Source: Hydrogenimonas sp. SS33
GTDB taxonomy: Bacteria; Campylobacterota; Campylobacteria; Campylobacterales; Hydrogenimonadaceae
DNA: 64,000 nucleotides
Reading direction: 5' to 3'
NCBI RefSeq assembly: GCF_040436365.1
Contig: NZ_AP026369.1
Location: 1,117,501-1,181,500, forward strand
Shown here: piece after piece, positions 1-64,000 of the stretch
How the letters are laid out: each line of letters begins with the position of its first letter
Position numbering within the stretch: the first letter of the stretch is position 1
Made by a program: the position numbers and the translations under genes
Notes under the pieces: model-generated
The model's database searches: none
What the model saw: the letters and a program-made list of their open reading frames with translations, nothing else
What the model was told of the DNA's origin: nothing

Positions 1-189
1 ATGGTCGCGCTGATCGTCAAATCCGGCAAACACTTTCCGTGGCTGCCGGATTTTCTCCATCCTTTTGTCGCCGTCGCTTTACTGCTGCCGATTGCCTATG
101 TTATCGCTCGCTATATCGAACCGAAACTCAAAAATCTGTTAAACAATCAGTTCCAAAAAATCGAAATCGGCGCAACCGGCTCTCTCTGA
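1..189 (+). CDS. C-terminal fragment of a membrane protein, possibly acyltransferase-3 family
   Basis: Only the last 62 codons lie in the window. The frame is open from base 1, so the ATG there need not be the true start. The fragment has a short basic stretch, one hydrophobic segment (about residues 20–38, rich in A, V, L and P) and a polar basic tail containing RYIEPKLKN. A last membrane helix followed by an R-[YF]-IE-P/K stretch is typical of the end of membrane O-acyltransferases (acyltransferase 3 / OafA), which decorate surface sugars. That would suit the polysaccharide locus that follows. The family call is a guess from a short tail; any polytopic protein could end this way. Confidence 0.4.
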   Translation: MVALIVKSGKHFPWLPDFLHPFVAVALLLPIAYVIARYIEPKLKNLLNNQFQKIEIGATGSL

Positions 190-193
190 TTTT

Positions 194-1588
194 TCAGTTT
201 TGACGGGACTCCTTTTCCAACCTGATCTTTTCCACATCCAGAGCCTGCTTGCATATGACCCGTTTCCCCCGGAAAGTTTTCTCTATTTTGTCTACAACTT
301 TGACACGGAAATCGATCCCGTCCCGTACAAGTTTATGCATCCCCTCCTTCACTTTGGCTATATCGACCCGGTGGTTGGGATCTTCGACAAGAACCGTAAC
401 GACCCCCGGTTCCTCCTGGATATACTGGATCGCGTCGATATCCTCCAGAGGAAGGTGCTGTCCGCCGCACATTGTGGTAATGGAGACCAGTCGGTTGTCT
501 TCTGAAACCAGAAAATCTTTCGTCCGTCCCTCTATGTTGCCTACCGTCTTGGCTATGTCGCTCTTTCCGTAGGTTTCAATCTCTCCTGTCGCAAAATCCC
601 CGCTCTTTCTGTTGATGAAAGGCATAACGAAATTGTCGAAAGATGTCGTGACGATCTCCCCGTCCACGACACGCATCGCGGCATAGGAACCGAGAAGGTT
701 GTACCTCTCGCCCACTCTGTACCCGATGACATCCCGTTCACTGTTTCCGTAAAGGCTCAAAACTTTCGCATTTTTGAAAAACCCTTTGATGATCTCTATC
801 TCGTCAGGGTAACAGGTTTCGGACGCAAGTATAATACCCTCTATCCCGATGGGCTCCAATCCGTACCGTTTGCTCATTTTCACGAAACTCAGTACGGCAC
901 TCGGATATCCGAAGAAAAATTTCGGCCTGAACGCTTTGGCCTTTTCGTACATCAAAGGGAATTTGTCCGAATTGAGGTAATTGTTGGATAGAAGAAAGTA
1001 GTTGTCGATGGGTTCATATTCCCAATAGATCTCTTTTTCCGGAATGGAAATCTCCCTGCCCTTCAACAGCACGGTAGGCGTTCGGTATTTGTAACCGATT
1101 TTTGTAAAAATGTAATTGTTGTAGACTTTCTCTTTTGCCCTGCTGTTGGCCGCCAAATAGAATTTCGTCGGCGTCGACAGAGAACCGCCCGTATAGTGGG
1201 CCACCGGTTTGTACCTTACATCCGTATAGAGCGAGTCGAGATTTTTCTTGATATCCGCCTTGCTCAACGTCGGAAATTTCGCGATATCTTCGATCGCTTT
1301 GAAATCTTTCGACGAAACCCCGTGTTCCGCAAAAGTTTTTTGGTAATAGGGAATATGTTTTTCCGCAAAAATCAATGTTTCGAGAATCTTGTTGTAGATG
1401 TAGTCCTGCTTGTACTGTTCACTGCCGTTTTCAAATTTTTCCAGCAGCGCCTTATGGATGCCAAACTGCCTGCCGAAGCGGATTTCAAGAGGAATGGAAC
1501 CGTACAGTTCCCCCAAAAAAGTTTTCAAGGGCTGAGGAAATCCATAATATATATTTCTATATTTGTGCAAAATTTCTTCAAATGTCAT
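194..1588 (-). CDS. PaaK/CapK-like AMP-forming ligase family protein
   Basis: 464 residues, resembling phenylacetate–CoA ligase and the capsule-associated CapK family of adenylate-forming enzymes. These activate a carboxylate as an acyl-AMP; the substrate of CapK-like members is generally unknown. The nucleotide-binding loop appears as HYTGGSLSTPTKF (about residues 131–143), the family's TGGS variant, not the canonical SGTTG. A later GYPSAVLSF and an LYGNSERDV stretch match the A-domain core. The ATG start has AAAGGA seven bases upstream. It is divergent from the legionaminic genes across a 287-base AT-rich gap. It is the most diverged of three PaaK-like proteins in the window (others at 24954 and 28471). 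Confidence 0.75.
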   Translation of the reverse strand: MTFEEILHKYRNIYYGFPQPLKTFLGELYGSIPLEIRFGRQFGIHKALLEKFENGSEQYKQDYIYNKILETLIFAEKHIPYYQKTFAEHGVSSKDFKAIEDIAKFPTLSKADIKKNLDSLYTDVRYKPVAHYTGGSLSTPTKFYLAANSRAKEKVYNNYIFTKIGYKYRTPTVLLKGREISIPEKEIYWEYEPIDNYFLLSNNYLNSDKFPLMYEKAKAFRPKFFFGYPSAVLSFVKMSKRYGLEPIGIEGIILASETCYPDEIEIIKGFFKNAKVLSLYGNSERDVIGYRVGERYNLLGSYAAMRVVDGEIVTTSFDNFVMPFINRKSGDFATGEIETYGKSDIAKTVGNIEGRTKDFLVSEDNRLVSITTMCGGQHLPLEDIDAIQYIQEEPGVVTVLVEDPNHRVDIAKVKEGMHKLVRDGIDFRVKVVDKIEKTFRGKRVICKQALDVEKIRLEKESRQN

Positions 1589-1875
1589 TAGACAATCCTT
1601 TTCAATTCAATATATTTTTGCAAACACTATTTATTTTTATTTTATATAAATCAAGATTAATACAGGTTTATTTGGAGACTCTCGTTTGAGAAAAGTTCAT
1701 CTTTCGTTTCATATGATTCATATAAACAAAATGTTCGCATTTGTCATCCGCTTACCTCGGGGCATTGCAGCTTCCCCTTGGCAATTCACAGATTTACTCG
1801 ATTTCCGGTCCGATTTCACTTATTAGTATTTAATGCTATAAAAGATATAATTTTTATTATTGCCGAAAGGTTCGC
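1589..1875. promoter_or_regulatory. AT-rich divergent intergenic region with candidate promoter for the sugar operon
   Basis: A 287-base gap between divergent genes, strongly AT-rich at both ends with a GC-richer island around 1740–1790. A perfect TATAAT lies at 1846–1851 with T/A-rich sequence upstream and no clear -35, the usual look of Campylobacterota sigma-70 promoters. A start point near 1858 would give a short leader, with CGAAAGG at 1864–1870 as ribosome site for the ATG at 1876. The leftward promoter for the 194–1588 gene must also be here, but I cannot pick one box. Confidence 0.45.
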
Positions 1876-3069
1876 ATGGTGAATGATATATTGCATTTGA
1901 TAGGTAGAAATGAAGCACTGTTTTGTGATGACATTCAAAAGTTTGGCAAGGAGCTGCAGAACATTGTCTCATCATCTACTTTCCTTGTAATCGGAGGGGC
2001 CGGTTCGATCGGACAGGCTGTTACAAAAGAGATATTTAAGCGCAATCCGAAAAAATTACATGTAGTTGACATCAGCGAAAACAATATGGTTGAACTCGTT
2101 CGGGATTTACGGAGTTCGCTTGGATATATCGATGGAGAGTTCAAGACGTTTGCACTCGATATCGGCTCTGATATTTACGATGCTTTTATCGGTGCGGACG
2201 GAAAATACGACTATATATTGAATCTTTCGGCCCTGAAACATGTAAGAAGCGAAAAAGACCCTTTTACACTGATGCGCATGATCGATGTGAATATCTTCAA
2301 TACAGACAAAACCTTGCGCCAGGCAATCGACAAAGGTACCAAAAAATATTTCTGTGTCTCTACGGACAAAGCCGCCAATCCCGTTAATATGATGGGAGCG
2401 TCCAAACGCATTATGGAGATGTTTCTTATGCGCAGAAGTCTGGAGATTCCCTTGTCGACGGCAAGATTCGCCAATGTGGCATTCAGTGACGGCTCTTTAC
2501 TGCATGGTTTCAATCAACGTATCCAGAAAAGGCAGCCCATCGTCGCACCCAACGACATCAAAAGATATTTCGTAACCCCCCAGGAGTCGGGGGAACTCTG
2601 TTTGATGTCATCTATTTTCGGCGAAAACAGAGATATCTTCTTCCCGAAACTGAGCGAGGCGCTGCATCTCATCTCCTTCGCCGACATTGCGGTCAAATAT
2701 CTTGAGAAGATGGGGTACGAACCCTATTTGTGCAAGAGCGAAGAAGAAGCGAGAGAGTTGGCGAAAACACTTCCCCAAAAAGGGCAGTGGCCTTGTCTTT
2801 TCACGCCGAGCGACACCACGGGAGAAAAAGATTTTGAAGAGTTCTTTACGGAAAACGAGCTTTTGGATATGGAGAGATTCGAAAACATCGGCGTCATCAA
2901 AAACGAACCGGTTTTCGACGATGCGCTCCTGAATGACTTTGAAAAAACCATACGGGAGTATCGCAACAGGGGCTCATGGACAAAAGAAGAGATCGTCTCA
3001 CTCTTCCATAAAATGATTCCCGGTTTCGGCCACAAAGAAACGGGAAAATATCTCGATGAGAAGATGTAA
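1876..3069 (+). CDS. Nucleotide-sugar 4,6-dehydratase of the CapD/FlaA1/WbpM type (LegB role)
   Basis: 397 residues. First gene of the legionaminic acid cluster, where it should remove water from a nucleotide-activated GlcNAc to give the 4-keto-6-deoxy sugar. The Rossmann loop is GGAGSIGQ at residues 40–47, the acidic D65 follows, and the active site reads STDKA at 162–166 then MGASK at 173–177. The catalytic tyrosine of YxxxK is thus methionine, as is known for the WbpM-like branch. The Campylobacter LegB, as I recall, is a different GDP-mannose-dehydratase-like SDR, so this would be a non-orthologous replacement. The ATG start has GAAAGG five bases upstream. The stop overlaps the next start by one base. 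Whether it uses UDP- or GDP-GlcNAc cannot be read from sequence. Confidence 0.82.
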   Translation: MVNDILHLIGRNEALFCDDIQKFGKELQNIVSSSTFLVIGGAGSIGQAVTKEIFKRNPKKLHVVDISENNMVELVRDLRSSLGYIDGEFKTFALDIGSDIYDAFIGADGKYDYILNLSALKHVRSEKDPFTLMRMIDVNIFNTDKTLRQAIDKGTKKYFCVSTDKAANPVNMMGASKRIMEMFLMRRSLEIPLSTARFANVAFSDGSLLHGFNQRIQKRQPIVAPNDIKRYFVTPQESGELCLMSSIFGENRDIFFPKLSEALHLISFADIAVKYLEKMGYEPYLCKSEEEARELAKTLPQKGQWPCLFTPSDTTGEKDFEEFFTENELLDMERFENIGVIKNEPVFDDALLNDFEKTIREYRNRGSWTKEEIVSLFHKMIPGFGHKETGKYLDEKM

Positions 3070-4211
3070 TGAATTTTGAAGAGACTGTCTCGTTTATTCG
3101 CGAACTTTACCCGCAGAAAGAGTTCGTCGCCCTGCATGAACCGGTTTTCAACGGGAATGAAAAAAAATACCTCGAAGAGTGCATTGATTCGACATTCGTA
3201 TCGAGTGTAGGAAAATATGTCGACCTTTTCGAAGAAAAGATCGCCGATTTTGTAGGGTCCAGGTATGCAGTCGCAACCGTCAACGGCACAAGTGCTCTGC
3301 ATATATCTTTGCTTTTGGCAAACGTGGCAAACGGGGATGAAGTCATTACCCAGCCTCTTACATTTATTGCTACCTGCAATGCAATAAGTTATATAGGCGC
3401 CAAACCGGTTTTTGTCGACGTTGACCTTGAAACCATGGGGTTGAGTCCCAAGGCATTGGAATCGTTTCTGGATGCACACTGTATTCGGGAAGACGGACAG
3501 TGCATCAACAAAGAAACCGGGAAAGTCATTAGAGCATGCGTACCGATGCATACTTTCGGTCATCCGTGCAAAATCGACGAGATCGCCGAAATTTGTGAAG
3601 CCTGGCATATCGCACTGGTTGAAGACGCCGCAGAATCTCTTGGAAGCTACTATAAGAACAGGCACACCGGCACATTCGGAAAACTGGCCGCTTTCAGTTT
3701 CAACGGAAACAAAGTTATCACGAGTGGAGGCGGAGGCTGCATCGTCACAGATGACGAAGTTCTGGCGAAAAAAGCGAAACATCTGACAACTACGGCAAAA
3801 ATTCCCCACCGGTGGGAGTATGTTCATGACATGATCGGCTACAATTACCGTATGCCGAACCTCAATGCGGCTCTTCTGGTCGCCCAGCTGGAACAACTCG
3901 AAAATTTTCTGGCCGACAAACGGGAACTTGCTTCTTTGTATCAGAACTTTTTCGAAAAGCAAAAAATAAATTTTGTAACCGAACCGAAGCTCTCCAACTC
4001 GAATTATTGGCTCAATGCCGTTATTTTGAAAGACATCGGAGAGCGAGACCGCTTTTTGGAATATACCAACAGCAGAAATGTCATGACCAGACCGGTATGG
4101 CGTTTGATGAATAGACTGGAGATGTTTAAAGATGCCCAGTGCGGCACGCTGGAAAATGCATTGTGGCTGGAAGAGAGGGTCGTCAACATTCCAAGCGGAG
4201 TGCGGGGATGA
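3069..4211 (+). CDS. legC: LegC-type PLP-dependent aminotransferase
   Basis: 380 residues, DegT/DnrJ/EryC1/StrS family. It transfers an amino group to C4 of the keto sugar made by the preceding dehydratase. Visible features are NGTSALH (residues 72–78) for cofactor phosphate binding, the PLP-ring aspartate in VEDAAESLGS (184–193), and the Schiff-base lysine K215 in SFNGNKVITSGGGG. Length is normal for the family. The start overlaps the upstream stop (TAATG) and its own stop overlaps the next start (ATGA). The position directly after a 4,6-dehydratase and before the acetyltransferase and synthase matches known legionaminic and related nonulosonate operons. Confidence 0.88.
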   Translation: MNFEETVSFIRELYPQKEFVALHEPVFNGNEKKYLEECIDSTFVSSVGKYVDLFEEKIADFVGSRYAVATVNGTSALHISLLLANVANGDEVITQPLTFIATCNAISYIGAKPVFVDVDLETMGLSPKALESFLDAHCIREDGQCINKETGKVIRACVPMHTFGHPCKIDEIAEICEAWHIALVEDAAESLGSYYKNRHTGTFGKLAAFSFNGNKVITSGGGGCIVTDDEVLAKKAKHLTTTAKIPHRWEYVHDMIGYNYRMPNLNAALLVAQLEQLENFLADKRELASLYQNFFEKQKINFVTEPKLSNSNYWLNAVILKDIGERDRFLEYTNSRNVMTRPVWRLMNRLEMFKDAQCGTLENALWLEERVVNIPSGVRG

Positions 4212-4783
4212 AACCCGAAATCATTCTCATCGGCGGTGGCGGGCACTGCCATTCTGTTATCGATGTTATCGAACGAAGCGGCGATTATCTGATTGCGGGT
4301 ATCATCGATAAAAAAGAGTTGCGGGGGGAGAGGGTGTTGGGTTACGACATTATCGGTTCCGACGATGATTTGCCCCATCTGTTCAACCGCTACAAATACG
4401 CTTTCGTTACGATCGGACAGTTGGATGATCCCCAACCGCGAGTCAGACTTTTCAACATACTGAAAGAGATTGGATACCGACTGCCGGTGATTGTTTCTCC
4501 GCTTGCCTACGTATCGAAACATGCCCTGTTGCAAGAAGGCACATGTATCATGCATCATGCACTCGTCAATGCCAATGCAACGGTCGGCAAAAACTGTATT
4601 ATCAACACGAAAGCACTGATAGAGCATGATGCAAAAGTGGACGATCACTGCCATATCAGTACCGGTGCCGTCGTAAACGGCGGTGTCCATGTCAAAACGG
4701 GAACATTTTTCGGAAGCAACGCTACTTCCAAACAATACATCGAGGTAAGCGGATTCATCAAAGCAGGGAGTATAGTGACATGA
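4208..4783 (+). CDS. NeuD/LegH-like sugar N-acetyltransferase
   Basis: 191 residues from the ATG at 4208, which overlaps the LegC stop in ATGA; an in-frame upstream ATG at 4139 lies inside legC and is rejected. The N-terminus IILIGGGGHCHSVIDVIE is the small Rossmann-like domain of NeuD-family enzymes. From about residue 95 there are left-handed beta-helix hexapeptide repeats (VNANATVGKN, ALIEHDAKVDDH, VVNGGVHVKTG), the acetyl-CoA-binding fold. Its expected task is N-acetylation of the 4-amino sugar made by LegC to give 2,4-diacetamido-2,4,6-trideoxyglucose. H88/H89 in CIMHHALVN are where the catalytic base is expected. It overlaps legI by four bases. Confidence 0.8.
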   Translation: MKPEIILIGGGGHCHSVIDVIERSGDYLIAGIIDKKELRGERVLGYDIIGSDDDLPHLFNRYKYAFVTIGQLDDPQPRVRLFNILKEIGYRLPVIVSPLAYVSKHALLQEGTCIMHHALVNANATVGKNCIINTKALIEHDAKVDDHCHISTGAVVNGGVHVKTGTFFGSNATSKQYIEVSGFIKAGSIVT

Positions 4784-5775
4784 GCGTGTTTGTCATTGCC
4801 GAAGCGGGGGTCAACCACAATGGAAAAATCGAATTGGCAAAAAAGATGATTGATGCCGCTGCCGAGGCAGGTGCCGATGCCGTAAAATTTCAAACTTTCA
4901 AAACGGAAAACCTGGTATCGAAAAAGGCCGAGAAAGCAGAATATCAGAAAACGACGACCGATCGTGACGAATCGCAGTTCGACATGATCAAAAGACTGGA
5001 ACTCGACGTAGATACACATTACGAGCTTATGGAGTACTGCAATCGTAAAGGGATCATGTTTCTCTCCACACCGTTTGATATTGACAGTATTGCACTTCTG
5101 GACCGGATGGGCCTGGATATATTCAAAATCGGCAGTGGAGAGATCACCAATCTTCCCTACCTCAGAGCAATCGGAAAACTCGGCAAGAGGGTGATCCTCT
5201 CAACCGGAATGGCCGATATCGGTGAAATCGAGGATGCACTTGACATTCTGATACAAAGCGGCACAGCCAAAGAAAAGATCACGATTCTTCATGCCAACAC
5301 CATGTACCCGACACCTATGGAAGATGTCAACCTCAAAGCGATGCAGACGATCGCCTGTACATTCGGATGCGATGTAGGGTATAGCGATCATACCCTGGGC
5401 ATAGAGGTCGACATCGCAGCGGTCGCACTGGGCGCAAAAGTGATAGAGAAACATTTTACCCTTGACAAATCGATGGAAGGCCCGGACCACAAAGCCTCTC
5501 TCGAACCCCATGAACTGAAAGCGATGGTTACCGCAATACGGAATATTGAAAAAGCATTGGGCAACGGTATCAAAAAACCGAGTCCCAGTGAAATACCGAA
5601 CATCGCAATCGCCAGAAAATCCATCGTCGCATCCCGGCCAATCAAAAAAGGGGAAATATTGACTTCTGACAATATTACGGCCAAAAGACCCGCCAACGGC
5701 CTTTCTCCGATGCGATGGGACGAAATCGTAGGCATTGCCGCACCCAAAGATTACGATACAGACGAGCCGATATGA
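4780..5775 (+). CDS. legI: N,N'-diacetyllegionaminic acid synthase (NeuB family)
   Basis: 331 residues. Condenses the 2,4-diacetamido-2,4,6-trideoxymannose produced by LegG with phosphoenolpyruvate to make the nine-carbon legionaminic acid. The NeuB TIM barrel begins with FVIAEAGVNHNGKI (residues 4–17) and GADAVKFQTF (31–40), continues with KIGSGE, LSTGMA and a late IEKHFTLDK stretch, and ends with an antifreeze-like SAF domain from about residue 275 (SIVASRPIKKGE). The family also contains sialic (NeuB) and pseudaminic (PseI) synthases; the PtmE and PtmF genes beside it favour legionaminic acid. The start is coupled to the upstream stop by ATGA. Confidence 0.9.
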   Translation: MSVFVIAEAGVNHNGKIELAKKMIDAAAEAGADAVKFQTFKTENLVSKKAEKAEYQKTTTDRDESQFDMIKRLELDVDTHYELMEYCNRKGIMFLSTPFDIDSIALLDRMGLDIFKIGSGEITNLPYLRAIGKLGKRVILSTGMADIGEIEDALDILIQSGTAKEKITILHANTMYPTPMEDVNLKAMQTIACTFGCDVGYSDHTLGIEVDIAAVALGAKVIEKHFTLDKSMEGPDHKASLEPHELKAMVTAIRNIEKALGNGIKKPSPSEIPNIAIARKSIVASRPIKKGEILTSDNITAKRPANGLSPMRWDEIVGIAAPKDYDTDEPI

Positions 5776-6926
5776 AAAGAAAGATTTGTGTCGTTACCGG
5801 TACACGGGCCGAATACGGTCTCTTTTATCCGATACTGAAAAAAATCCAGAAATCTGAAAAGCTTCAACTGCAACTGGTAGTCACCACAATGCACCTCGCT
5901 CCCCAATTCGGCTACACACTCAGACAAATCGAAGAAGATGGTTTCAAAATTGACGAAACCGTAGAAAACCTGCTTTGCGCCGATACGAAATCTTCCGTAG
6001 CAAAAAGTACGGGCATGGCCACACTTCTGCTTTCGGATGTTTATCGCCGACTACAGCCGGATTCGGTGCTCCTGCTGGGAGACCGGTACGAAACACTTGC
6101 CGCAGCCACATCGGCACTGTTAATGAATATTCCTATAGCCCATATTCACGGTGGAGAGATCACCGAAGGAGCGGTAGACGAACAAATCCGTCATGCCATA
6201 ACAAAAATGAGCCATCTTCACTTCACCGCCACCGAAACTTTCCGGCAAAGGCTCATCAGAATGGGTGAAAATCCGGCTAAAGTTTTTACGGTGGGCGCTC
6301 CCGGCCTGGACAATATCCTCTCTCTTCCCCTGCCTTCCAAAGAAGAATTGGAAGAGTCTCTACAGTGGCATTTCGGAGAAAAAACCGTTCTCTTCACATA
6401 TCATCCGGTCACACTCTCAAGTGTGGACACATCAAAAGAGATTCATGACATACTTCTCGCTCTGGAACGTACAGGCTACTCTGTACTTTTCACTTATGCG
6501 AATGCCGATGAAGGGGGGCACATCATCAACGAAGCGATCGAAAAGTTTTGTCACATGAACCCAGAAAAATACAAGGTGGTGAAAAATCTGGGACAAAAAC
6601 GCTACCTTGCCGCCATGAAATATGCAGATATCCTGGTGGGCAACACATCCAGCGGCATCATAGAAGCGGCAAGTTTTAAAAAACCGGTTGTCAATATCGG
6701 CGACAGGCAACGAGGTCGTCTGCGTAACGACAATACGATAGACTGCAAACCACATGAAGTCGAACAAGCCGTCACCAAAGCTCTCTCCGCCGACTTCCTG
6801 AAAAAGTGTGCAACTTCAACCAATGTCTACGGTGACGGTCATGCATCCGAACGGATCGTTGAAATCCTGGAAAAAGCGGACCTTTCAACCGTAAAATCGT
6901 TTTATGAACCGGAGTATAGATTATGA
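5772..6926 (+). CDS. legG: Hydrolysing nucleotide-sugar 2-epimerase, LegG/NeuC family
   Basis: 384 residues from the ATG at 5772 (ATGA overlap with legI). It removes the nucleotide and inverts C2 of the diacetamido-trideoxyglucose to give the manno-configured substrate of LegI. The N-terminus CVVTGTRAEYGLFYPIL carries the GTRAE(Y/I) nucleotide-binding loop of the family, followed by LLGDRYE, HIHGGEITEGAVDE with the catalytic-region histidine and glutamates, VGAPGLDNI, and the C-terminal VGNTSSGIIEAASF loop. Length is typical. In operon order it follows the synthase, as in Campylobacter. Confidence 0.88.
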   Translation: MKRKICVVTGTRAEYGLFYPILKKIQKSEKLQLQLVVTTMHLAPQFGYTLRQIEEDGFKIDETVENLLCADTKSSVAKSTGMATLLLSDVYRRLQPDSVLLLGDRYETLAAATSALLMNIPIAHIHGGEITEGAVDEQIRHAITKMSHLHFTATETFRQRLIRMGENPAKVFTVGAPGLDNILSLPLPSKEELEESLQWHFGEKTVLFTYHPVTLSSVDTSKEIHDILLALERTGYSVLFTYANADEGGHIINEAIEKFCHMNPEKYKVVKNLGQKRYLAAMKYADILVGNTSSGIIEAASFKKPVVNIGDRQRGRLRNDNTIDCKPHEVEQAVTKALSADFLKKCATSTNVYGDGHASERIVEILEKADLSTVKSFYEPEYRL

Positions 6927-7969
6927 AAAAAGTCGAAGCCGTCAAACTACCGCCGGACGCTTCCATCAGGGAGGCATTGCATATCATTGACAGCGGAGCC
7001 ATCAAGCTGGCCATCATAGCCGATGAAGAAAACAGACTGCTCGGAACCGTTACCGACGGCGATATCCGGCGGGCGATTCTGAATGGCAAAACGCTGGATG
7101 AAAGTATCGACGGAGTCTACAACAAACATCCGGTTGTTGTCGGCATAGATGAAAGCAAAGAGTCAATAATCAATCTCTGTACAGCCAAAAAAATATATCA
7201 GATTCCTGTTGTAGACAAACGGGGAAGGATCGTCAGAATTGCCATGCTTGACGAACTTCTCAAACCGAAAACGCGTCCGAACAAGGTAGTGCTGATGGTT
7301 GGAGGCCTGGGAAGCCGGCTTCGCCCCCTGACCGAAACGACACCCAAGCCTATGCTGCACGTAGGGGGCAGACCGATTTTACAGACAATTGTTGAACGCT
7401 TTGCATCTCACGGCTTTACCGACATCATCATGTGTGTGAATTACAAAGCCGACATCATTCGAGACTATTTTGGTGACGGAAACCGGTTTGGAGTCAACAT
7501 TTCATATATCCTTGAACAAAAGAGAATGGGAACCGCCGGGGCACTGAGCCTGCTGAAAGAACGGCCGGGGGAGCCATTTTTCGTGATGAACGGGGACCTT
7601 CTTACAAATGTCAATTTCGAAAATATGCTTCAGTTTCATCTGGACAATAATGCGATGGCCAGTATGTGTGTACGTGAATATGATTTTCAGGTCCCATACG
7701 GCGTTGTCAATATCGAAAACGGTAAAATCAGATCGATCGAAGAAAAGCCTGTACAAAGATTTTTTGTCAGTGCCGGAATCTATATACTCAATCCGGCCTG
7801 CCTGGATCTTATTCCCAATGAATACTACGATATGCCGGCACTTTTCGAAAAGATCATCTCACGGGGAGAGCACGCTGTCTCTTTTCCCTTAAGAGAATAT
7901 TGGCTCGATATCGGACGCATGGAGGAGTACGAAAAAGCCAATCGTGAATATTACAAGGTATTTGAGTGA
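6923..7969 (+). CDS. ptmE: PtmE-like glucosamine-1-phosphate guanylyltransferase with CBS domains
   Basis: 348 residues. A pair of CBS motifs fills residues 1–120 (TVTDGDIRRAIL is typical), and a sugar nucleotidyltransferase domain starts near residue 125 with VVLMVGGLGSRLRPLTE followed by PKPML. In Campylobacter jejuni the CBS–nucleotidyltransferase PtmE makes GDP-glucosamine, the entry point of the GDP-based legionaminic route, so its presence is the main marker for that route. VMNGDLLTN is the metal/sugar-binding stretch and LDIGRMEEYEKAN the usual C-terminal end. GGAG lies about eight bases before the ATG, and the gene overlaps both neighbours. Confidence 0.87.
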   Translation: MKKVEAVKLPPDASIREALHIIDSGAIKLAIIADEENRLLGTVTDGDIRRAILNGKTLDESIDGVYNKHPVVVGIDESKESIINLCTAKKIYQIPVVDKRGRIVRIAMLDELLKPKTRPNKVVLMVGGLGSRLRPLTETTPKPMLHVGGRPILQTIVERFASHGFTDIIMCVNYKADIIRDYFGDGNRFGVNISYILEQKRMGTAGALSLLKERPGEPFFVMNGDLLTNVNFENMLQFHLDNNAMASMCVREYDFQVPYGVVNIENGKIRSIEEKPVQRFFVSAGIYILNPACLDLIPNEYYDMPALFEKIISRGEHAVSFPLREYWLDIGRMEEYEKANREYYKVFE

Positions 7970-8892
7970 AGGCGCTGATCATAGGTCACGGTTCCATCGG
8001 CAGGAGGCACAGGGAGATCCTGAAGAATTTTCAGGAGATAGAAACCGTTGACATCGTGAGCTCCCACATACAAAACTGTGATTGCCGATGTTTTGAAACA
8101 CTCGAAAATACACCTCTTGAAGACTATGACTATTTTGTGATAGCCAACGAAACATCAAAACACTACAATGCGCTAAACTATATTTCAAAACATGTTCGGA
8201 ACCGAAGGATATTGGTAGAAAAACCTCTCTTCAGCCGATATAGAGAAATCGATACGCGAGACAATGATGTTTACGTAGCATACAATCTACGCTTTCACCC
8301 TATCATCGCAGCCATGGAAGCACTTTTAAAAGAAGAAAACATCCTTTATGCCGGGATTATGGCAGGTCAATATCTTCCGACGTGGCGTCCCGGACGGGAC
8401 TACCGCGAAGCCTACAGCGCTTCCGTAGACCAGGGCGGGGGGGTTCTGCGGGACCTGAGTCACGAATTGGACTACACGCTCATGCTCTTTGGTGAGATTA
8501 TTACAATCACGGCTTTCGATGAGAAAGTTTCATCACTCGCAATAGACGCCGACGATCTTTTTACTGCCATAGGAAGGACATCAAAGGGTACCGTGATCAA
8601 CCTGACTCTTGACTATATAAGCAAACATCCCTTGCGCCGCATGATTGTCCATAGCGACCGTCTTACAGTCGAAGCGGATCTTGTCGACTCAACAATGCGG
8701 TTCTGGGATGAAACGGGGAATGGACGTACCGTAAAAGAGCCGATAGAGCGCAACCATACATACCGAAAAATGCATGAAGCTCTTTTGCGGCAAAACGGAA
8801 ATCGTGTCTGCACCCTTTCAGAGGCCCTGACAACCATGAAACTGATTGACCGCACAAGCCACTACAACCGAAAGGATCACAATGTCCGATAA
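7966..8892 (+). CDS. ptmF: PtmF-like Gfo/Idh/MocA-family oxidoreductase
   Basis: 308 residues, starting with GTG at 7966 in GTGA overlap with ptmE. The N-terminal Rossmann loop is GHGSIGRRH and the family signature lysine is in VEKPLF (about residues 84–89), with YNLRFHP and a GGGVLRDLSHELDY helix carrying the catalytic-site histidine. PtmF sits in the precursor branch of the Campylobacter legionaminic pathway, which supplies the glucosamine unit used by PtmE; a Gfo/Idh enzyme paired with the SDR PtmA is consistent with that. Its exact reaction is less certain than that of the Leg enzymes. The last codons overlap the start of the next gene by eleven bases. Confidence 0.8.
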   Translation: MKALIIGHGSIGRRHREILKNFQEIETVDIVSSHIQNCDCRCFETLENTPLEDYDYFVIANETSKHYNALNYISKHVRNRRILVEKPLFSRYREIDTRDNDVYVAYNLRFHPIIAAMEALLKEENILYAGIMAGQYLPTWRPGRDYREAYSASVDQGGGVLRDLSHELDYTLMLFGEIITITAFDEKVSSLAIDADDLFTAIGRTSKGTVINLTLDYISKHPLRRMIVHSDRLTVEADLVDSTMRFWDETGNGRTVKEPIERNHTYRKMHEALLRQNGNRVCTLSEALTTMKLIDRTSHYNRKDHNVR

Positions 8893-9589
8893 ACCGTTAT
8901 GTACCATATGCGCCAGGGGGGGATCCAAGGGCGTCAAAAACAAAAATATCCGCCCGATCGCGGGAAAGCCCATGATAGGCTATACCATTGAACAGGCCAG
9001 ACAGAGCGGACTTTTCGACCATGTGGTCGTCAGTACCGACTCGGATGCTATTGCCGAAACCGCGGAAGAATATGGTGCGGAAGTTTTTTTCCGGCGCTCC
9101 GAGGAGCTCTCTTCAGATACAGCGGGGAAGCTCGATGTCATCAAAGATGCTTTTCTCCGCTCGGAAGAGTATTACGGAACCCGCTTCGAAGCCATTGTGG
9201 ACCTGGATGCGACTTCTCCCCTCAGAGATACAAAAGATATTCTGGAAGCATGGCGCATTTTTACCGAAGGAGATTTCGAAAACCTTATTACCGCCATGCC
9301 TTCGCGAAGAAGTCCCTATTTCAACCTGATTGAAGTAACACCGGACGGAAATGTAACACTTTCGAAAAAACTTGAAAAGCAGATAGTCAGACGTCAGGAT
9401 GCTCCGAAAACCTACGATATGAACGCTTCCATCTACATCTGGAAACGTCGTGCACTTTTGCAGAACGACTCCCTTTTTTTACCAAAAACCGGACTCTACG
9501 TGATGCCCGAAGAACGTTCTATAGATATCGATTCGGAACTGGATTTTGAGTTCGTCGAATTTTTAATGAGGAAAAAAAATGCTCGATAG
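8882..9589 (+). CDS. legF: CMP-legionaminic acid synthetase (LegF/PtmB)
   Basis: 235 residues from the ATG at 8882, chosen because it gives the family N-terminus SDKPLCTICARGGSKGVKNK and sits behind GAAAGGA inside the end of ptmF; an ATG at 8846 is too far upstream. The enzyme activates legionaminic acid with CTP for use by a glycosyltransferase. ARGGSKGVKNKN is the CTP-binding loop of NeuA/PtmB cytidylyltransferases; VVSTDSDAIAETAEEYGAEV and LDATSPLRDTKDI are further conserved blocks, and the D-x-D near the end (IDIDSELDFE) is the metal site. It overlaps ptmA by eleven bases. Confidence 0.87.
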   Translation: MSDKPLCTICARGGSKGVKNKNIRPIAGKPMIGYTIEQARQSGLFDHVVVSTDSDAIAETAEEYGAEVFFRRSEELSSDTAGKLDVIKDAFLRSEEYYGTRFEAIVDLDATSPLRDTKDILEAWRIFTEGDFENLITAMPSRRSPYFNLIEVTPDGNVTLSKKLEKQIVRRQDAPKTYDMNASIYIWKRRALLQNDSLFLPKTGLYVMPEERSIDIDSELDFEFVEFLMRKKNAR

Positions 9590-10355
9590 CAAAGTTGTGG
9601 TCATAACCGGCGGTGCCGGCCTAATCGGAAAAGAATTCGCCCGGGCAGTAACCGGGAGCGGAGGCGTAGCAGTCATCGCCGATATCGACAAAGCCGCTGC
9701 CGAAAATGCACGGAAAGAGATAATGGAAAATCTTTCCGACATCAAAGGGGACGTTGCAGCCGTCGAACTTGACATTACCTCCGAAGCCTCCCTGCAAAAC
9801 TGTATCGAAGAACTGGATCGTCGTTACGGCCATATCGATGGACTCGTCAACAATGCCTATCCTCGCAACAAAAACTACGGCAACCATTTCTTCGACGTAA
9901 AATATGAAGATTTCGTGGAAAATGTAGGGCTTAACCTGGGAGGCTACTTCCTTACATCCCAGCAATTCGCTTTGTATTTCAAAAAACAGGGGTACGGCAA
10001 TATCGTGAACATTTCATCCATCTACGGAGTGATCGCGCCCAAATTCGACATTTATCATGGCACCTCCATGACGGTACCCGTAGAATACGCCGCTATCAAA
10101 TCGGCACTCATACACCTGACCAGGTATATGGCCAAATATTTCAAAGGTGAAAACATACGTGTCAACGCTATCAGCCCCGGTGGAATATTGGACAACCAAC
10201 CACGGCCTTTTCTGGATGCTTATGCAAAAGAGTGTATGACCAAAGGCATGCTGGACAAAAGCGACCTCAACGGCACGCTTCTTTTTCTTCTCAGTGACAT
10301 GAGCCGTCATATCACGGGGCAGAATATCATAGTAGATGACGGGTTTACTTTATGA
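9579..10355 (+). CDS. ptmA: PtmA-like short-chain dehydrogenase
   Basis: 258 residues, classical SDR. The cofactor loop VITGGAGLIGKEFARAV is at residues 7–23, NNAYPRNK replaces the usual NNAG, and the active site has SSIYG followed by YAAIK (Y-x-x-x-K). ISPGGI and a C-terminal GQNIIVDDGFTL complete the fold. It belongs to the PtmA group found with flagellin-glycan and legionaminic genes, where with PtmF it is placed in the amino-sugar precursor branch. The ATG lies inside the end of legF. The stop overlaps the following acetyltransferase start in ATGA. It closes the recognisable legionaminic block. Confidence 0.83.
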   Translation: MLDSKVVVITGGAGLIGKEFARAVTGSGGVAVIADIDKAAAENARKEIMENLSDIKGDVAAVELDITSEASLQNCIEELDRRYGHIDGLVNNAYPRNKNYGNHFFDVKYEDFVENVGLNLGGYFLTSQQFALYFKKQGYGNIVNISSIYGVIAPKFDIYHGTSMTVPVEYAAIKSALIHLTRYMAKYFKGENIRVNAISPGGILDNQPRPFLDAYAKECMTKGMLDKSDLNGTLLFLLSDMSRHITGQNIIVDDGFTL

Positions 10356-10909
10356 TTGATACAATAAAATCCTTTTTTTCGAAATGGTCTTTCGATATCA
10401 GGGCTGACCGCATTGGCCCCGACTGCCCTTTTACACACTGGTATCTCCATTTCAAACCGCGAATGAAAAAACTTTGCAAAAAAAAATTTAAATATTTCGC
10501 CGATAGTGCGGAGTTCAGAGCAGGTGCATACGCGATTACCTGTTCCAAAATTTCCATTGGAGAAAATGTCGTCATAAGGCCCCAAACGATGTTATTCGCA
10601 GACCCGAGAAGTGACCAGGAAGGTTATATCATAATTGAAAAAGATGTTTTGATCGGATCCGGTGTTCATATATATGTTGCCAATCATAAATTCGGCGAGC
10701 AAAAAAATATCATTGAGCAAGGCCACCAGAGAGCAAAAAACGTTATTTTGAAAGAAGGTAGCTGGATTGGAGCGAATGCAATCATACTTCCGGGAGTTAC
10801 CATCGGGAAAAACGCGGTCATAGGTGCGGGAAGTATCGTTACAAAAAGCATACCGGACGGAGAAGTTTGGGCGGGCAATCCGGCAAGAATGATAAAAAAC
10901 AAATCCTGA
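10352..10909 (+). CDS. Hexapeptide-repeat acetyltransferase (WbbJ/maltose-acetyltransferase type)
   Basis: 185 residues. Left-handed beta-helix repeats fill the C-terminal two thirds (ISIGENVVIRPQTMLF, IIIEKDVLIGSGVHIYVANH, IILPGVTIGKNAVIGAGSIV), ending in the family's GNPARMI motif. VANHKFG supplies the catalytic histidine position. An N-terminal basic stretch (about residues 30–50) may be peripheral. The likely role is O- or N-acetylation of a sugar in this locus; the tight coupling to ptmA (ATGA) suggests the legionaminic residue itself or its neighbour, which is inference. The gene is AT-richer than the legionaminic block and introduces the less typical segment that follows. Confidence 0.72.
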   Translation: MIDTIKSFFSKWSFDIRADRIGPDCPFTHWYLHFKPRMKKLCKKKFKYFADSAEFRAGAYAITCSKISIGENVVIRPQTMLFADPRSDQEGYIIIEKDVLIGSGVHIYVANHKFGEQKNIIEQGHQRAKNVILKEGSWIGANAIILPGVTIGKNAVIGAGSIVTKSIPDGEVWAGNPARMIKNKS

Positions 10910-12084
10910 TGTCGTACTTTGTCAAATCTCTCTTGTTTTTCTTTACGAACCTGTTTAGAGAACGCAAATATGATATTGTTTTTTATTATCCATGCCATTT
11001 CAATCGGGGAGACGATTCCCAAAATATCTATTTCAAACACTTTTTTCACATCTGCGATCAGAAAGGAATAAAATATATAGTTTTCGAAGAGCCTGATTTA
11101 TCGAAAAATCATCCCAGAAATTCCGATGCTGTGCCTTTTGACTTCCCTCTTTTGACCATCCTTTTACTAAGAAAACTTATCAATATCGAGAAATTCGAAT
11201 CTTTCGAGCATCGGGAATGGTTTATCGCAAAGATCCTCAAGCCTCTGTTTTTCAGGAAATTTACTTTCAATAATTATATAGTCTTATCCAACAGCATGAT
11301 GGGTTTTTTCCGGGGATTGGAAAAAGAGGCCAGGCTTTTTGATTATCAGCATGGCGTTATAACATCCAGCCACAGGGGATATGTTTCTGAAAACCATGAA
11401 GCGGCAAATCATCTCAAACTCAATGATGCAAATGTCTTGGTGTACGGAAAAGGTTTTGCGCAAGTCTTGCGGAATGCCGTTACAGACAGTTATTTTGATT
11501 CTCATGTGTTTGCCATAGGAAACAATCTGCAGGGAAAATTCAAAAATCACTCCGGCAAAAGGAATATACTTTTTTCTCTACAGTTTGCCGACCCGAACCC
11601 TGTTTTAAATCAAGAACAGATGAGAATCATCTTGAATTTTTTTGAAACAAACCCAAATTTTTTCATATCAAACGGGATCAATATCCTCATGAAACACCAT
11701 CCCCGTTTTCAGAATGATATAGATGTCAGCCCATTGGAAAAATTTGAGTTTACGTCTTTTTTTTACGGTACTCTCTTTGAAGGCTTAAATGAAAGCTTTT
11801 TGCATATCACACTACATTCTACGACTACTTTCGAGGCTGCCTCTGTAGGGGTCCCGACCCTTTTGCTTAAAAACAGCCTCTTGAACCCGGATTTTTTTAT
11901 AAAAGACTATAACTACCCGTTAGGAACCCTTGACGGAGAGCAGATTGTTGAAAAAATCGGGGCTTACCTTAGAAATAAAACACTTTATCAACAAGATGCA
12001 AAACATCTTTTCGAATGGTACAAAAACTTTTATTCATCTTTCAATGACGATATGTTCTTAGGGCTGCTGAAAGGTACGAAATGA
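10909..12084 (+). CDS. Unclassified GT-B-like protein, candidate nonulosonate transferase
   Basis: 391 residues from the ATG at 10909 (TGATG overlap). I do not recognise a named family. It has no signal peptide; the first 15 residues are hydrophobic. Three motifs suggest a two-domain GT-B transferase of the sort that uses CMP-sugars or glycerol-type donors: DYQHGVI near residue 145, KHHPRF near 263, and HSTTTFEAASVGVPTLLL near 304–321, the last matching the donor-binding EAxxxGxP helix. It directly follows the CMP-legionaminate genes, so a role in transferring legionaminic acid is a reasonable hypothesis. The gene is very AT-rich (17 G+C in bases 11221–11280), unlike its upstream neighbours, which suggests separate acquisition. 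Confidence 0.5.
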   Translation: MSYFVKSLLFFFTNLFRERKYDIVFYYPCHFNRGDDSQNIYFKHFFHICDQKGIKYIVFEEPDLSKNHPRNSDAVPFDFPLLTILLLRKLINIEKFESFEHREWFIAKILKPLFFRKFTFNNYIVLSNSMMGFFRGLEKEARLFDYQHGVITSSHRGYVSENHEAANHLKLNDANVLVYGKGFAQVLRNAVTDSYFDSHVFAIGNNLQGKFKNHSGKRNILFSLQFADPNPVLNQEQMRIILNFFETNPNFFISNGINILMKHHPRFQNDIDVSPLEKFEFTSFFYGTLFEGLNESFLHITLHSTTTFEAASVGVPTLLLKNSLLNPDFFIKDYNYPLGTLDGEQIVEKIGAYLRNKTLYQQDAKHLFEWYKNFYSSFNDDMFLGLLKGTK

Positions 12085-13145
12085 AAAAAATAAAAATTTT
12101 CCTGGGCGCTTACATCAACTCAATAAATGCACAGAATCTCAATTGCAGATCACTGACTGAGCATCTTGACAAAAAGCGTTTTGAAATATATACCCTTACA
12201 CTCTTTTCCGGAGAACTCGACACTCCCCATATCGAAGGCGTAAAATACTTCAATTGCTTCCGACCTCACAAAATATCCAAATATATCGGTTATTTATGGG
12301 GCATAATAAATTGCGATATTGCATATCTACCCAAAGGTGAGATATGCCGCTGGAACAAATTCTGGGTCAAACTTCTCCGAAAGAAAAGCTTCAAAACCGT
12401 GGAGGGCATCTATGGCGACGACATGATGAAACAGTTTTCCGACAGCGGTATAGATTACGGGAAATTTCTGGAAAGCAAAGAGGGATATGACAAAGTTTAC
12501 TCCATTACCGACTTTTTGAGAAAATACAATTATCGTCGGCACGGCATGGAAAGTGAAAAGAGAATTCTTTATCTCGGAACGGATACAGAATGTTTTTTGA
12601 ATGAGCAGGAAAAAACAGGAAAGCTGGAAAATATCATTTTCATAGGGCGCCTGAAAGAAAGAAAGGGAGTTTTTGATTTTCTTCACATTGCCGAAACATT
12701 TCCGCAGTTGAATTTTTTCATGGCCGGTGAGGGTGAAGATCGTGACAGGATCGAAAAGCTTATCCGGGAAAGAGGGATGAACAACGTTACTCTTCTGGGA
12801 TCATTGACTCATGAGAAATTGGCGGATATCCTCAAAACGATGGATCTGCACCTCTTCCCCTCCAGATCGGAAGGATTTCCGAAAGTCACTCTCGAAACGG
12901 CGGCAGCGGGCGTGCCGTCTCTCGTCTATTCCGATTACGGAGCCGAAGAATGGATCACCGATCACGAAAACGGGTTTGTCGTAGATACGTTGGACGAGAT
13001 GGAAAATACGGTCCGGGAACTGGCAGACAACCCCGAGCTTCTTAAAAAAACCTCCAAAAACGCCGTTGAACTCGCGAAACGATTTGACTGGAAAGTCGTT
13101 ATCAAAGACTGGGAAAATGTAATTGAAGAACTTTATCAAAGGTAG
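12081..13145 (+). CDS. Glycosyltransferase family 4
   Basis: 354 residues, GT-B fold. The C-terminal half is clearly GT4: NIIFIGRLKERKGVFDFL around residues 193–210, MAGEGEDRD, and LFPSRSEGFPKVTLETAA with the E-x7-E donor motif near 257–274, then GVPSLVYSDYGAEEWI. The N-terminal acceptor domain is unusual in sequence and lacks the common GG loop. It adds one sugar of the repeat unit; donor and linkage cannot be read. ATGA overlap with the upstream gene, and its 3' end overlaps the flippase start by about 23 bases. Confidence 0.8.
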   Translation: MKKIKIFLGAYINSINAQNLNCRSLTEHLDKKRFEIYTLTLFSGELDTPHIEGVKYFNCFRPHKISKYIGYLWGIINCDIAYLPKGEICRWNKFWVKLLRKKSFKTVEGIYGDDMMKQFSDSGIDYGKFLESKEGYDKVYSITDFLRKYNYRRHGMESEKRILYLGTDTECFLNEQEKTGKLENIIFIGRLKERKGVFDFLHIAETFPQLNFFMAGEGEDRDRIEKLIRERGMNNVTLLGSLTHEKLADILKTMDLHLFPSRSEGFPKVTLETAAAGVPSLVYSDYGAEEWITDHENGFVVDTLDEMENTVRELADNPELLKKTSKNAVELAKRFDWKVVIKDWENVIEELYQR

Positions 13146-14448
13146 GCTCCAACCCTACAAAAAATTTCTGGGCAATGTCAGCGTCGTTTTGGTCGCAAAT
13201 GTCATCAAAATCGCTCTCGGCGTTGTGCTGATCCCTATTTATGTCCGCTACATCACTCCAGGTGATCTGGGTAAATTCGACCTGATCATGAGTGCCGTCC
13301 CCATTCTCAACCAGATCATCTCCATGGGGCTGACGAACAGCATCAACAAATTCTATCTGGCCGGTCACAATAGGGCCTATCTGGTCTACATACAGAAAAA
13401 GCTTGTCCGACACACACTGCTGCTCAGCGGCATGCTTCTTCTGATCTATCTTTTGACATATACCTACTCCCGTCATTTCATAAGTTTTTCCATCTTTCTG
13501 CTCGCTTTGAGTCTGTTGGTTCTCGAAAATGCCTCTGTCGTACAACTCAGAATCTATGCGCTTCATGAAAACTTCAAGCGAAGCTCTACGGTCTCCATCG
13601 TCAAAGATCTTATCCGGTATACCTCGCTCATCCTTCTGGTACTGTTCATGGAAGACAAACTGCTGGCGCTGTTTCTTGGAAATCTCGTTTCCTGGGCCTA
13701 TCTGTTTTTCCAGACCCGCAAAGACAACAAAGTATATCTCGGGGGATCTGCGAAGTTGACGGAAGAGCAGATTGCGGAGCTGAAAGCCTATGCCTTTCCT
13801 CTTCTGTTCCTCGGACTTTCCGGCTTTTTCTATCTGTCCCTGGACCGTATTATGGTCGGTATGTTCGCCGATTCAATCGACCAGGTCGGATATTTGGGGA
13901 TTGCCCAGCGTTTCACGACCGTTCTCGCCCTCGGCCTGGGAAGCATAGGAACGGTTTTGGGCATACGAATGTTCAAGACGGATAATCTTCCCGAACTTTT
14001 GAAAATCCAGAACAGGTATATACTTTTTCTCGCCCTGCTCATAACGGCGACCCTTTTCGGTTACATTCTTTTCAAGAAATGGGTGATTCACTTTCTTTTG
14101 ACAGATAGATACGAAGCAGCCTTTCCCATCGGAATATTGCTTCTTATGTCCCTCTTCTGGAACAAAAGTCGCGAAAATGTCGAATATCTGTTCCTTGTAA
14201 AGGGAGAGACCGCCGTTATCTCCAAAATATTCGTTTTTTTTACCCTGTTGAATATGACTCTCAACTACTTCTTTATTTTAAAATACAATGCCCTGGGTGC
14301 CGTCATCGCAACGAATATAGCTTTTTTTCTCCATATGAGTGTCCTTCTTTTTATGGCACACAGGGAAAATCACAAAATCAATCTTCTTCCCTACTGGACG
14401 GGAATCGGCACCAATCTGTTTGCCGTCTTCTATTTGGCATACACCTGA
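13123..14448 (+). CDS. Wzx-like polysaccharide flippase (MOP superfamily)
   Basis: 441 residues with about twelve hydrophobic segments and no soluble domain, the pattern of MATE/MOP lipid-linked oligosaccharide flippases. The N-terminus NVSVVLVANVIKIALGVVLIPIYVRYI with a following PGDLGKFDL loop matches the polysaccharide_synt family, and MGLTNSINKFYL fits as well. It would turn undecaprenyl-linked repeat units across the inner membrane. The start is probably TTG at 13123, directly after an in-frame TAA and inside the previous gene; no strong ribosome site is visible, so coupling is likely. The next in-frame candidates are later TTG/CTG codons that would remove part of the first helix. Confidence 0.82.
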   Translation: MKNFIKGRLQPYKKFLGNVSVVLVANVIKIALGVVLIPIYVRYITPGDLGKFDLIMSAVPILNQIISMGLTNSINKFYLAGHNRAYLVYIQKKLVRHTLLLSGMLLLIYLLTYTYSRHFISFSIFLLALSLLVLENASVVQLRIYALHENFKRSSTVSIVKDLIRYTSLILLVLFMEDKLLALFLGNLVSWAYLFFQTRKDNKVYLGGSAKLTEEQIAELKAYAFPLLFLGLSGFFYLSLDRIMVGMFADSIDQVGYLGIAQRFTTVLALGLGSIGTVLGIRMFKTDNLPELLKIQNRYILFLALLITATLFGYILFKKWVIHFLLTDRYEAAFPIGILLLMSLFWNKSRENVEYLFLVKGETAVISKIFVFFTLLNMTLNYFFILKYNALGAVIATNIAFFLHMSVLLFMAHRENHKINLLPYWTGIGTNLFAVFYLAYT

Positions 14449-14568
14449 TATGGGGTTTCTATTTTTTAAAGCAATTTTCTGTTATGATCCGGGCACTCAA
14501 CTGACGGGGATCTTATTGCCGATGATCGATAGTTTCTGTTCCTACCAACAACGACGGCCTGAAGTACA
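14449..14568 (+). promoter_or_regulatory. Intergenic region with candidate internal promoter
   Basis: This 120-base gap is one of only three real breaks in the sugar operon. It holds TATGAT at 14483–14488, preceded by T/A-rich sequence (14455–14480), a plausible sigma-70 promoter without a -35. Transcription would start near 14495 and read the glycosyltransferase at 14569 and genes beyond. Confidence 0.4.
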
Positions 14569-15738
14569 ATGAAAAAAATTTATCTGCAGATCACCCCCTT
14601 TTTCCCTACGGCAAAGAGTTTCCGCGGCCCCTATATCTATGACCAGGTCAAAGCGATCGGACGCAACAGTGATTTTGAGGTTGTCGTTATCAAGACAGTT
14701 TCTCCCTATACGAAAAATTATGAAAAATCCTATATGTACGGCGGTATCCGTGTTCATTCATTCCAGGTGTATGATCTTCCTTCATCTGTTTTTCCGGGAC
14801 TGTTTCATTCTCTGAATGTAGTACGGCTGGAACGGTTCATCCGAAATGAGCTTGAAATCCCCTTTTCCGACATTGCTGTTATCCATTCCCATGTCGCCTA
14901 TCCTGCCGGGGCGCTGGCAGCAGACCTTGGCCGCAGACACGGAATCAAAAATGTCGTACAACACCACGGCCTCGATGTGATGCAGTTGACAAACGGAAGG
15001 TTGCTGCGGGGGCCTCTTCAAAAAGCCAACGAACGCTTCATCAGAAGACGTTTTCTCAAAACCGTCAACACCACAGACCTGAATATCGGGGTCAGCCGAA
15101 AAGTGATCGATGAAATCATGAAAACAGACGGTGTCCGCAATCAGAAAAGCTATGTACTCTACAACGGTGTCGACAGGGAAAAATTCTACAGACTCGATGC
15201 ATCGAAGGAGAAAGAAAGATTCGAGATCGGCTGTATCGGCAATTTCTGGCCCATCAAAGGGCAGATAACTCTTTTGAAAGCTCTGAACAAGGTAGTGAAA
15301 GCCGAAAAAACGGGAAACATTCATGTCACTTTCGTGGGAAGCGGGCCGGAACTTTCCCGTTGCCTCACATTTGTCAAAGAGCATCAACTGGAAGAGTATG
15401 TGACATTCCGTCCGGAAATCGACCATTCCCGGCTGAACGATTTTTACAACAGTTTGGACCTTTTTGTGCTGCCCTCCTATTATGAAGCACTCGGATGCGT
15501 CTACACGGAAGCTCTACAGGTCGGTGTTCCGGTCATAGCGGTAGAGGGGCAGGGCATCGAAGAACTCATCAGGGAGAAAGACAGGCCCCTCATGCTGATC
15601 GGAAAGGACGATGTCGACAAACTTTCGGAACTGATCCTCAAATGGAAGAATCTCCCCCCACATCAAAGAAGAGCCGATTACGATCTTTCCATCGACCGCT
15701 TCATTACAGATTTCCTGAAACGAGAAATTCTCCAATGA
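14569..15738 (+). CDS. Glycosyltransferase family 4
   Basis: 389 residues. GT-B fold with GT4 signatures: VLYNGVDREKFY near residues 198–209, GCIGNFWPIKGQITLLKAL near 222–240, VGSGPEL, and LPSYYEALGCVYTEALQVGVPV near 302–321 with the E-x7-E pair. The acceptor half has GPYIYDQVKAIG near the N-terminus and HSHVAYPAGALAADLG in the middle, the standard first-Rossmann pattern. It likely adds a hexose or amino sugar to the growing lipid-linked unit. The stop overlaps the following start in ATGA. Confidence 0.84.
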   Translation: MKKIYLQITPFFPTAKSFRGPYIYDQVKAIGRNSDFEVVVIKTVSPYTKNYEKSYMYGGIRVHSFQVYDLPSSVFPGLFHSLNVVRLERFIRNELEIPFSDIAVIHSHVAYPAGALAADLGRRHGIKNVVQHHGLDVMQLTNGRLLRGPLQKANERFIRRRFLKTVNTTDLNIGVSRKVIDEIMKTDGVRNQKSYVLYNGVDREKFYRLDASKEKERFEIGCIGNFWPIKGQITLLKALNKVVKAEKTGNIHVTFVGSGPELSRCLTFVKEHQLEEYVTFRPEIDHSRLNDFYNSLDLFVLPSYYEALGCVYTEALQVGVPVIAVEGQGIEELIREKDRPLMLIGKDDVDKLSELILKWKNLPPHQRRADYDLSIDRFITDFLKREILQ

Positions 15739-16949
15739 TTCGATATTATATTCACTACGGCGTCATCGCCTACTGGGTTTTGCTTCTCTTGATCAATGCC
15801 GCACGGCTACGCGCCTATATTCCCGTATCTGCCAACCTCAGTTACGTCTTTCTCGGGATTTCCCTCCTGTTTTCGGTAGCTATACTGCTGAAAAACCCCA
15901 AAATACTTGCGGACAGAGCCTTTATGGTCCTTTGGCTGGTGCTGCTGTACAGCCTGTTCTACTACATACTGTTTGATCAGAGTTACAACGGCATGCTCTA
16001 TCTGGCGGCCAAAACCGCAACATTCCTGATGATTGCGGTCAACCTCTATTACGGTTACGACTATCTGATAGAAAATTTCATGGACATTGTCATACGGATC
16101 GGTTTTGCGGTTCTCGTCGTAGGAGTATTGATCAACACCTCCTATTTCGGAGGCCGCTATACAGGGCCGTTCGGCAATCCCAATTCACTGGGTTGGCTCT
16201 CCTCCCTGCTCTTCGGCCTCACCTATCTTGGGAAAAAGCAGTCCCCGAAAACCTATGCCATGCTTCTTTTTCTGCTGGCTATGGTTATGATGAGCGGTTC
16301 AAGGGCTTCGATGGGCGGAGTCGTACTCGCCATTCTGCTCAAAGGACGATTGACGCCGAAAAAAATATTTATTCTTGCTTTCGGTATCGCCATGCTCTTT
16401 GCACTGCAGAATGTAGCATCCCATTTCGGTGTTACAACGGGTCTGGACCGAATTATAAAATCGGAGAAAAACAATCGCCTTCTGTCAGGACGGGCTTCGG
16501 AATATGCACTTGGCATTCTCACCGTCAAAGAGGCGCCCATCACGGGACACGGTCTCGACAAATACGCCTATATTTCCGAACGCATTCTCAGAATTTCCGG
16601 TATTTTGAGGAAAGACCCCAACTTTGTCGGAAACCCGCATAACTCTTTTATTGCCATGTTTGTCATGTACGGTATTCCGATAGGGCTCCTGGTCTTTCTT
16701 ACACTGGTGCTCTATATTCTAAAAGTGGCCTTCAGCGGTATCGACAGAAAAGATTTACTGTTTGCCGTTCTTTTCTCTTTTATTGCGGCTACTTTCGAAT
16801 CGTATCTTTTCGGTGTCAGCGGTTTTGAAGGCCTCATTTTCTGGATGGCACTACCTATGTCGCTGATGTATATTGAAAAAAAACAGGCCTGTAAAACCAT
16901 CAAATCCGAGGAAAAAGAAATTGCACTACCGAATCATCAAAACTACTGA
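15735..16949 (+). CDS. O-antigen ligase/polymerase (Wzy/WaaL family)
   Basis: 404 residues from the ATG at 15735 (ATGA overlap); upstream in-frame codons lie inside the previous gene. About ten to twelve hydrophobic segments surround one larger periplasmic loop (roughly residues 230–310) that contains SGRASEYALG and GHGLDKYAYISER, followed by NPHNSFIAMFVMYGIPIGLL. The R/H-rich loop and the PHN motif are diagnostic of the Wzy_C family. It either polymerises repeat units or ligates the glycan to an acceptor; sequence alone does not separate the two. It is the only protein of this family in the window, so it is probably the polymerase of a Wzx/Wzy pathway. Confidence 0.8.
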   Translation: MIRYYIHYGVIAYWVLLLLINAARLRAYIPVSANLSYVFLGISLLFSVAILLKNPKILADRAFMVLWLVLLYSLFYYILFDQSYNGMLYLAAKTATFLMIAVNLYYGYDYLIENFMDIVIRIGFAVLVVGVLINTSYFGGRYTGPFGNPNSLGWLSSLLFGLTYLGKKQSPKTYAMLLFLLAMVMMSGSRASMGGVVLAILLKGRLTPKKIFILAFGIAMLFALQNVASHFGVTTGLDRIIKSEKNNRLLSGRASEYALGILTVKEAPITGHGLDKYAYISERILRISGILRKDPNFVGNPHNSFIAMFVMYGIPIGLLVFLTLVLYILKVAFSGIDRKDLLFAVLFSFIAATFESYLFGVSGFEGLIFWMALPMSLMYIEKKQACKTIKSEEKEIALPNHQNY

Positions 16950-18021
16950 AGACTTTTCATCCTATCGAAAACCGTGGGAGGAACTTTACGCCTCCGTTCA
17001 GGACGCAACTCCGTTCCAGTCCTATGCATGGAACCGTGAATGGTATGTCAACCGCTATTCTGACCATCCTCTTTTTATTCTTGTCATCTACCGGAACAAC
17101 CCCGAAAACCCTTCTCTTATCGCCCCCATGATGATCGACAAAAAAGGCACTTTGAGATTTATTGCGGATGGGCACACTGACTATAGTACTTTTCTCATGG
17201 AAAAAAATATCAAAATCTCCGCACGCTATGAAATTATGAAAACTTTCAAAACCGCAATAGAGAACGGCGAAGAAATACGTTCCGTGGAGATGAAAAATAT
17301 TCCTCAGAGCAACAAAGATGTTCCCCTGCTGTTCTCCCTCCTCGATTATAAAAAGATCATCTACCAAAACAACGCCGTATCCTATCTGGAATTCGTCCCC
17401 GAAAAAGATTTCATGAAATGTTTCGGACACATGACCTCCAAACAGCGGAGCGAAGTCAAAAGGGTTTTCAAAAAAAACGAATCTCTTCACTCCGCCTGGC
17501 TCCGTGCGGGGAGAGACCCGTTTCCCGAAAAAGAGATGATGGGCCTTGTCGCGTGCATGATCGATTCGGGATCCCGGGACCGGAATTTTCTCAACCCTAC
17601 TTTAATGAAAGTCATCAGGTCTCTCTATGAGAACAACCTCATGATCATTCATGAAATGAAAGATGGTGAAAACAAGACATCCTGCATGAATCTTGTTTTG
17701 AAATTTCCGAAAACCGACACCTATCTCTTATGGATCGACATCTATAACGATACCCCGTTGATCAATCTCTCTTCCTATGTTTCATTGATAAAGAGCCTGT
17801 GTGAGACAGAGAACGAAACATTCCGGATCGATTTCGGCAGGGGGCTTTATGACTATAAAATCAAAAATTTCCTGCCGGAAATCGAACTTCAGTATTCATA
17901 CTACTATGCGAAAAACGAAACCCTTTTTCTGCGCTTTCTGACAAAAACCCTTTTTCTGCTGGGTATCAAAAATTTCTACAAGAAAAACAAAACATCCATC
18001 AACAGGATTTTGCGCCGATGA
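16921..18021 (+). CDS. CelD/BcsL-type GNAT acetyltransferase (FemAB-like)
   Basis: 366 residues from TTG at 16921, preferred because GAGG lies about nine bases upstream at 16908–16911; TTG at 16873 would add sixteen residues without a ribosome site. Two GNAT-like halves are expected. Recognisable stretches are TPFQSYAWNREWY near residue 30, a hallmark of this family, a HMTSKQRSEVKRV helix near 172, and SLCETENETFRIDFGRG near the C-terminus. Such proteins acylate sugars or transfer amino acids in polysaccharide clusters; the substrate is unknown. It overlaps the ligase gene by 29 bases and the next gene by ATGA. Confidence 0.7.
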   Translation: MHYRIIKTTEDFSSYRKPWEELYASVQDATPFQSYAWNREWYVNRYSDHPLFILVIYRNNPENPSLIAPMMIDKKGTLRFIADGHTDYSTFLMEKNIKISARYEIMKTFKTAIENGEEIRSVEMKNIPQSNKDVPLLFSLLDYKKIIYQNNAVSYLEFVPEKDFMKCFGHMTSKQRSEVKRVFKKNESLHSAWLRAGRDPFPEKEMMGLVACMIDSGSRDRNFLNPTLMKVIRSLYENNLMIIHEMKDGENKTSCMNLVLKFPKTDTYLLWIDIYNDTPLINLSSYVSLIKSLCETENETFRIDFGRGLYDYKIKNFLPEIELQYSYYYAKNETLFLRFLTKTLFLLGIKNFYKKNKTSINRILRR

Positions 18022-19121
18022 ATGAAACACTCCCCCTGAAAACATTCGCATTTCTTGTTGAGCCAGGGTCCTACACCATGGACCTGGTCGAAAATATTTA
18101 CAAACCGCTCGGCATCAGATATATTTTCCATAAAGGCGTACCGCTGATCGCACGCAGCGATTCGTCCCCGGAAAGCAGCTCCCTGGAAGGGATGAATCTG
18201 TTGAAAAAGTTCCGCCTGCTGACCTCTTTGTACAATGATTACGAATTCTTTATTTTCAACGGCTACAATACATCGGAGTTTCTCTACTTCTTCACAAGGA
18301 ACCTTCTGACCGGCGGGAAAAAAATCATTGCCGTCGAATCGGACACAAAACTCAATCCGCGCAGCGGCCTCAAGGCGTTCATCAAAAAAACCTACCTTTC
18401 GTTCCTCTTCTCAAGACCTTTTCTTTTCGGTTTCGCCGGCGGCAACCATACCCACAAAGAGCTGTTCCGTCATTACGGCATGGCAGAGGAGAGAATCTTT
18501 CTTCTTCCCATGATGGTGGACAATGCCAAATTCCGTTTTCGGGGAGAGAGGGCATCGCACCCTTTCGTTTTTCTTTTTGTCGGCCGGATGATCCCCCTGA
18601 AAAACATCGAACTGCTCGTGACCGCTTTTCTCGGAAATTTCGAAAACGATCCTCACACAAGGCTCAGAATCGTCGGGGGGGGAGAACTTTTCGAACCGCT
18701 GAAGAAAAAATACGGCCATCATGAAAATATCGATTTTCTCGGTCCAAGACACGGCAAAGAGCTTGTGGAAACCTATCACACCTCCCATGTACTTGTTCTT
18801 CCTTCCGACAGAGAGCAGTGGGGTCTTGTGGTCAACGAAGCCCTGGCGGCGGGACTGCCCGTCATAGCGTCCGATCGGGTGGGAGCCATTTACGACCTCA
18901 TTGAAAACAGAGGTACGGGTTTCGTCTTCGATCCGCAAAAGGAGGGGGACCTGGCGGAAAAAATGAAAACGATTCGCGAAAACAGGGAGCTCTACAAAAA
19001 GATGGGCGCCAATGCCGCGCAGCTCATGGAAAAAGAGTGGAACTACACACTCTACAGGAACAATCTTCTTGACGCCCTGAAAAAAGGTGCAAAAAGAGTC
19101 TTAAAGAGAGAAAAAGCATGA
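18018..19121 (+). CDS. Glycosyltransferase family 4
   Basis: 367 residues. The GT4 donor domain is evident: FVFLFVGRMIPLKNIELLV near residues 188–206, IVGGGELFEPL, and VLPSDREQWGLVVNEALAAG near 257–276 with the E-x7-E pair, followed by LPVIASDRVGA. The acceptor half carries FNGYNTSEFLYF and GFAGGNHTHKELF. The sequence resembles transferases that act on a preassembled chain, but no specific donor is assigned. It sits between the GNAT and deacetylase genes with four-base overlaps on both sides, so its acceptor may be further modified by these two enzymes. Confidence 0.82.
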   Translation: MNETLPLKTFAFLVEPGSYTMDLVENIYKPLGIRYIFHKGVPLIARSDSSPESSSLEGMNLLKKFRLLTSLYNDYEFFIFNGYNTSEFLYFFTRNLLTGGKKIIAVESDTKLNPRSGLKAFIKKTYLSFLFSRPFLFGFAGGNHTHKELFRHYGMAEERIFLLPMMVDNAKFRFRGERASHPFVFLFVGRMIPLKNIELLVTAFLGNFENDPHTRLRIVGGGELFEPLKKKYGHHENIDFLGPRHGKELVETYHTSHVLVLPSDREQWGLVVNEALAAGLPVIASDRVGAIYDLIENRGTGFVFDPQKEGDLAEKMKTIRENRELYKKMGANAAQLMEKEWNYTLYRNNLLDALKKGAKRVLKREKA

Positions 19122-19861
19122 AACCGAAACGAATAATGAAACACCTCATGCTGGGTGCGGGAAGGCTGCTGTACGGCAACAGCGGGTGCAGGGTCATCTA
19201 CTACCATGACATCCACTCCAAACGTTCCTTCACCGGAATGTCCACTCCTCTGGCACTCTTCAGGCGACATCTGGAGATCATCCGGGAAGAGGCTTTCCGT
19301 CCGGTCCCTTCGCCGGGAGAAGGGAGCAGGGAAGTGGAAATCACTTTCGATGACGGCTTCCGGGGAATATATGAAAATTTTTCGATTCTGGAAGAGTACG
19401 GCATTCCGGTACGCATCTTTCTTGTAAGTGATTTCATCGGCAAAGAAAACTATCTTGCCGAAAAAGAGATTTCGGAACTCTTGGAAACGGGCCTGGTGCA
19501 GATCGGTTCCCACACGGTTTCCCACAGGAACCTCGATACAATGGAAGAGCGCGAAGCCGCGAAGGAAATCTGCGACTCCAAAAAGAGGCTGGAAGAGCTT
19601 TTCGGCGTACCGGTCGACACCCTTTGCTACCCCCGCGGAAAATTCAATGACTCGACGATCCGAATCGCAAAAGAGTGCGGATATTCGCTCCAGTATTCAT
19701 GTCTTCCGGGAAGCTGCACCGACCCCTTCAAGCCGGGCATGGTCAACCGTTCACTGGTTCAAAATGCCGACGATTTCGAATTCCGATCCATTCTTTACGG
19801 AGCTGACAGAATTTTTTATCGGCGATACCTCAGCCAACAGTACAGAAGGAGTACGCCTTGA
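19118..19861 (+). CDS. Polysaccharide deacetylase family protein (NodB domain)
   Basis: 247 residues. NodB-homology motifs are in order: YYHDIHSKR near residue 28, ITFDDGFRGIYEN near 72–84 (motif 1, catalytic Asp pair), QIGSHTVSHRNL near 127–138 (motif 2, metal histidines H-x-x-x-H), and LCYPRGKFND near 168–177 (motif 3). It should remove N- or O-acetyl groups from a sugar. No signal peptide is obvious; the N-terminus is short and basic, so it may act on lipid-linked intermediates in the cytoplasm. The stop TGA overlaps the TTG start of the GT2 gene. Confidence 0.82.
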   Translation: MKPKRIMKHLMLGAGRLLYGNSGCRVIYYHDIHSKRSFTGMSTPLALFRRHLEIIREEAFRPVPSPGEGSREVEITFDDGFRGIYENFSILEEYGIPVRIFLVSDFIGKENYLAEKEISELLETGLVQIGSHTVSHRNLDTMEEREAAKEICDSKKRLEELFGVPVDTLCYPRGKFNDSTIRIAKECGYSLQYSCLPGSCTDPFKPGMVNRSLVQNADDFEFRSILYGADRIFYRRYLSQQYRRSTP

Positions 19862-20706
19862 CGGATCTTACCGTTGTCATACTGACACTCAACGAAGAAG
19901 AGAACATCCGATATTCCGTCGGCAATGTGATAGGCTGGGCGAAAAGCGTCTATGTACTCGACAGCGGTTCCACTGACAAAACGGTGGAGATCGCGGAAGA
20001 GATGGGGGCCAGGGTCTTTTACAGAAAATTCGACACCTATGCCAGACAGAGAAACCATGCGATCAAAGAGCTTCCCGTTGATACGGAATGGATGATGTTC
20101 CTCGATGCGGACGAATACCTGACGGAACCTCTTAAAGCCGAGATCGAAGCCATCCTCCCGCAGACCGACAAAGACGGCTTTTTCATGAAGAGACGCTTCT
20201 ACTTCATGGGACGCTGGATCCGACACGGAGGCTATTATCCCGTCAAACTTCTCAGACTCTTCAAAAGGAAGAAAGCACATGTCGAACGCGATATCAATGA
20301 ACATGTGGTCGTTGAGGGAAAGCTGGGAGAATTGCAACACGATTTTGTGGATGAAAATCACAAAAGCATTCACGACTGGATCGAAAAACACAACCGCTAT
20401 TCCGATTTTGAGGCGTTGGAACTTTTGCGCCATGAAGAGCGAATGAAAGAAGGGCAATCCGACGAATATGCCAGACTTTTCGGGACTCCTCCCCAGAGGA
20501 AACGATGGATCCGGGAACATCTGTGGAACCGTTTTATGCCGCCCCTGGTCAAACCCTGGTTCTACTTTTTTTACAGATATATCGTCAAACTCGGTTTCCT
20601 CGACGGCAAAGAGGGGTATATGTTTTTCATGATGCACGCTTTTGTGATGGTACTGCCAACCAGTGTCAAATACTATGAACTCAAAAGAAGAGAAGAGAAA
20701 AAATGA
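19858..20706 (+). CDS. Glycosyltransferase family 2, WaaE/KdtX-like (copy 1)
   Basis: 282 residues, starting with TTG at 19858 in overlap with the deacetylase stop. GT-A fold: LTVVILTLNEEENI at the N-terminus, VYVLDSGSTDKT near residues 32–43, and MMFLDADEYL near 79–88 with the DxD metal site. A FYFMGRWIRHGGYYPVKLLR stretch near 115–134 and the WIEKHNRYSDFEALEL helix are typical of the WaaE/KdtX core-heptosyl or glucosyl transferase group. Its C-terminus has two aromatic amphipathic helices for membrane contact. A 168-base tract (19951–20118) is nearly identical to the paralogue at 22994. Confidence 0.83.
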   Translation: MTDLTVVILTLNEEENIRYSVGNVIGWAKSVYVLDSGSTDKTVEIAEEMGARVFYRKFDTYARQRNHAIKELPVDTEWMMFLDADEYLTEPLKAEIEAILPQTDKDGFFMKRRFYFMGRWIRHGGYYPVKLLRLFKRKKAHVERDINEHVVVEGKLGELQHDFVDENHKSIHDWIEKHNRYSDFEALELLRHEERMKEGQSDEYARLFGTPPQRKRWIREHLWNRFMPPLVKPWFYFFYRYIVKLGFLDGKEGYMFFMMHAFVMVLPTSVKYYELKRREEKK

Positions 20707-21755
20707 TTTTTTGCGGCGATACGGTTTTCCCGGGAACGTTCTCGGATGATTTGCTCAGTGAATGTGACAGAGACTTTCTTCAAAAGCCGAAAATCGTCAA
20801 CCTCGAAAGTCTGGTCGAATTGCAACCGATGAAAAAGAGAACCCCCGGAATCGGCCTCCACTCCTCCCGGGACACAGGAAGGTTTCTGCAGGCCCTTCAC
20901 GTAGAAGGGGCGCTCCTGGCAAACAATCACGTCACGGATTTCGATATTCCGATTTCGGAACAGAAACGGTATCTTGCCTCGTATGGCATCCAAAGCTGCG
21001 GTGCGGCCGATACGCTTCCGGAAGCTGAAAAGCCCTGTTTTTTCGAACATCGGGGAAGGAAAGTCGGGATTTTGGCCTTCGGGTGGGAAACAATAAGCTG
21101 CATTGCGGCCACGGAAGATTCAAAAGGGGTCAATCCGCTCCGCTACGACCATATTTTCGATTCGGTCAGGAACTTTCAGAAACTGCATCCGGGAACCCCC
21201 CTCGTTACGATCTTTCACTGGAACTACGAGTATGAACTCTATCCCCAGCCGGCCCACAGAAAACTCGCTTTCGAACTGATTGACCTGGGCGTCACCGCGG
21301 TTTACGGACATCATCCCCATATAGCGGGGGGAGCGGAAATCTATAGGGGAAAACCGGTTTTCTACAGTCTCGGCAACTTCTACTTTCCGGCGGGCATCTA
21401 CAGCGGTTTTCGGGTCGAACCTCCGAAAGAGGCATACAGAGGGCTTTGCGTCGAATATGCGGATGATGCGCAAGAGACCATGCTTTACTGGACACGGCTT
21501 CATCCCGACGGCAAATTGACGGTGGAGAGTTCCGAAAAAATGGTTCGCAGCGAAAGACTTGCCCTGCTCTCGCCTTTTGCAGGAATGTCCCATGAAAAGT
21601 ATATCGGCTGGTTCAGAAAAAACCGCCGCAAAAAGAAGCTCCTGCCCATCTATAAAAATCCGCAATCCCGCCTCGAGACACGGTTCAACGACCTCTGGGT
21701 CGATACCCGGCAGCGGGCAATCGATTTCCTCGTTCGACTCAGGTCGAAACATTAA
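20703..21755 (+). CDS. CapA/PgsA-family metallophosphoesterase-like protein
   Basis: 350 residues matching the bacterial capsule synthesis PGA_cap family (calcineurin-like fold). Seen motifs are IFCGDTVFPG at the N-terminus (metal Asp), LANNHVTDF near residue 78 (N-H-x-x-D), VTIFHWNYEYEL near 169, and AVYGHHPHIAGGAEIYRGKPV near 201 followed by YSLGNFYFP. In Bacillus CapA is needed for poly-gamma-glutamate attachment or export, but homologues occur in many sugar loci where the function is open. No signal peptide or membrane anchor is visible. It is coupled to the GT2 gene (ATGA) and followed by a 127-base gap. Confidence 0.78.
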   Translation: MIFCGDTVFPGTFSDDLLSECDRDFLQKPKIVNLESLVELQPMKKRTPGIGLHSSRDTGRFLQALHVEGALLANNHVTDFDIPISEQKRYLASYGIQSCGAADTLPEAEKPCFFEHRGRKVGILAFGWETISCIAATEDSKGVNPLRYDHIFDSVRNFQKLHPGTPLVTIFHWNYEYELYPQPAHRKLAFELIDLGVTAVYGHHPHIAGGAEIYRGKPVFYSLGNFYFPAGIYSGFRVEPPKEAYRGLCVEYADDAQETMLYWTRLHPDGKLTVESSEKMVRSERLALLSPFAGMSHEKYIGWFRKNRRKKKLLPIYKNPQSRLETRFNDLWVDTRQRAIDFLVRLRSKH

Positions 21756-21882
21756 GAGCGATTACAACATTTCTTCACTATAATAATACAAATTATACTT
21801 TTTATACTTTCTGCCTATATTTTTTCTATAAAAAGCGGGAGAAGGGTATAGATTTGTTTACATTCTCGGAGCGTTTCACGAA
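21756..21882 (+). promoter_or_regulatory. AT-rich intergenic region with candidate internal promoter
   Basis: A 127-base very AT-rich gap in an otherwise overlapping operon. TATAAT is at 21779–21784 and further TATA-like boxes follow up to 21835. The T-rich stretches could equally reflect weak termination of the upstream block, but no hairpin is seen. CGGAG around 21867–21871 may serve the ATG at 21883. Together this suggests that the genes from 21883 form a second transcription unit. Confidence 0.4.
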
Positions 21883-23001
21883 ATGAAATATTTGATTCAC
21901 GCCGTCTCCACCAACATGGGAGGAGCGAAAAGGCACCTTGACAGCATGATGGCGGAACTCTCCGAAAGTGCTCCCGAAGATGAATTTTTCGTCGTTCTCA
22001 ACGAACGATACCATGCGGAGTGGGACCGGCCCAATATCCGTATTATCAGATACCCCATAAAATACAGCAACGGCCTGAGGCGTCTTTGGTTCGACAATGT
22101 GGAGATCAACCGGCTGATCAAAGAATTCGATATCGATCTGCTTCTCTCCTTTGCCAATTTCGGCCCTTTCAAAGCAAAATGCAGACACCTGCTTTTTGAA
22201 ACCAACGCACTCTACTTCTGTGACAATATACGTCATCTCTACCCCCTGAAATCCAGGGTTGTTTCGGACCTGCGAAAACAGCTTATCAAACTTTCCGGCA
22301 CGGGTGCGGACCTGATTCTGACTCCGAGCGAAAGTCTGAAAAACCAGCTCATTGACGCCTTTGGATTCGATGAAAAAAAGATAACGGTTCTTCCCCACGC
22401 CATGGACAGAAAAAGTCTGGGAGCACCCAATGCAGAGGAAAAAAAGAGTGGCGATACCGTCCGTTTCATCGTCACTTCCCATTTGACCAGACACAAAAGA
22501 GTCGAAACAATGCTCAAAGCACTGGTTTTACTGAAAGAAGATGAAGCGATCGGCTGCCCTTTCCATGTGCGCTGCACATTCGACAGGCGCGACAATGCAG
22601 CCTATTACGACGAGTTGAAGGCGTATATCGACAAGCATAAACTGAATGATCTTGTGTCGTTCATAGGCAGGGTGGATCAGGCGGAGATGGGAAACCTCTA
22701 TGCTTCCGCCGACTGCATGCTGCACACCACGGCATGTGAATCTTTCGGATTCGCTCTGCTTGAAGCCAAACTCTTCAGACTCCCCGCCATCTGCTCCGAT
22801 ATAGCGGTCAACCGCGAAATAGCGAAAAATTCCGCACTCTATTTCAGGACGGACGATCCTGCGGACCTGGCGGAAAAGATGAAACAGTTCATTCTTGAAA
22901 GGCCGGAAAACTTCGATTTCGACGACGGCCTCGTCAATTGGAACTGGAAAAGATATTCCGATCGTTTGCTTCAAATTGCGGGAAGGATGATGCATGGTTG
23001 A
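21883..23001 (+). CDS. Glycosyltransferase family 4
   Basis: 372 residues. The N-terminus MKYLIHAVSTNMGGAKRHLD is the classic GT4 acceptor-domain opening with a GG loop. The donor domain shows FIVTSHLTRHKRVETMLKAL near residues 196–215, VSFIGRVDQAEMGNLYASAD, and CESFGFALLEAKLFRLPAIC near 286–305 with the E-x7-E pair. It likely transfers one neutral or amino sugar; no donor is assigned. It opens the unit that runs to 32659 and its last codons overlap the second GT2 copy by eight bases. Confidence 0.83.
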   Translation: MKYLIHAVSTNMGGAKRHLDSMMAELSESAPEDEFFVVLNERYHAEWDRPNIRIIRYPIKYSNGLRRLWFDNVEINRLIKEFDIDLLLSFANFGPFKAKCRHLLFETNALYFCDNIRHLYPLKSRVVSDLRKQLIKLSGTGADLILTPSESLKNQLIDAFGFDEKKITVLPHAMDRKSLGAPNAEEKKSGDTVRFIVTSHLTRHKRVETMLKALVLLKEDEAIGCPFHVRCTFDRRDNAAYYDELKAYIDKHKLNDLVSFIGRVDQAEMGNLYASADCMLHTTACESFGFALLEAKLFRLPAICSDIAVNREIAKNSALYFRTDDPADLAEKMKQFILERPENFDFDDGLVNWNWKRYSDRLLQIAGRMMHG

Positions 23002-23875
23002 CCTGACAGTCGTCATTTTGACACTCAACGAAGAGAAAAATCTTCCTTTTGCCCTCGAAAACGTCATCGGATGGGCAAAAAACGTTTATGTACTCGACAG
23101 CGGTTCCACCGACAAAACGGTGGAGATCGCGGAAGAGATGGGGGCCAGGGTCTTTTACAGAAAATTCGACACCTATGCCAGACAGAGAAACTACGCGATC
23201 AAAGAGCTTCCCATTGATACGGAATGGATGATGTTCCTCGATGCGGACGAATACATTCTTCCCGAACTCAAACAGGAGATCGCCGAGAAACTGGCGGAGC
23301 ATCCGAAAGAAAACGGTTTCTATCTACGGAGACGTTTCTATTTTATGGGGAGATGGATTCGCCACGGAGGGTACTACCCGGTCAAACTGCTTCGTCTTTT
23401 CAGGAGAGAAAAAGCCGAAGTGGTCAGAGACATCAACGAGCAGATCGTTGTGGAAGGGGAGACGGCGACGCTGCGACACGATTTTGCGGACGAAAACCGC
23501 AAAGGGATCTATGACTGGATAGAAAAGCACAACCGATATTCCTCTTTTGAGGCACAGGAGCTTTTAAATTACGACAAACGTCGATCGGAACGGGAAAAAG
23601 ACGACTATGCGAAACTGTTCGGTACACAACCCCAGAGAAAAAGATGGATCAAGGAAAATATTCGCAACAGATTCGTCCCCCCGCTGGCCAGGCCTTTTGT
23701 CTATTTTTCCTATCGCTACTTTCTGAAACTGGGCTTTCTTGACGGAAAAGAGGGTTTCATCTACTTTATGATGCATGCCTTCATCATGGGTTTGGCGACC
23801 AACGTCAAATACCTCGAACTCAAAAGAGAGGAAGAGGCGTCTCAAAGCAGAAAACCGCAGGACACAATGCAATGA
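22994..23875 (+). CDS. Glycosyltransferase family 2, WaaE/KdtX-like (copy 2)
   Basis: 293 residues, paralogue of the 19858 gene with collinear GT-A motifs (LTVVILTLNEEKNL, VYVLDSGSTDKT, MMFLDADEYI, FYFMGRWIRHGGYYPVKLLR). Similarity continues along the whole length, but bases 23087–23254 differ from 19951–20118 at only four of 168 positions while the flanks are clearly diverged. The C-terminus carries about ten extra polar residues (SQSRKPQDTMQ). The two copies probably add sugars to related acceptors. The ATG start lies within the end of the preceding GT4 gene. Confidence 0.83.
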   Translation: MVDLTVVILTLNEEKNLPFALENVIGWAKNVYVLDSGSTDKTVEIAEEMGARVFYRKFDTYARQRNYAIKELPIDTEWMMFLDADEYILPELKQEIAEKLAEHPKENGFYLRRRFYFMGRWIRHGGYYPVKLLRLFRREKAEVVRDINEQIVVEGETATLRHDFADENRKGIYDWIEKHNRYSSFEAQELLNYDKRRSEREKDDYAKLFGTQPQRKRWIKENIRNRFVPPLARPFVYFSYRYFLKLGFLDGKEGFIYFMMHAFIMGLATNVKYLELKREEEASQSRKPQDTMQ

Positions 23876-24957
23876 TAAAAAGAGTTTTGGACAAATACCT
23901 GAAAACGGTTTGGAAGGATCCGGAAAGAAAACCTTTCGGGCAGATCGTCGGTGAAGCGGTCCGTTTTTCTGTTCGGAAAAAGACGCTTCCTACCGCCTAT
24001 TTCACACGACTCCTCTATAAAAAACGGAACACCCGCTACCTGGACTATACCTCAAACCCGACCGTAACCTTTTTGCAGAAGCATTACAACGACCCATCCT
24101 TCGTTCCGGTTCTGGAAAACAAATATCTCTATCATCTCTTTTTCAAAGAGCAGGGGATTACGATCCCAAACAGTATCGCCTACAACATCGGCAATATCTT
24201 CTTTGTCGGTTCAGAAAGGCTGATCGTCGAGGATACGGAGATGTTCCGCAAGCTGCTCTACCGTATCATCGGCCGCTGCAAAAAGAACAATGTCCTTTTC
24301 ATGAAAGAGGTGGCCGGAGCCTGGGGAAAAGGCGCCCACAAAATCTCGGCGGACGATCTGGAAAAGAAAAATTTCGATACCGAATCGCTTTTCCGGGATA
24401 TCGTATCGGCCAGCTTCATCATACAGGAAGCGATTGTACAGCACGAGGAGATAAACAGACTCTATCCCCTCAGCATCAATTCGATCCGGATGGATACTTT
24501 CATGGACCGGGAGGGGAATGTCGAAATTCTCTCTGCTCTGCTCAGAATGGGTGGTAACGGCAATTTCGTCGACAACGTCACCGCCGGCGGTCTTTTTGTC
24601 CCTATTGACCTGGAGAGCGGAAAGCTCGGTAAACGGGCACAGACTTTTCTCAAAAACGGTGCGAAAAGCCATGAAGCCCACCCCTATACCGGCACCCCTT
24701 TCGAAGGCTTTGCGGTCCCCTTTTTCGATGAGGCGAAACAGCTCGTGAAAAAGGCGGCCGAAAAAATACCTGCTCTGCGTCTGGTCGGATGGGATGTGGT
24801 TATCACCCCCGAAGGGCCGCTGCTTCTGGAGGGGAACCATCTCTACCATATCGGCATGTCGGAAATGGCGTACGGAGGATATCTGAAACATCCTGTTTTC
24901 CGAAAAGCATTGCACGAAGCAGGTTTGAGCGCTGACGAGGAAAAGAAAGAAAAATGA
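23872..24957 (+). CDS. Sugar-transfer-associated ATP-grasp protein
   Basis: 361 residues, resembling the ATP-grasp family found in polysaccharide loci (ATPgrasp_ST). ATP-grasp enzymes join a carboxylate to an amine or thiol through an acyl-phosphate. The N-terminal quarter is basic and family-specific (YLDYTSNPTVTFLQKHY near residue 55; LENKYLYHLFFKEQGI near 80). The ATP-grasp core includes LFMKEVAGAWGKGAHKIS near 143–160, FIIQEAIVQHEEINRLYP, INSIRMDTFMD, and the metal-binding end DVVITPEGPLLLEGNH near 305–320 with the catalytic E/N pair. It begins the module with two PaaK-like ligases. Coupled to both neighbours by ATGA. Confidence 0.75.
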   Translation: MIKRVLDKYLKTVWKDPERKPFGQIVGEAVRFSVRKKTLPTAYFTRLLYKKRNTRYLDYTSNPTVTFLQKHYNDPSFVPVLENKYLYHLFFKEQGITIPNSIAYNIGNIFFVGSERLIVEDTEMFRKLLYRIIGRCKKNNVLFMKEVAGAWGKGAHKISADDLEKKNFDTESLFRDIVSASFIIQEAIVQHEEINRLYPLSINSIRMDTFMDREGNVEILSALLRMGGNGNFVDNVTAGGLFVPIDLESGKLGKRAQTFLKNGAKSHEAHPYTGTPFEGFAVPFFDEAKQLVKKAAEKIPALRLVGWDVVITPEGPLLLEGNHLYHIGMSEMAYGGYLKHPVFRKALHEAGLSADEEKKEK

Positions 24958-26333
24958 GCCTACAGGAAAAAATCTACTCCCGTTTACCCGTATTCCTGCA
25001 AAACATCGCCTGCTCGATGAAGGGAAGAGAGATCGCTTCACGACGCTATTCCAGGGAGTTTTTCGATCTTTTCGAAAAGATAAGGGACCGGGACCGCCTG
25101 CCGGCGGATGAGATGTCCGAACTCAGATTCCGGCGACTGCGCGACAATCTGATAACCGCCTATGAAACTTCCGAATATTACAGGGATCTTTTCGACCGTC
25201 ATGCTTTCGACCCCTACCGCATGGAAGATCCGGACGAACTTCTCAGGCTCCCTCTTCACAGAAAAGCAGATATCAAAAACAATCTGCACAGCATGGTCAA
25301 CCGTACCGTGGAAAAGGGTTCGACGATCAAAGCGACAACGAGCGGAACCACCGGTTCCGGCCTTGTCTTTCCCATGAGCCACGCCTGTGAACGTGAGACC
25401 TGGGCCGTATGGTGGCGCTACCGGCACAACCACGGTATCTCTTTTGATACATGGTGCGCCATTTTCGGGGCAAGGAGCATTGTCCCTCTGGACCAGCAGA
25501 CCCCTCCGTTTTACAGAACCATCTCCCCGATGCGGCAGGTTCTTTTCAGTATGCATCACCTGAACCGTCGCAACATCGCTTCCTATGTGGAAGCGTTCAA
25601 CAAAATGCAGATCCCCTGGATTCACGGTCACCCCTCTACCATAGCCAACATGGCCTCTTTGATGCATGAAAACGATTTGCGGCTGAACTACCCGGTGAAA
25701 TATATCACCATCGGTTCCGAGAATCTTCTGGAACACCAGATCGAAATCATCGAAAACGTTTTCGGCATCACGCCGATCCAGCATTACGGATTGACCGAAC
25801 CCGTCGCCAACATTTCAATGTGCGAGCACGGCAAACTCCATATCGACGAGGATTACTCCTTCGTTGAACTTGTTCCGACCGAAGAGGATGACAACAGATA
25901 CCACCTCATTGGCACCTCCTTCAGCAACGACGCACTTTTTTTCCTTCGTTATGACACGAACGACATCGTTACGCTCGAGGAGGATCAATCCTGCCCCTGC
26001 GGACGTTCCGGACGTATCATAAAAAGTATCGAAGGGCGCAAAGATGACTATATCGTTATGAGGGACGGAACCAGAATCGGACGGCTGAGCACCATTTTCC
26101 GCCGGTTGACCCATGTGAAAGAGGCCCAGATCCGTCAGGAAGCCGACGGGCATGTTATTTTTTTCGTGGTCAAATCGGCAAAATATACCGATGAAGACGA
26201 AACGGTTTTGAAAGAGGAGATCGAATCCCGCCTGGATGTCGACTACTCCATCAAATATGTGGATACAATTCCAAAGACCAAGGGTGGAAAATTGAAATTT
26301 GTTATTTCTAACTATGAAGGAAACAGAAAATGA
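24954..26333 (+). CDS. PaaK/CapK-like adenylate-forming ligase (module copy A)
   Basis: 459 residues. The P-loop TTSGTTGSG at residues 128–136 is canonical for adenylate-forming enzymes, HYGLTEPVANIS near 281 corresponds to the A5 adenine-binding motif, and PCGRSGRIIKSIEGRKDD is the hinge typical of the PaaK/CapK branch. IPKTKGGKLKFVI near the end carries the C-terminal catalytic lysine region. The enzyme should make an acyl-AMP from an unknown carboxylate. Alignment with the 28471 protein is gap-free over at least the first 140 residues, so the two are close paralogues flanking the bi-domain oxidoreductase. Four-base overlaps on both sides. Confidence 0.8.
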   Translation: MSLQEKIYSRLPVFLQNIACSMKGREIASRRYSREFFDLFEKIRDRDRLPADEMSELRFRRLRDNLITAYETSEYYRDLFDRHAFDPYRMEDPDELLRLPLHRKADIKNNLHSMVNRTVEKGSTIKATTSGTTGSGLVFPMSHACERETWAVWWRYRHNHGISFDTWCAIFGARSIVPLDQQTPPFYRTISPMRQVLFSMHHLNRRNIASYVEAFNKMQIPWIHGHPSTIANMASLMHENDLRLNYPVKYITIGSENLLEHQIEIIENVFGITPIQHYGLTEPVANISMCEHGKLHIDEDYSFVELVPTEEDDNRYHLIGTSFSNDALFFLRYDTNDIVTLEEDQSCPCGRSGRIIKSIEGRKDDYIVMRDGTRIGRLSTIFRRLTHVKEAQIRQEADGHVIFFVVKSAKYTDEDETVLKEEIESRLDVDYSIKYVDTIPKTKGGKLKFVISNYEGNRK

Positions 26334-28471
26334 AACAACTGATACAAAGCTACAAAACCGGTGAACTCGGTCTTTTCGACGTACCCGTACCTGTGTGCGA
26401 CGACCACGGCATACTGGTCAAAACCACCGCATCCCTGGTTTCGGCGGGCACGGAGAAGATGATCGTCGATATCGCCAAAAAATCGCTGCTGGGAAAAGCG
26501 AAAGCCCGGCCGGACCTGGTTAAACAGGTGGTGGACAAGATGAAAAAAGAGGGGGTCAAAAACACGCTTGAGAAGGTGTTCAGCAAACTCGACACCCCCA
26601 TTCCCCTCGGCTACAGCTGTGCCGGACGGGTTCTTGAGGTGGGTCGCCTTGTGGAGGGTGTCAGCGTGGGAGAGCGCGTGGCGTGCGGCGGTGCGGGTTA
26701 CGCCAACCACAGTGAAGTGAACTACATTCCCAAAAACCTCTTCGTCAAGATTCCCGAGAATGTGGACGATGTGGATGCCTCTTTCGTCACCGTCGGCGCC
26801 ATTGCACTGCAGGGGGTCCGCCAGACCGCCCCCACACTCGGCGAAAATATCGCGGTCATGGGCCTCGGCCTCCTCGGCCAGCTGACGGTACAGCTACTCA
26901 AAGCCAACGGATGCCGCGTCATCGGCAGCGACATCGACCCCGACAAGATGGAGCTGGCCAAAAAGCTCGGTGCGGACGAGACGTGCCATGCCGGCGATCT
27001 CGTCAAGAAAGCGATGGAATTCAGCAACGGGTACGGGGTCGATGCGGTCATCATTACCGCTTCCACGGCCAGCAACCAACCCATCATCGATGCGGGCGAC
27101 ATCTCCAGAATGCGCGGCAGAGTGGTTGTGGTCGGCATGGTCGGCATGGACATTCCCCGCAACGAGTACTACAAAAAGGAGCTCACGCTGAAGCTCTCCA
27201 TGGCCTACGGGCCCGGCCGCTACGATCCCGAATACGAAGAGAAAGGGATCGACTACCCCTACGATCTGGTACGATGGACCGAACAGCGCAATTTCGAAGC
27301 CTTTTTGAATCTCATTGCCGAAGGGAAGATCACCCCCAAAGATCTCATTACCCACCGGTTCGATTTCGACGATGCCATGAAAGCCTACGACCTGCTGGAA
27401 GGGAAGGTTCAGGAGAAGTACCTGGGTATCGTCCTTACCTATACCCGCGATATCGACCTGGAGAAGAACAAAATCGTTCAGATCAGCGCCAAACCGGTCA
27501 CTGCGGACCACATCAACGTCGGACTCGTGGGGGCGGGGAACTTCACGAAATCGGTCATTCTCCCCAACCTCAAGAAAGTGGGCGGATACGACCTCGTGGG
27601 GCTCTGCACCGCAACCGGCGTCAGTGCCCACGGAACCGGCGAGAAACACGGCTTCAAATATATCACGACCAACGAGGAGGAGATCTTCCGGAATGACGAA
27701 ATCAATGCCGTTTTCGTCACCACCAGGCATGACAGGCATGCCGGCAGCGTCCTCAGGGCGATCGAATCGAAAAAACACTGTTTCGTCGAAAAGCCCCTTT
27801 GCATCAAAGAGGAGGAGCTGGAGGCCATAGCGGCGGCTTACGACGGTAGCACCATCGTGCAGGTCGGCTTCAACCGCCGCTTTTCACCGCTGATCCGTAA
27901 GATGAAAGAGAAGGTCGGCGATGCGCCGATGTCCCTGATGTACCGCGTCAACGCCGGTATCATCCCCAGGGAGGTATGGATTCAGGATCCGGAAGTGGGC
28001 GGCGGAAGGATCGTCGGGGAAGTGTGCCACTTCATAGACACCTGCAGCTACCTCATCGGCAGCGAAGTGGCGAAAGTCTATGCGGCCTGCATCCACAAAA
28101 ACGACAAATCGATTCCCGACGAAGACAATGTCAGCATCGTCCTGAGCTATGAAAACGGATCGACGGCGACAATCAATTACTACGCCTACGGGGACGCAGG
28201 CATGCCCAAAGAGTACCTGGAACTTTTCGCCAACGGCATATCGATGCAGATGAATGACTTCAGGGAACTGGCCGTTTATGCCAAAGGGCACAGAGAAAAG
28301 AGCAAAAACGCCAATCAGGACAAAGGATTCGTCGACGAATTCAAAGCATTCCGGGAGGCGGTGAAAACGGGGCGTCCGGCCATTGCCTTCGACAGCATCT
28401 ACAACACGACGAAGACGACATTCAAAATTCTCGAATCACTGAAATCCGGCAAGACCGTAGAGATCCGCTGA
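26330..28471 (+). CDS. Bi-domain oxidoreductase: MDR (Zn-alcohol-dehydrogenase-like) fused to Gfo/Idh/MocA
   Basis: 713 residues with two dehydrogenase domains. The first (about 1–370) is a medium-chain dehydrogenase/reductase: CAGRVLEVGRLVEGVSVGERV, then the Rossmann loop VMGLGLLGQLTVQLL near 174–188. The second (about 392–713) is Gfo/Idh/MocA: VGLVGAGNFTKS near 394–405 and VEKPLCIKEEE near 485 with the family lysine, then GEVCHFIDTCSYL with its active-site histidine. This fusion recurs in exopolysaccharide loci, usually next to a heparinase-like gene, as here. Sugar oxidation/epimerisation through a keto intermediate is the likely chemistry; substrate unknown. It lies between the two PaaK-like paralogues with 4- and 1-base overlaps. 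The gene is GC-richer than its left-hand neighbours. Confidence 0.85.
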   Translation: MKQLIQSYKTGELGLFDVPVPVCDDHGILVKTTASLVSAGTEKMIVDIAKKSLLGKAKARPDLVKQVVDKMKKEGVKNTLEKVFSKLDTPIPLGYSCAGRVLEVGRLVEGVSVGERVACGGAGYANHSEVNYIPKNLFVKIPENVDDVDASFVTVGAIALQGVRQTAPTLGENIAVMGLGLLGQLTVQLLKANGCRVIGSDIDPDKMELAKKLGADETCHAGDLVKKAMEFSNGYGVDAVIITASTASNQPIIDAGDISRMRGRVVVVGMVGMDIPRNEYYKKELTLKLSMAYGPGRYDPEYEEKGIDYPYDLVRWTEQRNFEAFLNLIAEGKITPKDLITHRFDFDDAMKAYDLLEGKVQEKYLGIVLTYTRDIDLEKNKIVQISAKPVTADHINVGLVGAGNFTKSVILPNLKKVGGYDLVGLCTATGVSAHGTGEKHGFKYITTNEEEIFRNDEINAVFVTTRHDRHAGSVLRAIESKKHCFVEKPLCIKEEELEAIAAAYDGSTIVQVGFNRRFSPLIRKMKEKVGDAPMSLMYRVNAGIIPREVWIQDPEVGGGRIVGEVCHFIDTCSYLIGSEVAKVYAACIHKNDKSIPDEDNVSIVLSYENGSTATINYYAYGDAGMPKEYLELFANGISMQMNDFRELAVYAKGHREKSKNANQDKGFVDEFKAFREAVKTGRPAIAFDSIYNTTKTTFKILESLKSGKTVEIR

Positions 28472-29841
28472 TGAGCCTTTCCGAACTTCTCTACGAACTC
28501 TCTCCGGTTTTTATGCAGAATTTTTTCTGCTCTCTGGAGGGAGCCAAAATCTATCGGCGAAGATTCGGAGAAAACTTTTTTGCCGTTTTCGACGAGATAA
28601 AAGATCGGGACAGGTTGCCACGCGAAGAGATGGAAAAGCTCAAAACGGCAAGAATGCGCACACAGCTGGTTGCGGCATACGAAAACAGCGAATATTACAA
28701 AAATCTGTTCGACCGTCACGCCTTCGACCCCTACAAATTCGAAGATTTCGAGACGCTTCAATCCCTCCCCCTTCTGAAAAAGGAGGCGCTGCAGGAGAAT
28801 CTGCTCGCTTTTTTGAACAGGCATGTCTCTCCGGCTTCCTATATTACACTCCATACCAGCGGAACGACCGGCGCCGGCCTCGTCTTTCCCGAAAGCAAAC
28901 GGTGTGAAAACGAAAAATGGGCCGTCTGGTGGCGCTACAGGACCAACCTGGGCATCTCTCTTGACACATGGTGCGCCAATTTCGGAGGCAAGGTCATCGT
29001 CCCCGTCAAACAGAGCAAGCCTCCCTACCACCGTATCATAAAACCTTTCAGGCAGGTGAGCTTCAGTATGTACCATCTCGGGCCGGATACGGTGGGAGAG
29101 TATGTCAAAGTGATCAACCGGAAAAGACTTCACTGGATTCACGGATTCCCCTCGACACTGAGCTATCTGGCATCACTGATGCAGGAGAAAAATCTTGTGT
29201 TTGACCACCCCATCCGGTGGGTGACTATAGGTGCCGAGTCGCTCCTGCCCCACCAGAAAAAGATCATTAGAGAGGTTTTCGGGACCGATCCAAGGCAGCA
29301 TTACGGACTCTCCGAGCCTGTCGCCAACATATCCGAATGCGAACACGGCTCCCTCCATGTGGACGAGGATTTCGCCCACGTCGAATTCCTTCCCCTGGAG
29401 AACGAATCGGGACGCTACCAGATCGTCGGTTCCTCTTTTGCCAACGACGCACTTCTCTTTCTGCGTTACTGTACCAACGACATCGTCACGCTTCCCGACA
29501 AACCGGAACAATGTCCGTGCGGGCGCATCGGAAGGGTCGTCAGGGACATCGAGGGGAGAAAGTACGACTACATCGTTCAGAAAGACGGCTCGAAGATCAT
29601 GATTCTGGGCCATATTTTCCGGGACATGGTCAATATCAGGGAGGTTCAGGTAAAACAGGAGAAAAGCGGTTTTGTGACATTCTTTGTCGTGCCTTCCGAA
29701 AGATATACGGAAGAGGACGAAGCGCTGCTCCGGCATGAAATAGAGATGCGTTTCAGAATCGATTATGCTATCGAATATGTCGACAAAATAGAAAAAACGG
29801 AGCGGGGAAAGCTCAGACTCGTCATTTCGGAACTTGCATGA
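28471..29841 (+). CDS. PaaK/CapK-like adenylate-forming ligase (module copy B)
   Basis: 456 residues, paralogue of the 24954 protein. The P-loop is HTSGTTGAG at 128–136, HYGLSEPVANIS the A5-like motif, PCGRIGRVVRDIEGRKYD the family hinge, and EKTERGKLRLVIS the C-terminal end. The N-terminal 120 residues, outside the canonical A-domain, share RDRLPxxEM and LFDRHAFDPY blocks with copy A, so both likely bind a similar partner or acceptor. Substrate-facing residues differ (for example MSHACERET versus ESKRCENEK after the P-loop), so they may activate different acids. One-base overlap (TGATG) upstream and ATGA downstream. Confidence 0.8.
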   Translation: MSLSELLYELSPVFMQNFFCSLEGAKIYRRRFGENFFAVFDEIKDRDRLPREEMEKLKTARMRTQLVAAYENSEYYKNLFDRHAFDPYKFEDFETLQSLPLLKKEALQENLLAFLNRHVSPASYITLHTSGTTGAGLVFPESKRCENEKWAVWWRYRTNLGISLDTWCANFGGKVIVPVKQSKPPYHRIIKPFRQVSFSMYHLGPDTVGEYVKVINRKRLHWIHGFPSTLSYLASLMQEKNLVFDHPIRWVTIGAESLLPHQKKIIREVFGTDPRQHYGLSEPVANISECEHGSLHVDEDFAHVEFLPLENESGRYQIVGSSFANDALLFLRYCTNDIVTLPDKPEQCPCGRIGRVVRDIEGRKYDYIVQKDGSKIMILGHIFRDMVNIREVQVKQEKSGFVTFFVVPSERYTEEDEALLRHEIEMRFRIDYAIEYVDKIEKTERGKLRLVISELA

Positions 29842-31418
29842 AACGCCTTGAAAAGATGCTACTGCTGATCAATACCCTCCGCTATCTGAAAGCGAAACAG
29901 ATCTACTACAGAGCCTACTACACACTCAGAAAAAAGATCTGCAAAATGGCAGGCGTCATTCCCTCTCTCGCCGTGAAAGCGGAGGGAAAGCCGCCAAATT
30001 TAACCGAAGGCATATCTCCACCCGCTTCATTCCGTAACGGCACATTCACTTTTTTGAATCTTTCAAGAAATTTTGAAAACGGGATCGACTGGAACTTTCC
30101 GGATTACGGCAAACTCTGGACCTACAATCTCACCTATTTCGATTTTCTGATGCAGGAGGGCCTGGATAGAGAAAGCGGTTTGGCGCTGATGGATGATTTT
30201 ATAAATAAAATGCCGAAAATCAGGGACGGCCTCGAACCTTTCCCCATTTCGCTGCGGGGCATCAACTGGATCAAATTTATCAGCAGACACGGCATCCGCA
30301 GCGAAAAGATCGACGCTTCTTTGCGGGCGCAGTACGCCATTTTGGAGAAGAATTTGGAGTATCACCTGCTGGGAAACCATCTTCTGGAAAACGGATTCTC
30401 TCTTCTCTTCGGAGGCTGCTATTTCGATGACAAAACCCTTCTGAGAAAAGCAAACAAGATTCTTTCCGAGCAACTCGAAGAGCAGATACTCGAAGACGGC
30501 GCCCACTTCGAACTGAGCCCCATGTACCACCAAATCATGCTCTACCGCATACTCGACTGCATCAATCTTCTGACTCACAACGATTGCGACAGGGAGAATC
30601 TTCTGCCTCTGTTGCGCAACAAGGCATCCCTTATGCTCGGCTGGCTTCAGAACATAACCTTTTCCGACGGTTCCGTCCCGCTGATGAACGACAGCGCCGA
30701 GGGCATCGCTCCCGAAAGTGAAGCCCTCTTCGCCTATGCCCGCAGACTGGGCGTCCAACCCCGCTGCCTCCCTCTCGGCGATTCCGGCTACCGCACTCTG
30801 AAAAACCGCCGATACGAAGCGGTGGTAGATGTGGGAAGGATCGGTCCGGACTACATTCCCGGCCACGCCCATGCCGACACTTTCTCCTTTGAGCTCCATG
30901 CGGGAGGGAAACCGCTGGTCGTCGACACGGGAACTTCCACCTACGAAACCGGCGGAAGGCGCACGCTGGAACGGGGAACCGCCGCGCACAATACCGTAGA
31001 AGTCAACAGATGCGACCAGAGCGAAGTCTGGGGCGGATTCCGGGTCGCCCGCCGCGCCGGCGTGCACGGCCTGAAAGAGGAAAACGGCTGCATCGAAGCG
31101 TGGCATGACGGGTATCTGAAAAAATTCGGCGCCAGACACAAACGGGCATTCATCGGCCAAAAAGAGAGGTTCACCGTCGTCGACACCGTGGAGGGGCCAT
31201 CAGGTCTGCGATGTGTCGCCAGGCTCCATCTTCATCCGGACACTGCCGTACACCTGGAGGGCGGTACGGTCATGTGCGGCGAAAGCGTCATCCGTTTCAA
31301 GGGAGGCTCTCCGACGCTTGCCTCCTACGAGTATGCCCCGGCATTCAACAGCCGCCGCGAAGGGATCGTGATAGAAGTGCCCTTCGAAAAATACCTGAAA
31401 ACAGAGATCATTCCATGA
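29838..31418 (+). CDS. Heparinase II/III-like protein
   Basis: 526 residues: an alpha/alpha-barrel N-terminal domain and a C-terminal heparinase II/III beta-domain. Seen are LINTLRYLKAKQIYYRAYY at the N-terminus (a recurrent opening in EPS-locus members), HLLGNHLLENGFSLLFGG, EDGAHFELSPMYHQ near 219–232, PGHAHADTFSFELHAGG near 339–355 and AAHNTVEVN near 382, which hold the tyrosine/histidine catalytic set of this lyase fold. No signal peptide is visible, unlike secreted polysaccharide lyases, which argues for work on a cytoplasmic or membrane-facing intermediate. Known members cleave or epimerise uronate-containing chains; here the role is open. ATGA overlaps on both sides. Confidence 0.78.
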   Translation: MKRLEKMLLLINTLRYLKAKQIYYRAYYTLRKKICKMAGVIPSLAVKAEGKPPNLTEGISPPASFRNGTFTFLNLSRNFENGIDWNFPDYGKLWTYNLTYFDFLMQEGLDRESGLALMDDFINKMPKIRDGLEPFPISLRGINWIKFISRHGIRSEKIDASLRAQYAILEKNLEYHLLGNHLLENGFSLLFGGCYFDDKTLLRKANKILSEQLEEQILEDGAHFELSPMYHQIMLYRILDCINLLTHNDCDRENLLPLLRNKASLMLGWLQNITFSDGSVPLMNDSAEGIAPESEALFAYARRLGVQPRCLPLGDSGYRTLKNRRYEAVVDVGRIGPDYIPGHAHADTFSFELHAGGKPLVVDTGTSTYETGGRRTLERGTAAHNTVEVNRCDQSEVWGGFRVARRAGVHGLKEENGCIEAWHDGYLKKFGARHKRAFIGQKERFTVVDTVEGPSGLRCVARLHLHPDTAVHLEGGTVMCGESVIRFKGGSPTLASYEYAPAFNSRREGIVIEVPFEKYLKTEIIP

Positions 31419-32659
31419 AAAACGAGCAACCCGTACGAATCCTTTTCATCACGGACAACTTTCCGCCGGAAGTCAATGCTCCGGCGACCCGCACCTATGA
31501 ACACTGCAAGGAGTGGGCCAAGAAGGGTGCCGAAATCACGGTTATCACCTGCGCACCCAACTTTCCCCACGGAAAGGTCTACAAAGGCTACAAAAACAGT
31601 CTCTACCGGGTGGAGGAGACGGAAGGCATCCGTGTCATCCGTGTCTGGAGCTATATTACCGCGAACAAAGGCTTCGCCAAGCGGGTTCTGGACTATATCA
31701 GTTTCGCCCACTCCGCCTTCTGGGCAGGGCTCTTTCAAAAAACCGACATCATTGTCGCCACTTCCCCCCAGTTTTTTACCACATGGGCGGCCTGGGGGCT
31801 TTCCAAAATCAAAAGAAAGCCCTGGATTTTCGAATTGCGTGACCTCTGGCCGGAATCGATCAAAACGGTAGGCGCCATGAAGCAGGGAGCCGCCATCGAA
31901 CTTCTCGAAAAAATAGAACTTGGGCTCTACCGAAGCTGTGACCGTGTCGTGGCGGTGACGGAAGCATTCAGAAAAAACCTCATCTCCCGCGGCATACCTG
32001 CCGACAAGATCGACGTGGTGACCAACGGCTCCAATATGGAACTCTTCCATCCCAGAGAGCCCAACAGGGAGCTTTTGCGGCAACTAGGACTGGAAGGGAA
32101 ATTCGTAGTCGGCTACATCGGCACCCACGGCATGGCACACAGTCTCGATTTTGTCGTGAAGTCTCTCAAAACCGTAGAGGAGGACCCCGATATCCACTTC
32201 CTCTTCATCGGTGACGGGGCCATGAAAGAGAGCGTTGTCGAACAGGCCCGGAAACTGGACCTGAGAAACGTCACTTTTTTAAACCCTGTTTCAAAAGAGG
32301 AAGTTCCTCGCTATCTCTCCATCGTCGACCTCTCCCTGGCTCCGCTGAAAAAATCGGACACCTTCAAAACCGTCATCCCTTCCAAAATTTTCGAAGCCTC
32401 GGCCATGAGAAAACCGACACTGCTCGGGGTCGAGGGGCAGGCGAGGGAAATCCTCGAAAAATACGGGGCCGGGCTCGCTTTCGAACCGGAAAACAGAGAA
32501 GATTTCATCGACAAGCTCTACCGTCTCAAAAATGACAAGGCACTCTACAAAAAAGCGCAGGAGGGGTGCGAAGAGCTCGCCCGCGATTTCGACAGAAAAA
32601 GGCTCGCGATGAAGATGTTTGAAATCTTAAAAGATACCGTCAATTCCCGGACTTCTTGA
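31415..32659 (+). CDS. Glycosyltransferase family 4, WbuB/WcaI-like
   Basis: 414 residues from the ATG at 31415 (ATGA overlap). The acceptor half begins ILFITDNFPPEVNAPATRTY and contains CAPNFPHGKVYKGYKN and WIFELRDLWPESIKTVGAM, a combination typical of WbuB/WcaI-type transferases for N-acetylated deoxyhexoses. The donor half has VVTNGSNMELFHP, FVVGYIGTHGMAHSLDFVV, FLFIGDGAMKESV, and VIPSKIFEASAMRKPTLLGV with the ExxA donor-binding helix. This is the last gene of the sugar operon; the stop is followed by a 58-base spacer before the phosphatase. No terminator hairpin is evident. Confidence 0.83.
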   Translation: MKNEQPVRILFITDNFPPEVNAPATRTYEHCKEWAKKGAEITVITCAPNFPHGKVYKGYKNSLYRVEETEGIRVIRVWSYITANKGFAKRVLDYISFAHSAFWAGLFQKTDIIVATSPQFFTTWAAWGLSKIKRKPWIFELRDLWPESIKTVGAMKQGAAIELLEKIELGLYRSCDRVVAVTEAFRKNLISRGIPADKIDVVTNGSNMELFHPREPNRELLRQLGLEGKFVVGYIGTHGMAHSLDFVVKSLKTVEEDPDIHFLFIGDGAMKESVVEQARKLDLRNVTFLNPVSKEEVPRYLSIVDLSLAPLKKSDTFKTVIPSKIFEASAMRKPTLLGVEGQAREILEKYGAGLAFEPENREDFIDKLYRLKNDKALYKKAQEGCEELARDFDRKRLAMKMFEILKDTVNSRTS

Positions 32660-32717
32660 CAAAAAGGGTCATATGACGATATATATAGACCATTTTCATG
32701 AAGACAGGTGAATAAAA

Positions 32718-33464
32718 ATGACCGGTTTGCTCTCGAAATTCTTTCAGAACAAAGAACCATTGTCCCATCATCTCCGTGTTGACATCCATTCCCACCTGAT
32801 ACCGGGCATCGATGACGGCTCCAAAACCATGTTCGAATCGGTCAAATATGTCCGAATGATGAAAGATCTGGGCTACGAAAAACTGATTACCACTCCCCAC
32901 ATTATGTCTCATCGCTACAAAAACAGCAAAGAGGAGATTCTTGAAAAACTCGAATATCTGAAAGATGCGCTTCAGGATTACGAAGTGGATATGGAGCTGG
33001 AAGCCGCAGCGGAATATTACCTGGACGACTACTTTCTTGAACTTCTCGAAAAAGGTGACATGCTCACATTCGGCGACAGATACCTGCTCTTTGAAATGTC
33101 CTACACCCGTGCCCCCAACGATCTGACCGATATCGTGTTGGAGATAGAACGGGGCGGTTACAAACCTGTTCTCGCCCATCCCGAACGCTATCTTTTCATG
33201 CACAACGATTTCGAAGAGTATGAAAGGCTGAAGGATTACGGTGTCTATTTCCAGCTCAATCTCAATTCACTGGCAGGATATTACAACCGAAGTGTCCAGA
33301 AAACCGCCCACAAACTGGTGGAAGAAGGTCTCATCGATTTTCTCGGAAGCGATGTTCACAAAGAGAGGCAGATCGAGACGCTGAAGAGCATACTCGACAG
33401 CAAAGAGTTTCAGACTATCTTCAAAAAAAATACCATTCTCAACAATACACTGCTGCCGGCATAG
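32718..33464 (+). CDS. CpsB/YwqE-type protein tyrosine phosphatase (PHP family)
   Basis: 248 residues, manganese-dependent PHP-fold phosphatase that dephosphorylates Wzc/CpsD-type tyrosine kinases. Metal ligands are visible in VDIHSHLIPGIDDGSKT (H24, H26), TTPHIM near residue 55, VLAHPERY near 154, and DFLGSDVHKER near 210. The ATG at 32718 has AGGTGA at 32705–32710. It converges with the kinase gene, with 23 bases between the two stop codons. This is the regulatory partner for the Wzc-like kinase: kinase/phosphatase cycling controls polymer length and export. Confidence 0.85.
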   Translation: MTGLLSKFFQNKEPLSHHLRVDIHSHLIPGIDDGSKTMFESVKYVRMMKDLGYEKLITTPHIMSHRYKNSKEEILEKLEYLKDALQDYEVDMELEAAAEYYLDDYFLELLEKGDMLTFGDRYLLFEMSYTRAPNDLTDIVLEIERGGYKPVLAHPERYLFMHNDFEEYERLKDYGVYFQLNLNSLAGYYNRSVQKTAHKLVEEGLIDFLGSDVHKERQIETLKSILDSKEFQTIFKKNTILNNTLLPA

Positions 33465-33487
33465 AGAATCCTACCCCGGCACCTTCA

Positions 33488-35836
33488 TCACTTGTAATAA
33501 TTGCTGCTGTATCCGTAGTTGTATCCGTATCCGAAGCCGTAGGCTCCCGTTTTCGCACTCTGCTTGACCCCGTTGAGAACGATCCCCGCCTTGAGTTCGT
33601 GACTTTCGACAAAACGGTTGATGTTTTTGAAAAAGTCCTTTTTCGAATATTCCGCACGCACGACAATGAGGTTGATATCCGACATGCGCATGAGAATCAT
33701 CGCATCGGTCACCAGGCCGATAGGCGGTGAATCGAGAATGACATAATCGTATTCGGAAAGCAGTGTTTTGATGGCCCTTTTGAAGTTGTCGGACATCAGC
33801 AGTTCCGAGGGGTTGGGAGGCGTGGGCCCGCTTGTTATGACATCCAGATCATCGTCTTTTGTATGCTGGATCACCTCTTTTAGCGTAACCTTTCCGGCCA
33901 ACAACATGCTCATACCTTCCTTATTCGGCACCCGAAGTTTCTCATGCAGACTGGAACGACGCATATCCAGATCGATAACGATCACCTTTTTGCCGCCTTT
34001 TGCAATGATTTTCGCCAGCTCGACCGTTGTCGTCGTCTTACCCTCCTGGGGTATTGAGGAGGTGACGGTCACGAGTTTCGACTTGTTGGAATCGGCAAGA
34101 AACTCCAGGTTGGTCCGAATGACACGAAGCGCTTCGTAATAGGCCGCGGGTTTGGTCTTCTTCCTTCCGAAATCGGGAATGACCCCGTAGAGAGGCAAAT
34201 GGGTCAGTTTTTCCACGTCTTCGGCCGATTTGATCGTATTGTCGAGCATTTTGCGGACAAACGCCTGCAGCAAACCGAATACCAGTCCCAGCAGCAGTCC
34301 GATAAGCACAATCCTTTTCCGGTTCGGTTTTACCGGGGTACCCGGTACAAGCGCCCTGTCGAGAATCTGTATCTCCGAAACTTTGGACGCTTCGATGATC
34401 GCGGTTTCGGCCCGTTTTTGAAGCAGATAGGAGTAGATTTTCTCATTGACCATAAAGTCGCGTGTCAGCTGTGTCAGCTGCTGTTCCTCTTTCGGAAGGG
34501 TCTGCAGAGCCTGCTTGTTCTGTTCGATTCGCTTGACCAGGGACTCTTTACGGATTTTCAGTCCGTTCAGCGTACTTTTGATAGATTCTATCAACATACT
34601 TTTGAGCCTGCGGATCTGTTCCGTTACCTTGACAACGTCGGGATGCAGTTCCGTAAAGTCGACAAGAAGTGTCGAACGAAGGGAAGCGGCTTCCTGAAGT
34701 TTGGTAATGAGACCGCTGATGATGGGCCCCACCAATTGGGCGGAGCTGACATCGATTCCTTTGATATCCTTGTCGGATTTGATGTAGGCCAAAAGGTTTT
34801 CGAGAATACTGATCTTGGTATTGATCTCGTATAGTTTGCTCTCCAGGTCACTGAGTTTCTGGGTCGTGGTTCCGGCTTTGGTTCCTACATCCATAATGAC
34901 ATGGGTCGCTTTGAACGATTCGAGTTTCGTGGCCGACTTCTGCAGGGTTTTATGTATCGCTTCGAGCTGCTGATCTATGAATTTCAGAGTTTTGTTTGCG
35001 CTTTCCGTCTTGAGCCGTATTTTCTCTTCATTGTAGGCGTTGACCACGGCATCCACTATCTCTTTCGCCCGAAGAGGTACCGTATCGGAGAATGAAACAG
35101 CGACGATCTGACCATAATTGGAAAGCGGTTCAGCCTCTATGCCGTTTTGTATGAAACCGTACATATACTCGTTGGGGAACATACTGAAGGCATAGATCGG
35201 CCGGTTCATATCGAAGACTTTCTGAATCGTTGCCGTGAACCAGGGGGTGTTGATCTTCTCGCCGTAAGTATGGATTTTGCTGTACTCCACGGGCTTTTTC
35301 GCCGCAAGATGGAAATAGCTCAAAATCTTGTATTTGAGCTTGCTTGACCAGGAGGGCTTGATTTCAAGCCTGAAATGATCCCTGTCTACAGGGTAGAGGC
35401 GAATGAGTTTCCCATAGAAAGAGGGATCCAGAGCTTCTACCGAAACGACAAAGGGGGAATTCTTGTAGAGTTCGACCTTTTTTAACTTCTCTACAGTGAA
35501 GTATCTGTTCCCGATATCGAGATTCTCCAGCGCTTTCTTCGCCAGAAATCGGGATCTCATCAAAGCGAATTCGTCTTCAAGATTGTAAACACCGGCAGAG
35601 AGTGCGGCATTGACGATATCCCCGCCCTGTCCGGCTCCGCCCCCCTTTCCTTCCGATGAAATTTTCATTGTTGTCGTCGCACTGTAGACATCGGGAGCAA
35701 AATAGGCATAAATACCGGCCCCCGCAAGAAACACAACTGTTATGAAAAGAATGGACCATTTGAAGCGCAGAACCGTTCGGAGAATCTCCTTGAAATCGAT
35801 CTGTTCGAAACTGTTGAGACTGGCTTGTTCGTTCAA
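33488..35836 (-). CDS. Wzc-like polysaccharide co-polymerase and tyrosine autokinase
   Basis: 782 residues. N-terminal Wzz domain with a first membrane helix near residues 28–48 (ILFITVVFLAGAGIYAYFA), a long coiled-coil periplasmic section (about 250–470), a second helix near 520–540 (KRIVLIGLLLGLVFGLL), then a cytoplasmic BY-kinase: Walker A SSIPQEGKTTTT near 592, Walker A' VIVIDLDMRRSS, and Walker B YVILDSPPIG. The tail GAYGFGYGYNYGYSSNYYK holds seven tyrosines, the autophosphorylation cluster. It controls chain length and export with the Wza-like protein. The start is TTG at 35836, preceded by AAGGGGG. Twelve bases separate it from the upstream export gene. Confidence 0.9.
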   Translation of the reverse strand: MNEQASLNSFEQIDFKEILRTVLRFKWSILFITVVFLAGAGIYAYFAPDVYSATTTMKISSEGKGGGAGQGGDIVNAALSAGVYNLEDEFALMRSRFLAKKALENLDIGNRYFTVEKLKKVELYKNSPFVVSVEALDPSFYGKLIRLYPVDRDHFRLEIKPSWSSKLKYKILSYFHLAAKKPVEYSKIHTYGEKINTPWFTATIQKVFDMNRPIYAFSMFPNEYMYGFIQNGIEAEPLSNYGQIVAVSFSDTVPLRAKEIVDAVVNAYNEEKIRLKTESANKTLKFIDQQLEAIHKTLQKSATKLESFKATHVIMDVGTKAGTTTQKLSDLESKLYEINTKISILENLLAYIKSDKDIKGIDVSSAQLVGPIISGLITKLQEAASLRSTLLVDFTELHPDVVKVTEQIRRLKSMLIESIKSTLNGLKIRKESLVKRIEQNKQALQTLPKEEQQLTQLTRDFMVNEKIYSYLLQKRAETAIIEASKVSEIQILDRALVPGTPVKPNRKRIVLIGLLLGLVFGLLQAFVRKMLDNTIKSAEDVEKLTHLPLYGVIPDFGRKKTKPAAYYEALRVIRTNLEFLADSNKSKLVTVTSSIPQEGKTTTTVELAKIIAKGGKKVIVIDLDMRRSSLHEKLRVPNKEGMSMLLAGKVTLKEVIQHTKDDDLDVITSGPTPPNPSELLMSDNFKRAIKTLLSEYDYVILDSPPIGLVTDAMILMRMSDINLIVVRAEYSKKDFFKNINRFVESHELKAGIVLNGVKQSAKTGAYGFGYGYNYGYSSNYYK

Positions 35837-35848
35837 ATCCCGGCCCCC

Positions 35849-36730
35849 TTACTGAGCAGCCGGCGCGGCTGATGGAGAAACCACAAAGCCGGGAGCCTGT
35901 CCGTCACTGGGCAGAACCCCGAGGCTGTATGCCTGGTCAAGCGAGCTGAAGGTCAGGAACGGGGACATAACCGTCGTCAGGAAATTGAAAATCTGGGATT
36001 TTTCCTGGAGCCCTTTGTTGAAGGCTTTGAAGTCGCGCGGCGGCACATAGACAATATCGTTGGGGCGGAGAATGAGACTGGCCATTTTCAGCTTCCTCAG
36101 GTCGGTAAGGTCCACCTGTCGGATCTGCGGATGGCGAAGGTCACCGCGAATAATGATGATTTCATTTCGCTTTCCGTCTTCCGTAAGGTCTCCGGAAAGC
36201 GCCAACGCTTCAAACAGTGTCATAGTGCCGCTCGTAAGGGGTTTGACTCCCGGAGAGCCGACCTCACCCAGAACAAAAAGGCGCTGATTCAGAATTTTGA
36301 CGGAAACGAAAGGATTCCGAAGGTATTTTTTATACTCCTTCGTCAGGTGATCGGCAGCCTGGGTCTCTGTCAGTCCCGCAACCTTCACTTCGCCGATCAG
36401 CGGTATGAGAATCTTTCCGTTGGGCGGAACGAGCATCCCGTCGGTGCCGGCACGGTTGACATACATGCTGCTGACATCGAGAATCGATTTCATCTGCCCG
36501 CCGATGGACGAGGCACTCTGGTTGAAGACATGGATTTCGAGCCTGTCACCGGGCTGGATCTTCCATTCGTAGCGAAGCTCTTTCTCGTAATCCGCATCGG
36601 AAACTTCGGTCGTTATGTTCTCTTCATCCAGACCCTGGTTGAAGTAGACATAATCTTTGTTGGCTTCCGAGCAGCCTGAAAAGTAGAGAGCCATTCCCAT
36701 TAGCAGGGAAAAGAGTGCGATCTTTTTCAT
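35849..36730 (-). CDS. Wza-like polysaccharide export lipoprotein
   Basis: 293 residues from the ATG at 36730, chosen because it gives a lipoprotein signal (KKIALFSLLMGMALYFSGC, lipidated Cys at residue 20) and has AGGGG about eight bases upstream; a longer frame runs up to 36943 through the tRNA region and is not credible. After the signal come the Poly_export domain (WKIQPGDRLEIHVFNQ) and SLBB-like repeats (GKILIPLIGEVKVAGLTE; FVLGEVGSPGVKPL). The mature protein should form the outer-membrane exit pore for the polymer, paired with the Wzc-like kinase in the same operon. It ends in an Ala/Pro-rich tail. Confidence 0.87.
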   Translation of the reverse strand: MKKIALFSLLMGMALYFSGCSEANKDYVYFNQGLDEENITTEVSDADYEKELRYEWKIQPGDRLEIHVFNQSASSIGGQMKSILDVSSMYVNRAGTDGMLVPPNGKILIPLIGEVKVAGLTETQAADHLTKEYKKYLRNPFVSVKILNQRLFVLGEVGSPGVKPLTSGTMTLFEALALSGDLTEDGKRNEIIIIRGDLRHPQIRQVDLTDLRKLKMASLILRPNDIVYVPPRDFKAFNKGLQEKSQIFNFLTTVMSPFLTFSSLDQAYSLGVLPSDGQAPGFVVSPSAAPAAQ

Positions 36731-36754
36731 TGTCTGCCCCTGTATTAAAGTTGT

Positions 36755-36768
36755 TGATATATATTTTA
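36755..36768 (-). promoter_or_regulatory. Candidate promoter for the wza–wzc-like operon
   Basis: Reading the minus strand, GGTAAAATATATATCAAC forms an AT-rich -10-like block about 30 bases before the export-gene start. No -35 is obvious. The position, downstream of the tRNA and upstream of a good ribosome site, suits a promoter for these two genes, but the exact box is not fixed. Confidence 0.3.
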
Positions 36769-36889
36769 CCTGATGGATGTTTAAATACGGATTCAAAAGA
36801 GTCTGAATCCCGGCAAAATCAAGATGGTGAATGTCGAAAAGATTGATTGCATGAAAAAAGAAAAAAAGTGTGCGGTAAAAAAAGAGATA

Positions 36890-36975
36890 TGGTGCGCAGA
36901 GCGAGACTTGAACTCGCACGCCGTAATGGCACTGCCCCCTCAAGACAGCGTGTCTACCGATTCCACCACCTGCGC
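36890..36975 (-). tRNA. tRNA-Leu (anticodon GAG)
   Basis: 86 bases, class II tRNA. The acceptor stem pairs GCGCAGG with TCTGCGC (one G·T pair at the base). The D arm has GGTGGTGGAATCGGTAGACA, the anticodon stem CTGTC/GGCAG encloses the loop TTGAGGG with anticodon GAG, and the T arm is GCGAG–TTCAAGT–CTCGC. A long variable arm lies between. The 3' CCA is encoded. It reads CUC/CUU codons. It lies between atpE and the wza-like gene. Confidence 0.95.
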
Positions 36976-37027
36976 ACTTGACAGAGAGTTGTAGAGAAGA
37001 ACCTCTTATTCAGAGGCCGAAATTTTA

Positions 37028-37063
37028 ACAAAAAAAACGGGCGGCGTCAAGAGCGCCGCCCGT
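37028..37063 (-). terminator. Rho-independent terminator of atpE
   Basis: A perfect ten-base-pair stem (37037–37046 with 37054–37063, loop TCAAGAG) followed on the minus strand by a run of about eight T. It ends 20 bases after the atpE stop codon and separates the strongly expressed atpE from the tRNA and export genes. Confidence 0.9.
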
Positions 37064-37082
37064 AAAAACGAACGTTCCCGAA

Positions 37083-37388
37083 TTATCCGAGGAAAGGGTT
37101 CGCGTAGAGAGCGATCAGGGCGATAACCAGGGTATAGATAACCTGTGCTTCGATCATCGCCAGGGCGATGAACATGGTCGTCATCAGCTTACCGCCGAGA
37201 CCGGGGTTGCGAGCCGTACCGGCGATGGTAGCGGCAGCGGTGTTACCCATACCGATCGCGCCGCCCAGGGCAGCCAGACCGAGGCCGACACCGGCAGCGA
37301 CAACGCTGTACGCCTGAATCATCGATTCACCTTCGCCCGCAAACGCGAAACCTGCGAATGCAACCATCAGAAGAAAAAACTTTTTCAT
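37083..37388 (-). CDS. atpE: F0F1 ATP synthase subunit c
   Basis: 101 residues, longer than the usual ~80 because of an N-terminal hydrophobic extension (KKFFLLMVAFAGFAFAGEGE) that looks like a cleavable signal, as in other Campylobacterota. The two hairpin helices follow: the first is Gly/Ala-rich (GVGLGLAALGGAIGMG) and the polar loop has ARNPGL. The second carries the ion-binding glutamate in MIEAQVIYTLV (E79). It forms the rotor ring of the synthase. The gene stands alone with its own promoter and terminator, the known arrangement in this phylum. AGGAG is about eight bases before the ATG. Confidence 0.96.
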   Translation of the reverse strand: MKKFFLLMVAFAGFAFAGEGESMIQAYSVVAAGVGLGLAALGGAIGMGNTAAATIAGTARNPGLGGKLMTTMFIALAMIEAQVIYTLVIALIALYANPFLG

Positions 37389-37486
37389 GAAAAGCTCCTG
37401 TAGTATTTTTTCCGGAATTGACGCTCCGGCTGCGCTGCAAAGTCCGTTCGGCTTGCGTATCCCTACTTATCACTTTGCATGGCGCA

Positions 37487-37492
37487 TTATAC
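37487..37492 (-). promoter_or_regulatory. Probable atpE promoter (-10 box)
   Basis: On the minus strand GGTATAATGCG contains a perfect TATAAT about 99 bases before the atpE start, preceded by a T-rich stretch (37495–37510) and no consensus -35. The inferred leader of roughly 90 bases contains a short hairpin around CCGGAGCGTCAATTCCGG. Together with the terminator it makes atpE an independent transcript. Confidence 0.6.
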
Positions 37493-37514
37493 CTTCTCTT
37501 GCGTAAAAAAAGTT

Positions 37515-39719
<2,205 letters not shown>

Positions 39720-39773
39720 AATCGTCGACTTCCTTGGTAGGGTGGATTTTGTTCTATTTTAGCGCGTTTGCGG

Positions 39774-40043
39774 TTAAAAGCGAAAACGCTTCGCGTGCGC
39801 ATCCTGGGGAAACTGCTGGGCGATCTCCTCTTCGCTGAAGGCAAAGCGGTAGTTTTCGATGTAGCGTTTGAGAAGGTCGTAGGCTTCGTTGATGCGGGCC
39901 ATCTCCTCCTCGTCACCCCCGATATCGGGGTGTTTGCCGCCGGCGAGGTAGCGGTAGCGGTCGGTGATCTCTTTCAGGCTGACACGGGTGGGCAGCCCCA
40001 GGGTTTCGAGAGCTCTGTGGATCTCCTCATAGGCCCGGCTCAT
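39774..40043 (-). CDS. Small J-domain protein
   Basis: 89 residues, essentially a lone J domain: an EEIHRALETLGLPTRVSLKEITDRYRYL helix I/II region, the diagnostic HPD at residues 38–40 (KHPDIGG), and INEAYDLLKRYIENYRF as helix III. It lacks the Gly/Phe, zinc and substrate-binding parts of DnaJ, so it should only stimulate an Hsp70 ATPase, with specificity from its location or short tail. The ATG overlaps the stop of the MCE gene (four bases), so it may serve that envelope operon, or the pnp gene that follows. Confidence 0.82.
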   Translation of the reverse strand: MSRAYEEIHRALETLGLPTRVSLKEITDRYRYLAGGKHPDIGGDEEEMARINEAYDLLKRYIENYRFAFSEEEIAQQFPQDAHAKRFRF

Positions 40044-41488
40044 TTGGAGGCACCCGCCCCCGCGCTGGCGGCACCGCCGAGAAGATACTTCATCCGGTCG
40101 TCTTCGAAACGGATTCCCAGGCCGAAAAGCAGGTTGTCCGCATCGGAGTTGAGGAAGTTGTCGTACCCCGCGTAGGCGTTGATATGTTTGTAGAAACGGT
40201 AACGTACCAGTGCCCTGAGGTGGGGGTTGTCTCCGCGGATGTCGTTGACGGCGTTGAAGTCGTAAGCGTCGAGGGAGAATTTCAGTTTGTCGTGGTTCAT
40301 GTAGTAGTCGACGCCGGCGCCGGCCGTACTTTCAATGATGCCGCCTCTGACCATGAAATCCCTATACCGTTTCCCCACCTGGGCCGAGACGTACCATTTC
40401 CCCTCTTCGTGGTCCATGTCGCCGGGGTACCTTCCGTCTGATTTTCGTTCTGTATAATCCGGGGAAGAGATGACGTCGATCATATAGTGGCGGGAGTAGT
40501 AGGGCATATAGTCGATATGGAGCCCCCCTTTGAAGTTGCCGTCGTCCGCCATATAGAAGCCGTCCATGCCCAGTTCGAGCCTGGTCTGGGTGACGGAGTC
40601 GAGGTAGCGGTCGAGCTTGGCGATGGTCCCCTGCCCTTTCGTGAAGAAGTGGTCCACCGACGTGAGGGCACGGTTGAGGGGTTTGCGGTTCTCTTTGACC
40701 ACGGCGTCGAGCTGGTCTTCGAGAGATTCGAATTTTCTGGCCAGCGTCGGCAGGCGGTCGTTGAGGGTTTCGCCCGCCCCCTTGTAGGCATCCAGCGTCT
40801 TGTCGAGTTTCGCCAGCAGCGTGGGGAGCTGGGCGTTGATGCTGTCGGCGCTTTTGGAGAATTTGGAAGACATCCGGGCGAACCGTTTGGCCGCATCGTT
40901 GATATTGAGCACCAGGTTGTCGATGTTCTCTTTGTTCTGGCCGACAATATCTTTCAAATCACCGGTCAGCTTCTGCAGGTTGGCGAAAGTCTCTTTGAGC
41001 TGCCCCCGGCTTCTGGCGTCGAGGGTTTCGCGCAGTTCGTGGATGAACTTCTTCAGCTCCGCCGCCGCCGAGGCCACTTCGGTTCCCATCTCTTCCAGGG
41101 AGGCGGAGGGCTTCTCTTTCTCGATGGTGCCGTTTTCGGCGAGATAGGTGCGGGATGTTCCCGGCACGATGTTGACGAACTTGCTCCCAAGCAGGGAGTC
41201 CTGGGCCAGGGCCACTTCGGAGTCGGCGGGGATTTTCGCCTTTTTATAGATGAACATCGTCACCACGACCCGGGTGCCGTCGAGGCCGATACCCTTCACA
41301 TACCCGATATCGACCCCTTTCATCTTCACCTTGGCATGCTTCTCCAGACCGCTGGCGTCGCTGACGACGGCATGGACGTCATACCCCTTCTTCCCGAGGC
41401 CCTGGAATTTGTTGACCTGGGTACTCAACAAAAAAAGAAGAATCAACCCTATCGTAACAAAAAGTCCGACTTTCGCTTCCGTTCTCAC
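40040..41488 (-). CDS. MCE/MlaD-family lipid-transport protein with barrel-like C-terminus
   Basis: 482 residues. An N-terminal membrane anchor (residues 6–22) is followed by one MCE domain (about 36–115; KVKMKGVDIGYVKGIGLDG, ALAQDSLLGSKFVNIVPG). A long helical section follows (about 130–300) and then a beta-rich part (303–470) with alternating aromatic and small residues in about nine strands (KWYVSAQVGKRY, HLRALVRYRFYKHINAYAGY, NLLFGLGIRFED), like an outer-membrane barrel fragment. MlaD itself is about 180 residues and has none of this. It should move phospholipid between membranes, perhaps reaching both. Neighbours are lptD upstream, three bases away, and the J-domain gene downstream. Confidence 0.8.
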   Translation of the reverse strand: MRTEAKVGLFVTIGLILLFLLSTQVNKFQGLGKKGYDVHAVVSDASGLEKHAKVKMKGVDIGYVKGIGLDGTRVVVTMFIYKKAKIPADSEVALAQDSLLGSKFVNIVPGTSRTYLAENGTIEKEKPSASLEEMGTEVASAAAELKKFIHELRETLDARSRGQLKETFANLQKLTGDLKDIVGQNKENIDNLVLNINDAAKRFARMSSKFSKSADSINAQLPTLLAKLDKTLDAYKGAGETLNDRLPTLARKFESLEDQLDAVVKENRKPLNRALTSVDHFFTKGQGTIAKLDRYLDSVTQTRLELGMDGFYMADDGNFKGGLHIDYMPYYSRHYMIDVISSPDYTERKSDGRYPGDMDHEEGKWYVSAQVGKRYRDFMVRGGIIESTAGAGVDYYMNHDKLKFSLDAYDFNAVNDIRGDNPHLRALVRYRFYKHINAYAGYDNFLNSDADNLLFGLGIRFEDDRMKYLLGGAASAGAGASK

Positions 41489-41491
41489 TGC

Positions 41492-43642
41492 TTATATTCC
41501 CTGATGAATGGTTTGCGTATAGGCCCCGAAGGGCACCAGATTGATCGTAAAATAGAGTGTGACATTGTGGATGTTGTCAGCCTCGTCGGCGGAGGTGAGA
41601 ATCGGCAGAATCTCGTCCCGCACGCCGATGTCCAGATCCCAGCAGTGCCTGAAAAAGTGGACCCCGACCCCCCAGCGGTTCACTTTTCCCTCCAGGTTGT
41701 CGTAGGCGACACTGCCGTAGTAGTCGTTTCCGTCTTCGGCCCGGTATCTGCCGTAGAGGGAGAAGAAGTCGGAGGTTTTTTCCAGTTTCCCGTAGTCTGG
41801 GTCGTTCACATCCCGGTTCAATCTCTGTTTATAGAAATGGTTAAGCATTATATCGAATTGGGGATAGGTCACTTTGAAATAGGAGGTCGCCCCCGAAATA
41901 TTGTGCAGGTAGTAGGAGAAAAAGAGGTCCGTATAGAGTTCATAATGTTCCAGAAAACGGTAGCGCACTTCCTGCTCCAGGTCGCCGAAACGGTTGTACT
42001 TTTCTGCGATCTCATCGACAGGTTCATAAAGAATCGGCTGGGCGATGCGGTAGTAGAGAAACTCTTTCCCGCTCCCGTCGTAGAGATAGTTGGTGGCGCT
42101 CATGAGAAGGTTCTCCCGGGGAGACCTCAGCACCGAAACGTAGTCGGCCGTTTTGCCCCGCTCGCTGCTGAAGCTGGGTTTGTCATAGGTGACACGCAGC
42201 TGCATCGTATGGAAAATGTCGCCGTAACGCTTCGCCAGGTCGGTGTAGACGTCGATGGTGTGGTAGTTTCGAAAGAGCGAGTAGTACCCCAGGTCGTAGG
42301 TTTGTCCATCAGATGCCGTGTACTGCTCCATATTGGCGTAGGAGCTGTAGGAGTAGTAGAGGTTTTCGGAAACGGAGAAGCGCAGATAGTCGTCGAAGAG
42401 GTCCCAGTAGAGCGTGAGCGGAAGGTTCAGCTCCTGAAACTGGATATGCTGCCCCTTTTCGTTGAAGTAGTGGTTGTAGCGGTAGTCGAGTGAGTACTGC
42501 AGGAAATTGAGGTCCAGCACAGAGGTCTGGTAGTGGTGGAGCTGGACGGTCGGAACGTTCTGAAAGGTAGCCCGCTGCTGCTTGCGGTTCAGATTGGTGT
42601 CGATGAAATATTTTCCGTAGACGCCCACATAGTTGTCGGGTGTATTGAAAAAGTAGTTGATGCGCGACTGCACCTGGGAGCTGTGGGCCAGCTCCGCGGT
42701 GGTTGCGGCCTGCAGATTGATGTAGTCCGGGTCATTGAGATAGGTGACATCCACATAGAGGCCGTCGTCGTAGTCGCCGCCTGCGGAGGTGAAGGGCGAC
42801 CGGTTTTCATAATGGAGTTCCGCACCGTAGTGGTCGCTGTTTTTCAGGTCATATTTTTCCACATACTTCGCTTTGGACCTGAAATAGCCCGCTTTGACAT
42901 ACCCGCCGGAGTGGGGGGTGTCGACGAAGCGGAAGGTGGCGTATCCGCCGGCACCCCGATCCACACGGAACTGCGGTGTCAGCTCCAGATCCCACTGGGG
43001 GTCCATGGCGATGTAGAGCGACTGGGAATAGATGAAGCCGTCCCGGTTGGAGATGCCGAAACTGGGACGCAGCAGGCCCGTTTTGCGCTTATGGATGAGA
43101 GAGGTGCCGATATAGGGGAGGTAGAAAACCGGCGTCTGACGTACATAGAAGCGGGGGTTCCAGATATCCAGCCATTTGGAGGTGCTGTTGTATTCGGCGG
43201 AGCTGAATTCGATGTGCCAGTCGGGGCACCGGGTGTCGCAGCTGGAGACAAACGCTTTTGTCAGATCCATCTCCTCCTTCTTCCGCACCGCCTCTTTTCC
43301 CCTCGCCCAGAGCTGGGTCTGGTAGCCGGTGAGGAAGTAGTGTTCGAACCGGTCGACATCCTTTTTCAGGTCCAGGTAGACATAGTCGCTGAGCACCGTG
43401 TATTCGAGCCCCCGCATCAGGGTGACATCGCCATAGAGCTGCATAACGGAGCGGTTGGTGTCGTAGACCGCGCGATCGGCCTGCAGAATCATATCTTTGT
43501 AGTAGACCACCACATCCCCCTCTGCGGTGACCCTCTCCCCTGCACGGTGGACCTGGGCAGCCATCAGCTGGACATTGGCCTGGGGTGCCTCCTTAGCCAG
43601 GAGAAACAGAGGAAGCAGAAGAAGAACAAGGAGACTACGCAT
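41492..43642 (-). CDS. lptD: LPS-assembly protein LptD
   Basis: 716 residues. A signal peptide ([15 protein letters not shown], cleavage near residue 16) is followed by the periplasmic OstA/LptA-like jellyroll (LMAAQVHRAGERVTAEGDV, MQLYGDVTLMRG) and then a large barrel domain rich in aromatic beta strands. The start of the barrel contains CDTRCPDWH, the paired cysteines expected to be disulphide-linked. It inserts LPS into the outer leaflet with LptE. Its start overlaps the RDD gene by eight bases, and the MCE gene follows after three bases, forming an envelope operon. Confidence 0.9.
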   Translation of the reverse strand: MRSLLVLLLLPLFLLAKEAPQANVQLMAAQVHRAGERVTAEGDVVVYYKDMILQADRAVYDTNRSVMQLYGDVTLMRGLEYTVLSDYVYLDLKKDVDRFEHYFLTGYQTQLWARGKEAVRKKEEMDLTKAFVSSCDTRCPDWHIEFSSAEYNSTSKWLDIWNPRFYVRQTPVFYLPYIGTSLIHKRKTGLLRPSFGISNRDGFIYSQSLYIAMDPQWDLELTPQFRVDRGAGGYATFRFVDTPHSGGYVKAGYFRSKAKYVEKYDLKNSDHYGAELHYENRSPFTSAGGDYDDGLYVDVTYLNDPDYINLQAATTAELAHSSQVQSRINYFFNTPDNYVGVYGKYFIDTNLNRKQQRATFQNVPTVQLHHYQTSVLDLNFLQYSLDYRYNHYFNEKGQHIQFQELNLPLTLYWDLFDDYLRFSVSENLYYSYSSYANMEQYTASDGQTYDLGYYSLFRNYHTIDVYTDLAKRYGDIFHTMQLRVTYDKPSFSSERGKTADYVSVLRSPRENLLMSATNYLYDGSGKEFLYYRIAQPILYEPVDEIAEKYNRFGDLEQEVRYRFLEHYELYTDLFFSYYLHNISGATSYFKVTYPQFDIMLNHFYKQRLNRDVNDPDYGKLEKTSDFFSLYGRYRAEDGNDYYGSVAYDNLEGKVNRWGVGVHFFRHCWDLDIGVRDEILPILTSADEADNIHNVTLYFTINLVPFGAYTQTIHQGI

Positions 43643-44084
43643 TCACGACCAATGTTCTGGCGGTTTTGTCGTGCCACGCCTGGCGCGCGGGGTCGAAGAA
43701 GGCCCATAGAAAGCCCAGATAGAAGACCATGCCGCTGATGACCCGGAAGATGGCCCGGTTGAAGGCGACGCCCAGGCGGGGAATCTGCATCGTCTCCGCC
43801 TCTGCGACGCGCATCTTCATGGCCATTTTCCCCAAAGAGGCCCCATACTGCCACACGAAGAGCGTATGGTAGAGAATCTGGGTCATCACCATATAGAGGG
43901 AGACACCGTTGATGAGCGCCGCGATCTCTTCCGTACTCTGCGCCGCGGCAATCGGCTCCCACAGAAGCACGACGAAGATGAGGCTGATCAGCGTGTCGTC
44001 GATGGCGAATGCAACGGTCCTGCGCCCCAGGGGCGCCAACTGCGCGCCCGACTCGCGCAGGGACCGTTCGAGCGTCTCATCCAT
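43635..44084 (-). CDS. RDD-family membrane protein
   Basis: 149 residues from the ATG at 44084; an upstream ATG at 44174 lies inside purD and gives a low-complexity N-terminus. The RDD domain shows [19 protein letters not shown] (R...D..D signature), then [22 protein letters not shown] near residue 77–98, and [21 protein letters not shown] as the last membrane part. RDD proteins are small three-helix membrane proteins, some implicated in ion/osmolyte movement; no specific role is assigned. It overlaps purD by eight bases and lptD by eight bases. Confidence 0.82.
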
Positions 44085-45357
44085 TTTCTGCGGCGAGGGC
44101 CTGGTAGGCGATGTCGCTTCGGCACTGTTTGCCGGCGAAGTGAACCTGCCCGCAGAGCATGTAGGCATTGTCACGCGCTTCGCGGATGGAGTCGCCCAAT
44201 CCCACGCAGACCAGCACCCGCCCTCCGGTGGCCATCAGTTTTCCGTCGATGAGAGAGACCCCGGCGAAATCGATATGGGCCTTTTCGGCCAGTTCCGTAT
44301 GGACGATTTTGTCCACCACGATCTCCGCCGGCTCCGAACTTTTGTAGGGGTAGTTTTTGCTGGCCATCACGACCCCTACGGCATACTTGTCCAAAAATGC
44401 CACCTCCAGCTCCTTCAGTCTGCCGGAAGCGGCTTTGTCGAAGAGTTCGGAAGCGGGCGTCTTGAGCAGCGGCATCAGCACTTCGCACTCGGGGTCTCCG
44501 AAACGGACATTGAACTCCAGCGTATAGGGTTCGCCGCCGACGATCATCAATCCGGCGAAAAGCACCCCCTCAAAAGGCATCCCCTCTTCGGCCATGCCGT
44601 CCACCGTCGGCTTGATGATCCGCTCTTCGATCTTTCCGTAGAGCGTCTCGTCGATCAGCGGCGTCGGAGCGTAGGCGCCCATTCCGCCGGTGTTGGGCCC
44701 CTCGTCGTGGTCCAGAAGCCGTTTGTGGTCCTGCGCCGCCGGCAGGATGACGTACTCTTTCCCGTCGCACACGGCGAAAACCGAGAGTTCGTAGCCGTCG
44801 AGAAACTCCTCCACCACGATCTTCGTCCCCGCCTCTCCGAAGGCTTTGCCGCTGAGCATCTCCGACGCCGCCTTTTTCGCCTCGTCCCGGGTTTTGGCGA
44901 TAATCACCCCTTTGCCGGCACAGAGGCCGTCGGCCTTGACGACGATGGGCTCGGGCAGGGAATCGATGAACCTGAAAGCCTCTTCGATGCTCTCCGTTTC
45001 GATGTAGCGGGCCGTGGGAATGTCGTGGCGGGCCAGGAAGTTCTTCATGAAGATTTTGCTCCCCTCCAGCTGCGCCGCCTCTTTCGAAGGGCCGAAAATC
45101 TTCAATCCCCGCGCTTTGAACACGTCGACGATGCCGCCCACCAGCGGCGCCTCCGGCCCGACGATTGTCAGGTCGATCCCCTCTTTTTCCACATAGTCCG
45201 CCAGCGCTTCGTAGTCGGAAATGTCGACATTCTCCCCCATCTGCGGCGTCGCCCCGTTGCCGGGCGCGAACCAGATCTTCTCCACCGCCGGATCCTTGTG
45301 CAACGCACGCCCTATCGCATACTCACGCCCACCGCTGCCTACGACCATCACTTTCAT
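44077..45357 (-). CDS. purD: Phosphoribosylamine–glycine ligase
   Basis: 426 residues, step two of de novo purine synthesis. The N-terminal domain opens [18 protein letters not shown] and has [15 protein letters not shown]. The ATP-grasp part has [20 protein letters not shown] near 147–166, [19 protein letters not shown], the [22 protein letters not shown] loop near 215–236, and [15 protein letters not shown] near 285 with the metal ligands. The start ATG has AAGGTGACAG upstream. It is the first gene of the operon running to the MCE and J-domain genes, and two palindromes lie upstream. Confidence 0.95.
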
Positions 45358-45404
45358 AACACTGTCACCTTCTTGTCTGGAATTAAAAAGGAAAGGATAT
45401 CCAC

Positions 45405-45570
45405 GTCACTGTTGTTGCATGGGAAATGCGTATGGATGGAACATCAGGAGAGTGTGAGTGCAAGGCGCAGTGACAAGGCGTAGCCGAAGCTACGTCGATG
45501 GCGCTGCAACGCGGCAATCATACTTTCATGATGTTCCAGCCATGCACAGAGAACATGCAACACCAGTGAC
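45405..45570. repeat. Long imperfect palindrome (element 1)
   Basis: The 166-base stretch folds on itself. The ends match as inverted repeats (GTCACTGTTGTTGCATG at 45405–45421 against GTCACTGGTGTTGCATG read from the other end, one mismatch). GGAACATCA near 45438 pairs with TGATGTTCC near 45529, and a perfect core hairpin CGTAGC-CGAA-GCTACG is at 45479–45494. It lies in the 436-base purD–hemD gap, 47 bases before the purD start. No coding frame is credible. It looks like a REP/MITE-type mobile palindrome or a structured RNA; I cannot tell which. Confidence 0.65.
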
Positions 45571-45574
45571 AAAA

Positions 45575-45770
45575 ATGACCGAGCGGGCGTTCACGCGTGA
45601 GTGTGGTCCATCATAGACCAACGGTGCAGGAGGGAGGTGCGCTTTAGGCGGCGGCTTCTCGCCGGGGGCGCCGGCTCGGGCGAAGTCACCGACACACGGC
45701 GCACCTACACCGGTCCCGCAATATCAAAGTGTTGGACCCCCGATATGCGGGTAGCGCACCGCTCAGTCAT
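45575..45770. repeat. Palindromic GC-rich element with terminal inverted repeats (element 2)
   Basis: 196 bases bounded by 12-base inverted repeats (ATGACCGAGCGG at 45575–45586 and CCGCTCAGTCAT at 45759–45770, one mismatch). Inside, AGGTGCGC (45635–45642) pairs with GCGCACCT (45699–45706) around a very GC-rich part that can form further hairpins. It starts four bases after element 1, and ends 23 bases before the hemD stop. With element 1 it fills almost the whole purD–hemD gap. A non-autonomous mobile element or structured RNA is possible. Confidence 0.6.
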
Positions 45771-45793
45771 TAAATAATTATACAGCAGTTTTC

Positions 45794-46498
45794 TTAAGGA
45801 TGCGGCAAACTTCGAGAAAAATCGATCGCCTCGTCGATAGATGTCGAGGGAGCAATCAAAGGTTGGACACCTTCGGGGAAAGCCTGTGCTGTTTTGTTCC
45901 CTATGGCGACGGCACGCCAGCTTTCGTCCCAATCGAAATTTCCGAAAAAACAGCGGACGATGGAGGGGGCGGTGAAGATGAGCACGGCGCCGGCTTCGGG
46001 TCTCTGCTTTTGCTCATAGTCGGTGCAGGAGGTTTCGTAGATGACCGCCTCCTCCACCGACACCCCCGCATCGCGCAGATCGGCGGCGATTTTTGAGACG
46101 ACCACTTTGGGCCTGGCGTAAAGCCACCGTTTGTCGGGGTAGCGCTTCGCCAGCTCCCCGGCAAGCACATCCCCGTAGGCCTGGGTGGCGATGTAGACCA
46201 CCCTGCCGCCCCGTTGTTCGGCTTCCGCCGCCGTCTGTTTCCCGATGGCGGCGACCGGCAGCGCCTTCCACGCCCCGCCGGAGACCTCGTCCAGGGCGAT
46301 TACCCCCTGTTTGGAGGTGAGGATGATGCCGTCATACCGGGAAAAGTCGATGGTTTGCGGAAGCAGCGTGAAGCGGATCATCGGCAGGTGCCGTACCTCC
46401 GGGCGGGAGGTCGGGGAGAGAAGATAGATATTGGTGCTGGGTGCTGGGTGCTGGGTGCTGGGTAACTCGTCGCTTTGCGCCATCTGTTTACTATTCAC
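45794..46498 (-). CDS. hemD: Uroporphyrinogen-III synthase
   Basis: 234 residues, cyclises hydroxymethylbilane in haem synthesis. Two similar alpha/beta domains: IYLLSPTSRPEVRHLP, then YDGIILTSKQGVIAL near residue 62, AAIGKQTAAEAEQRG, and the second-half GAVLIFTAPSIVRCFFG and AVAIGNKTAQAF. HemD is poorly conserved, but these turns are typical. The start is GTG at 46498 or ATG at 46483. The first ~22 residues are not part of the fold and are partly coded by a heptanucleotide repeat (PSTQHPAPSTN). No ATG, GTG or TTG occurs between the repeat and IYLLSP. The start is adjacent to the guaA stop. Confidence 0.8.
   Translation of the reverse strand: MNSKQMAQSDELPSTQHPAPSTNIYLLSPTSRPEVRHLPMIRFTLLPQTIDFSRYDGIILTSKQGVIALDEVSGGAWKALPVAAIGKQTAAEAEQRGGRVVYIATQAYGDVLAGELAKRYPDKRWLYARPKVVVSKIAADLRDAGVSVEEAVIYETSCTDYEQKQRPEAGAVLIFTAPSIVRCFFGNFDWDESWRAVAIGNKTAQAFPEGVQPLIAPSTSIDEAIDFSRSLPHP
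46433..46460. repeat. Heptanucleotide tandem repeat (GGTGCTG)4 in the 5' end of hemD
   Basis: Four exact copies of GGTGCTG in the plus strand (CAGCACC on the coding strand), between the hemD start codon and the conserved domain. Because seven is not a multiple of three, gain or loss of one copy would shift the hemD frame. It has the form of a contingency repeat, but the unit number is low. Confidence 0.9.
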
Positions 46499-48049
46499 TC
46501 ATTCCCATTCGATCGTCGCGGGCGGTTTGGAGCTGATGTCGTAGACGACACGGTTGATGCCGTCTACTTCGTTGATGATACGGCGGCTGATGCGCTCCAA
46601 CAGGTCGTGGGGCAGGTGGGCGAAGGTGGCGGTCATGCCGTCCACGGCTTCGACGACCCGGACGCATACCGTGTTGTCGTAGGTCCGGTTGTCTCCCATG
46701 ACACCGACGCTTTTGACATTGAGCAACACGGCGAAGGCCTGCCATACCTTGTTGTAGTAGCCGCTGGCTTTGAGCTCTTCGAGCAAAATGACGTCGGCTT
46801 CTCTAAGCAGGTCCAGGTCGTAGATGTTCACCTCTCCCATGATGCGGATGGCCAGGCCGGGCCCGGGGAAGGGGTGGCGGTAGACCAGCGATTCGGGCAG
46901 CCCCAGCTCCAGCCCCAGTTTGCGCACCTCATCCTTGAAGAGTTCCCGCAGCGGTTCGATGAGTTCGAAATCCATCCAGTCGGGCAGGCCGCCCACATTG
47001 TGGTGGGATTTGATGGTCTGGCTCGGCCCCTTGACCGAAACCGACTCGATGACGTCGGGGTAGAGGGTCCCCTGGGCCAGGAAGCGGATGCCTTCGTGCT
47101 TTTTGGCCTCCTCTTCGAAGACTTCGATGAAGGTGTGGCCGATGATCTTGCGTTTTTGCTCCGGGTCGGTGACGCCTGCCAGTTTGACCAGAAAATGTTC
47201 GCTGGCGTCGACGGTGATGAGGGGTACCTTCAGGTGGACCTTGAAGACGCTCTCCACCTGCTCCCTCTCCCCTTTGCGAAGCAGGCCGTTGTCCACGAAA
47301 ACGGGGATAAGCTGGTCACCGATGGCTTCATAGAGAAGCGCCGCCACGACGGAGCTGTCCACCCCGCCAGAAAGCGCGCAGAGCACTTTGCCGTCTCCCA
47401 CCTGCTCCCGTATTTTGGCGATCTGCTGCTTGAGGAAGGAGCCCATATCCCACTTCTCCTGTACGCCGCAGATTTTGCGGGCGAAGTTGCGCAGCATGAT
47501 GTGCCCCTCCTCACTGTGGTGCACTTCGGGGTGAAACTGCAGGGCGTAAATTTTGCGGCTCTCGTCGGCGATGGCGGCGTAGGGGGAGTTGTCGCTGTAG
47601 GCGATGGGTTTGAACCCTTTGGGCAGCTCCTCGACCCGGTCCGAATGGCTCATCCAGACGACCGTCCCGTCGTGGCAGCCGTCAAAAAGCTCGGAGCGGT
47701 GCCCGCCCTCTTCGTAGAAGTGCAGCTCCGCCTTGCCGTATTCGTGGTGGTCGGAGCGGACCACCTTCCCGCCGAAATCGACGGCGATGCGCTGCATGCC
47801 GTAGCAGATCCCAAGAATCGGCAGGCCCATCTCGTAAACGGCGCGGTCCACTTCGTAGGCATCCTTGTCGTAGACCGACGCGGGCCCGCCGCTGAAGATG
47901 ATCCCTTTGGGGTTTTTCGCCCTGATCTCTTCCACTTTCGTGAAGTAGGGGACGATCTCGCAATAGACCTTCTCCTCCCGCAGCCTGCGGGCGATGAGCT
48001 GGGTGTACTGGGAGCCGAAATCGAGAACGATGATGCTGACGTCTTTCAA
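46499..48049 (-). CDS. guaA: GMP synthase (glutamine-hydrolysing)
   Basis: 516 residues, converts XMP to GMP. The class I glutamine amidotransferase comes first: [30 protein letters not shown] with the nucleophile cysteine near residue 84, and [13 protein letters not shown] with the catalytic H/E near 174. The ATP-pyrophosphatase has [17 protein letters not shown] near 223–239 (PP-loop SGGVDSS), and the dimerisation end closes with [17 protein letters not shown]. hemD follows directly. A 102-base gap separates it from nhaD, its likely own promoter region. Confidence 0.97.
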
Positions 48050-48122
48050 AGCAGGTTCCTTGAGTAAATGATGAAACTATTTTAGCGAAAAAGGGTTGAG
48101 CGGAAGATGAAGGAGAAAGGAG

Positions 48123-48138
48123 CGCCGCGAAAGCGGCG
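48123..48138 (-). terminator. Possible terminator hairpin after nhaD
   Basis: A perfect CGCCGC–GAAA–GCGGCG hairpin (GAAA/TTTC tetraloop) lies 14 bases beyond the nhaD stop. On the minus strand it is followed by a pyrimidine-rich but not pure T tract (CTCCTTTCTCCTTC). Termination is plausible but weak. Confidence 0.35.
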
Positions 48139-48151
48139 ACGCGTTTTAGGC

Positions 48152-49459
48152 TCAGTAAAGCCCCATGATTTCGAACTGGATATACCACAGCACCATGGCC
48201 AGCGCGTATCCGGCGAGAACCGTCCACGCCAGCTTTATATGGGAGTTGAAAGTGTAGATCCCACGAAGACGACCCATGACGCCGACACCCGCGGCGGATC
48301 CGAAGCTGATAAGGCTTCCCCCGATACCCGCAGTCAGTGTCACCAGCATCCACTGGTCGATGCCCATCTGGGGGCTTGCTTTCAAAATGGCGCTCATGAC
48401 CGGCACGTTGTCGATGACGGCGGAGATGAACCCGACCCCGATGTTGGCGGCGGTCGGCCCGATAATGTTGTAGAGGTTGTGGACATACTCCAGGTACCCC
48501 AGGAAGTGGAGCGCCCCGACGGCGGAGAGGATACCGAAGAAGAAGAGCAGCGTATCGTTCTCCACCTTTTTCATGTTGACATAGACGTCATACCCCTCCG
48601 CACCGCTTCGCTGAAGTTTGTAGGAGTGGAGTTTGAGCAGGGAGAGGCCGAACATCATGCCCCACATGGCGGGAAAGTGGAAAAACTGGTGCCCCAGCAC
48701 GGCGATGGTGATGGTGAAAGCGCCCAGCCAGATGACCGCCTTGCCGCCCTCTTTCATTTTCGGGACCTCTTCGGTCTCCACATTGAAATGGGGCTCCCCT
48801 TTGGGAACGTACCTTGAAAGGAGCCATCCGGTCAGCAGCCAGCTTCCGATGGAGGGGACGAAGAGGAAAAGGAAGTCGACAAACTCCCCTTTTCCCGCGG
48901 TCCAGGCCATCAGCGTCGTGATGTCGCCGAAGGGGCTCCAGGCGCCTCCCGCGTTGGCCGCCACGACGATGTTGATGGCTCCCGCCACCAGAAAATCTTT
49001 GTTGGTTTTGTCGATCGTGTAGAGCACCGTAGAGAGGATCAGCGCCGTCGTCAGGTTGTCGGCCACAGGCGAAATGAAGAAGGCCAGCAGCCCGGTCAGC
49101 CAGAAGAGCTTTTTGTAACTGTAGCCCCTGGAGACCAGTTTGTACTTAAGCACGTCGAAGACGCGCCGCTCGATGAGCGTCTCGATGAAGGTCATGGCGA
49201 CGAAGAGGAAGAAGAAGATCTCGGCAATCTCGAGAATCAGCTTCTCCATCTCCTCGTGCATCGGCGTCGGATCGAGATGGTTGAGGGTGAAGAAGATGCC
49301 GATGAGCATGAACATGAAGGTACCGGCGAAGAGGGCCGGCTTGGCCTTGTTGATCTCATACTTCTCTTCCGTGGCGATGAAGTAGTAGGCGATGATGAAA
49401 ACTGCCAGGTCGATAATGCCGACCCAGGTCGTCGTCAGGTGGAAGGTGGCTTCATGCAT
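48152..49459 (-). CDS. nhaD: NhaD-type sodium/proton antiporter
   Basis: 435 residues with about twelve hydrophobic segments, Na+/H+ exchange across the inner membrane for sodium and pH homeostasis. Recognisable stretches are ALILSTVLYTIDKTN, GAINIVVAANAGGAWSPFGDITTLMAW near residue 155 (the NhaD/ArsB-like conserved core with N and D residues), VGFISAVIDNVPVMSAIL near 341, and ISFGSAAGVGVMGRLRGIYTF near 386. NhaD is frequent in marine and alkaliphilic bacteria, consistent with a saline habitat. The start has a GGAAAACC-type site upstream, and nadB lies 40 bases further upstream. Confidence 0.93.
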   Translation of the reverse strand: MHEATFHLTTTWVGIIDLAVFIIAYYFIATEEKYEINKAKPALFAGTFMFMLIGIFFTLNHLDPTPMHEEMEKLILEIAEIFFFLFVAMTFIETLIERRVFDVLKYKLVSRGYSYKKLFWLTGLLAFFISPVADNLTTALILSTVLYTIDKTNKDFLVAGAINIVVAANAGGAWSPFGDITTLMAWTAGKGEFVDFLFLFVPSIGSWLLTGWLLSRYVPKGEPHFNVETEEVPKMKEGGKAVIWLGAFTITIAVLGHQFFHFPAMWGMMFGLSLLKLHSYKLQRSGAEGYDVYVNMKKVENDTLLFFFGILSAVGALHFLGYLEYVHNLYNIIGPTAANIGVGFISAVIDNVPVMSAILKASPQMGIDQWMLVTLTAGIGGSLISFGSAAGVGVMGRLRGIYTFNSHIKLAWTVLAGYALAMVLWYIQFEIMGLY

Positions 49460-49499
49460 GGTTTTCCTTTGGGGCTTTTTTCAGTGGTAAATATCGGCA

Positions 49500-50957
49500 C
49501 TATTCGTTGATGATGTAGTGGGCCCCTACCGATTCGGGCCGCGCCAGGGCCGATTCGATGATATTTCTCGCCGTTTTGAGGCGCAGGGCCAGCAGCCGCC
49601 CGACCGTCAGGTGCTGGACGTCGTCGACGAAATCGAGGGCCCTCTCCAGCCCGGAGCGGGTACGGACGATGCCCACTTCCTGCCACATGGTCCGCCGCAG
49701 CCGCTGCTTGAGAATCGCGTCGTCCTTCTCCACCAGGTTCCCCTTGAATTCGGCGAAGGGGGGCTTGTGGCCCCAGGTGTACCCCTTTTTGACCAGGTGC
49801 AAAGCGGCACGCCGTCCGAAGACCAGCCCCTCCAGCAGCGAGTTGCTCGCCAGCCGGTTGGCGCCGTGGACCCGGGTGCTGGCCGCCTCGCCCACCACAT
49901 AGAGGTTCTCCAGCCCAGGCACCGCGCCGTCCAGGTCGCAGGCAATCCCCCCGATGGCGTAGTGAAAGGCCGGAGAGATGGGCACCCAGTCTCTGGGCAG
50001 GTCGAAACCGACCGCCGCCAGCGCCTTCTTGATGTTGGGGAAACGGTGGGCGAAAAACTCTTCGTCGAACATATCCATCTTCAGATAGACCTTCGACCCT
50101 TTGCGCTTCCGGTAGTCGAAAATGGCGCGGCTGACGATGTCTCTGGGTGCCAGTTCCCCCCGCTCGTCGTAATCGAAGAGGAAACGGCGCCCCTCTTCGT
50201 CGACGATCTCCGCCCCCTCGCCCCGGAGCGCTTCGGTCAGCAGCTGCTTCCTGGCCCAGGGGTTGTCCACATAGACGGTGGGGTGAAACTGCATGAACTC
50301 CATCCGCTCCAGACGGATGCCCCGCTCCAGGCAGATACCGTGGAGGTCGGAGCTGATGGTACGGGAGTTGGTATGGTAGGCGTAGAGGCTGCCGACCCCG
50401 CCGCTGGCGACGATGACGGCATCGGCGTAGAGTTCCCTGATCTCCTCGTTGATGAGCGCCCTGACGCCGTAGACGGTATCGCCCGAACGGAGCAGGTCGA
50501 AGACCCGCACATTGTAGACCAGGGGGTGGGGGTTGGCCTGCATCAGAAACTGGTGCAGGTAGCGGCCCGTGGCATCCCCGCCGGCATGGAGAATCCTCGG
50601 GCGGCTGTGGGCCGCCTCCTTCGTATAGAGCAGCCGCCCCTTTTCGTCCCGGTCGAAGTCGAAACCGCGGCGAAGCAGGTCGGGAATGACGTCGAGGCTC
50701 TCTTTGACCATCACCTTCACCGCCTCTTCGTCACAGAGGCCGGCGCCAGCTTTGAGGGTATCTTCGATATGAGAGGGGACATCCGCCTCGTCCACGGCGG
50801 CGGCGACCCCGCCCTGGGCGTAGAAGGTGTTGCACTCCCAGGGAATGTCTTTGCACAGTATCAGCACATTCTTCTCTTTGGGAAGGTGCAGTGCCGCATA
50901 GAGCCCGGCGATGCCGGCCCCCAGGATGATGACATCGTATTTTCCGTCGGTTCTCAT
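49500..50957 (-). CDS. nadB: L-aspartate oxidase
   Basis: 485 residues, flavoprotein that makes iminoaspartate for NAD synthesis with NadA. The FAD loop is DVIILGAGIAGLYAALHLP at residues 8–26, NTFYAQGGVAAAVDE near 43 is a signature of the fumarate reductase/NadB fold, followed by SRPRILHAGGDATG, FMQFHPTVYV and YAIGGIACDLDGAVPGLENLYVVGEAA near 342–369. The helical C-terminal domain is present. A strong GGAGGTGA ribosome site sits inside the end of the small upstream lipoprotein gene, whose stop overlaps the nadB ATG. Confidence 0.95.
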   Translation of the reverse strand: MRTDGKYDVIILGAGIAGLYAALHLPKEKNVLILCKDIPWECNTFYAQGGVAAAVDEADVPSHIEDTLKAGAGLCDEEAVKVMVKESLDVIPDLLRRGFDFDRDEKGRLLYTKEAAHSRPRILHAGGDATGRYLHQFLMQANPHPLVYNVRVFDLLRSGDTVYGVRALINEEIRELYADAVIVASGGVGSLYAYHTNSRTISSDLHGICLERGIRLERMEFMQFHPTVYVDNPWARKQLLTEALRGEGAEIVDEEGRRFLFDYDERGELAPRDIVSRAIFDYRKRKGSKVYLKMDMFDEEFFAHRFPNIKKALAAVGFDLPRDWVPISPAFHYAIGGIACDLDGAVPGLENLYVVGEAASTRVHGANRLASNSLLEGLVFGRRAALHLVKKGYTWGHKPPFAEFKGNLVEKDDAILKQRLRRTMWQEVGIVRTRSGLERALDFVDDVQHLTVGRLLALRLKTARNIIESALARPESVGAHYIINE

Positions 50958-51085
50958 CGGTTCACCTCCCCGCTCCGGTTCTGTTTGGGATAGTAGGGCG
51001 GCCCTTTGTGACCGCAGCCCGCCGCACCCAGCAGAAGGGATGCTATAATCAGAATATGAAAAAAGTCGATTCGGTTCTTACCCAT
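50954..51085 (-). CDS. Tiny LptM/YifL-like lipoprotein
   Basis: 43 residues from the ATG at 51085 (an in-frame ATG at 51097 would add four). It has a basic start (GKNR), a hydrophobic core (HILIIASLLLGAA) and a lipidation cysteine at residue 24, followed by CGHKGPPYYP, which matches the CGxKGPxYxP signature of LptM/YifL. In E. coli LptM assists LptD disulphide maturation. The stop overlaps nadB (ATGA). Its 5' end overlaps that of the divergent DciA-like gene by 30 bases, which is unusual. The gene is short enough to be missed by gene callers. Confidence 0.65.
   Translation of the reverse strand: MGKNRIDFFHILIIASLLLGAAGCGHKGPPYYPKQNRSGEVNR
51044..51049 (+). promoter_or_regulatory. TATAAT box immediately before the DciA-like gene
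   Basis: A perfect -10 box ends seven bases before the ATG at 51056. If used, transcription would begin at or next to the start codon and give a leaderless mRNA. The only ribosome-site-like sequence (AGAAGGGA at 51033–51040) is about fifteen bases from the ATG and would then not be transcribed. The surrounding sequence is GC-rich with no -35. Confidence 0.45.
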
Positions 51086-51502
51086 CTTCTCGCCCATCCC
51101 GTCTACGCGAAACTGCAGGAGCAGGCCTGTTTCCGGCTCATCCGCAAAGCCCTGCCCGAGACGCTTCGGCGCGGTGTTTTGTTCATGTATGTCAAAAACC
51201 GGATTCTCTTCTTCGCGGTGAAACATCCGGCTTTCAAAATGGAGTTCGATTATAAGCTGGCTACCATTAAGAACCTATTAACCACCCTGCCGCCCCTGCA
51301 GGAGGCGTGCGGCGCCCACGGGATCAGGGATATCCGGGTCTTCGTCTCCCGCTTCGCCCCCAAACCGGCCCCCTCCCCCGAGACCCATCCCCGCTACAAA
51401 GAGCGCGCCACGGGCGCCTTCGACCTTCGCCTGAAGGATGAAGCCCTGCAGGAGAGCTTCGAGTCGATCAAAAAGAGCATCGCCGAAAACAGGAGAGGCT
51501 GA
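51056..51502 (+). CDS. DciA-like protein (DUF721 family)
   Basis: 148 residues from the ATG at 51056. The N-terminal half fits the DUF721/DciA domain: a helix with VDSVLTHLLAHP, then ETLRRGVLFMYVKNRILFFAVKHPAFKMEFDY, the beta-hairpin seen in this family, and a helix with IKNLLTTL. DciA loads the DnaB helicase at replication initiation in bacteria lacking DnaC. Its C-terminal part is basic, Pro-rich and variable (KPAPSPETHPRYKER). It precedes uvrC by three bases and is divergent from the nadB operon. Confidence 0.72.
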   Translation: MKKVDSVLTHLLAHPVYAKLQEQACFRLIRKALPETLRRGVLFMYVKNRILFFAVKHPAFKMEFDYKLATIKNLLTTLPPLQEACGAHGIRDIRVFVSRFAPKPAPSPETHPRYKERATGAFDLRLKDEALQESFESIKKSIAENRRG

Positions 51503-51505
51503 CGC

Positions 51506-53332
51506 ATGGAAGAGAGCCTGCGAAACCTACCCGACGCGCCGGGAGTCTACCAGTACTACGACAACCAAGGGCGGCTTCTGTACGTGGGCAAGGCCAAGAG
51601 CCTCAAAAAGCGGATCAAAAGCTACTTCCGCTTTACCCCGAGCCTCTCCCCAGCCCCCAACCTTTCACCCCGCATCTACCAGATGATCGCCCAAACGAAG
51701 CGCCTGGAGACCTTCGTCACCCCCACCGAAAGCGACGCTTTGTTGCTGGAAAACTCCCTCATCAAACAGCTCAAACCCAAATACAACATCCTCCTGCGCG
51801 ACGACAAGACCTACCCCTACATCTACATCGACCGCAGCCGGCCCTTCCCCCGCTTCGAGCTGACCCGCAAAGTGGTCAAAGGCAAAAGGGTCAAATATTT
51901 CGGGCCCTTCCCCCACGGCGCCCGGGCCATTCTCGACTCGCTCTACGAGCTGGTCCCCCTGGTGCAGAAGAAGGGGTGCCTCAAAGGCAAAAAGGCGTGC
52001 CTCTTTCACCAGATCGGCCGCTGCGAAGCCCCCTGCGAGGGGAAGATCACCCCCGAAGCCTACGACCGGCTGGTGGAAGAGGCTCTGGGGTACATCCACA
52101 ACAAGCGCAAAATCGTCCGGGCACTGGAGGAGCGGATGTCCTTCTACGCCGAACAGCTCCGCTTCGAGGAGGCGGCCGCCATCCGCGACCGCATCGAGGC
52201 GATCCGGAAGATCGAAGAGTTCAGCAGCGCGGATCTGGCGCGGCTGGAGGACCTGGACATCTTCGCCCTCCGCTTCGAGGGGGAGGAGGGGGTCCTGGTG
52301 CGCCTCTTCATGCGGGAGGGGAAGATCGTCGCTTCCAGCCACACCCGGCTGCGAAACGCCGAAGATGCCGACATCGGCGAAATCTACCGGCGGGCGATCC
52401 TGGAGTTCTACACCGAAGAGACCCCCTTCACCGCCGGCGCGATACTCACGGCCCACCCCTTCGAGGAGCAGGAGGAGCTGGCAAGGCTCGTCTCCGGCCG
52501 CGTGGGAAGAAAGGTCGACATCACCACGCCCCAAAGAGGCGCCAGGAAGCGATTGACGGAGCTGGGGCTCCAAAACGCCGCCGAACTGCTGCGGCAGCGC
52601 TCCAAACAAAGCGAAGCCGGCGTCGAAGAGAAAGTCCGCGACCTGCTGGGGCTGGAGGAGCTCCCCCGCCGCGTGGAGGTCTTCGACAACTCCCACCTGG
52701 CGGGCGAAGCGCCGGTGGGCGCCATGGTGGTCTACGACGAAGGCAAGTGGGACAAACAGGCCTACCGCCACTACAACCTCACCTCCCGGGACGAATACCA
52801 CCAGATGCAGGAGATGCTCGAACAGCGCATCACCTCCTTCGACAAATCTCCGCCCCCGGACCTGTGGGTCGTCGACGGCGGCGAAACCCTGAGACGGCTC
52901 GCCGCAGGCCTGCTCGAACGCGCGGGGGTCAACCTGCCGGTGGCGGGCATCGCCAAGGAGAAGATCGACGCCAAAGCCCACCGTGCCAAAGGGGCCGCCC
53001 GGGACATCCTCCACACCGACGGGGGTGAAATTCGCCTACTCCCCGGCGACGAGCGGCTCCACTGGTTCCAGCGGCTCAGGGACGAGGCCCACCGCTTCGC
53101 CATCGCCTTCCACAAGAAGCAGCGCCTCAAAAAGGAGAAGAAGATCTCCCTCCTCGAAGCCAAAGGGATCGGCCCCGCCAAAGTGAAACGACTGCTCGAC
53201 TACTTCGGCTCCTTCGAAGCGATCCGGGAGGCCGATTTCGAGACACTGTGCCGGATTCTCAATCCGAAGGACGCCCGTTCCGTTATGGATCATTTACACA
53301 ACAAGGAGACTGCCCAAGAAAAAGTTATATAA
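51506..53332 (+). CDS. uvrC: Excinuclease ABC subunit C
   Basis: 608 residues, the dual-incision nuclease of nucleotide excision repair. The GIY-YIG domain is at the N-terminus (PDAPGVYQYYDNQGRLLYVG, residues 10–29), the cysteine-bearing GCLKGKKACLFHQIGRCEAPCEG near 155–177, a UVR UvrB-binding helix with AEQLRFEEAAAIRDRIEAI near 214, the RNase H-like UvrC domain with EVFDNSHLAGEAPVGAMVVY and DLWVVDGGE, and a C-terminal helix-hairpin-helix (GIGPAKVKRLLDYFGS). Complete length. It is three bases after the DciA-like gene. Confidence 0.97.
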   Translation: MEESLRNLPDAPGVYQYYDNQGRLLYVGKAKSLKKRIKSYFRFTPSLSPAPNLSPRIYQMIAQTKRLETFVTPTESDALLLENSLIKQLKPKYNILLRDDKTYPYIYIDRSRPFPRFELTRKVVKGKRVKYFGPFPHGARAILDSLYELVPLVQKKGCLKGKKACLFHQIGRCEAPCEGKITPEAYDRLVEEALGYIHNKRKIVRALEERMSFYAEQLRFEEAAAIRDRIEAIRKIEEFSSADLARLEDLDIFALRFEGEEGVLVRLFMREGKIVASSHTRLRNAEDADIGEIYRRAILEFYTEETPFTAGAILTAHPFEEQEELARLVSGRVGRKVDITTPQRGARKRLTELGLQNAAELLRQRSKQSEAGVEEKVRDLLGLEELPRRVEVFDNSHLAGEAPVGAMVVYDEGKWDKQAYRHYNLTSRDEYHQMQEMLEQRITSFDKSPPPDLWVVDGGETLRRLAAGLLERAGVNLPVAGIAKEKIDAKAHRAKGAARDILHTDGGEIRLLPGDERLHWFQRLRDEAHRFAIAFHKKQRLKKEKKISLLEAKGIGPAKVKRLLDYFGSFEAIREADFETLCRILNPKDARSVMDHLHNKETAQEKVI

Positions 53333-53335
53333 CGA

Positions 53336-53346
53336 TATGATATGAT
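53336..53346 (+). promoter_or_regulatory. Candidate promoter of the signalling operon
   Basis: Two overlapping TATGAT boxes (53336–53341 and 53341–53346) directly follow the uvrC stop, with A/T-rich sequence upstream. They lie about 55–64 bases before the PAS-gene start, in the only gap before this five-gene set. No -35 is seen. Confidence 0.35.
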
Positions 53347-53399
53347 GTTCAGGCAAATACCAGCTTTTAATATTGATTTCAAATTCGGAGCCCACCCAT

Positions 53400-53816
53400 A
53401 TGAAACGACCAGCCCCGATCGACGAAGAGTACGCTTTTACCGACGGTGTCATCGTCAGCGAGACCGATCTCAACGGTATCATTACCTATGCCAACAGAAA
53501 GTTTCTGGAAATCTCCGGTTACTCCAGGGAAGAGCTTATCGGAAAGCCCCACAGCATCATACGGCACCCGGATATGCCGAAAGCGGCCTTTAAACAGATG
53601 TGGGATACGATTCAGGCCGACAAGGAGTGGCAGGGGCTCGTTAAAAATCTTCGCAAAGACGGCCGATATTATTGGGTAGACACCTATATCAAACCGATCT
53701 TCAAAGAGGGAAAAAAGGTGGGTTACATCGCGGCCAGGCATCCTGCGAAACGGATGGATGTGATCTCCATGGAGAACACGTACGCCAAGATGCTCGAAGA
53801 AGAGAAAAAAGGATAA
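53400..53816 (+). CDS. PAS-domain sensor protein (Aer-like)
   Basis: 138 residues from the ATG at 53400; an in-frame TTG at 53373 would add nine without better support. The whole protein is one PAS domain of the Aer type: DGVIVSETDLNGIITYANRKFLEISGYSREELIGKPHSIIRHPDMP, then WQGLVKNLRKDGRYYWVDTYIKPI and GYIAARHPAKR, features of FAD- or haem-binding Aer-like PAS domains. It has no output domain, so it should act by protein contact with the HPt or kinase proteins. Two bases precede the next gene's GTG. Confidence 0.83.
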   Translation: MKRPAPIDEEYAFTDGVIVSETDLNGIITYANRKFLEISGYSREELIGKPHSIIRHPDMPKAAFKQMWDTIQADKEWQGLVKNLRKDGRYYWVDTYIKPIFKEGKKVGYIAARHPAKRMDVISMENTYAKMLEEEKKG

Positions 53817-53818
53817 CC

Positions 53819-55531
53819 GTGCTGATCTACAAAAACGACGGAACACTCCACTGCATATCGGAAAAGACCCTGAAACTGGCGGGTTACCGCGACGTGACCG
53901 AGTTTCTCGAAGACCACAAGGACTTCAGCGAACTCTTCGTCAAGAAACCGGGCTACATCTACAATTTCGAAAACTTTTCATGGCTCAGTTTTCTTCGCAA
54001 CGCCAATCCCGAGCAGAAGCGGGTCCTCATCGCCACACGGGACAATGCCACCTATGAATGCGAGCTCGACATGGAGAGGGTTTTGCCTACGGAATTCGAT
54101 GAAAACACTCCCGAATTCTATTTTCAGATTGAGTTCAAAAATCTCCGACTCGTCAGCGGAAGCGCCGCAGCGGCGGAAGAATCGGCGGAAGAGCCGGCAT
54201 TCGGCGAAGTGGACCTGGACCGGGATCTGATCGACCGGGCCTACGAAACATTCGAAGGAGCCGAAGCGGCCCCCGCAGACACTAAACCCTCCTTCACGAA
54301 AGAAACTCCCGCGGAGGCCTCGGAAAGCGTTACATTCAAGACACCCGTGCCGGAAACGGTACGGGAGGAGCCCCCGCTTTTCGAAGCTTTTGAAGAAGAA
54401 CCCGCGGAAACAACGGCACTCTCGTTTGATGCTGAAACGACGCAGGCCGCACCCGAAACACCGGAACCCGCGGCAGTCAAAAATTTCGATGAACCGCTCG
54501 ATCTCGTCGACTTCTCCCTGGAGAATGAAGAGGAGAGAAAAGAGGAGAGTGAAGAAAAACCGGAAGAAGCCCCTGCCCTCTCCCTGGACGACGCTTTCGC
54601 CGCCCTCGGCACCCCGCAACAGAGCCGGGAGGAAGCGCAGCCGGCCGTCGAAACACCCTCTGCGGCACCCGGAAAAGAAGCGGCCCCTCCGGCAGGCGAA
54701 AAGGAAATTCCGGCGGAGCTGCCCGACACCCGCAGAGTCGCCGGCATTCTCGGACTTCCGGAAACCATGGTCAAAGCCTTCGTCAAAGAGTTCGTGGAAA
54801 CCTATTACACCGATCTGCAGGAGTCGGAAGCGGCCTTGGAAAGCGGACACCTCCATCTTGTCAAAAACGAAGCCATCAAACTCAAGGGCATCGCCGCCAA
54901 CCTGATGATGGAGCCGCTCGTCGCAACCCTGGAAGAGATACTTTCCGCACGGGGGAAAGAGGCGATCACATCGAAATGGAGAGAGGTCGGCGAATATATG
55001 CAGGCGCTGGCCCGTGTCTATGCTCCGGAACATGCTGTACCCGAAAAACCTGCCGAAACCCCGCAACCCGAAACAACCCAGGCACCCGAAACAGCGGAAG
55101 CGCCCGAAACGTCCGCCCCTGCCCCGGAGGAGGAAAGCGCCGCTGCGGCTCCCTCTTCCGAAAGCGGCAGAAGCCTGCATCTTGTCGAAGAGGATCGGGG
55201 AGAGACGATCCTCTTCGACCCGGGTGAAGCCGCCGATGCCCTGGGACTTCCGGAATCCCTCATTATCGAATTCGTCAACGATTTCGTCGTACAGGCCAGA
55301 GAGGAGAAGAGCCGGTTCGAAAAGGCGTTCGAAGCGGGAGACATCCAAACCGTGAACCAAACGGCACACAAACTCAAAGGGGTCGCGGCCAATCTGCGCA
55401 TCGAGGATATGCGCGAACTGATGGAAAAAGCGCAGCACGCCCAAACACTGGAGGAGGCCGAAACCTATCTGACGGCTTTCTACCGAAAACTTGCGGCTCT
55501 GAGAAATACCATGGCAAAGGAATTCGCGTGA
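53819..55531 (+). CDS. Two-HPt phosphotransfer protein, one HPt degenerate
   Basis: 570 residues from GTG at 53819 (AGGATAA upstream). Residues 1–112 form a small PAS-like or unknown domain (GTLHCISEKTLKLAGYRDV). Residues 113–300 are a low-complexity Glu/Ala/Pro linker. Two similar domains follow, each opening with LGLPE: HPt-A (305–400) and HPt-B (466–565), separated by another Pro/Glu linker. HPt-B has the active histidine H517 in TAHKLKGVAANL. In HPt-A the matching residue is isoleucine (I353 in EAIKLKGIAANL), so it cannot carry phosphate there. It should shuttle phosphate between the hybrid kinase and the CheY-like protein. It overlaps the next gene by GTGA. Confidence 0.8.
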   Translation: MLIYKNDGTLHCISEKTLKLAGYRDVTEFLEDHKDFSELFVKKPGYIYNFENFSWLSFLRNANPEQKRVLIATRDNATYECELDMERVLPTEFDENTPEFYFQIEFKNLRLVSGSAAAAEESAEEPAFGEVDLDRDLIDRAYETFEGAEAAPADTKPSFTKETPAEASESVTFKTPVPETVREEPPLFEAFEEEPAETTALSFDAETTQAAPETPEPAAVKNFDEPLDLVDFSLENEEERKEESEEKPEEAPALSLDDAFAALGTPQQSREEAQPAVETPSAAPGKEAAPPAGEKEIPAELPDTRRVAGILGLPETMVKAFVKEFVETYYTDLQESEAALESGHLHLVKNEAIKLKGIAANLMMEPLVATLEEILSARGKEAITSKWREVGEYMQALARVYAPEHAVPEKPAETPQPETTQAPETAEAPETSAPAPEEESAAAAPSSESGRSLHLVEEDRGETILFDPGEAADALGLPESLIIEFVNDFVVQAREEKSRFEKAFEAGDIQTVNQTAHKLKGVAANLRIEDMRELMEKAQHAQTLEEAETYLTAFYRKLAALRNTMAKEFA

Positions 55532-55929
55532 AAACGAGATTATGGCTCACCGCCCTGCTGATTCCGATTTTCGGTTATGCCAGCTACTTTTCCGACGGTA
55601 TGCGTGCCTACAGGACAGGAAACTATACCGAAGCGAAAAAGCTCTTCGAACAGGCAATCGAGGAGGACGGTGCCGAACAGGCAAGGTTCTTTCTGGGTCT
55701 TCTCTACCTCGACGGCAAGGGGGTCGACAGGAATCTCCATGCCGCAAAACAGTTTCTCCAGAAAGCCGCAGACATCGGAAACGCCAGGGCCAAATGCTAT
55801 CTGGCCAAAGTCTACCTCCAGCAGAAAAAACCCGACAAGCAGAAAGCGCTGAAGCTTCTCAAAGAGGGCCTGGACGCCGGAGCGGACGAGTGCAGTGCCA
55901 TCGCTGCCGCTTACAAAATTCCACTATAA
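55528..55929 (+). CDS. Secreted Sel1-repeat protein
   Basis: 133 residues from GTG at 55528 (overlap with the HPt gene). A signal peptide (KTRLWLTALLIPIFGYA, cleavage near residue 18) precedes helical TPR/Sel1 repeats: DGMRAYRTGNYTEAKKLFEQA, ARFFLGLLYLDGKGVDRNLH (canonical Sel1 turn), AKQFLQKAADIGNARAKCYL and KALKLLKEGLDAG. It should sit in the periplasm as a binding scaffold. Being wedged between the HPt protein and a kinase with a periplasmic sensor domain suggests it modulates that sensor, which is inference. Thirteen bases separate it from the kinase. Confidence 0.8.
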   Translation: MKTRLWLTALLIPIFGYASYFSDGMRAYRTGNYTEAKKLFEQAIEEDGAEQARFFLGLLYLDGKGVDRNLHAAKQFLQKAADIGNARAKCYLAKVYLQQKKPDKQKALKLLKEGLDAGADECSAIAAAYKIPL

Positions 55930-55942
55930 ACAGAGGTAACGC

Positions 55943-58900
55943 ATGCAAGTAGGTATCCGCAGTAAACTCAAACTCATCTCACTCCTTCCCATCCTCCTGC
56001 TTCTGGGATTCGCGAGCTATTTCCTCTACCAGTCCGCGACCAGCTACATGCGGGGACAGGTCTTTACGGAGCGGATGGGGTATACCCGTATTCTCAACGA
56101 CATGGCCACCCAGTTGGCCAAAGAGCGCGGCATGACCGCCATCTACATCGCTTCCCACGGCAAACGGGTCAAAGACTCCCTCGCCGCCCAGAGGAAAATG
56201 GTCGACAAGGAGATCGGAGTTTTCAGAACCTATCTTTCCCGGCATCCCGAAGCCAGGCCCAAAAAACTGATCAAAGTTCTTCTTGGGCTCCTTCCGAAGA
56301 AGCGTCAGCAGATCGATGCACTGCAGGTCAACTTCAACCAGGCGTTCTTCAACTACTACACCGTCCTTATCAAAGCGATTCTCGATGAAATCGAGAAGGT
56401 AAGTTCCACCACTCCCGATCCGGAGATCACCAACGAGGCAAAAGCCTTTGTCAATTTCGCCAAAGCGAAGGAAGCGAGCGGGATCGAACGGGGCTTCATG
56501 TCCTACATTCTTGCCCGCTACACCAAGATGAGCGACGAAGAACTGCGCAAGTGGATCCACTACATCGGACGTGCCGATACCTACGAATACGGTTTCATCA
56601 ACGATGAAGACCTCAAGCAGCAGATCCGCAAAATTCTCGAGAGTGAAGATGCAAAAGAGACATTCGACGAACTGGCCAAAGCCCGGACCGAGATTCTCCA
56701 CTCCATCAACGACGGGTACTACACCATCGACCCGACCCTCTGGTTCAACCTGAATACGGAAAAGATATCCGTTCTGGTGGATGTCCAGAAAGTCATCATG
56801 AAAGAGATGAAGCGCAAAGCCGCCGATGTTCTCCAGGAACAGATGTATATCGCGGTCGCTTCCGGAGCCCTCTGGATCATCTCCATCATTCTTGCCATCA
56901 TCGGCTTCATCGTCAGCCGCGAGATCACCCAGAACATCAAAAACCTGGAAACCATCCTCCAGAATGTCGCGGAATCGACCAACCAGAAAGTGGATATCAA
57001 CCTGGACACTCCCGAAGGGACGGCGAAAGCCTATGCCCTCTTGCAGGCGATCATCGAAGAGACGCGGCGTGAACAGATGCGTGCCGAAGAGGCAAGCGAA
57101 GCGAAATCCCTTTTTCTCGCCAACATGTCCCACGAAATCCGCACACCGCTCAACGGGATCGTCGGCTTTACCGAACTGCTCAAGAACACGGAACTCCAGG
57201 GCGAACAGAAAGAGTTCGTCAGCATCATCGAAAAGAGTTCCGAAAACCTCCTGGAGATCATCAACAACATCCTCGACCTCTCCAAAATCGAAAGCAACAA
57301 GGTCGAGATTGAAAATATCGTCTTCAACCCGATCGAAGAGTTTGAAAGTGCCGTGGAGATCTATGCGGTCAAGGCGGCGGAGAAACATGTCAACCTGGCC
57401 TGTTTCATCGACCCCCGCCTCAACCAGCCGATCAAAGGGGACCCGACGAAGATCAAAGAGATTCTCATCAACCTCCTCTCCAATGCGGTCAAATTCACCA
57501 ACCAGGGCGGCGCCATCAATGTGGAAATCCGGCAGGTTCACGCCAGCGGTCCCGACAAATGCGCCATCAGCTTCAGCGTAGAGGATACCGGCATCGGCAT
57601 CTCTCCCGACAAGAAAGCCCATATTTTCGAAGCCTTCTCCCAGGCCGACACCAGTGTCACCCGCAAATTCGGCGGTACGGGCCTCGGCCTGACCATCTCC
57701 GCCCGCTATGCCGAACTGATGGGAGGCAAGCTCGACCTGGAGAGCGAACTGGGCAAAGGAACCCGGTTCTTCTTCACGCTCGAATTCGAAGAGCTTCCCC
57801 AGATGAACGAAGATCTGCGCGGTCAATTCGAAAATGTGACGGTCGCCTTCTACACCTCCGGTTCGCAGCACAAAAAACAGGACGACTACATCAAGGAATA
57901 CCTGGACTATTTCGGTGCGAAACTGATTCCCTTCAGCGCTCCGGAAGAGCTGATCAAGCTGGCGGGAGAGAAGAAAGCACAGTCGGCCCTGATCGATGCC
58001 GACTACGCCAGCGACAACGACCTGCGGAAAATGGGGAAAACACCCCTGCACTGCAACGTCATCATAAAATCGACCCAGCAGAAACGGATCGAAGCGCTGC
58101 GCCTGCACTGCGAAAAGGTCATCTACGAACCGGTCAACGTCACCAAAACCGTCGCCCTCCTCAAGGCGGCAACCTCCGAAGTTGTCAAAGAGGCGCGCCG
58201 GCCGCTTCTGGATATCGACCATATCGCGTTCAGAGCCAAAGCACTGGTCGCCGAGGACAACACCATCAACCAGAAGCTCATCAAACGGACCCTGGAAGAC
58301 CTGGGGCTGGAGGTCGACCTTGCGGACAACGGCCTCGAAGCTTTCGAAAAACGCCGCAACGGCGATTACGATATCATCTTCATGGATATTTCGATGCCGG
58401 TCATGGACGGGGTCGAAGCGACCCACGAGATCCTCGACTACGAAGAGGATGAAAACGTTCCCCATGTACCGATCGTCGCCCTGACCGCCAACGCCCTCAA
58501 AGGGGACCGGGAACGCTTCCTCGCCGAGGGACTCGACGAGTATACGACCAAGCCGCTGATACGGGAAGAGATCGTCTCCATCCTCAAAAAATTCCTGGGC
58601 GACAAAATGTACACCAAAGGCGAAAGCACGGAGAAACCCTCCGCCGGAACGAAGCAGGCGAGGAAAGCGGCACAGGCTGTCCGGGCCGAAGAGAAGACGA
58701 TCAGCTTCGATACGGTCGAAGAGAAACCCGAAGCCGCGGCACCGGCACAGGAACCGAAAAGCGAAAGTACACCGAAGACGGAGCCGAAGGTCAGACCCGA
58801 CACGATTCTGGTTCTCAAAAAAAGCCCCCTGGAGGGAAAAATTTTCGCAAACCTGCTCAACCAACTAGGCTACAAAGTCGATATAGCAGAGAGTCCCAAA

Positions 58901-59152
58901 GAACTGGCCGACAAACTCAACGAAAAAACCGGTGTGGTCTTCGTCGACAGAGAGGTTGAAGGACTCGCTCTCGAACCGTTGCGCAAAGAGATGGAGATGA
59001 GTGCGCCGAATGCCGCTCTGATACTGATGACCGACCCCTCCACCCAGGTGACGGAAGAGGAGCGGAAACTCTGCGACGATGTCATCGTCAACCTGGTCAA
59101 CCGGGACCTGATACGCCTGATTATAGAAAAATTCATGAAGAGCGAAGGATAA
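55943..59152 (+). CDS. NIT-domain hybrid histidine kinase with three receiver-like domains
   Basis: 1069 residues. Membrane helices at about 12–29 and 303–324 bracket a periplasmic NIT-like sensor (LAKERGMTAIYIAS at 58–71), a family linked to nitrate/nitrite sensing. After a linker come HisKA with H397 (FLANMSHEIRTPLNG), HATPase with NLLSNAVKF (510–518), DTGIGI (548–553) and GGTGLGL (577–583). Three receiver-like parts follow: a degenerate one (630–745), an intact one (767–885) with E771/D772, D815 and K870, and a C-terminal one (954–1066) that keeps D1002 but lacks the lysine. It would relay phosphate through HPt-B (H517) to the CheY-like protein. Confidence 0.88.
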   Translation: MQVGIRSKLKLISLLPILLLLGFASYFLYQSATSYMRGQVFTERMGYTRILNDMATQLAKERGMTAIYIASHGKRVKDSLAAQRKMVDKEIGVFRTYLSRHPEARPKKLIKVLLGLLPKKRQQIDALQVNFNQAFFNYYTVLIKAILDEIEKVSSTTPDPEITNEAKAFVNFAKAKEASGIERGFMSYILARYTKMSDEELRKWIHYIGRADTYEYGFINDEDLKQQIRKILESEDAKETFDELAKARTEILHSINDGYYTIDPTLWFNLNTEKISVLVDVQKVIMKEMKRKAADVLQEQMYIAVASGALWIISIILAIIGFIVSREITQNIKNLETILQNVAESTNQKVDINLDTPEGTAKAYALLQAIIEETRREQMRAEEASEAKSLFLANMSHEIRTPLNGIVGFTELLKNTELQGEQKEFVSIIEKSSENLLEIINNILDLSKIESNKVEIENIVFNPIEEFESAVEIYAVKAAEKHVNLACFIDPRLNQPIKGDPTKIKEILINLLSNAVKFTNQGGAINVEIRQVHASGPDKCAISFSVEDTGIGISPDKKAHIFEAFSQADTSVTRKFGGTGLGLTISARYAELMGGKLDLESELGKGTRFFFTLEFEELPQMNEDLRGQFENVTVAFYTSGSQHKKQDDYIKEYLDYFGAKLIPFSAPEELIKLAGEKKAQSALIDADYASDNDLRKMGKTPLHCNVIIKSTQQKRIEALRLHCEKVIYEPVNVTKTVALLKAATSEVVKEARRPLLDIDHIAFRAKALVAEDNTINQKLIKRTLEDLGLEVDLADNGLEAFEKRRNGDYDIIFMDISMPVMDGVEATHEILDYEEDENVPHVPIVALTANALKGDRERFLAEGLDEYTTKPLIREEIVSILKKFLGDKMYTKGESTEKPSAGTKQARKAAQAVRAEEKTISFDTVEEKPEAAAPAQEPKSESTPKTEPKVRPDTILVLKKSPLEGKIFANLLNQLGYKVDIAESPKELADKLNEKTGVVFVDREVEGLALEPLRKEMEMSAPNAALILMTDPSTQVTEEERKLCDDVIVNLVNRDLIRLIIEKFMKSEG

Positions 59153-59157
59153 CGTAG

Positions 59158-59532
59158 ATGAAACAACTGAAAGTGCTCGTGGTCGATGACGATATGATCA
59201 ACCGCAAGCTGCTCGGCGCGATGCTCAAAAAGCACCCCAATATCGGAGAGATTATCGAAGCTTCCGACGGGCAGGAGGCAATTACGCTGCTAAGGGATTT
59301 CAGCGATATAGACATGGTTCTTCTCGACATCATCATGCCGGTCATGGACGGAATCGCCGTTTTGCAGATTATGAATGCCGACCCGAAACTTCAGAATATC
59401 CCGGTCATCGTACTGACGACCGACGAATCAAAAAAGACCGAAGCGCTCAACAGCGGCGCCAATGACTTTATTGCGAAGCCGGTACGGGAAAACGATCTGA
59501 TGGGTAAAATTCAGAGACTCGCCAGCCTCTGA
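59158..59532 (+). CDS. CheY-like single-domain response regulator
   Basis: 124 residues, a complete receiver with no output domain. The acidic pocket is VVDDD (residues 8–12), the phosphorylated aspartate D57 in VLLDIIMPVMDG, the switch threonine in VLTTDES (T87 or T88), and the lysine K107 in FIAKPV. It should act by binding a partner, such as the flagellar switch, a transferase or one of the operon's proteins. It is the last gene of the PAS–HPt–Sel1–kinase set, five bases after the kinase. An imperfect hairpin (59545–59565) follows the stop. Confidence 0.9.
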   Translation: MKQLKVLVVDDDMINRKLLGAMLKKHPNIGEIIEASDGQEAITLLRDFSDIDMVLLDIIMPVMDGIAVLQIMNADPKLQNIPVIVLTTDESKKTEALNSGANDFIAKPVRENDLMGKIQRLASL

Positions 59533-59584
59533 CATCGGGGATCTCTCCGGTTTTGACGGCCGGAGGGCTCAGTCACACCAGACC

Positions 59585-59609
59585 AAAAACCGCGCACCCC
59601 GAAGCGCGG
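59585..59609. terminator. Hairpin terminator between convergent genes (mainly for lon)
   Basis: Stem CCGCGC/GCGCGG (59590–59595 with 59604–59609, loop ACCCCGAA). On the minus strand it is followed by TTTTTGG, ten bases after the lon stop, a good terminator for lon. On the plus strand a pyrimidine-rich CTCTTCTTCTT follows, so it may also stop the signalling operon. Confidence 0.65.
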
Positions 59610-59618
59610 CTCTTCTTC

Positions 59619-62045
59619 TTAGACTCTTTCGATCAGCGCCTCTTCCAGCACCTCTTCGACCCGTTTGACCGGCACGATCTCGATGGCCTCTTTCACTTCG
59701 TCGGGCACGTCGTCCAGATCCCGTTTGTAGTTCTTTTCGGGAATCAGCACCTTCTTCATCTTCGCCTTGTAGGCGGCGATGAGCTTCTCTTTCAGCCCGC
59801 CGATGGGCAGGACCTTGCCCGTGAGGGTCAGCTCCCCCGTCATCGCCACGTCGGGCCGCACCTTCAGTTCGCTGAAAATGGAGGCGATCGCCGTCGCCAT
59901 CGTGATACCGGCGCTGGGACCGTCCTTGGGGGTCGCCCCTTCCGGGACGTGGATATGCAGGTCGTAACGCTTGTAGACTTCGCTGGGCTCGACCTTGATC
60001 TTCTCCTCCCGCTCCTTGACGGTTTTGGGGATGATGCGCTCGTCGATGGGGAGCACGCCCCGGTCGATGAGGGTCTTGACCACGCTCAGGGCGATGCGGG
60101 CCGACTCCTTCATCACATCCCCCAGGCTTCCGGTGAGCTGCAGGCCGCCCTTGCCCTTGATCTTGATGCTCTCGATCTTCAGCACGTCGCCGCCCACGGC
60201 GGTCCAGGCGAGCCCGTTGACGACGCCCACCGCCGGCTCGTTCTCCGCCGTGTCGATCTCGAAGACCGGCTTCTCCAGGAACTCGGGGAGGTTCTTGACG
60301 TTGACCGAGACTTTGGCGACGGTCGGGTCGCTGAGAATCCTCATCGCCGCCTTGCGGATGATGTCCGCCAGCCGCCGCCGCAGGTTCCGCACCCCAGCTT
60401 CCCGGGTGTAGTTCTCTATGACCGTCTCCAGCGCCGCCTTGGTGATGGAGAATTCGCTCCGCTTCAGGGCGTGCTTCTTCAGCTCCTGGGGAATGAGGTA
60501 ACGCTTGGCGATCTCGAACTTCTCCTGGGGCGTATAGCTGCTGAGGAAGATGAACTCCATCCTGTCGCGCAGGGGCCCGGGGATCATCCCGATGTCGTTT
60601 GCCGTGGCGATGAAGATCACCTGGCTCAGATCGATGTTGAAGTTCAGGTAGTAGTCCCTGAAGGCGCTGTTCTGCTCCGGATCAAGAATCTCAAGCAACG
60701 CCGACGTCGGGTCGCCGCGCATGTTGCGCCCCACCTTGTCGATCTCGTCCAGGACCATGACCGGGTTCATCTCCCCCGCGTCGATGAGCCCCTGGACGAT
60801 CCGCCCCGGCATGGCGCCTATGTAGGTGCGCCGGTGCCCCCGCAGCTCGTTGACATCTTCCAGCCCGCCGAGGGCGATGCGCACCAGCTTGCGCCGCAGT
60901 GCCTTGGCGATGGAGTTGGCCAGGGAGGTCTTTCCGATGCCCGGAGGGCCCGCGAAGCAGAGGATCGCCCCCTTGATCTGGCTGTCGGCCACGCCGCGCA
61001 GCTCCGCCAGCTCCCGGACGCTGAAATACTCGACGATCCGCTCCTTGGGCTTCTTCAGGCCGTAGTGGTCCTTGTCCAGCTGCGTCTGGACATCCTCGAT
61101 CTTCAAATGTTTGCGGGCGTACTTGCCGAAGGGGATCTCCAGCACCCAGTCGAGCCAGCTCTGGAGCATGTTGGCGTCGGCGGAGTCGGGATGCATCCGC
61201 GAGAAGCGCTCGATCTGCTTCTTGATCTCCTTGTAGGCATCCTCGTTCATGTGGGGCTTTTTCGCCTCCAGCTTCTTGAAGTACTCCTCGATCTCCTCTT
61301 CCCGCTGGGTGTCGGTCCCCAGCTCCTGCTGGATCTGCTTGAGCTGCTCTTTTAGGAAGTACTCCTTGTTCACCTGCTCGATGCGGCTGTGGACCTTGGA
61401 GCGGATCTCCTTCTGGAGCTTGTTCGCCTCGATCTCGGCACTGATGATATCCACCAGCAGCAGCAACCGCTGCTCCACATCCTCCTCGATGAAGAGTTCG
61501 TAGGCTTCGGGCTTCTTGATCTTGATAGTGCTGGAGACCAGGTCCGCGATGCGGTTGGGTTCGTGGTTCTCCTCGATGGTGCGGATCAGGTCGGGCGGGA
61601 ACTGGTTGCTCACCTGCGAAAGCTGCTTGAGCTTTTCGCGCAGCACCTCCATCAGCGCCTCGATCTTCAGTTCGTTGTAGGGCTTGGACTTGATGACGTC
61701 CACCCTCGCCGTCAGGGGCGACCGGCTCACGGGCTCCAGTATCCGCCCCCGCGCCAGCCCCTGGAAGAGCACTTTGATACGCCCGTCGGGCAGCGTCACC
61801 TTGCGCATGATGGAGCCGATGACCCCCGCGTCGTAGATGGCGTCGAAGCTCCGCTCCCCCTCGTGGCCCGGCTTGGTGGGGCAGACCATCACCAGCGAGT
61901 TGCTCTCCACCGCCTCGATCGCCGCCTGGACGTTCTTCTCGTCGCTGAGGAAAATGGGCGAGATCATGAAGGGGTAGAGAAAGAGCTCGTCCTCCACGAG
62001 AATGGGTATTTCGGTGGGAAAAGCGCTATAGTCGCTCAGTTGCAT
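59619..62045 (-). CDS. lon: ATP-dependent protease Lon
   Basis: 808 residues, full-length LonA. The N-terminal substrate-binding domain ([23 protein letters not shown]) is followed by a coiled-coil segment. The AAA+ core has Walker [19 protein letters not shown] near residue 362, Walker [16 protein letters not shown] near 425, and the protease domain the Ser-Lys dyad in [15 protein letters not shown] (Ser near 690) and [18 protein letters not shown] (Lys near 733). It removes misfolded and regulatory proteins. AAAGGA precedes the ATG. A consensus promoter lies upstream, and bamD is 112 bases further. Confidence 0.97.
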
Positions 62046-62089
62046 GTGAAAATCCTTTTGGTGACAATAACTTGATTGAAAGTTGACGC

Positions 62090-62109
62090 AAAGCCGCTTT
62101 CACGGCTTT
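62090..62109. repeat. Perfect inverted repeat in the lon leader
   Basis: AAAGCCG (62090–62096) and CGGCTTT (62103–62109) with a six-base spacer, inside the inferred 5' leader of lon, about 45 bases before the start codon. It may be an RNA hairpin or an operator. It does not match the CIRCE (HrcA) or HAIR (HspR) consensus. Confidence 0.6.
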
Positions 62110-62124
62110 AATATTTCTGTAAGG

Positions 62125-62153
62125 TTTATATATTTTTTTAAGCGGTTTGTCAA
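62125..62153 (-). promoter_or_regulatory. lon promoter (-35 TTGACA, 17 bases, -10 TATAAA)
   Basis: On the minus strand a perfect TTGACA (62153–62148) is followed after 17 bases by TATAAA (62130–62125), a near-consensus sigma-70 promoter, stronger than the other promoters in the window. Transcription would start near 62118 and give a leader of about 70 bases. It lies immediately after the bamD stop codon. Confidence 0.78.
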
Positions 62154-62157
62154 GAGA

Positions 62158-62808
62158 TCATTCGAAAATCCAGTCGAACCAGCCCGAAGGCGGCAGCTCG
62201 ATATCTTCCTTCTTCAGCCATCCTTCGGCATTGCGTTTGCGGTAGATCGCCGCCGCTTTGGGTTTGTCGCGGCGGTCGTAGAGCTGGGCGATCTTCTCGT
62301 TGAGCAGGTAGCGGGTCATCTCCAGCCGCACCTCCATCGTCTGCACCATAGGGGTATACTCCCCCTTCGGGTAGCGGGCGATGTAGTTGCGCGCCCGTAT
62401 CAGCGTGTCGTCGATGAGCTTCTGGTCCCGCTGGGGGGAGCGCAGGCCGTAGAAACCGGCCTTGATCTGGAAGAACTCCGCCAGCTCCCGGTTCCTGAAG
62501 CTGCCGTAGCGCTTCATATACTCCTCCAGGTAGAAGTTGGCCAGCAGGTACTCCTCGTTGTCCATATGGGCCTGAAAGAGGATCATCATCGCCTGGGGGA
62601 TCAGGGGCGAACTGATATGCTCACTCTCCAGGGAGGTGAAGAAGTTGTCCGCCTTCTCCAGGTTCCCAGACGCCACCTTCTTCAGAATCTGCTGGTACCA
62701 GTAGAGTGCCGGCTTCTCGTACTCCTCCACTTCGTTCTTGGAGCTGCATCCCGCCAGGATTGCCGCCATCGTCACCGCAACCGCAACGGCCCGTAACCTT
62801 CTTCGCAT
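62158..62808 (-). CDS. bamD: Outer-membrane assembly lipoprotein BamD
   Basis: 216 residues. Lipoprotein signal RRRLRAVAVAVTMAAILAGC with lipidated C21. The rest is helical TPR-like: LYWYQQILKKVASGNLEKAD, ISSPLIPQAMMILFQAHMDNEEYLLANFYLEEYMKRY with the BamD Y-x-x-A-N-F-Y-L-x-x-Y pattern, and LIRARNYIARYPKGEYTPMVQ. It is the essential lipoprotein of the BAM complex that folds outer-membrane barrels. Its order with lon matches the Campylobacter arrangement as I recall it. Divergent from fliW, with a 122-base gap. Confidence 0.88.
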   Translation of the reverse strand: MRRRLRAVAVAVTMAAILAGCSSKNEVEEYEKPALYWYQQILKKVASGNLEKADNFFTSLESEHISSPLIPQAMMILFQAHMDNEEYLLANFYLEEYMKRYGSFRNRELAEFFQIKAGFYGLRSPQRDQKLIDDTLIRARNYIARYPKGEYTPMVQTMEVRLEMTRYLLNEKIAQLYDRRDKPKAAAIYRKRNAEGWLKKEDIELPPSGWFDWIFE

Positions 62809-62930
62809 CTTCCGCCTTTCCCCTCCCCGCGGCGCCCCGCTCTTTCAGTCGCCTCATAGGTAGGGTGGATTAAACTATGGAAAGATTTTAACCGATATAT
62901 CATTACCCACGCATTAAAGGGCTCTATTTC
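62809..62930. promoter_or_regulatory. Divergent bamD/fliW intergenic region
   Basis: 122 bases. The bamD side is GC-rich, the fliW side AT-rich with a GATATATCATT block (62894–62904) that may contain the fliW -10 box. AAAGGG at about 62916–62921 is the likely fliW ribosome site. A 13-base motif GGTAGGGTGGATT at 62859–62871 also occurs upstream of pnp. No sigma-54 or sigma-28 promoter was found. Confidence 0.4.
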
Positions 62931-63335
62931 ATGGAATACAAAGCAGTCATGCCGATTCTCGGGTTCGACAATATTGAAGACTACACCCTCGAACCCGTCG
63001 ACGACATCTTTTTCAGGCTCACCGCCAAAGAGGCGGCATCACCCTCCTTTACCCTCATCCGCCCCGAAGCGCTGCGGCGGGACTATGTTTTCGATCTGCC
63101 CGACGCTGCGGCGGAGCGGCTGGGTCTGGAGCGGGAGGAGGATGCCCTCGTACTCAACCTCATGATCGTCGACACCCCCTTGGAGAACTCCCACGTCAAC
63201 TTCCTTGCGCCGCTGGTCTTCAACAAAGCCAACGGCAGGATGGCACAGGTGGTCCTCGACTCCGCCAGGTACCCCGCCTACGGGCTCGCCGACCCGCTGC
63301 GGGTCTTTATGAACGGAAGTGAGGAGGCATCATGA
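62931..63335 (+). CDS. fliW: Flagellar assembly factor FliW
   Basis: 134 residues, the usual size. FliW binds flagellin and relieves or counteracts the translational regulator CsrA. Conserved blocks are PILGFDNIEDYTLEPVDD near the N-terminus, FTLIRPEALRRDYVFDLPDAA near 42–62, LVLNLMIVDTPLENSHVNFLAPLVFN near 77–102, and AQVVLDSARYPAYGLADPL near the end. Its presence implies flagellar motility although no flagellar structural gene is in the window. Strong GAGG is near its own end, for proC, which overlaps by ATGA. Confidence 0.93.
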   Translation: MEYKAVMPILGFDNIEDYTLEPVDDIFFRLTAKEAASPSFTLIRPEALRRDYVFDLPDAAAERLGLEREEDALVLNLMIVDTPLENSHVNFLAPLVFNKANGRMAQVVLDSARYPAYGLADPLRVFMNGSEEAS

Positions 63336-64000
63336 AAATCACCATCGTCGGCCCCGGGAAAATGGCGCTGGCCCTCGCCAAGGGGTTGGAGAAAGAGCAC
63401 GAACTCACCATCGTCGGACGCGACGGCGAAAAGCTGCTCCACTTCACCAAACAGCTCTCCAGGCACGCCAAAACGGCGCTGCTGGAGAAATACGAGATCG
63501 ACGGGCAGACCCTGCTTCTTTGCGTCAAGCCCCACGCCCTGAAGGAGACGGCGGCCCAGCTCAAAGGGAAGGCCCGAACCCTCTACTCCGTGCTGGCGGG
63601 CACCCCCGTCGAAGCGCTCAAGAAGGCGGTCAAGGCCGACAGCTACGTCCGCGCCATGCCCAACCTCGCCGCCGAGTATTTCGCCTCCATGACCACCCTC
63701 ACCGGCGACGGCGAAAAGAGAGAGGAGGCCGAAGCCCTCTTCGCCTCCATCGGCGGAACCCTCTGGGTCGGGACCGAAAAGGAGCTCGACATCGCCACCG
63801 CCGTCGCCGGCAGCGGCCCCGCCTACCTGGCGCTGGTGGCCGAAGCCCTCGCCGACGGCGCCGTGAAAGAGGGGCTGAAGCGCACCGACGCCGCGAAACT
63901 GGTCGAAGGGCTCTTCGCCGGTTTCGCCCCCCTCATCGCCCACAGCCACCCTGCTTTGCTCAAAGATGCCGTCATGAGCCCCGGCGGCACTACCGCCGCC
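63332..64000 (+). CDS. proC: Pyrroline-5-carboxylate reductase (3' end beyond window)
   Basis: The first 223 codons of a gene that runs off the window; no stop occurs by base 64000. The start ATG at 63332 overlaps the fliW stop and has GAGGAGG seven bases upstream. The N-terminal NAD(P) loop is ITIVGPGKMALALAKGL, followed by VKPHALKETAAQL, VRAMPNLAAEYFASMTTL (RAMPN signature) and AVAGSGPAYLALVAEALADG (catalytic-region GSGPAY), with VMSPGGTTAA at the edge. Final step of proline synthesis. Adjacent fliW–proC agrees with Campylobacterota order. Confidence 0.93.
   Translation, partial: MKITIVGPGKMALALAKGLEKEHELTIVGRDGEKLLHFTKQLSRHAKTALLEKYEIDGQTLLLCVKPHALKETAAQLKGKARTLYSVLAGTPVEALKKAVKADSYVRAMPNLAAEYFASMTTLTGDGEKREEAEALFASIGGTLWVGTEKELDIATAVAGSGPAYLALVAEALADGAVKEGLKRTDAAKLVEGLFAGFAPLIAHSHPALLKDAVMSPGGTTAA

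Follow-up and report, generated by a model that had tools for sequence, protein, structure and literature searches.

Gene organization of the locus

The window, that is, the whole stretch of 64,000 nucleotides analysed here, belongs to a 2.25 Mb genome of the Campylobacterota, whose nearest named homologues are found in Hydrogenimonas and other Campylobacterales. According to the list of open reading frames and the Pfam profiles, five + strand genes occupy positions 23872-31418 (Table 1), in the order given by the earlier note on this DNA. The junctions in the chain are ATGA (4 bp overlap), except for one TGATG (1 bp). The GT2 gene before the ATP-grasp gene and the GT4 gene after the heparinase-like gene are chained by similar overlaps. 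As the chain of overlaps runs from GT2 to GT4, the operon spans at least 22994-32659.

Table 1. Genes of the operon, with positions in the window
Gene product	Position	Strand	Basis and remarks
GT2 glycosyltransferase	22994..23875	+	PF00535; overlaps the ATP-grasp gene; bounds the replaced segment on the left
ATP-grasp ligase, sugar-transfer-associated, 361 aa	23872..24957	+	PF14397; window-specific, variable part
PaaK1, PaaK-like adenylate-forming enzyme, 459 aa	24954..26333	+	Motifs, match to PaaK in the PDB, clade
BiDom, fused MDR and Gfo/Idh oxidoreductase, 713 aa	26330..28471	+	Pfam, conservation; conserved core
PaaK2, paralogue of PaaK1, 456 aa	28471..29841	+	Between BiDom and the heparinase-like gene
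Heparinase II/III-fold protein, predicted cytoplasmic, 526 aa	29838..31418	+	PF07940/PF16889, fold; conserved core
WcaI/WbuB-type GT4 glycosyltransferase	31415..32659	+	PRK10307, 163 bits; 4-bp overlap; third core member in many loci

The operon is surrounded by a polysaccharide locus with nonulosonate genes, glycosyltransferases, Wzx, Wzy and a deacetylase. A phosphatase, a chain-length/tyrosine kinase and an export protein were also read off the translations. The locus also has acyltransferase genes, such as one of the hexapeptide type (10352-10909) and one of the Acyl_transf_3 family directly left of the window. The search for viral carriers found none.

BiDom oxidoreductase

BiDom carries the ADH_zinc_N and GFO_IDH_MocA domains of Pfam in a single protein, and both dinucleotide sites are conserved in 67 loci. 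In the same loci, the Gfo/Idh half retains the features of its family (G401/G403, E487-K488-P489, H567 and D570), with Lys488, His567 and Asp570 as the catalytic residues. The conserved residues of the MDR half are S38, G40, T41, G94 and Y95. BiDom does not have the pattern of a zinc-dependent MDR enzyme. As SAGTE and GYS stand at the positions of the zinc ligands (Cys and the His of GHE), the MDR half is likely zinc-free, which we presume from general knowledge of the MDR family. The AlphaFold model has a pLDDT of 92.1. Among its best 50 fold matches in the PDB, each covers one half and no two-domain solved structure was found; the matches to the Gfo/Idh half include NAD-dependent glycosidases, levoglucosan dehydrogenase and glucose-fructose oxidoreductase.

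Carriers of BiDom were detected in 4 of 200 genomes of Campylobacterota (the present one included), 20 of 385 of Alphaproteobacteria and 31 of 369 of Gammaproteobacteria. Thus, the protein occurs in about 5-8% of the sampled Alpha- and Gammaproteobacteria; it is also found in Bacteroidota and Actinomycetota, and is annotated by fold only. The distribution is sporadic.

Recurrent unit around BiDom

We gathered 69 BiDom loci, and 56 of them, the present locus not being counted, extend at least 2.5 kb on each side. A heparinase-like gene is present in 43 of the 56, and in 34 of these it lies within 300 bp of BiDom on the same strand. As controls, 16 PaaK-anchored polysaccharide loci without BiDom were used, and only one has a heparinase-like gene (Fisher p=4e-7); this value is only a guide, because every control locus is Gammaproteobacterial and the sequences used are related to one another. 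In 22 of 42 loci, the gene directly after the heparinase-like one encodes a WcaI-type GT4 (at least 40% identity). Within 2.5 kb of BiDom, AsnB was detected in 21 of the 56 loci and PaaK in four. ATPgrasp_ST was detected in none of the 56 loci. The recurrent unit is BiDom with the heparinase-like protein, often joined by the GT4, and PaaK or AsnB is the variable partner. It is highly probable that BiDom works together with the heparinase-like protein as a functional pair.

The earlier note had drawn the five families as a single module. According to the co-occurrence count, the five-gene set was rejected as a recurring unit, the ATP-grasp gene being missing in 56/56; on the criterion for refutation that the note itself had set, a lack of recurrent co-occurrence, the module fails for the ATP-grasp gene. 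AsnB and PaaK were never found together near BiDom in the 56 loci, where about 1.5 such cases are expected; the difference is not significant. A strict mutual exclusion of the two was also rejected, as both coexist in loci without BiDom.

Heparinase-like protein

The heparinase-like protein belongs to the heparinase II/III superfamily according to its Pfam domains (Hepar_II_III_C, PF07940, 168.4 bits; Hepar_II_III_N, PF16889, 50.1 bits) and its fold. It scores only 40.2 bits against the HepC equivalog NF045573 (cut-off 700), and is at most about 18% identical to solved structures. A Foldseek search with the AlphaFold model (pLDDT 94.3) gave heparinase III (E=4e-21) and, lower down, human dermatan sulfate epimerase 1 (DS-epi1; E=7e-13). 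Against a viral fold library, the model gave few matches, to insect-virus proteins with low TM-scores. Residues N180, H181, Y230, Y369 and H384 are invariant in 37 of 37 BiDom-linked homologues, and H343 and H345 are kept in 34 of 37. Thus, the His and Tyr residues expected of a uronate lyase or C5-epimerase are present, their equivalence to those of solved enzymes being by sequence motif only.

Hydropathy gives no sign of a signal peptide in this protein, as the earlier note had remarked, or in 36 homologues. One homologue, from locus L131, is a doubtful case because of its hydrophobic N-terminus.

Among solved structures, the closest ones are lyases, which counts against an epimerase. A true C5-epimerase, DS-epi1, also has the heparinase fold; the paper on it describes a His/double-Tyr mechanism and a similarity to heparinase II, and suggests that small changes in the active site can convert a lyase to an epimerase (PMC8006597). 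The present protein shares with DS-epi1 and the heparinase II/III lyases the alpha-toroid and beta-sandwich fold and the conserved His/Tyr residues for uronate C5 chemistry. In contrast to the present protein, which is predicted to be cytoplasmic, those enzymes act on polymers outside the cytoplasm. Fold and residues agree with a lyase and an epimerase alike, and of the two a C5-epimerase is taken here as the more probable.

PaaK pair and its clade

PaaK1 and PaaK2, whose genes flank BiDom, are 55% identical, and the TSGTTG phosphate-binding loop is kept in both, which confirms the pair of paralogues that the earlier note had recognized. Both are under the Pfam cut-off for AMP-binding, and their scores against the PaaK equivalog TIGR02155 are 75.2 and 54.6 bits (cut-off 646), so they are PaaK-like only. 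The loop and further motifs place them in the adenylate-forming superfamily. PaaK1 has TSGTTG, HYGLTE and GRKDD, and matches PaaK structures in the PDB with E=2e-15. Relatives of PaaK2 at 65-75% are present in two other loci (L011 and L019), likewise between BiDom and the heparinase-like gene.

One clade, with a support of 99/96 and recovered in 100% of the bootstrap trees, unites PaaK1 and PaaK2 with five relatives. Two of the relatives are from other Campylobacterales, one is from Sphingobium and two are from Gammaproteobacteria, so that three bacterial classes are covered. All seven members adjoin a BiDom. These BiDoms are not sisters but are scattered on the BiDom tree; the five that can be placed give 5 label changes for 5 rows, at least 3 of which are forced. 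A single co-inherited PaaK-BiDom block was rejected, as the two trees disagree. The scattered BiDoms beside a single PaaK clade indicate that this PaaK type was joined to different BiDoms more than once. Such repeated joining, as read from the trees, is what a functional link would predict. The farthest member, in locus L183, carries less weight because its branch is long and the BiDom beside it is incomplete, lying at the end of a contig. In searches with PaaK1 that took no account of BiDom, the two top relatives in Gammaproteobacteria and the top one on plasmids all proved to adjoin a BiDom.

ATP-grasp gene and its replacement in the closest relative

The ATP-grasp protein scores 178.9 bits against ATPgrasp_ST (PF14397; cut-off 31.4), and a metal-ligand motif, D...LLEGN, is read at its C-terminus. 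No match was found in the PDB by sequence. The closest relative, locus L008 of the same genus (BiDom 88%), has the order GT2-AsnB-BiDom-heparinase-like-GT4. Its GT2 is the homologue of the GT2 in the window and lies directly upstream of AsnB. An AsnB-type amidotransferase thus occupies the slot held in the window by the ATP-grasp and PaaK1 genes, and PaaK2 is missing. No PaaK match was found in the L008 genome at E<=1e-15. This AsnB has the Ntn cysteine (MCGI) and the PPi loop (SGGID), corresponding to the WbpS-like motifs MCG and SGG.D. It scores 423 bits against TIGR01536 (cut-off 267), and 465 bits against TIGR03108, below the cut-off of 817. AsnB is also present in that slot in a Hydrogenimonas bin (L012).

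AsnB-type WbpS makes a uronamide in Porphyromonas (PMC7468200). In the psc1 cluster of Rubrivivax gelatinosus, syntenic in Thauera MZ1T, CapK (PaaK-like by name) and the AsnB-type WbpS share one locus, and capK and wbpS insertions were recovered in a biofilm screen; a heparinase-like gene and a bi-domain oxidoreductase go unmentioned in the passages considered here (PMC3684757). In view of the uronamide made by WbpS, the capK and wbpS insertions and the replacement in L008, the ATP-grasp enzyme, PaaK1 and PaaK2 presumably have a related task on a carboxylate of this pathway, giving a substituted amide or ester.

Link to UDP-ManNAcA genes

WecB (509 bits, cut-off 210) and WecC (546 bits, cut-off 459) are encoded in the same genome at C1:1114173-1116613, at a distance of 0.9 to 3.3 kb from the left end of the window; both exceed the equivalog cut-offs, which assigns UDP-ManNAcA synthesis to this genome. 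A wecB or wecC homologue is present in 25 of the 56 BiDom loci. Among 83 Gammaproteobacterial genomes, the WecC search gave six carriers, and four of them are among the eight BiDom carriers (p=5e-4). Annotated plasmids show the same link: wecB-wecC-(unknown)-PaaK-BiDom-heparinase-GT4 in Sphingobium, BiDom-heparinase-wecC-wecB in Parabacteroides and wecC-BiDom-asnB in Streptomyces. As BiDom loci often carry wecB/wecC and the present genome has both, the sugar acid UDP-ManNAcA is the likely raw material. The substrate is probably a hexosaminuronic acid.

Proposed pathway and alternatives

We interpret the genes as a uronic-acid tailoring operon in a Wzx/Wzy-type surface polysaccharide locus, and give this whole picture a probability of about 0.45. 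WecB and WecC would supply UDP-ManNAcA. BiDom may alter the ring stereochemistry or the oxidation state via a keto intermediate, one half oxidizing and the other reducing. The signal-less heparinase-fold protein, judged by its fold and residues, would take away the proton at C5 of the uronate. Most likely it would serve as a C5-epimerase for a nucleotide sugar or a lipid-linked unit at the cytoplasmic face, and the GT4 would use the product. PaaK1, PaaK2 and the ATP-grasp enzyme would activate carboxylates and so produce an amide or ester with an acyl or aminoacyl link, where the AsnB-type amidotransferase of the relatives would be expected to yield a plain uronamide. The wecB/wecC link, the replacement of PaaK by AsnB and the uronate-specific fold suggest that the carboxyl of the sugar is one substrate. 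Several observations count against this reading. Only a small minority of loci have a PaaK close to BiDom, AsnB and PaaK adjoin in some loci lacking BiDom, AsnB is widespread in polysaccharide loci generally, and in 31 of the 56 loci no wecB/wecC homologue was seen within the stretch examined.

In the PaaK family, acyl-CoA is formed from an added acid. This known chemistry, together with the acyltransferase genes of the locus, would suit an arrangement in which the PaaKs and the ATP-grasp enzyme activate a hydroxy, fatty or amino acid, and an acyltransferase puts it on an amino sugar. The uronate carboxyl would then be uninvolved, and BiDom and the heparinase-like protein would act separately on the uronic acid. 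Such an arrangement is somewhat unlikely, since the PaaK clade tracks BiDom and a carboxyl-amidating type of enzyme holds the PaaK slot in the nearest relative; the carboxyl activated is more probably, though by no means certainly, the uronate's own. The heparinase-like protein could also be a lyase that trims, recycles or length-limits the polymer, with BiDom handling the freed sugars. The fold matches to heparinase III lyases and the retained catalytic residues agree with this, but the 37 homologues have no apparent signal peptide, so that contact with an exported polymer is unlikely, and the gene belongs to one chain with biosynthetic genes and that of a glycosyltransferase. We regard the lyase as improbable.

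Polysaccharide islands shuffle genes, and the five genes may merely have met here. This would fit the ATP-grasp gene, missing from all the other BiDom loci, and the rarity of BiDom in the Campylobacterota. Nevertheless, it is very improbable for the set, and the strong association of BiDom with the heparinase-like gene and the result for the PaaK clade largely refute it for all the genes but the ATP-grasp one. A sugar acid modified by redox steps, together with enzymes that activate carboxylates, is close to the proposal of the earlier note and is the best fit to a BiDom accompanied by a heparinase-fold protein, UDP-ManNAcA genes, an AMP-forming carboxylate enzyme (AsnB or PaaK) and a PaaK pair from a BiDom-linked clade. 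That note is thus partly supported: its direction, an oxidized sugar and an activated acid, was good, and its unit was drawn wrongly.

Relation to known systems

The Wbp/Vim pathway of Porphyromonas and Pseudomonas resembles the tailoring operon proposed here in that it makes a hexosaminuronic acid, has WbpB among its enzymes and uses the carboxyl-activating, AsnB-type WbpS to turn the acid into the amide (PMC7468200). In contrast, as described there it has no bi-domain oxidoreductase or heparinase-fold protein, and the amide is made by AsnB, not by PaaK or ATP-grasp enzymes. Literature searches on the bi-domain-containing oxidoreductase with heparinase, on ATP-grasp/PaaK/heparinase, on CapK with a taurine capsule and on the BiDom/heparinase-like/PaaK cassette found nothing, and one on AglU archaeal threonine attachment gave nothing usable. 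Each family is known; with most subscription journals outside the search, the combination and its consistent occurrence in several phyla appear to be undescribed. It is a speculative and rather doubtful extension that the cassette is an undescribed, widespread route to a C5-epimerised, carboxyl-substituted hexosaminuronic acid, in which a cytoplasmic heparinase-fold C5-epimerase works with a two-domain oxidoreductase and PaaK-type adenylating enzymes replace amidotransferases, placing a larger group on the uronate carboxyl.

Once BiDom is tied to UDP-ManNAcA and to a partner of heparinase fold, two families that were anonymous become a pathway that can be tested, and the PaaK clade is a specific target for assays. 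Should the heparinase-fold protein prove to be an epimerase of biosynthesis, bacteria would have a counterpart of the dermatan sulfate epimerase of animals. As a minor observation, many homologues of the heparinase-fold protein share a basic amphipathic start, NTVKYLKxxQIxYR.

Features outside the central gene set
Feature	Coordinates	Strand	Evidence
Third PaaK-like protein, 464 aa, highly divergent	window 194-1588	-	profile match; weak NF045666 match
GT2 genes	window 19858-20706; 22994-23875		
Nonulosonic-acid-type genes	window 1876-10355; L047 7435-12933		

In the surveyed loci L117, L132, L146 and L088, the gene for a diverged WecB-like epimerase (29-33% against WecB) is located immediately 3' of the fused oxidoreductase gene, and the heparinase-like gene follows wherever the contig is long enough. 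The surveyed contig L014, binned as Methylococcaceae, carries oxidoreductase, heparinase-like and GT4 genes with 51-75% identity to the window counterparts. Its oxidoreductase is nested within those of Campylobacterota, and either transfer or mis-binning would account for this.

The P-loop of the third PaaK-like protein is altered to TGGSLS, and the wecB, wecC and acyltransferase genes adjoin its gene. The two GT2 glycosyltransferases show 72% identity and are likely the product of a duplication; PGA_cap and GT4 genes are enclosed between them. Two distinct nonulosonic-acid-type pathways are present in one locus, with two NeuB homologues and two cytidylyltransferases.
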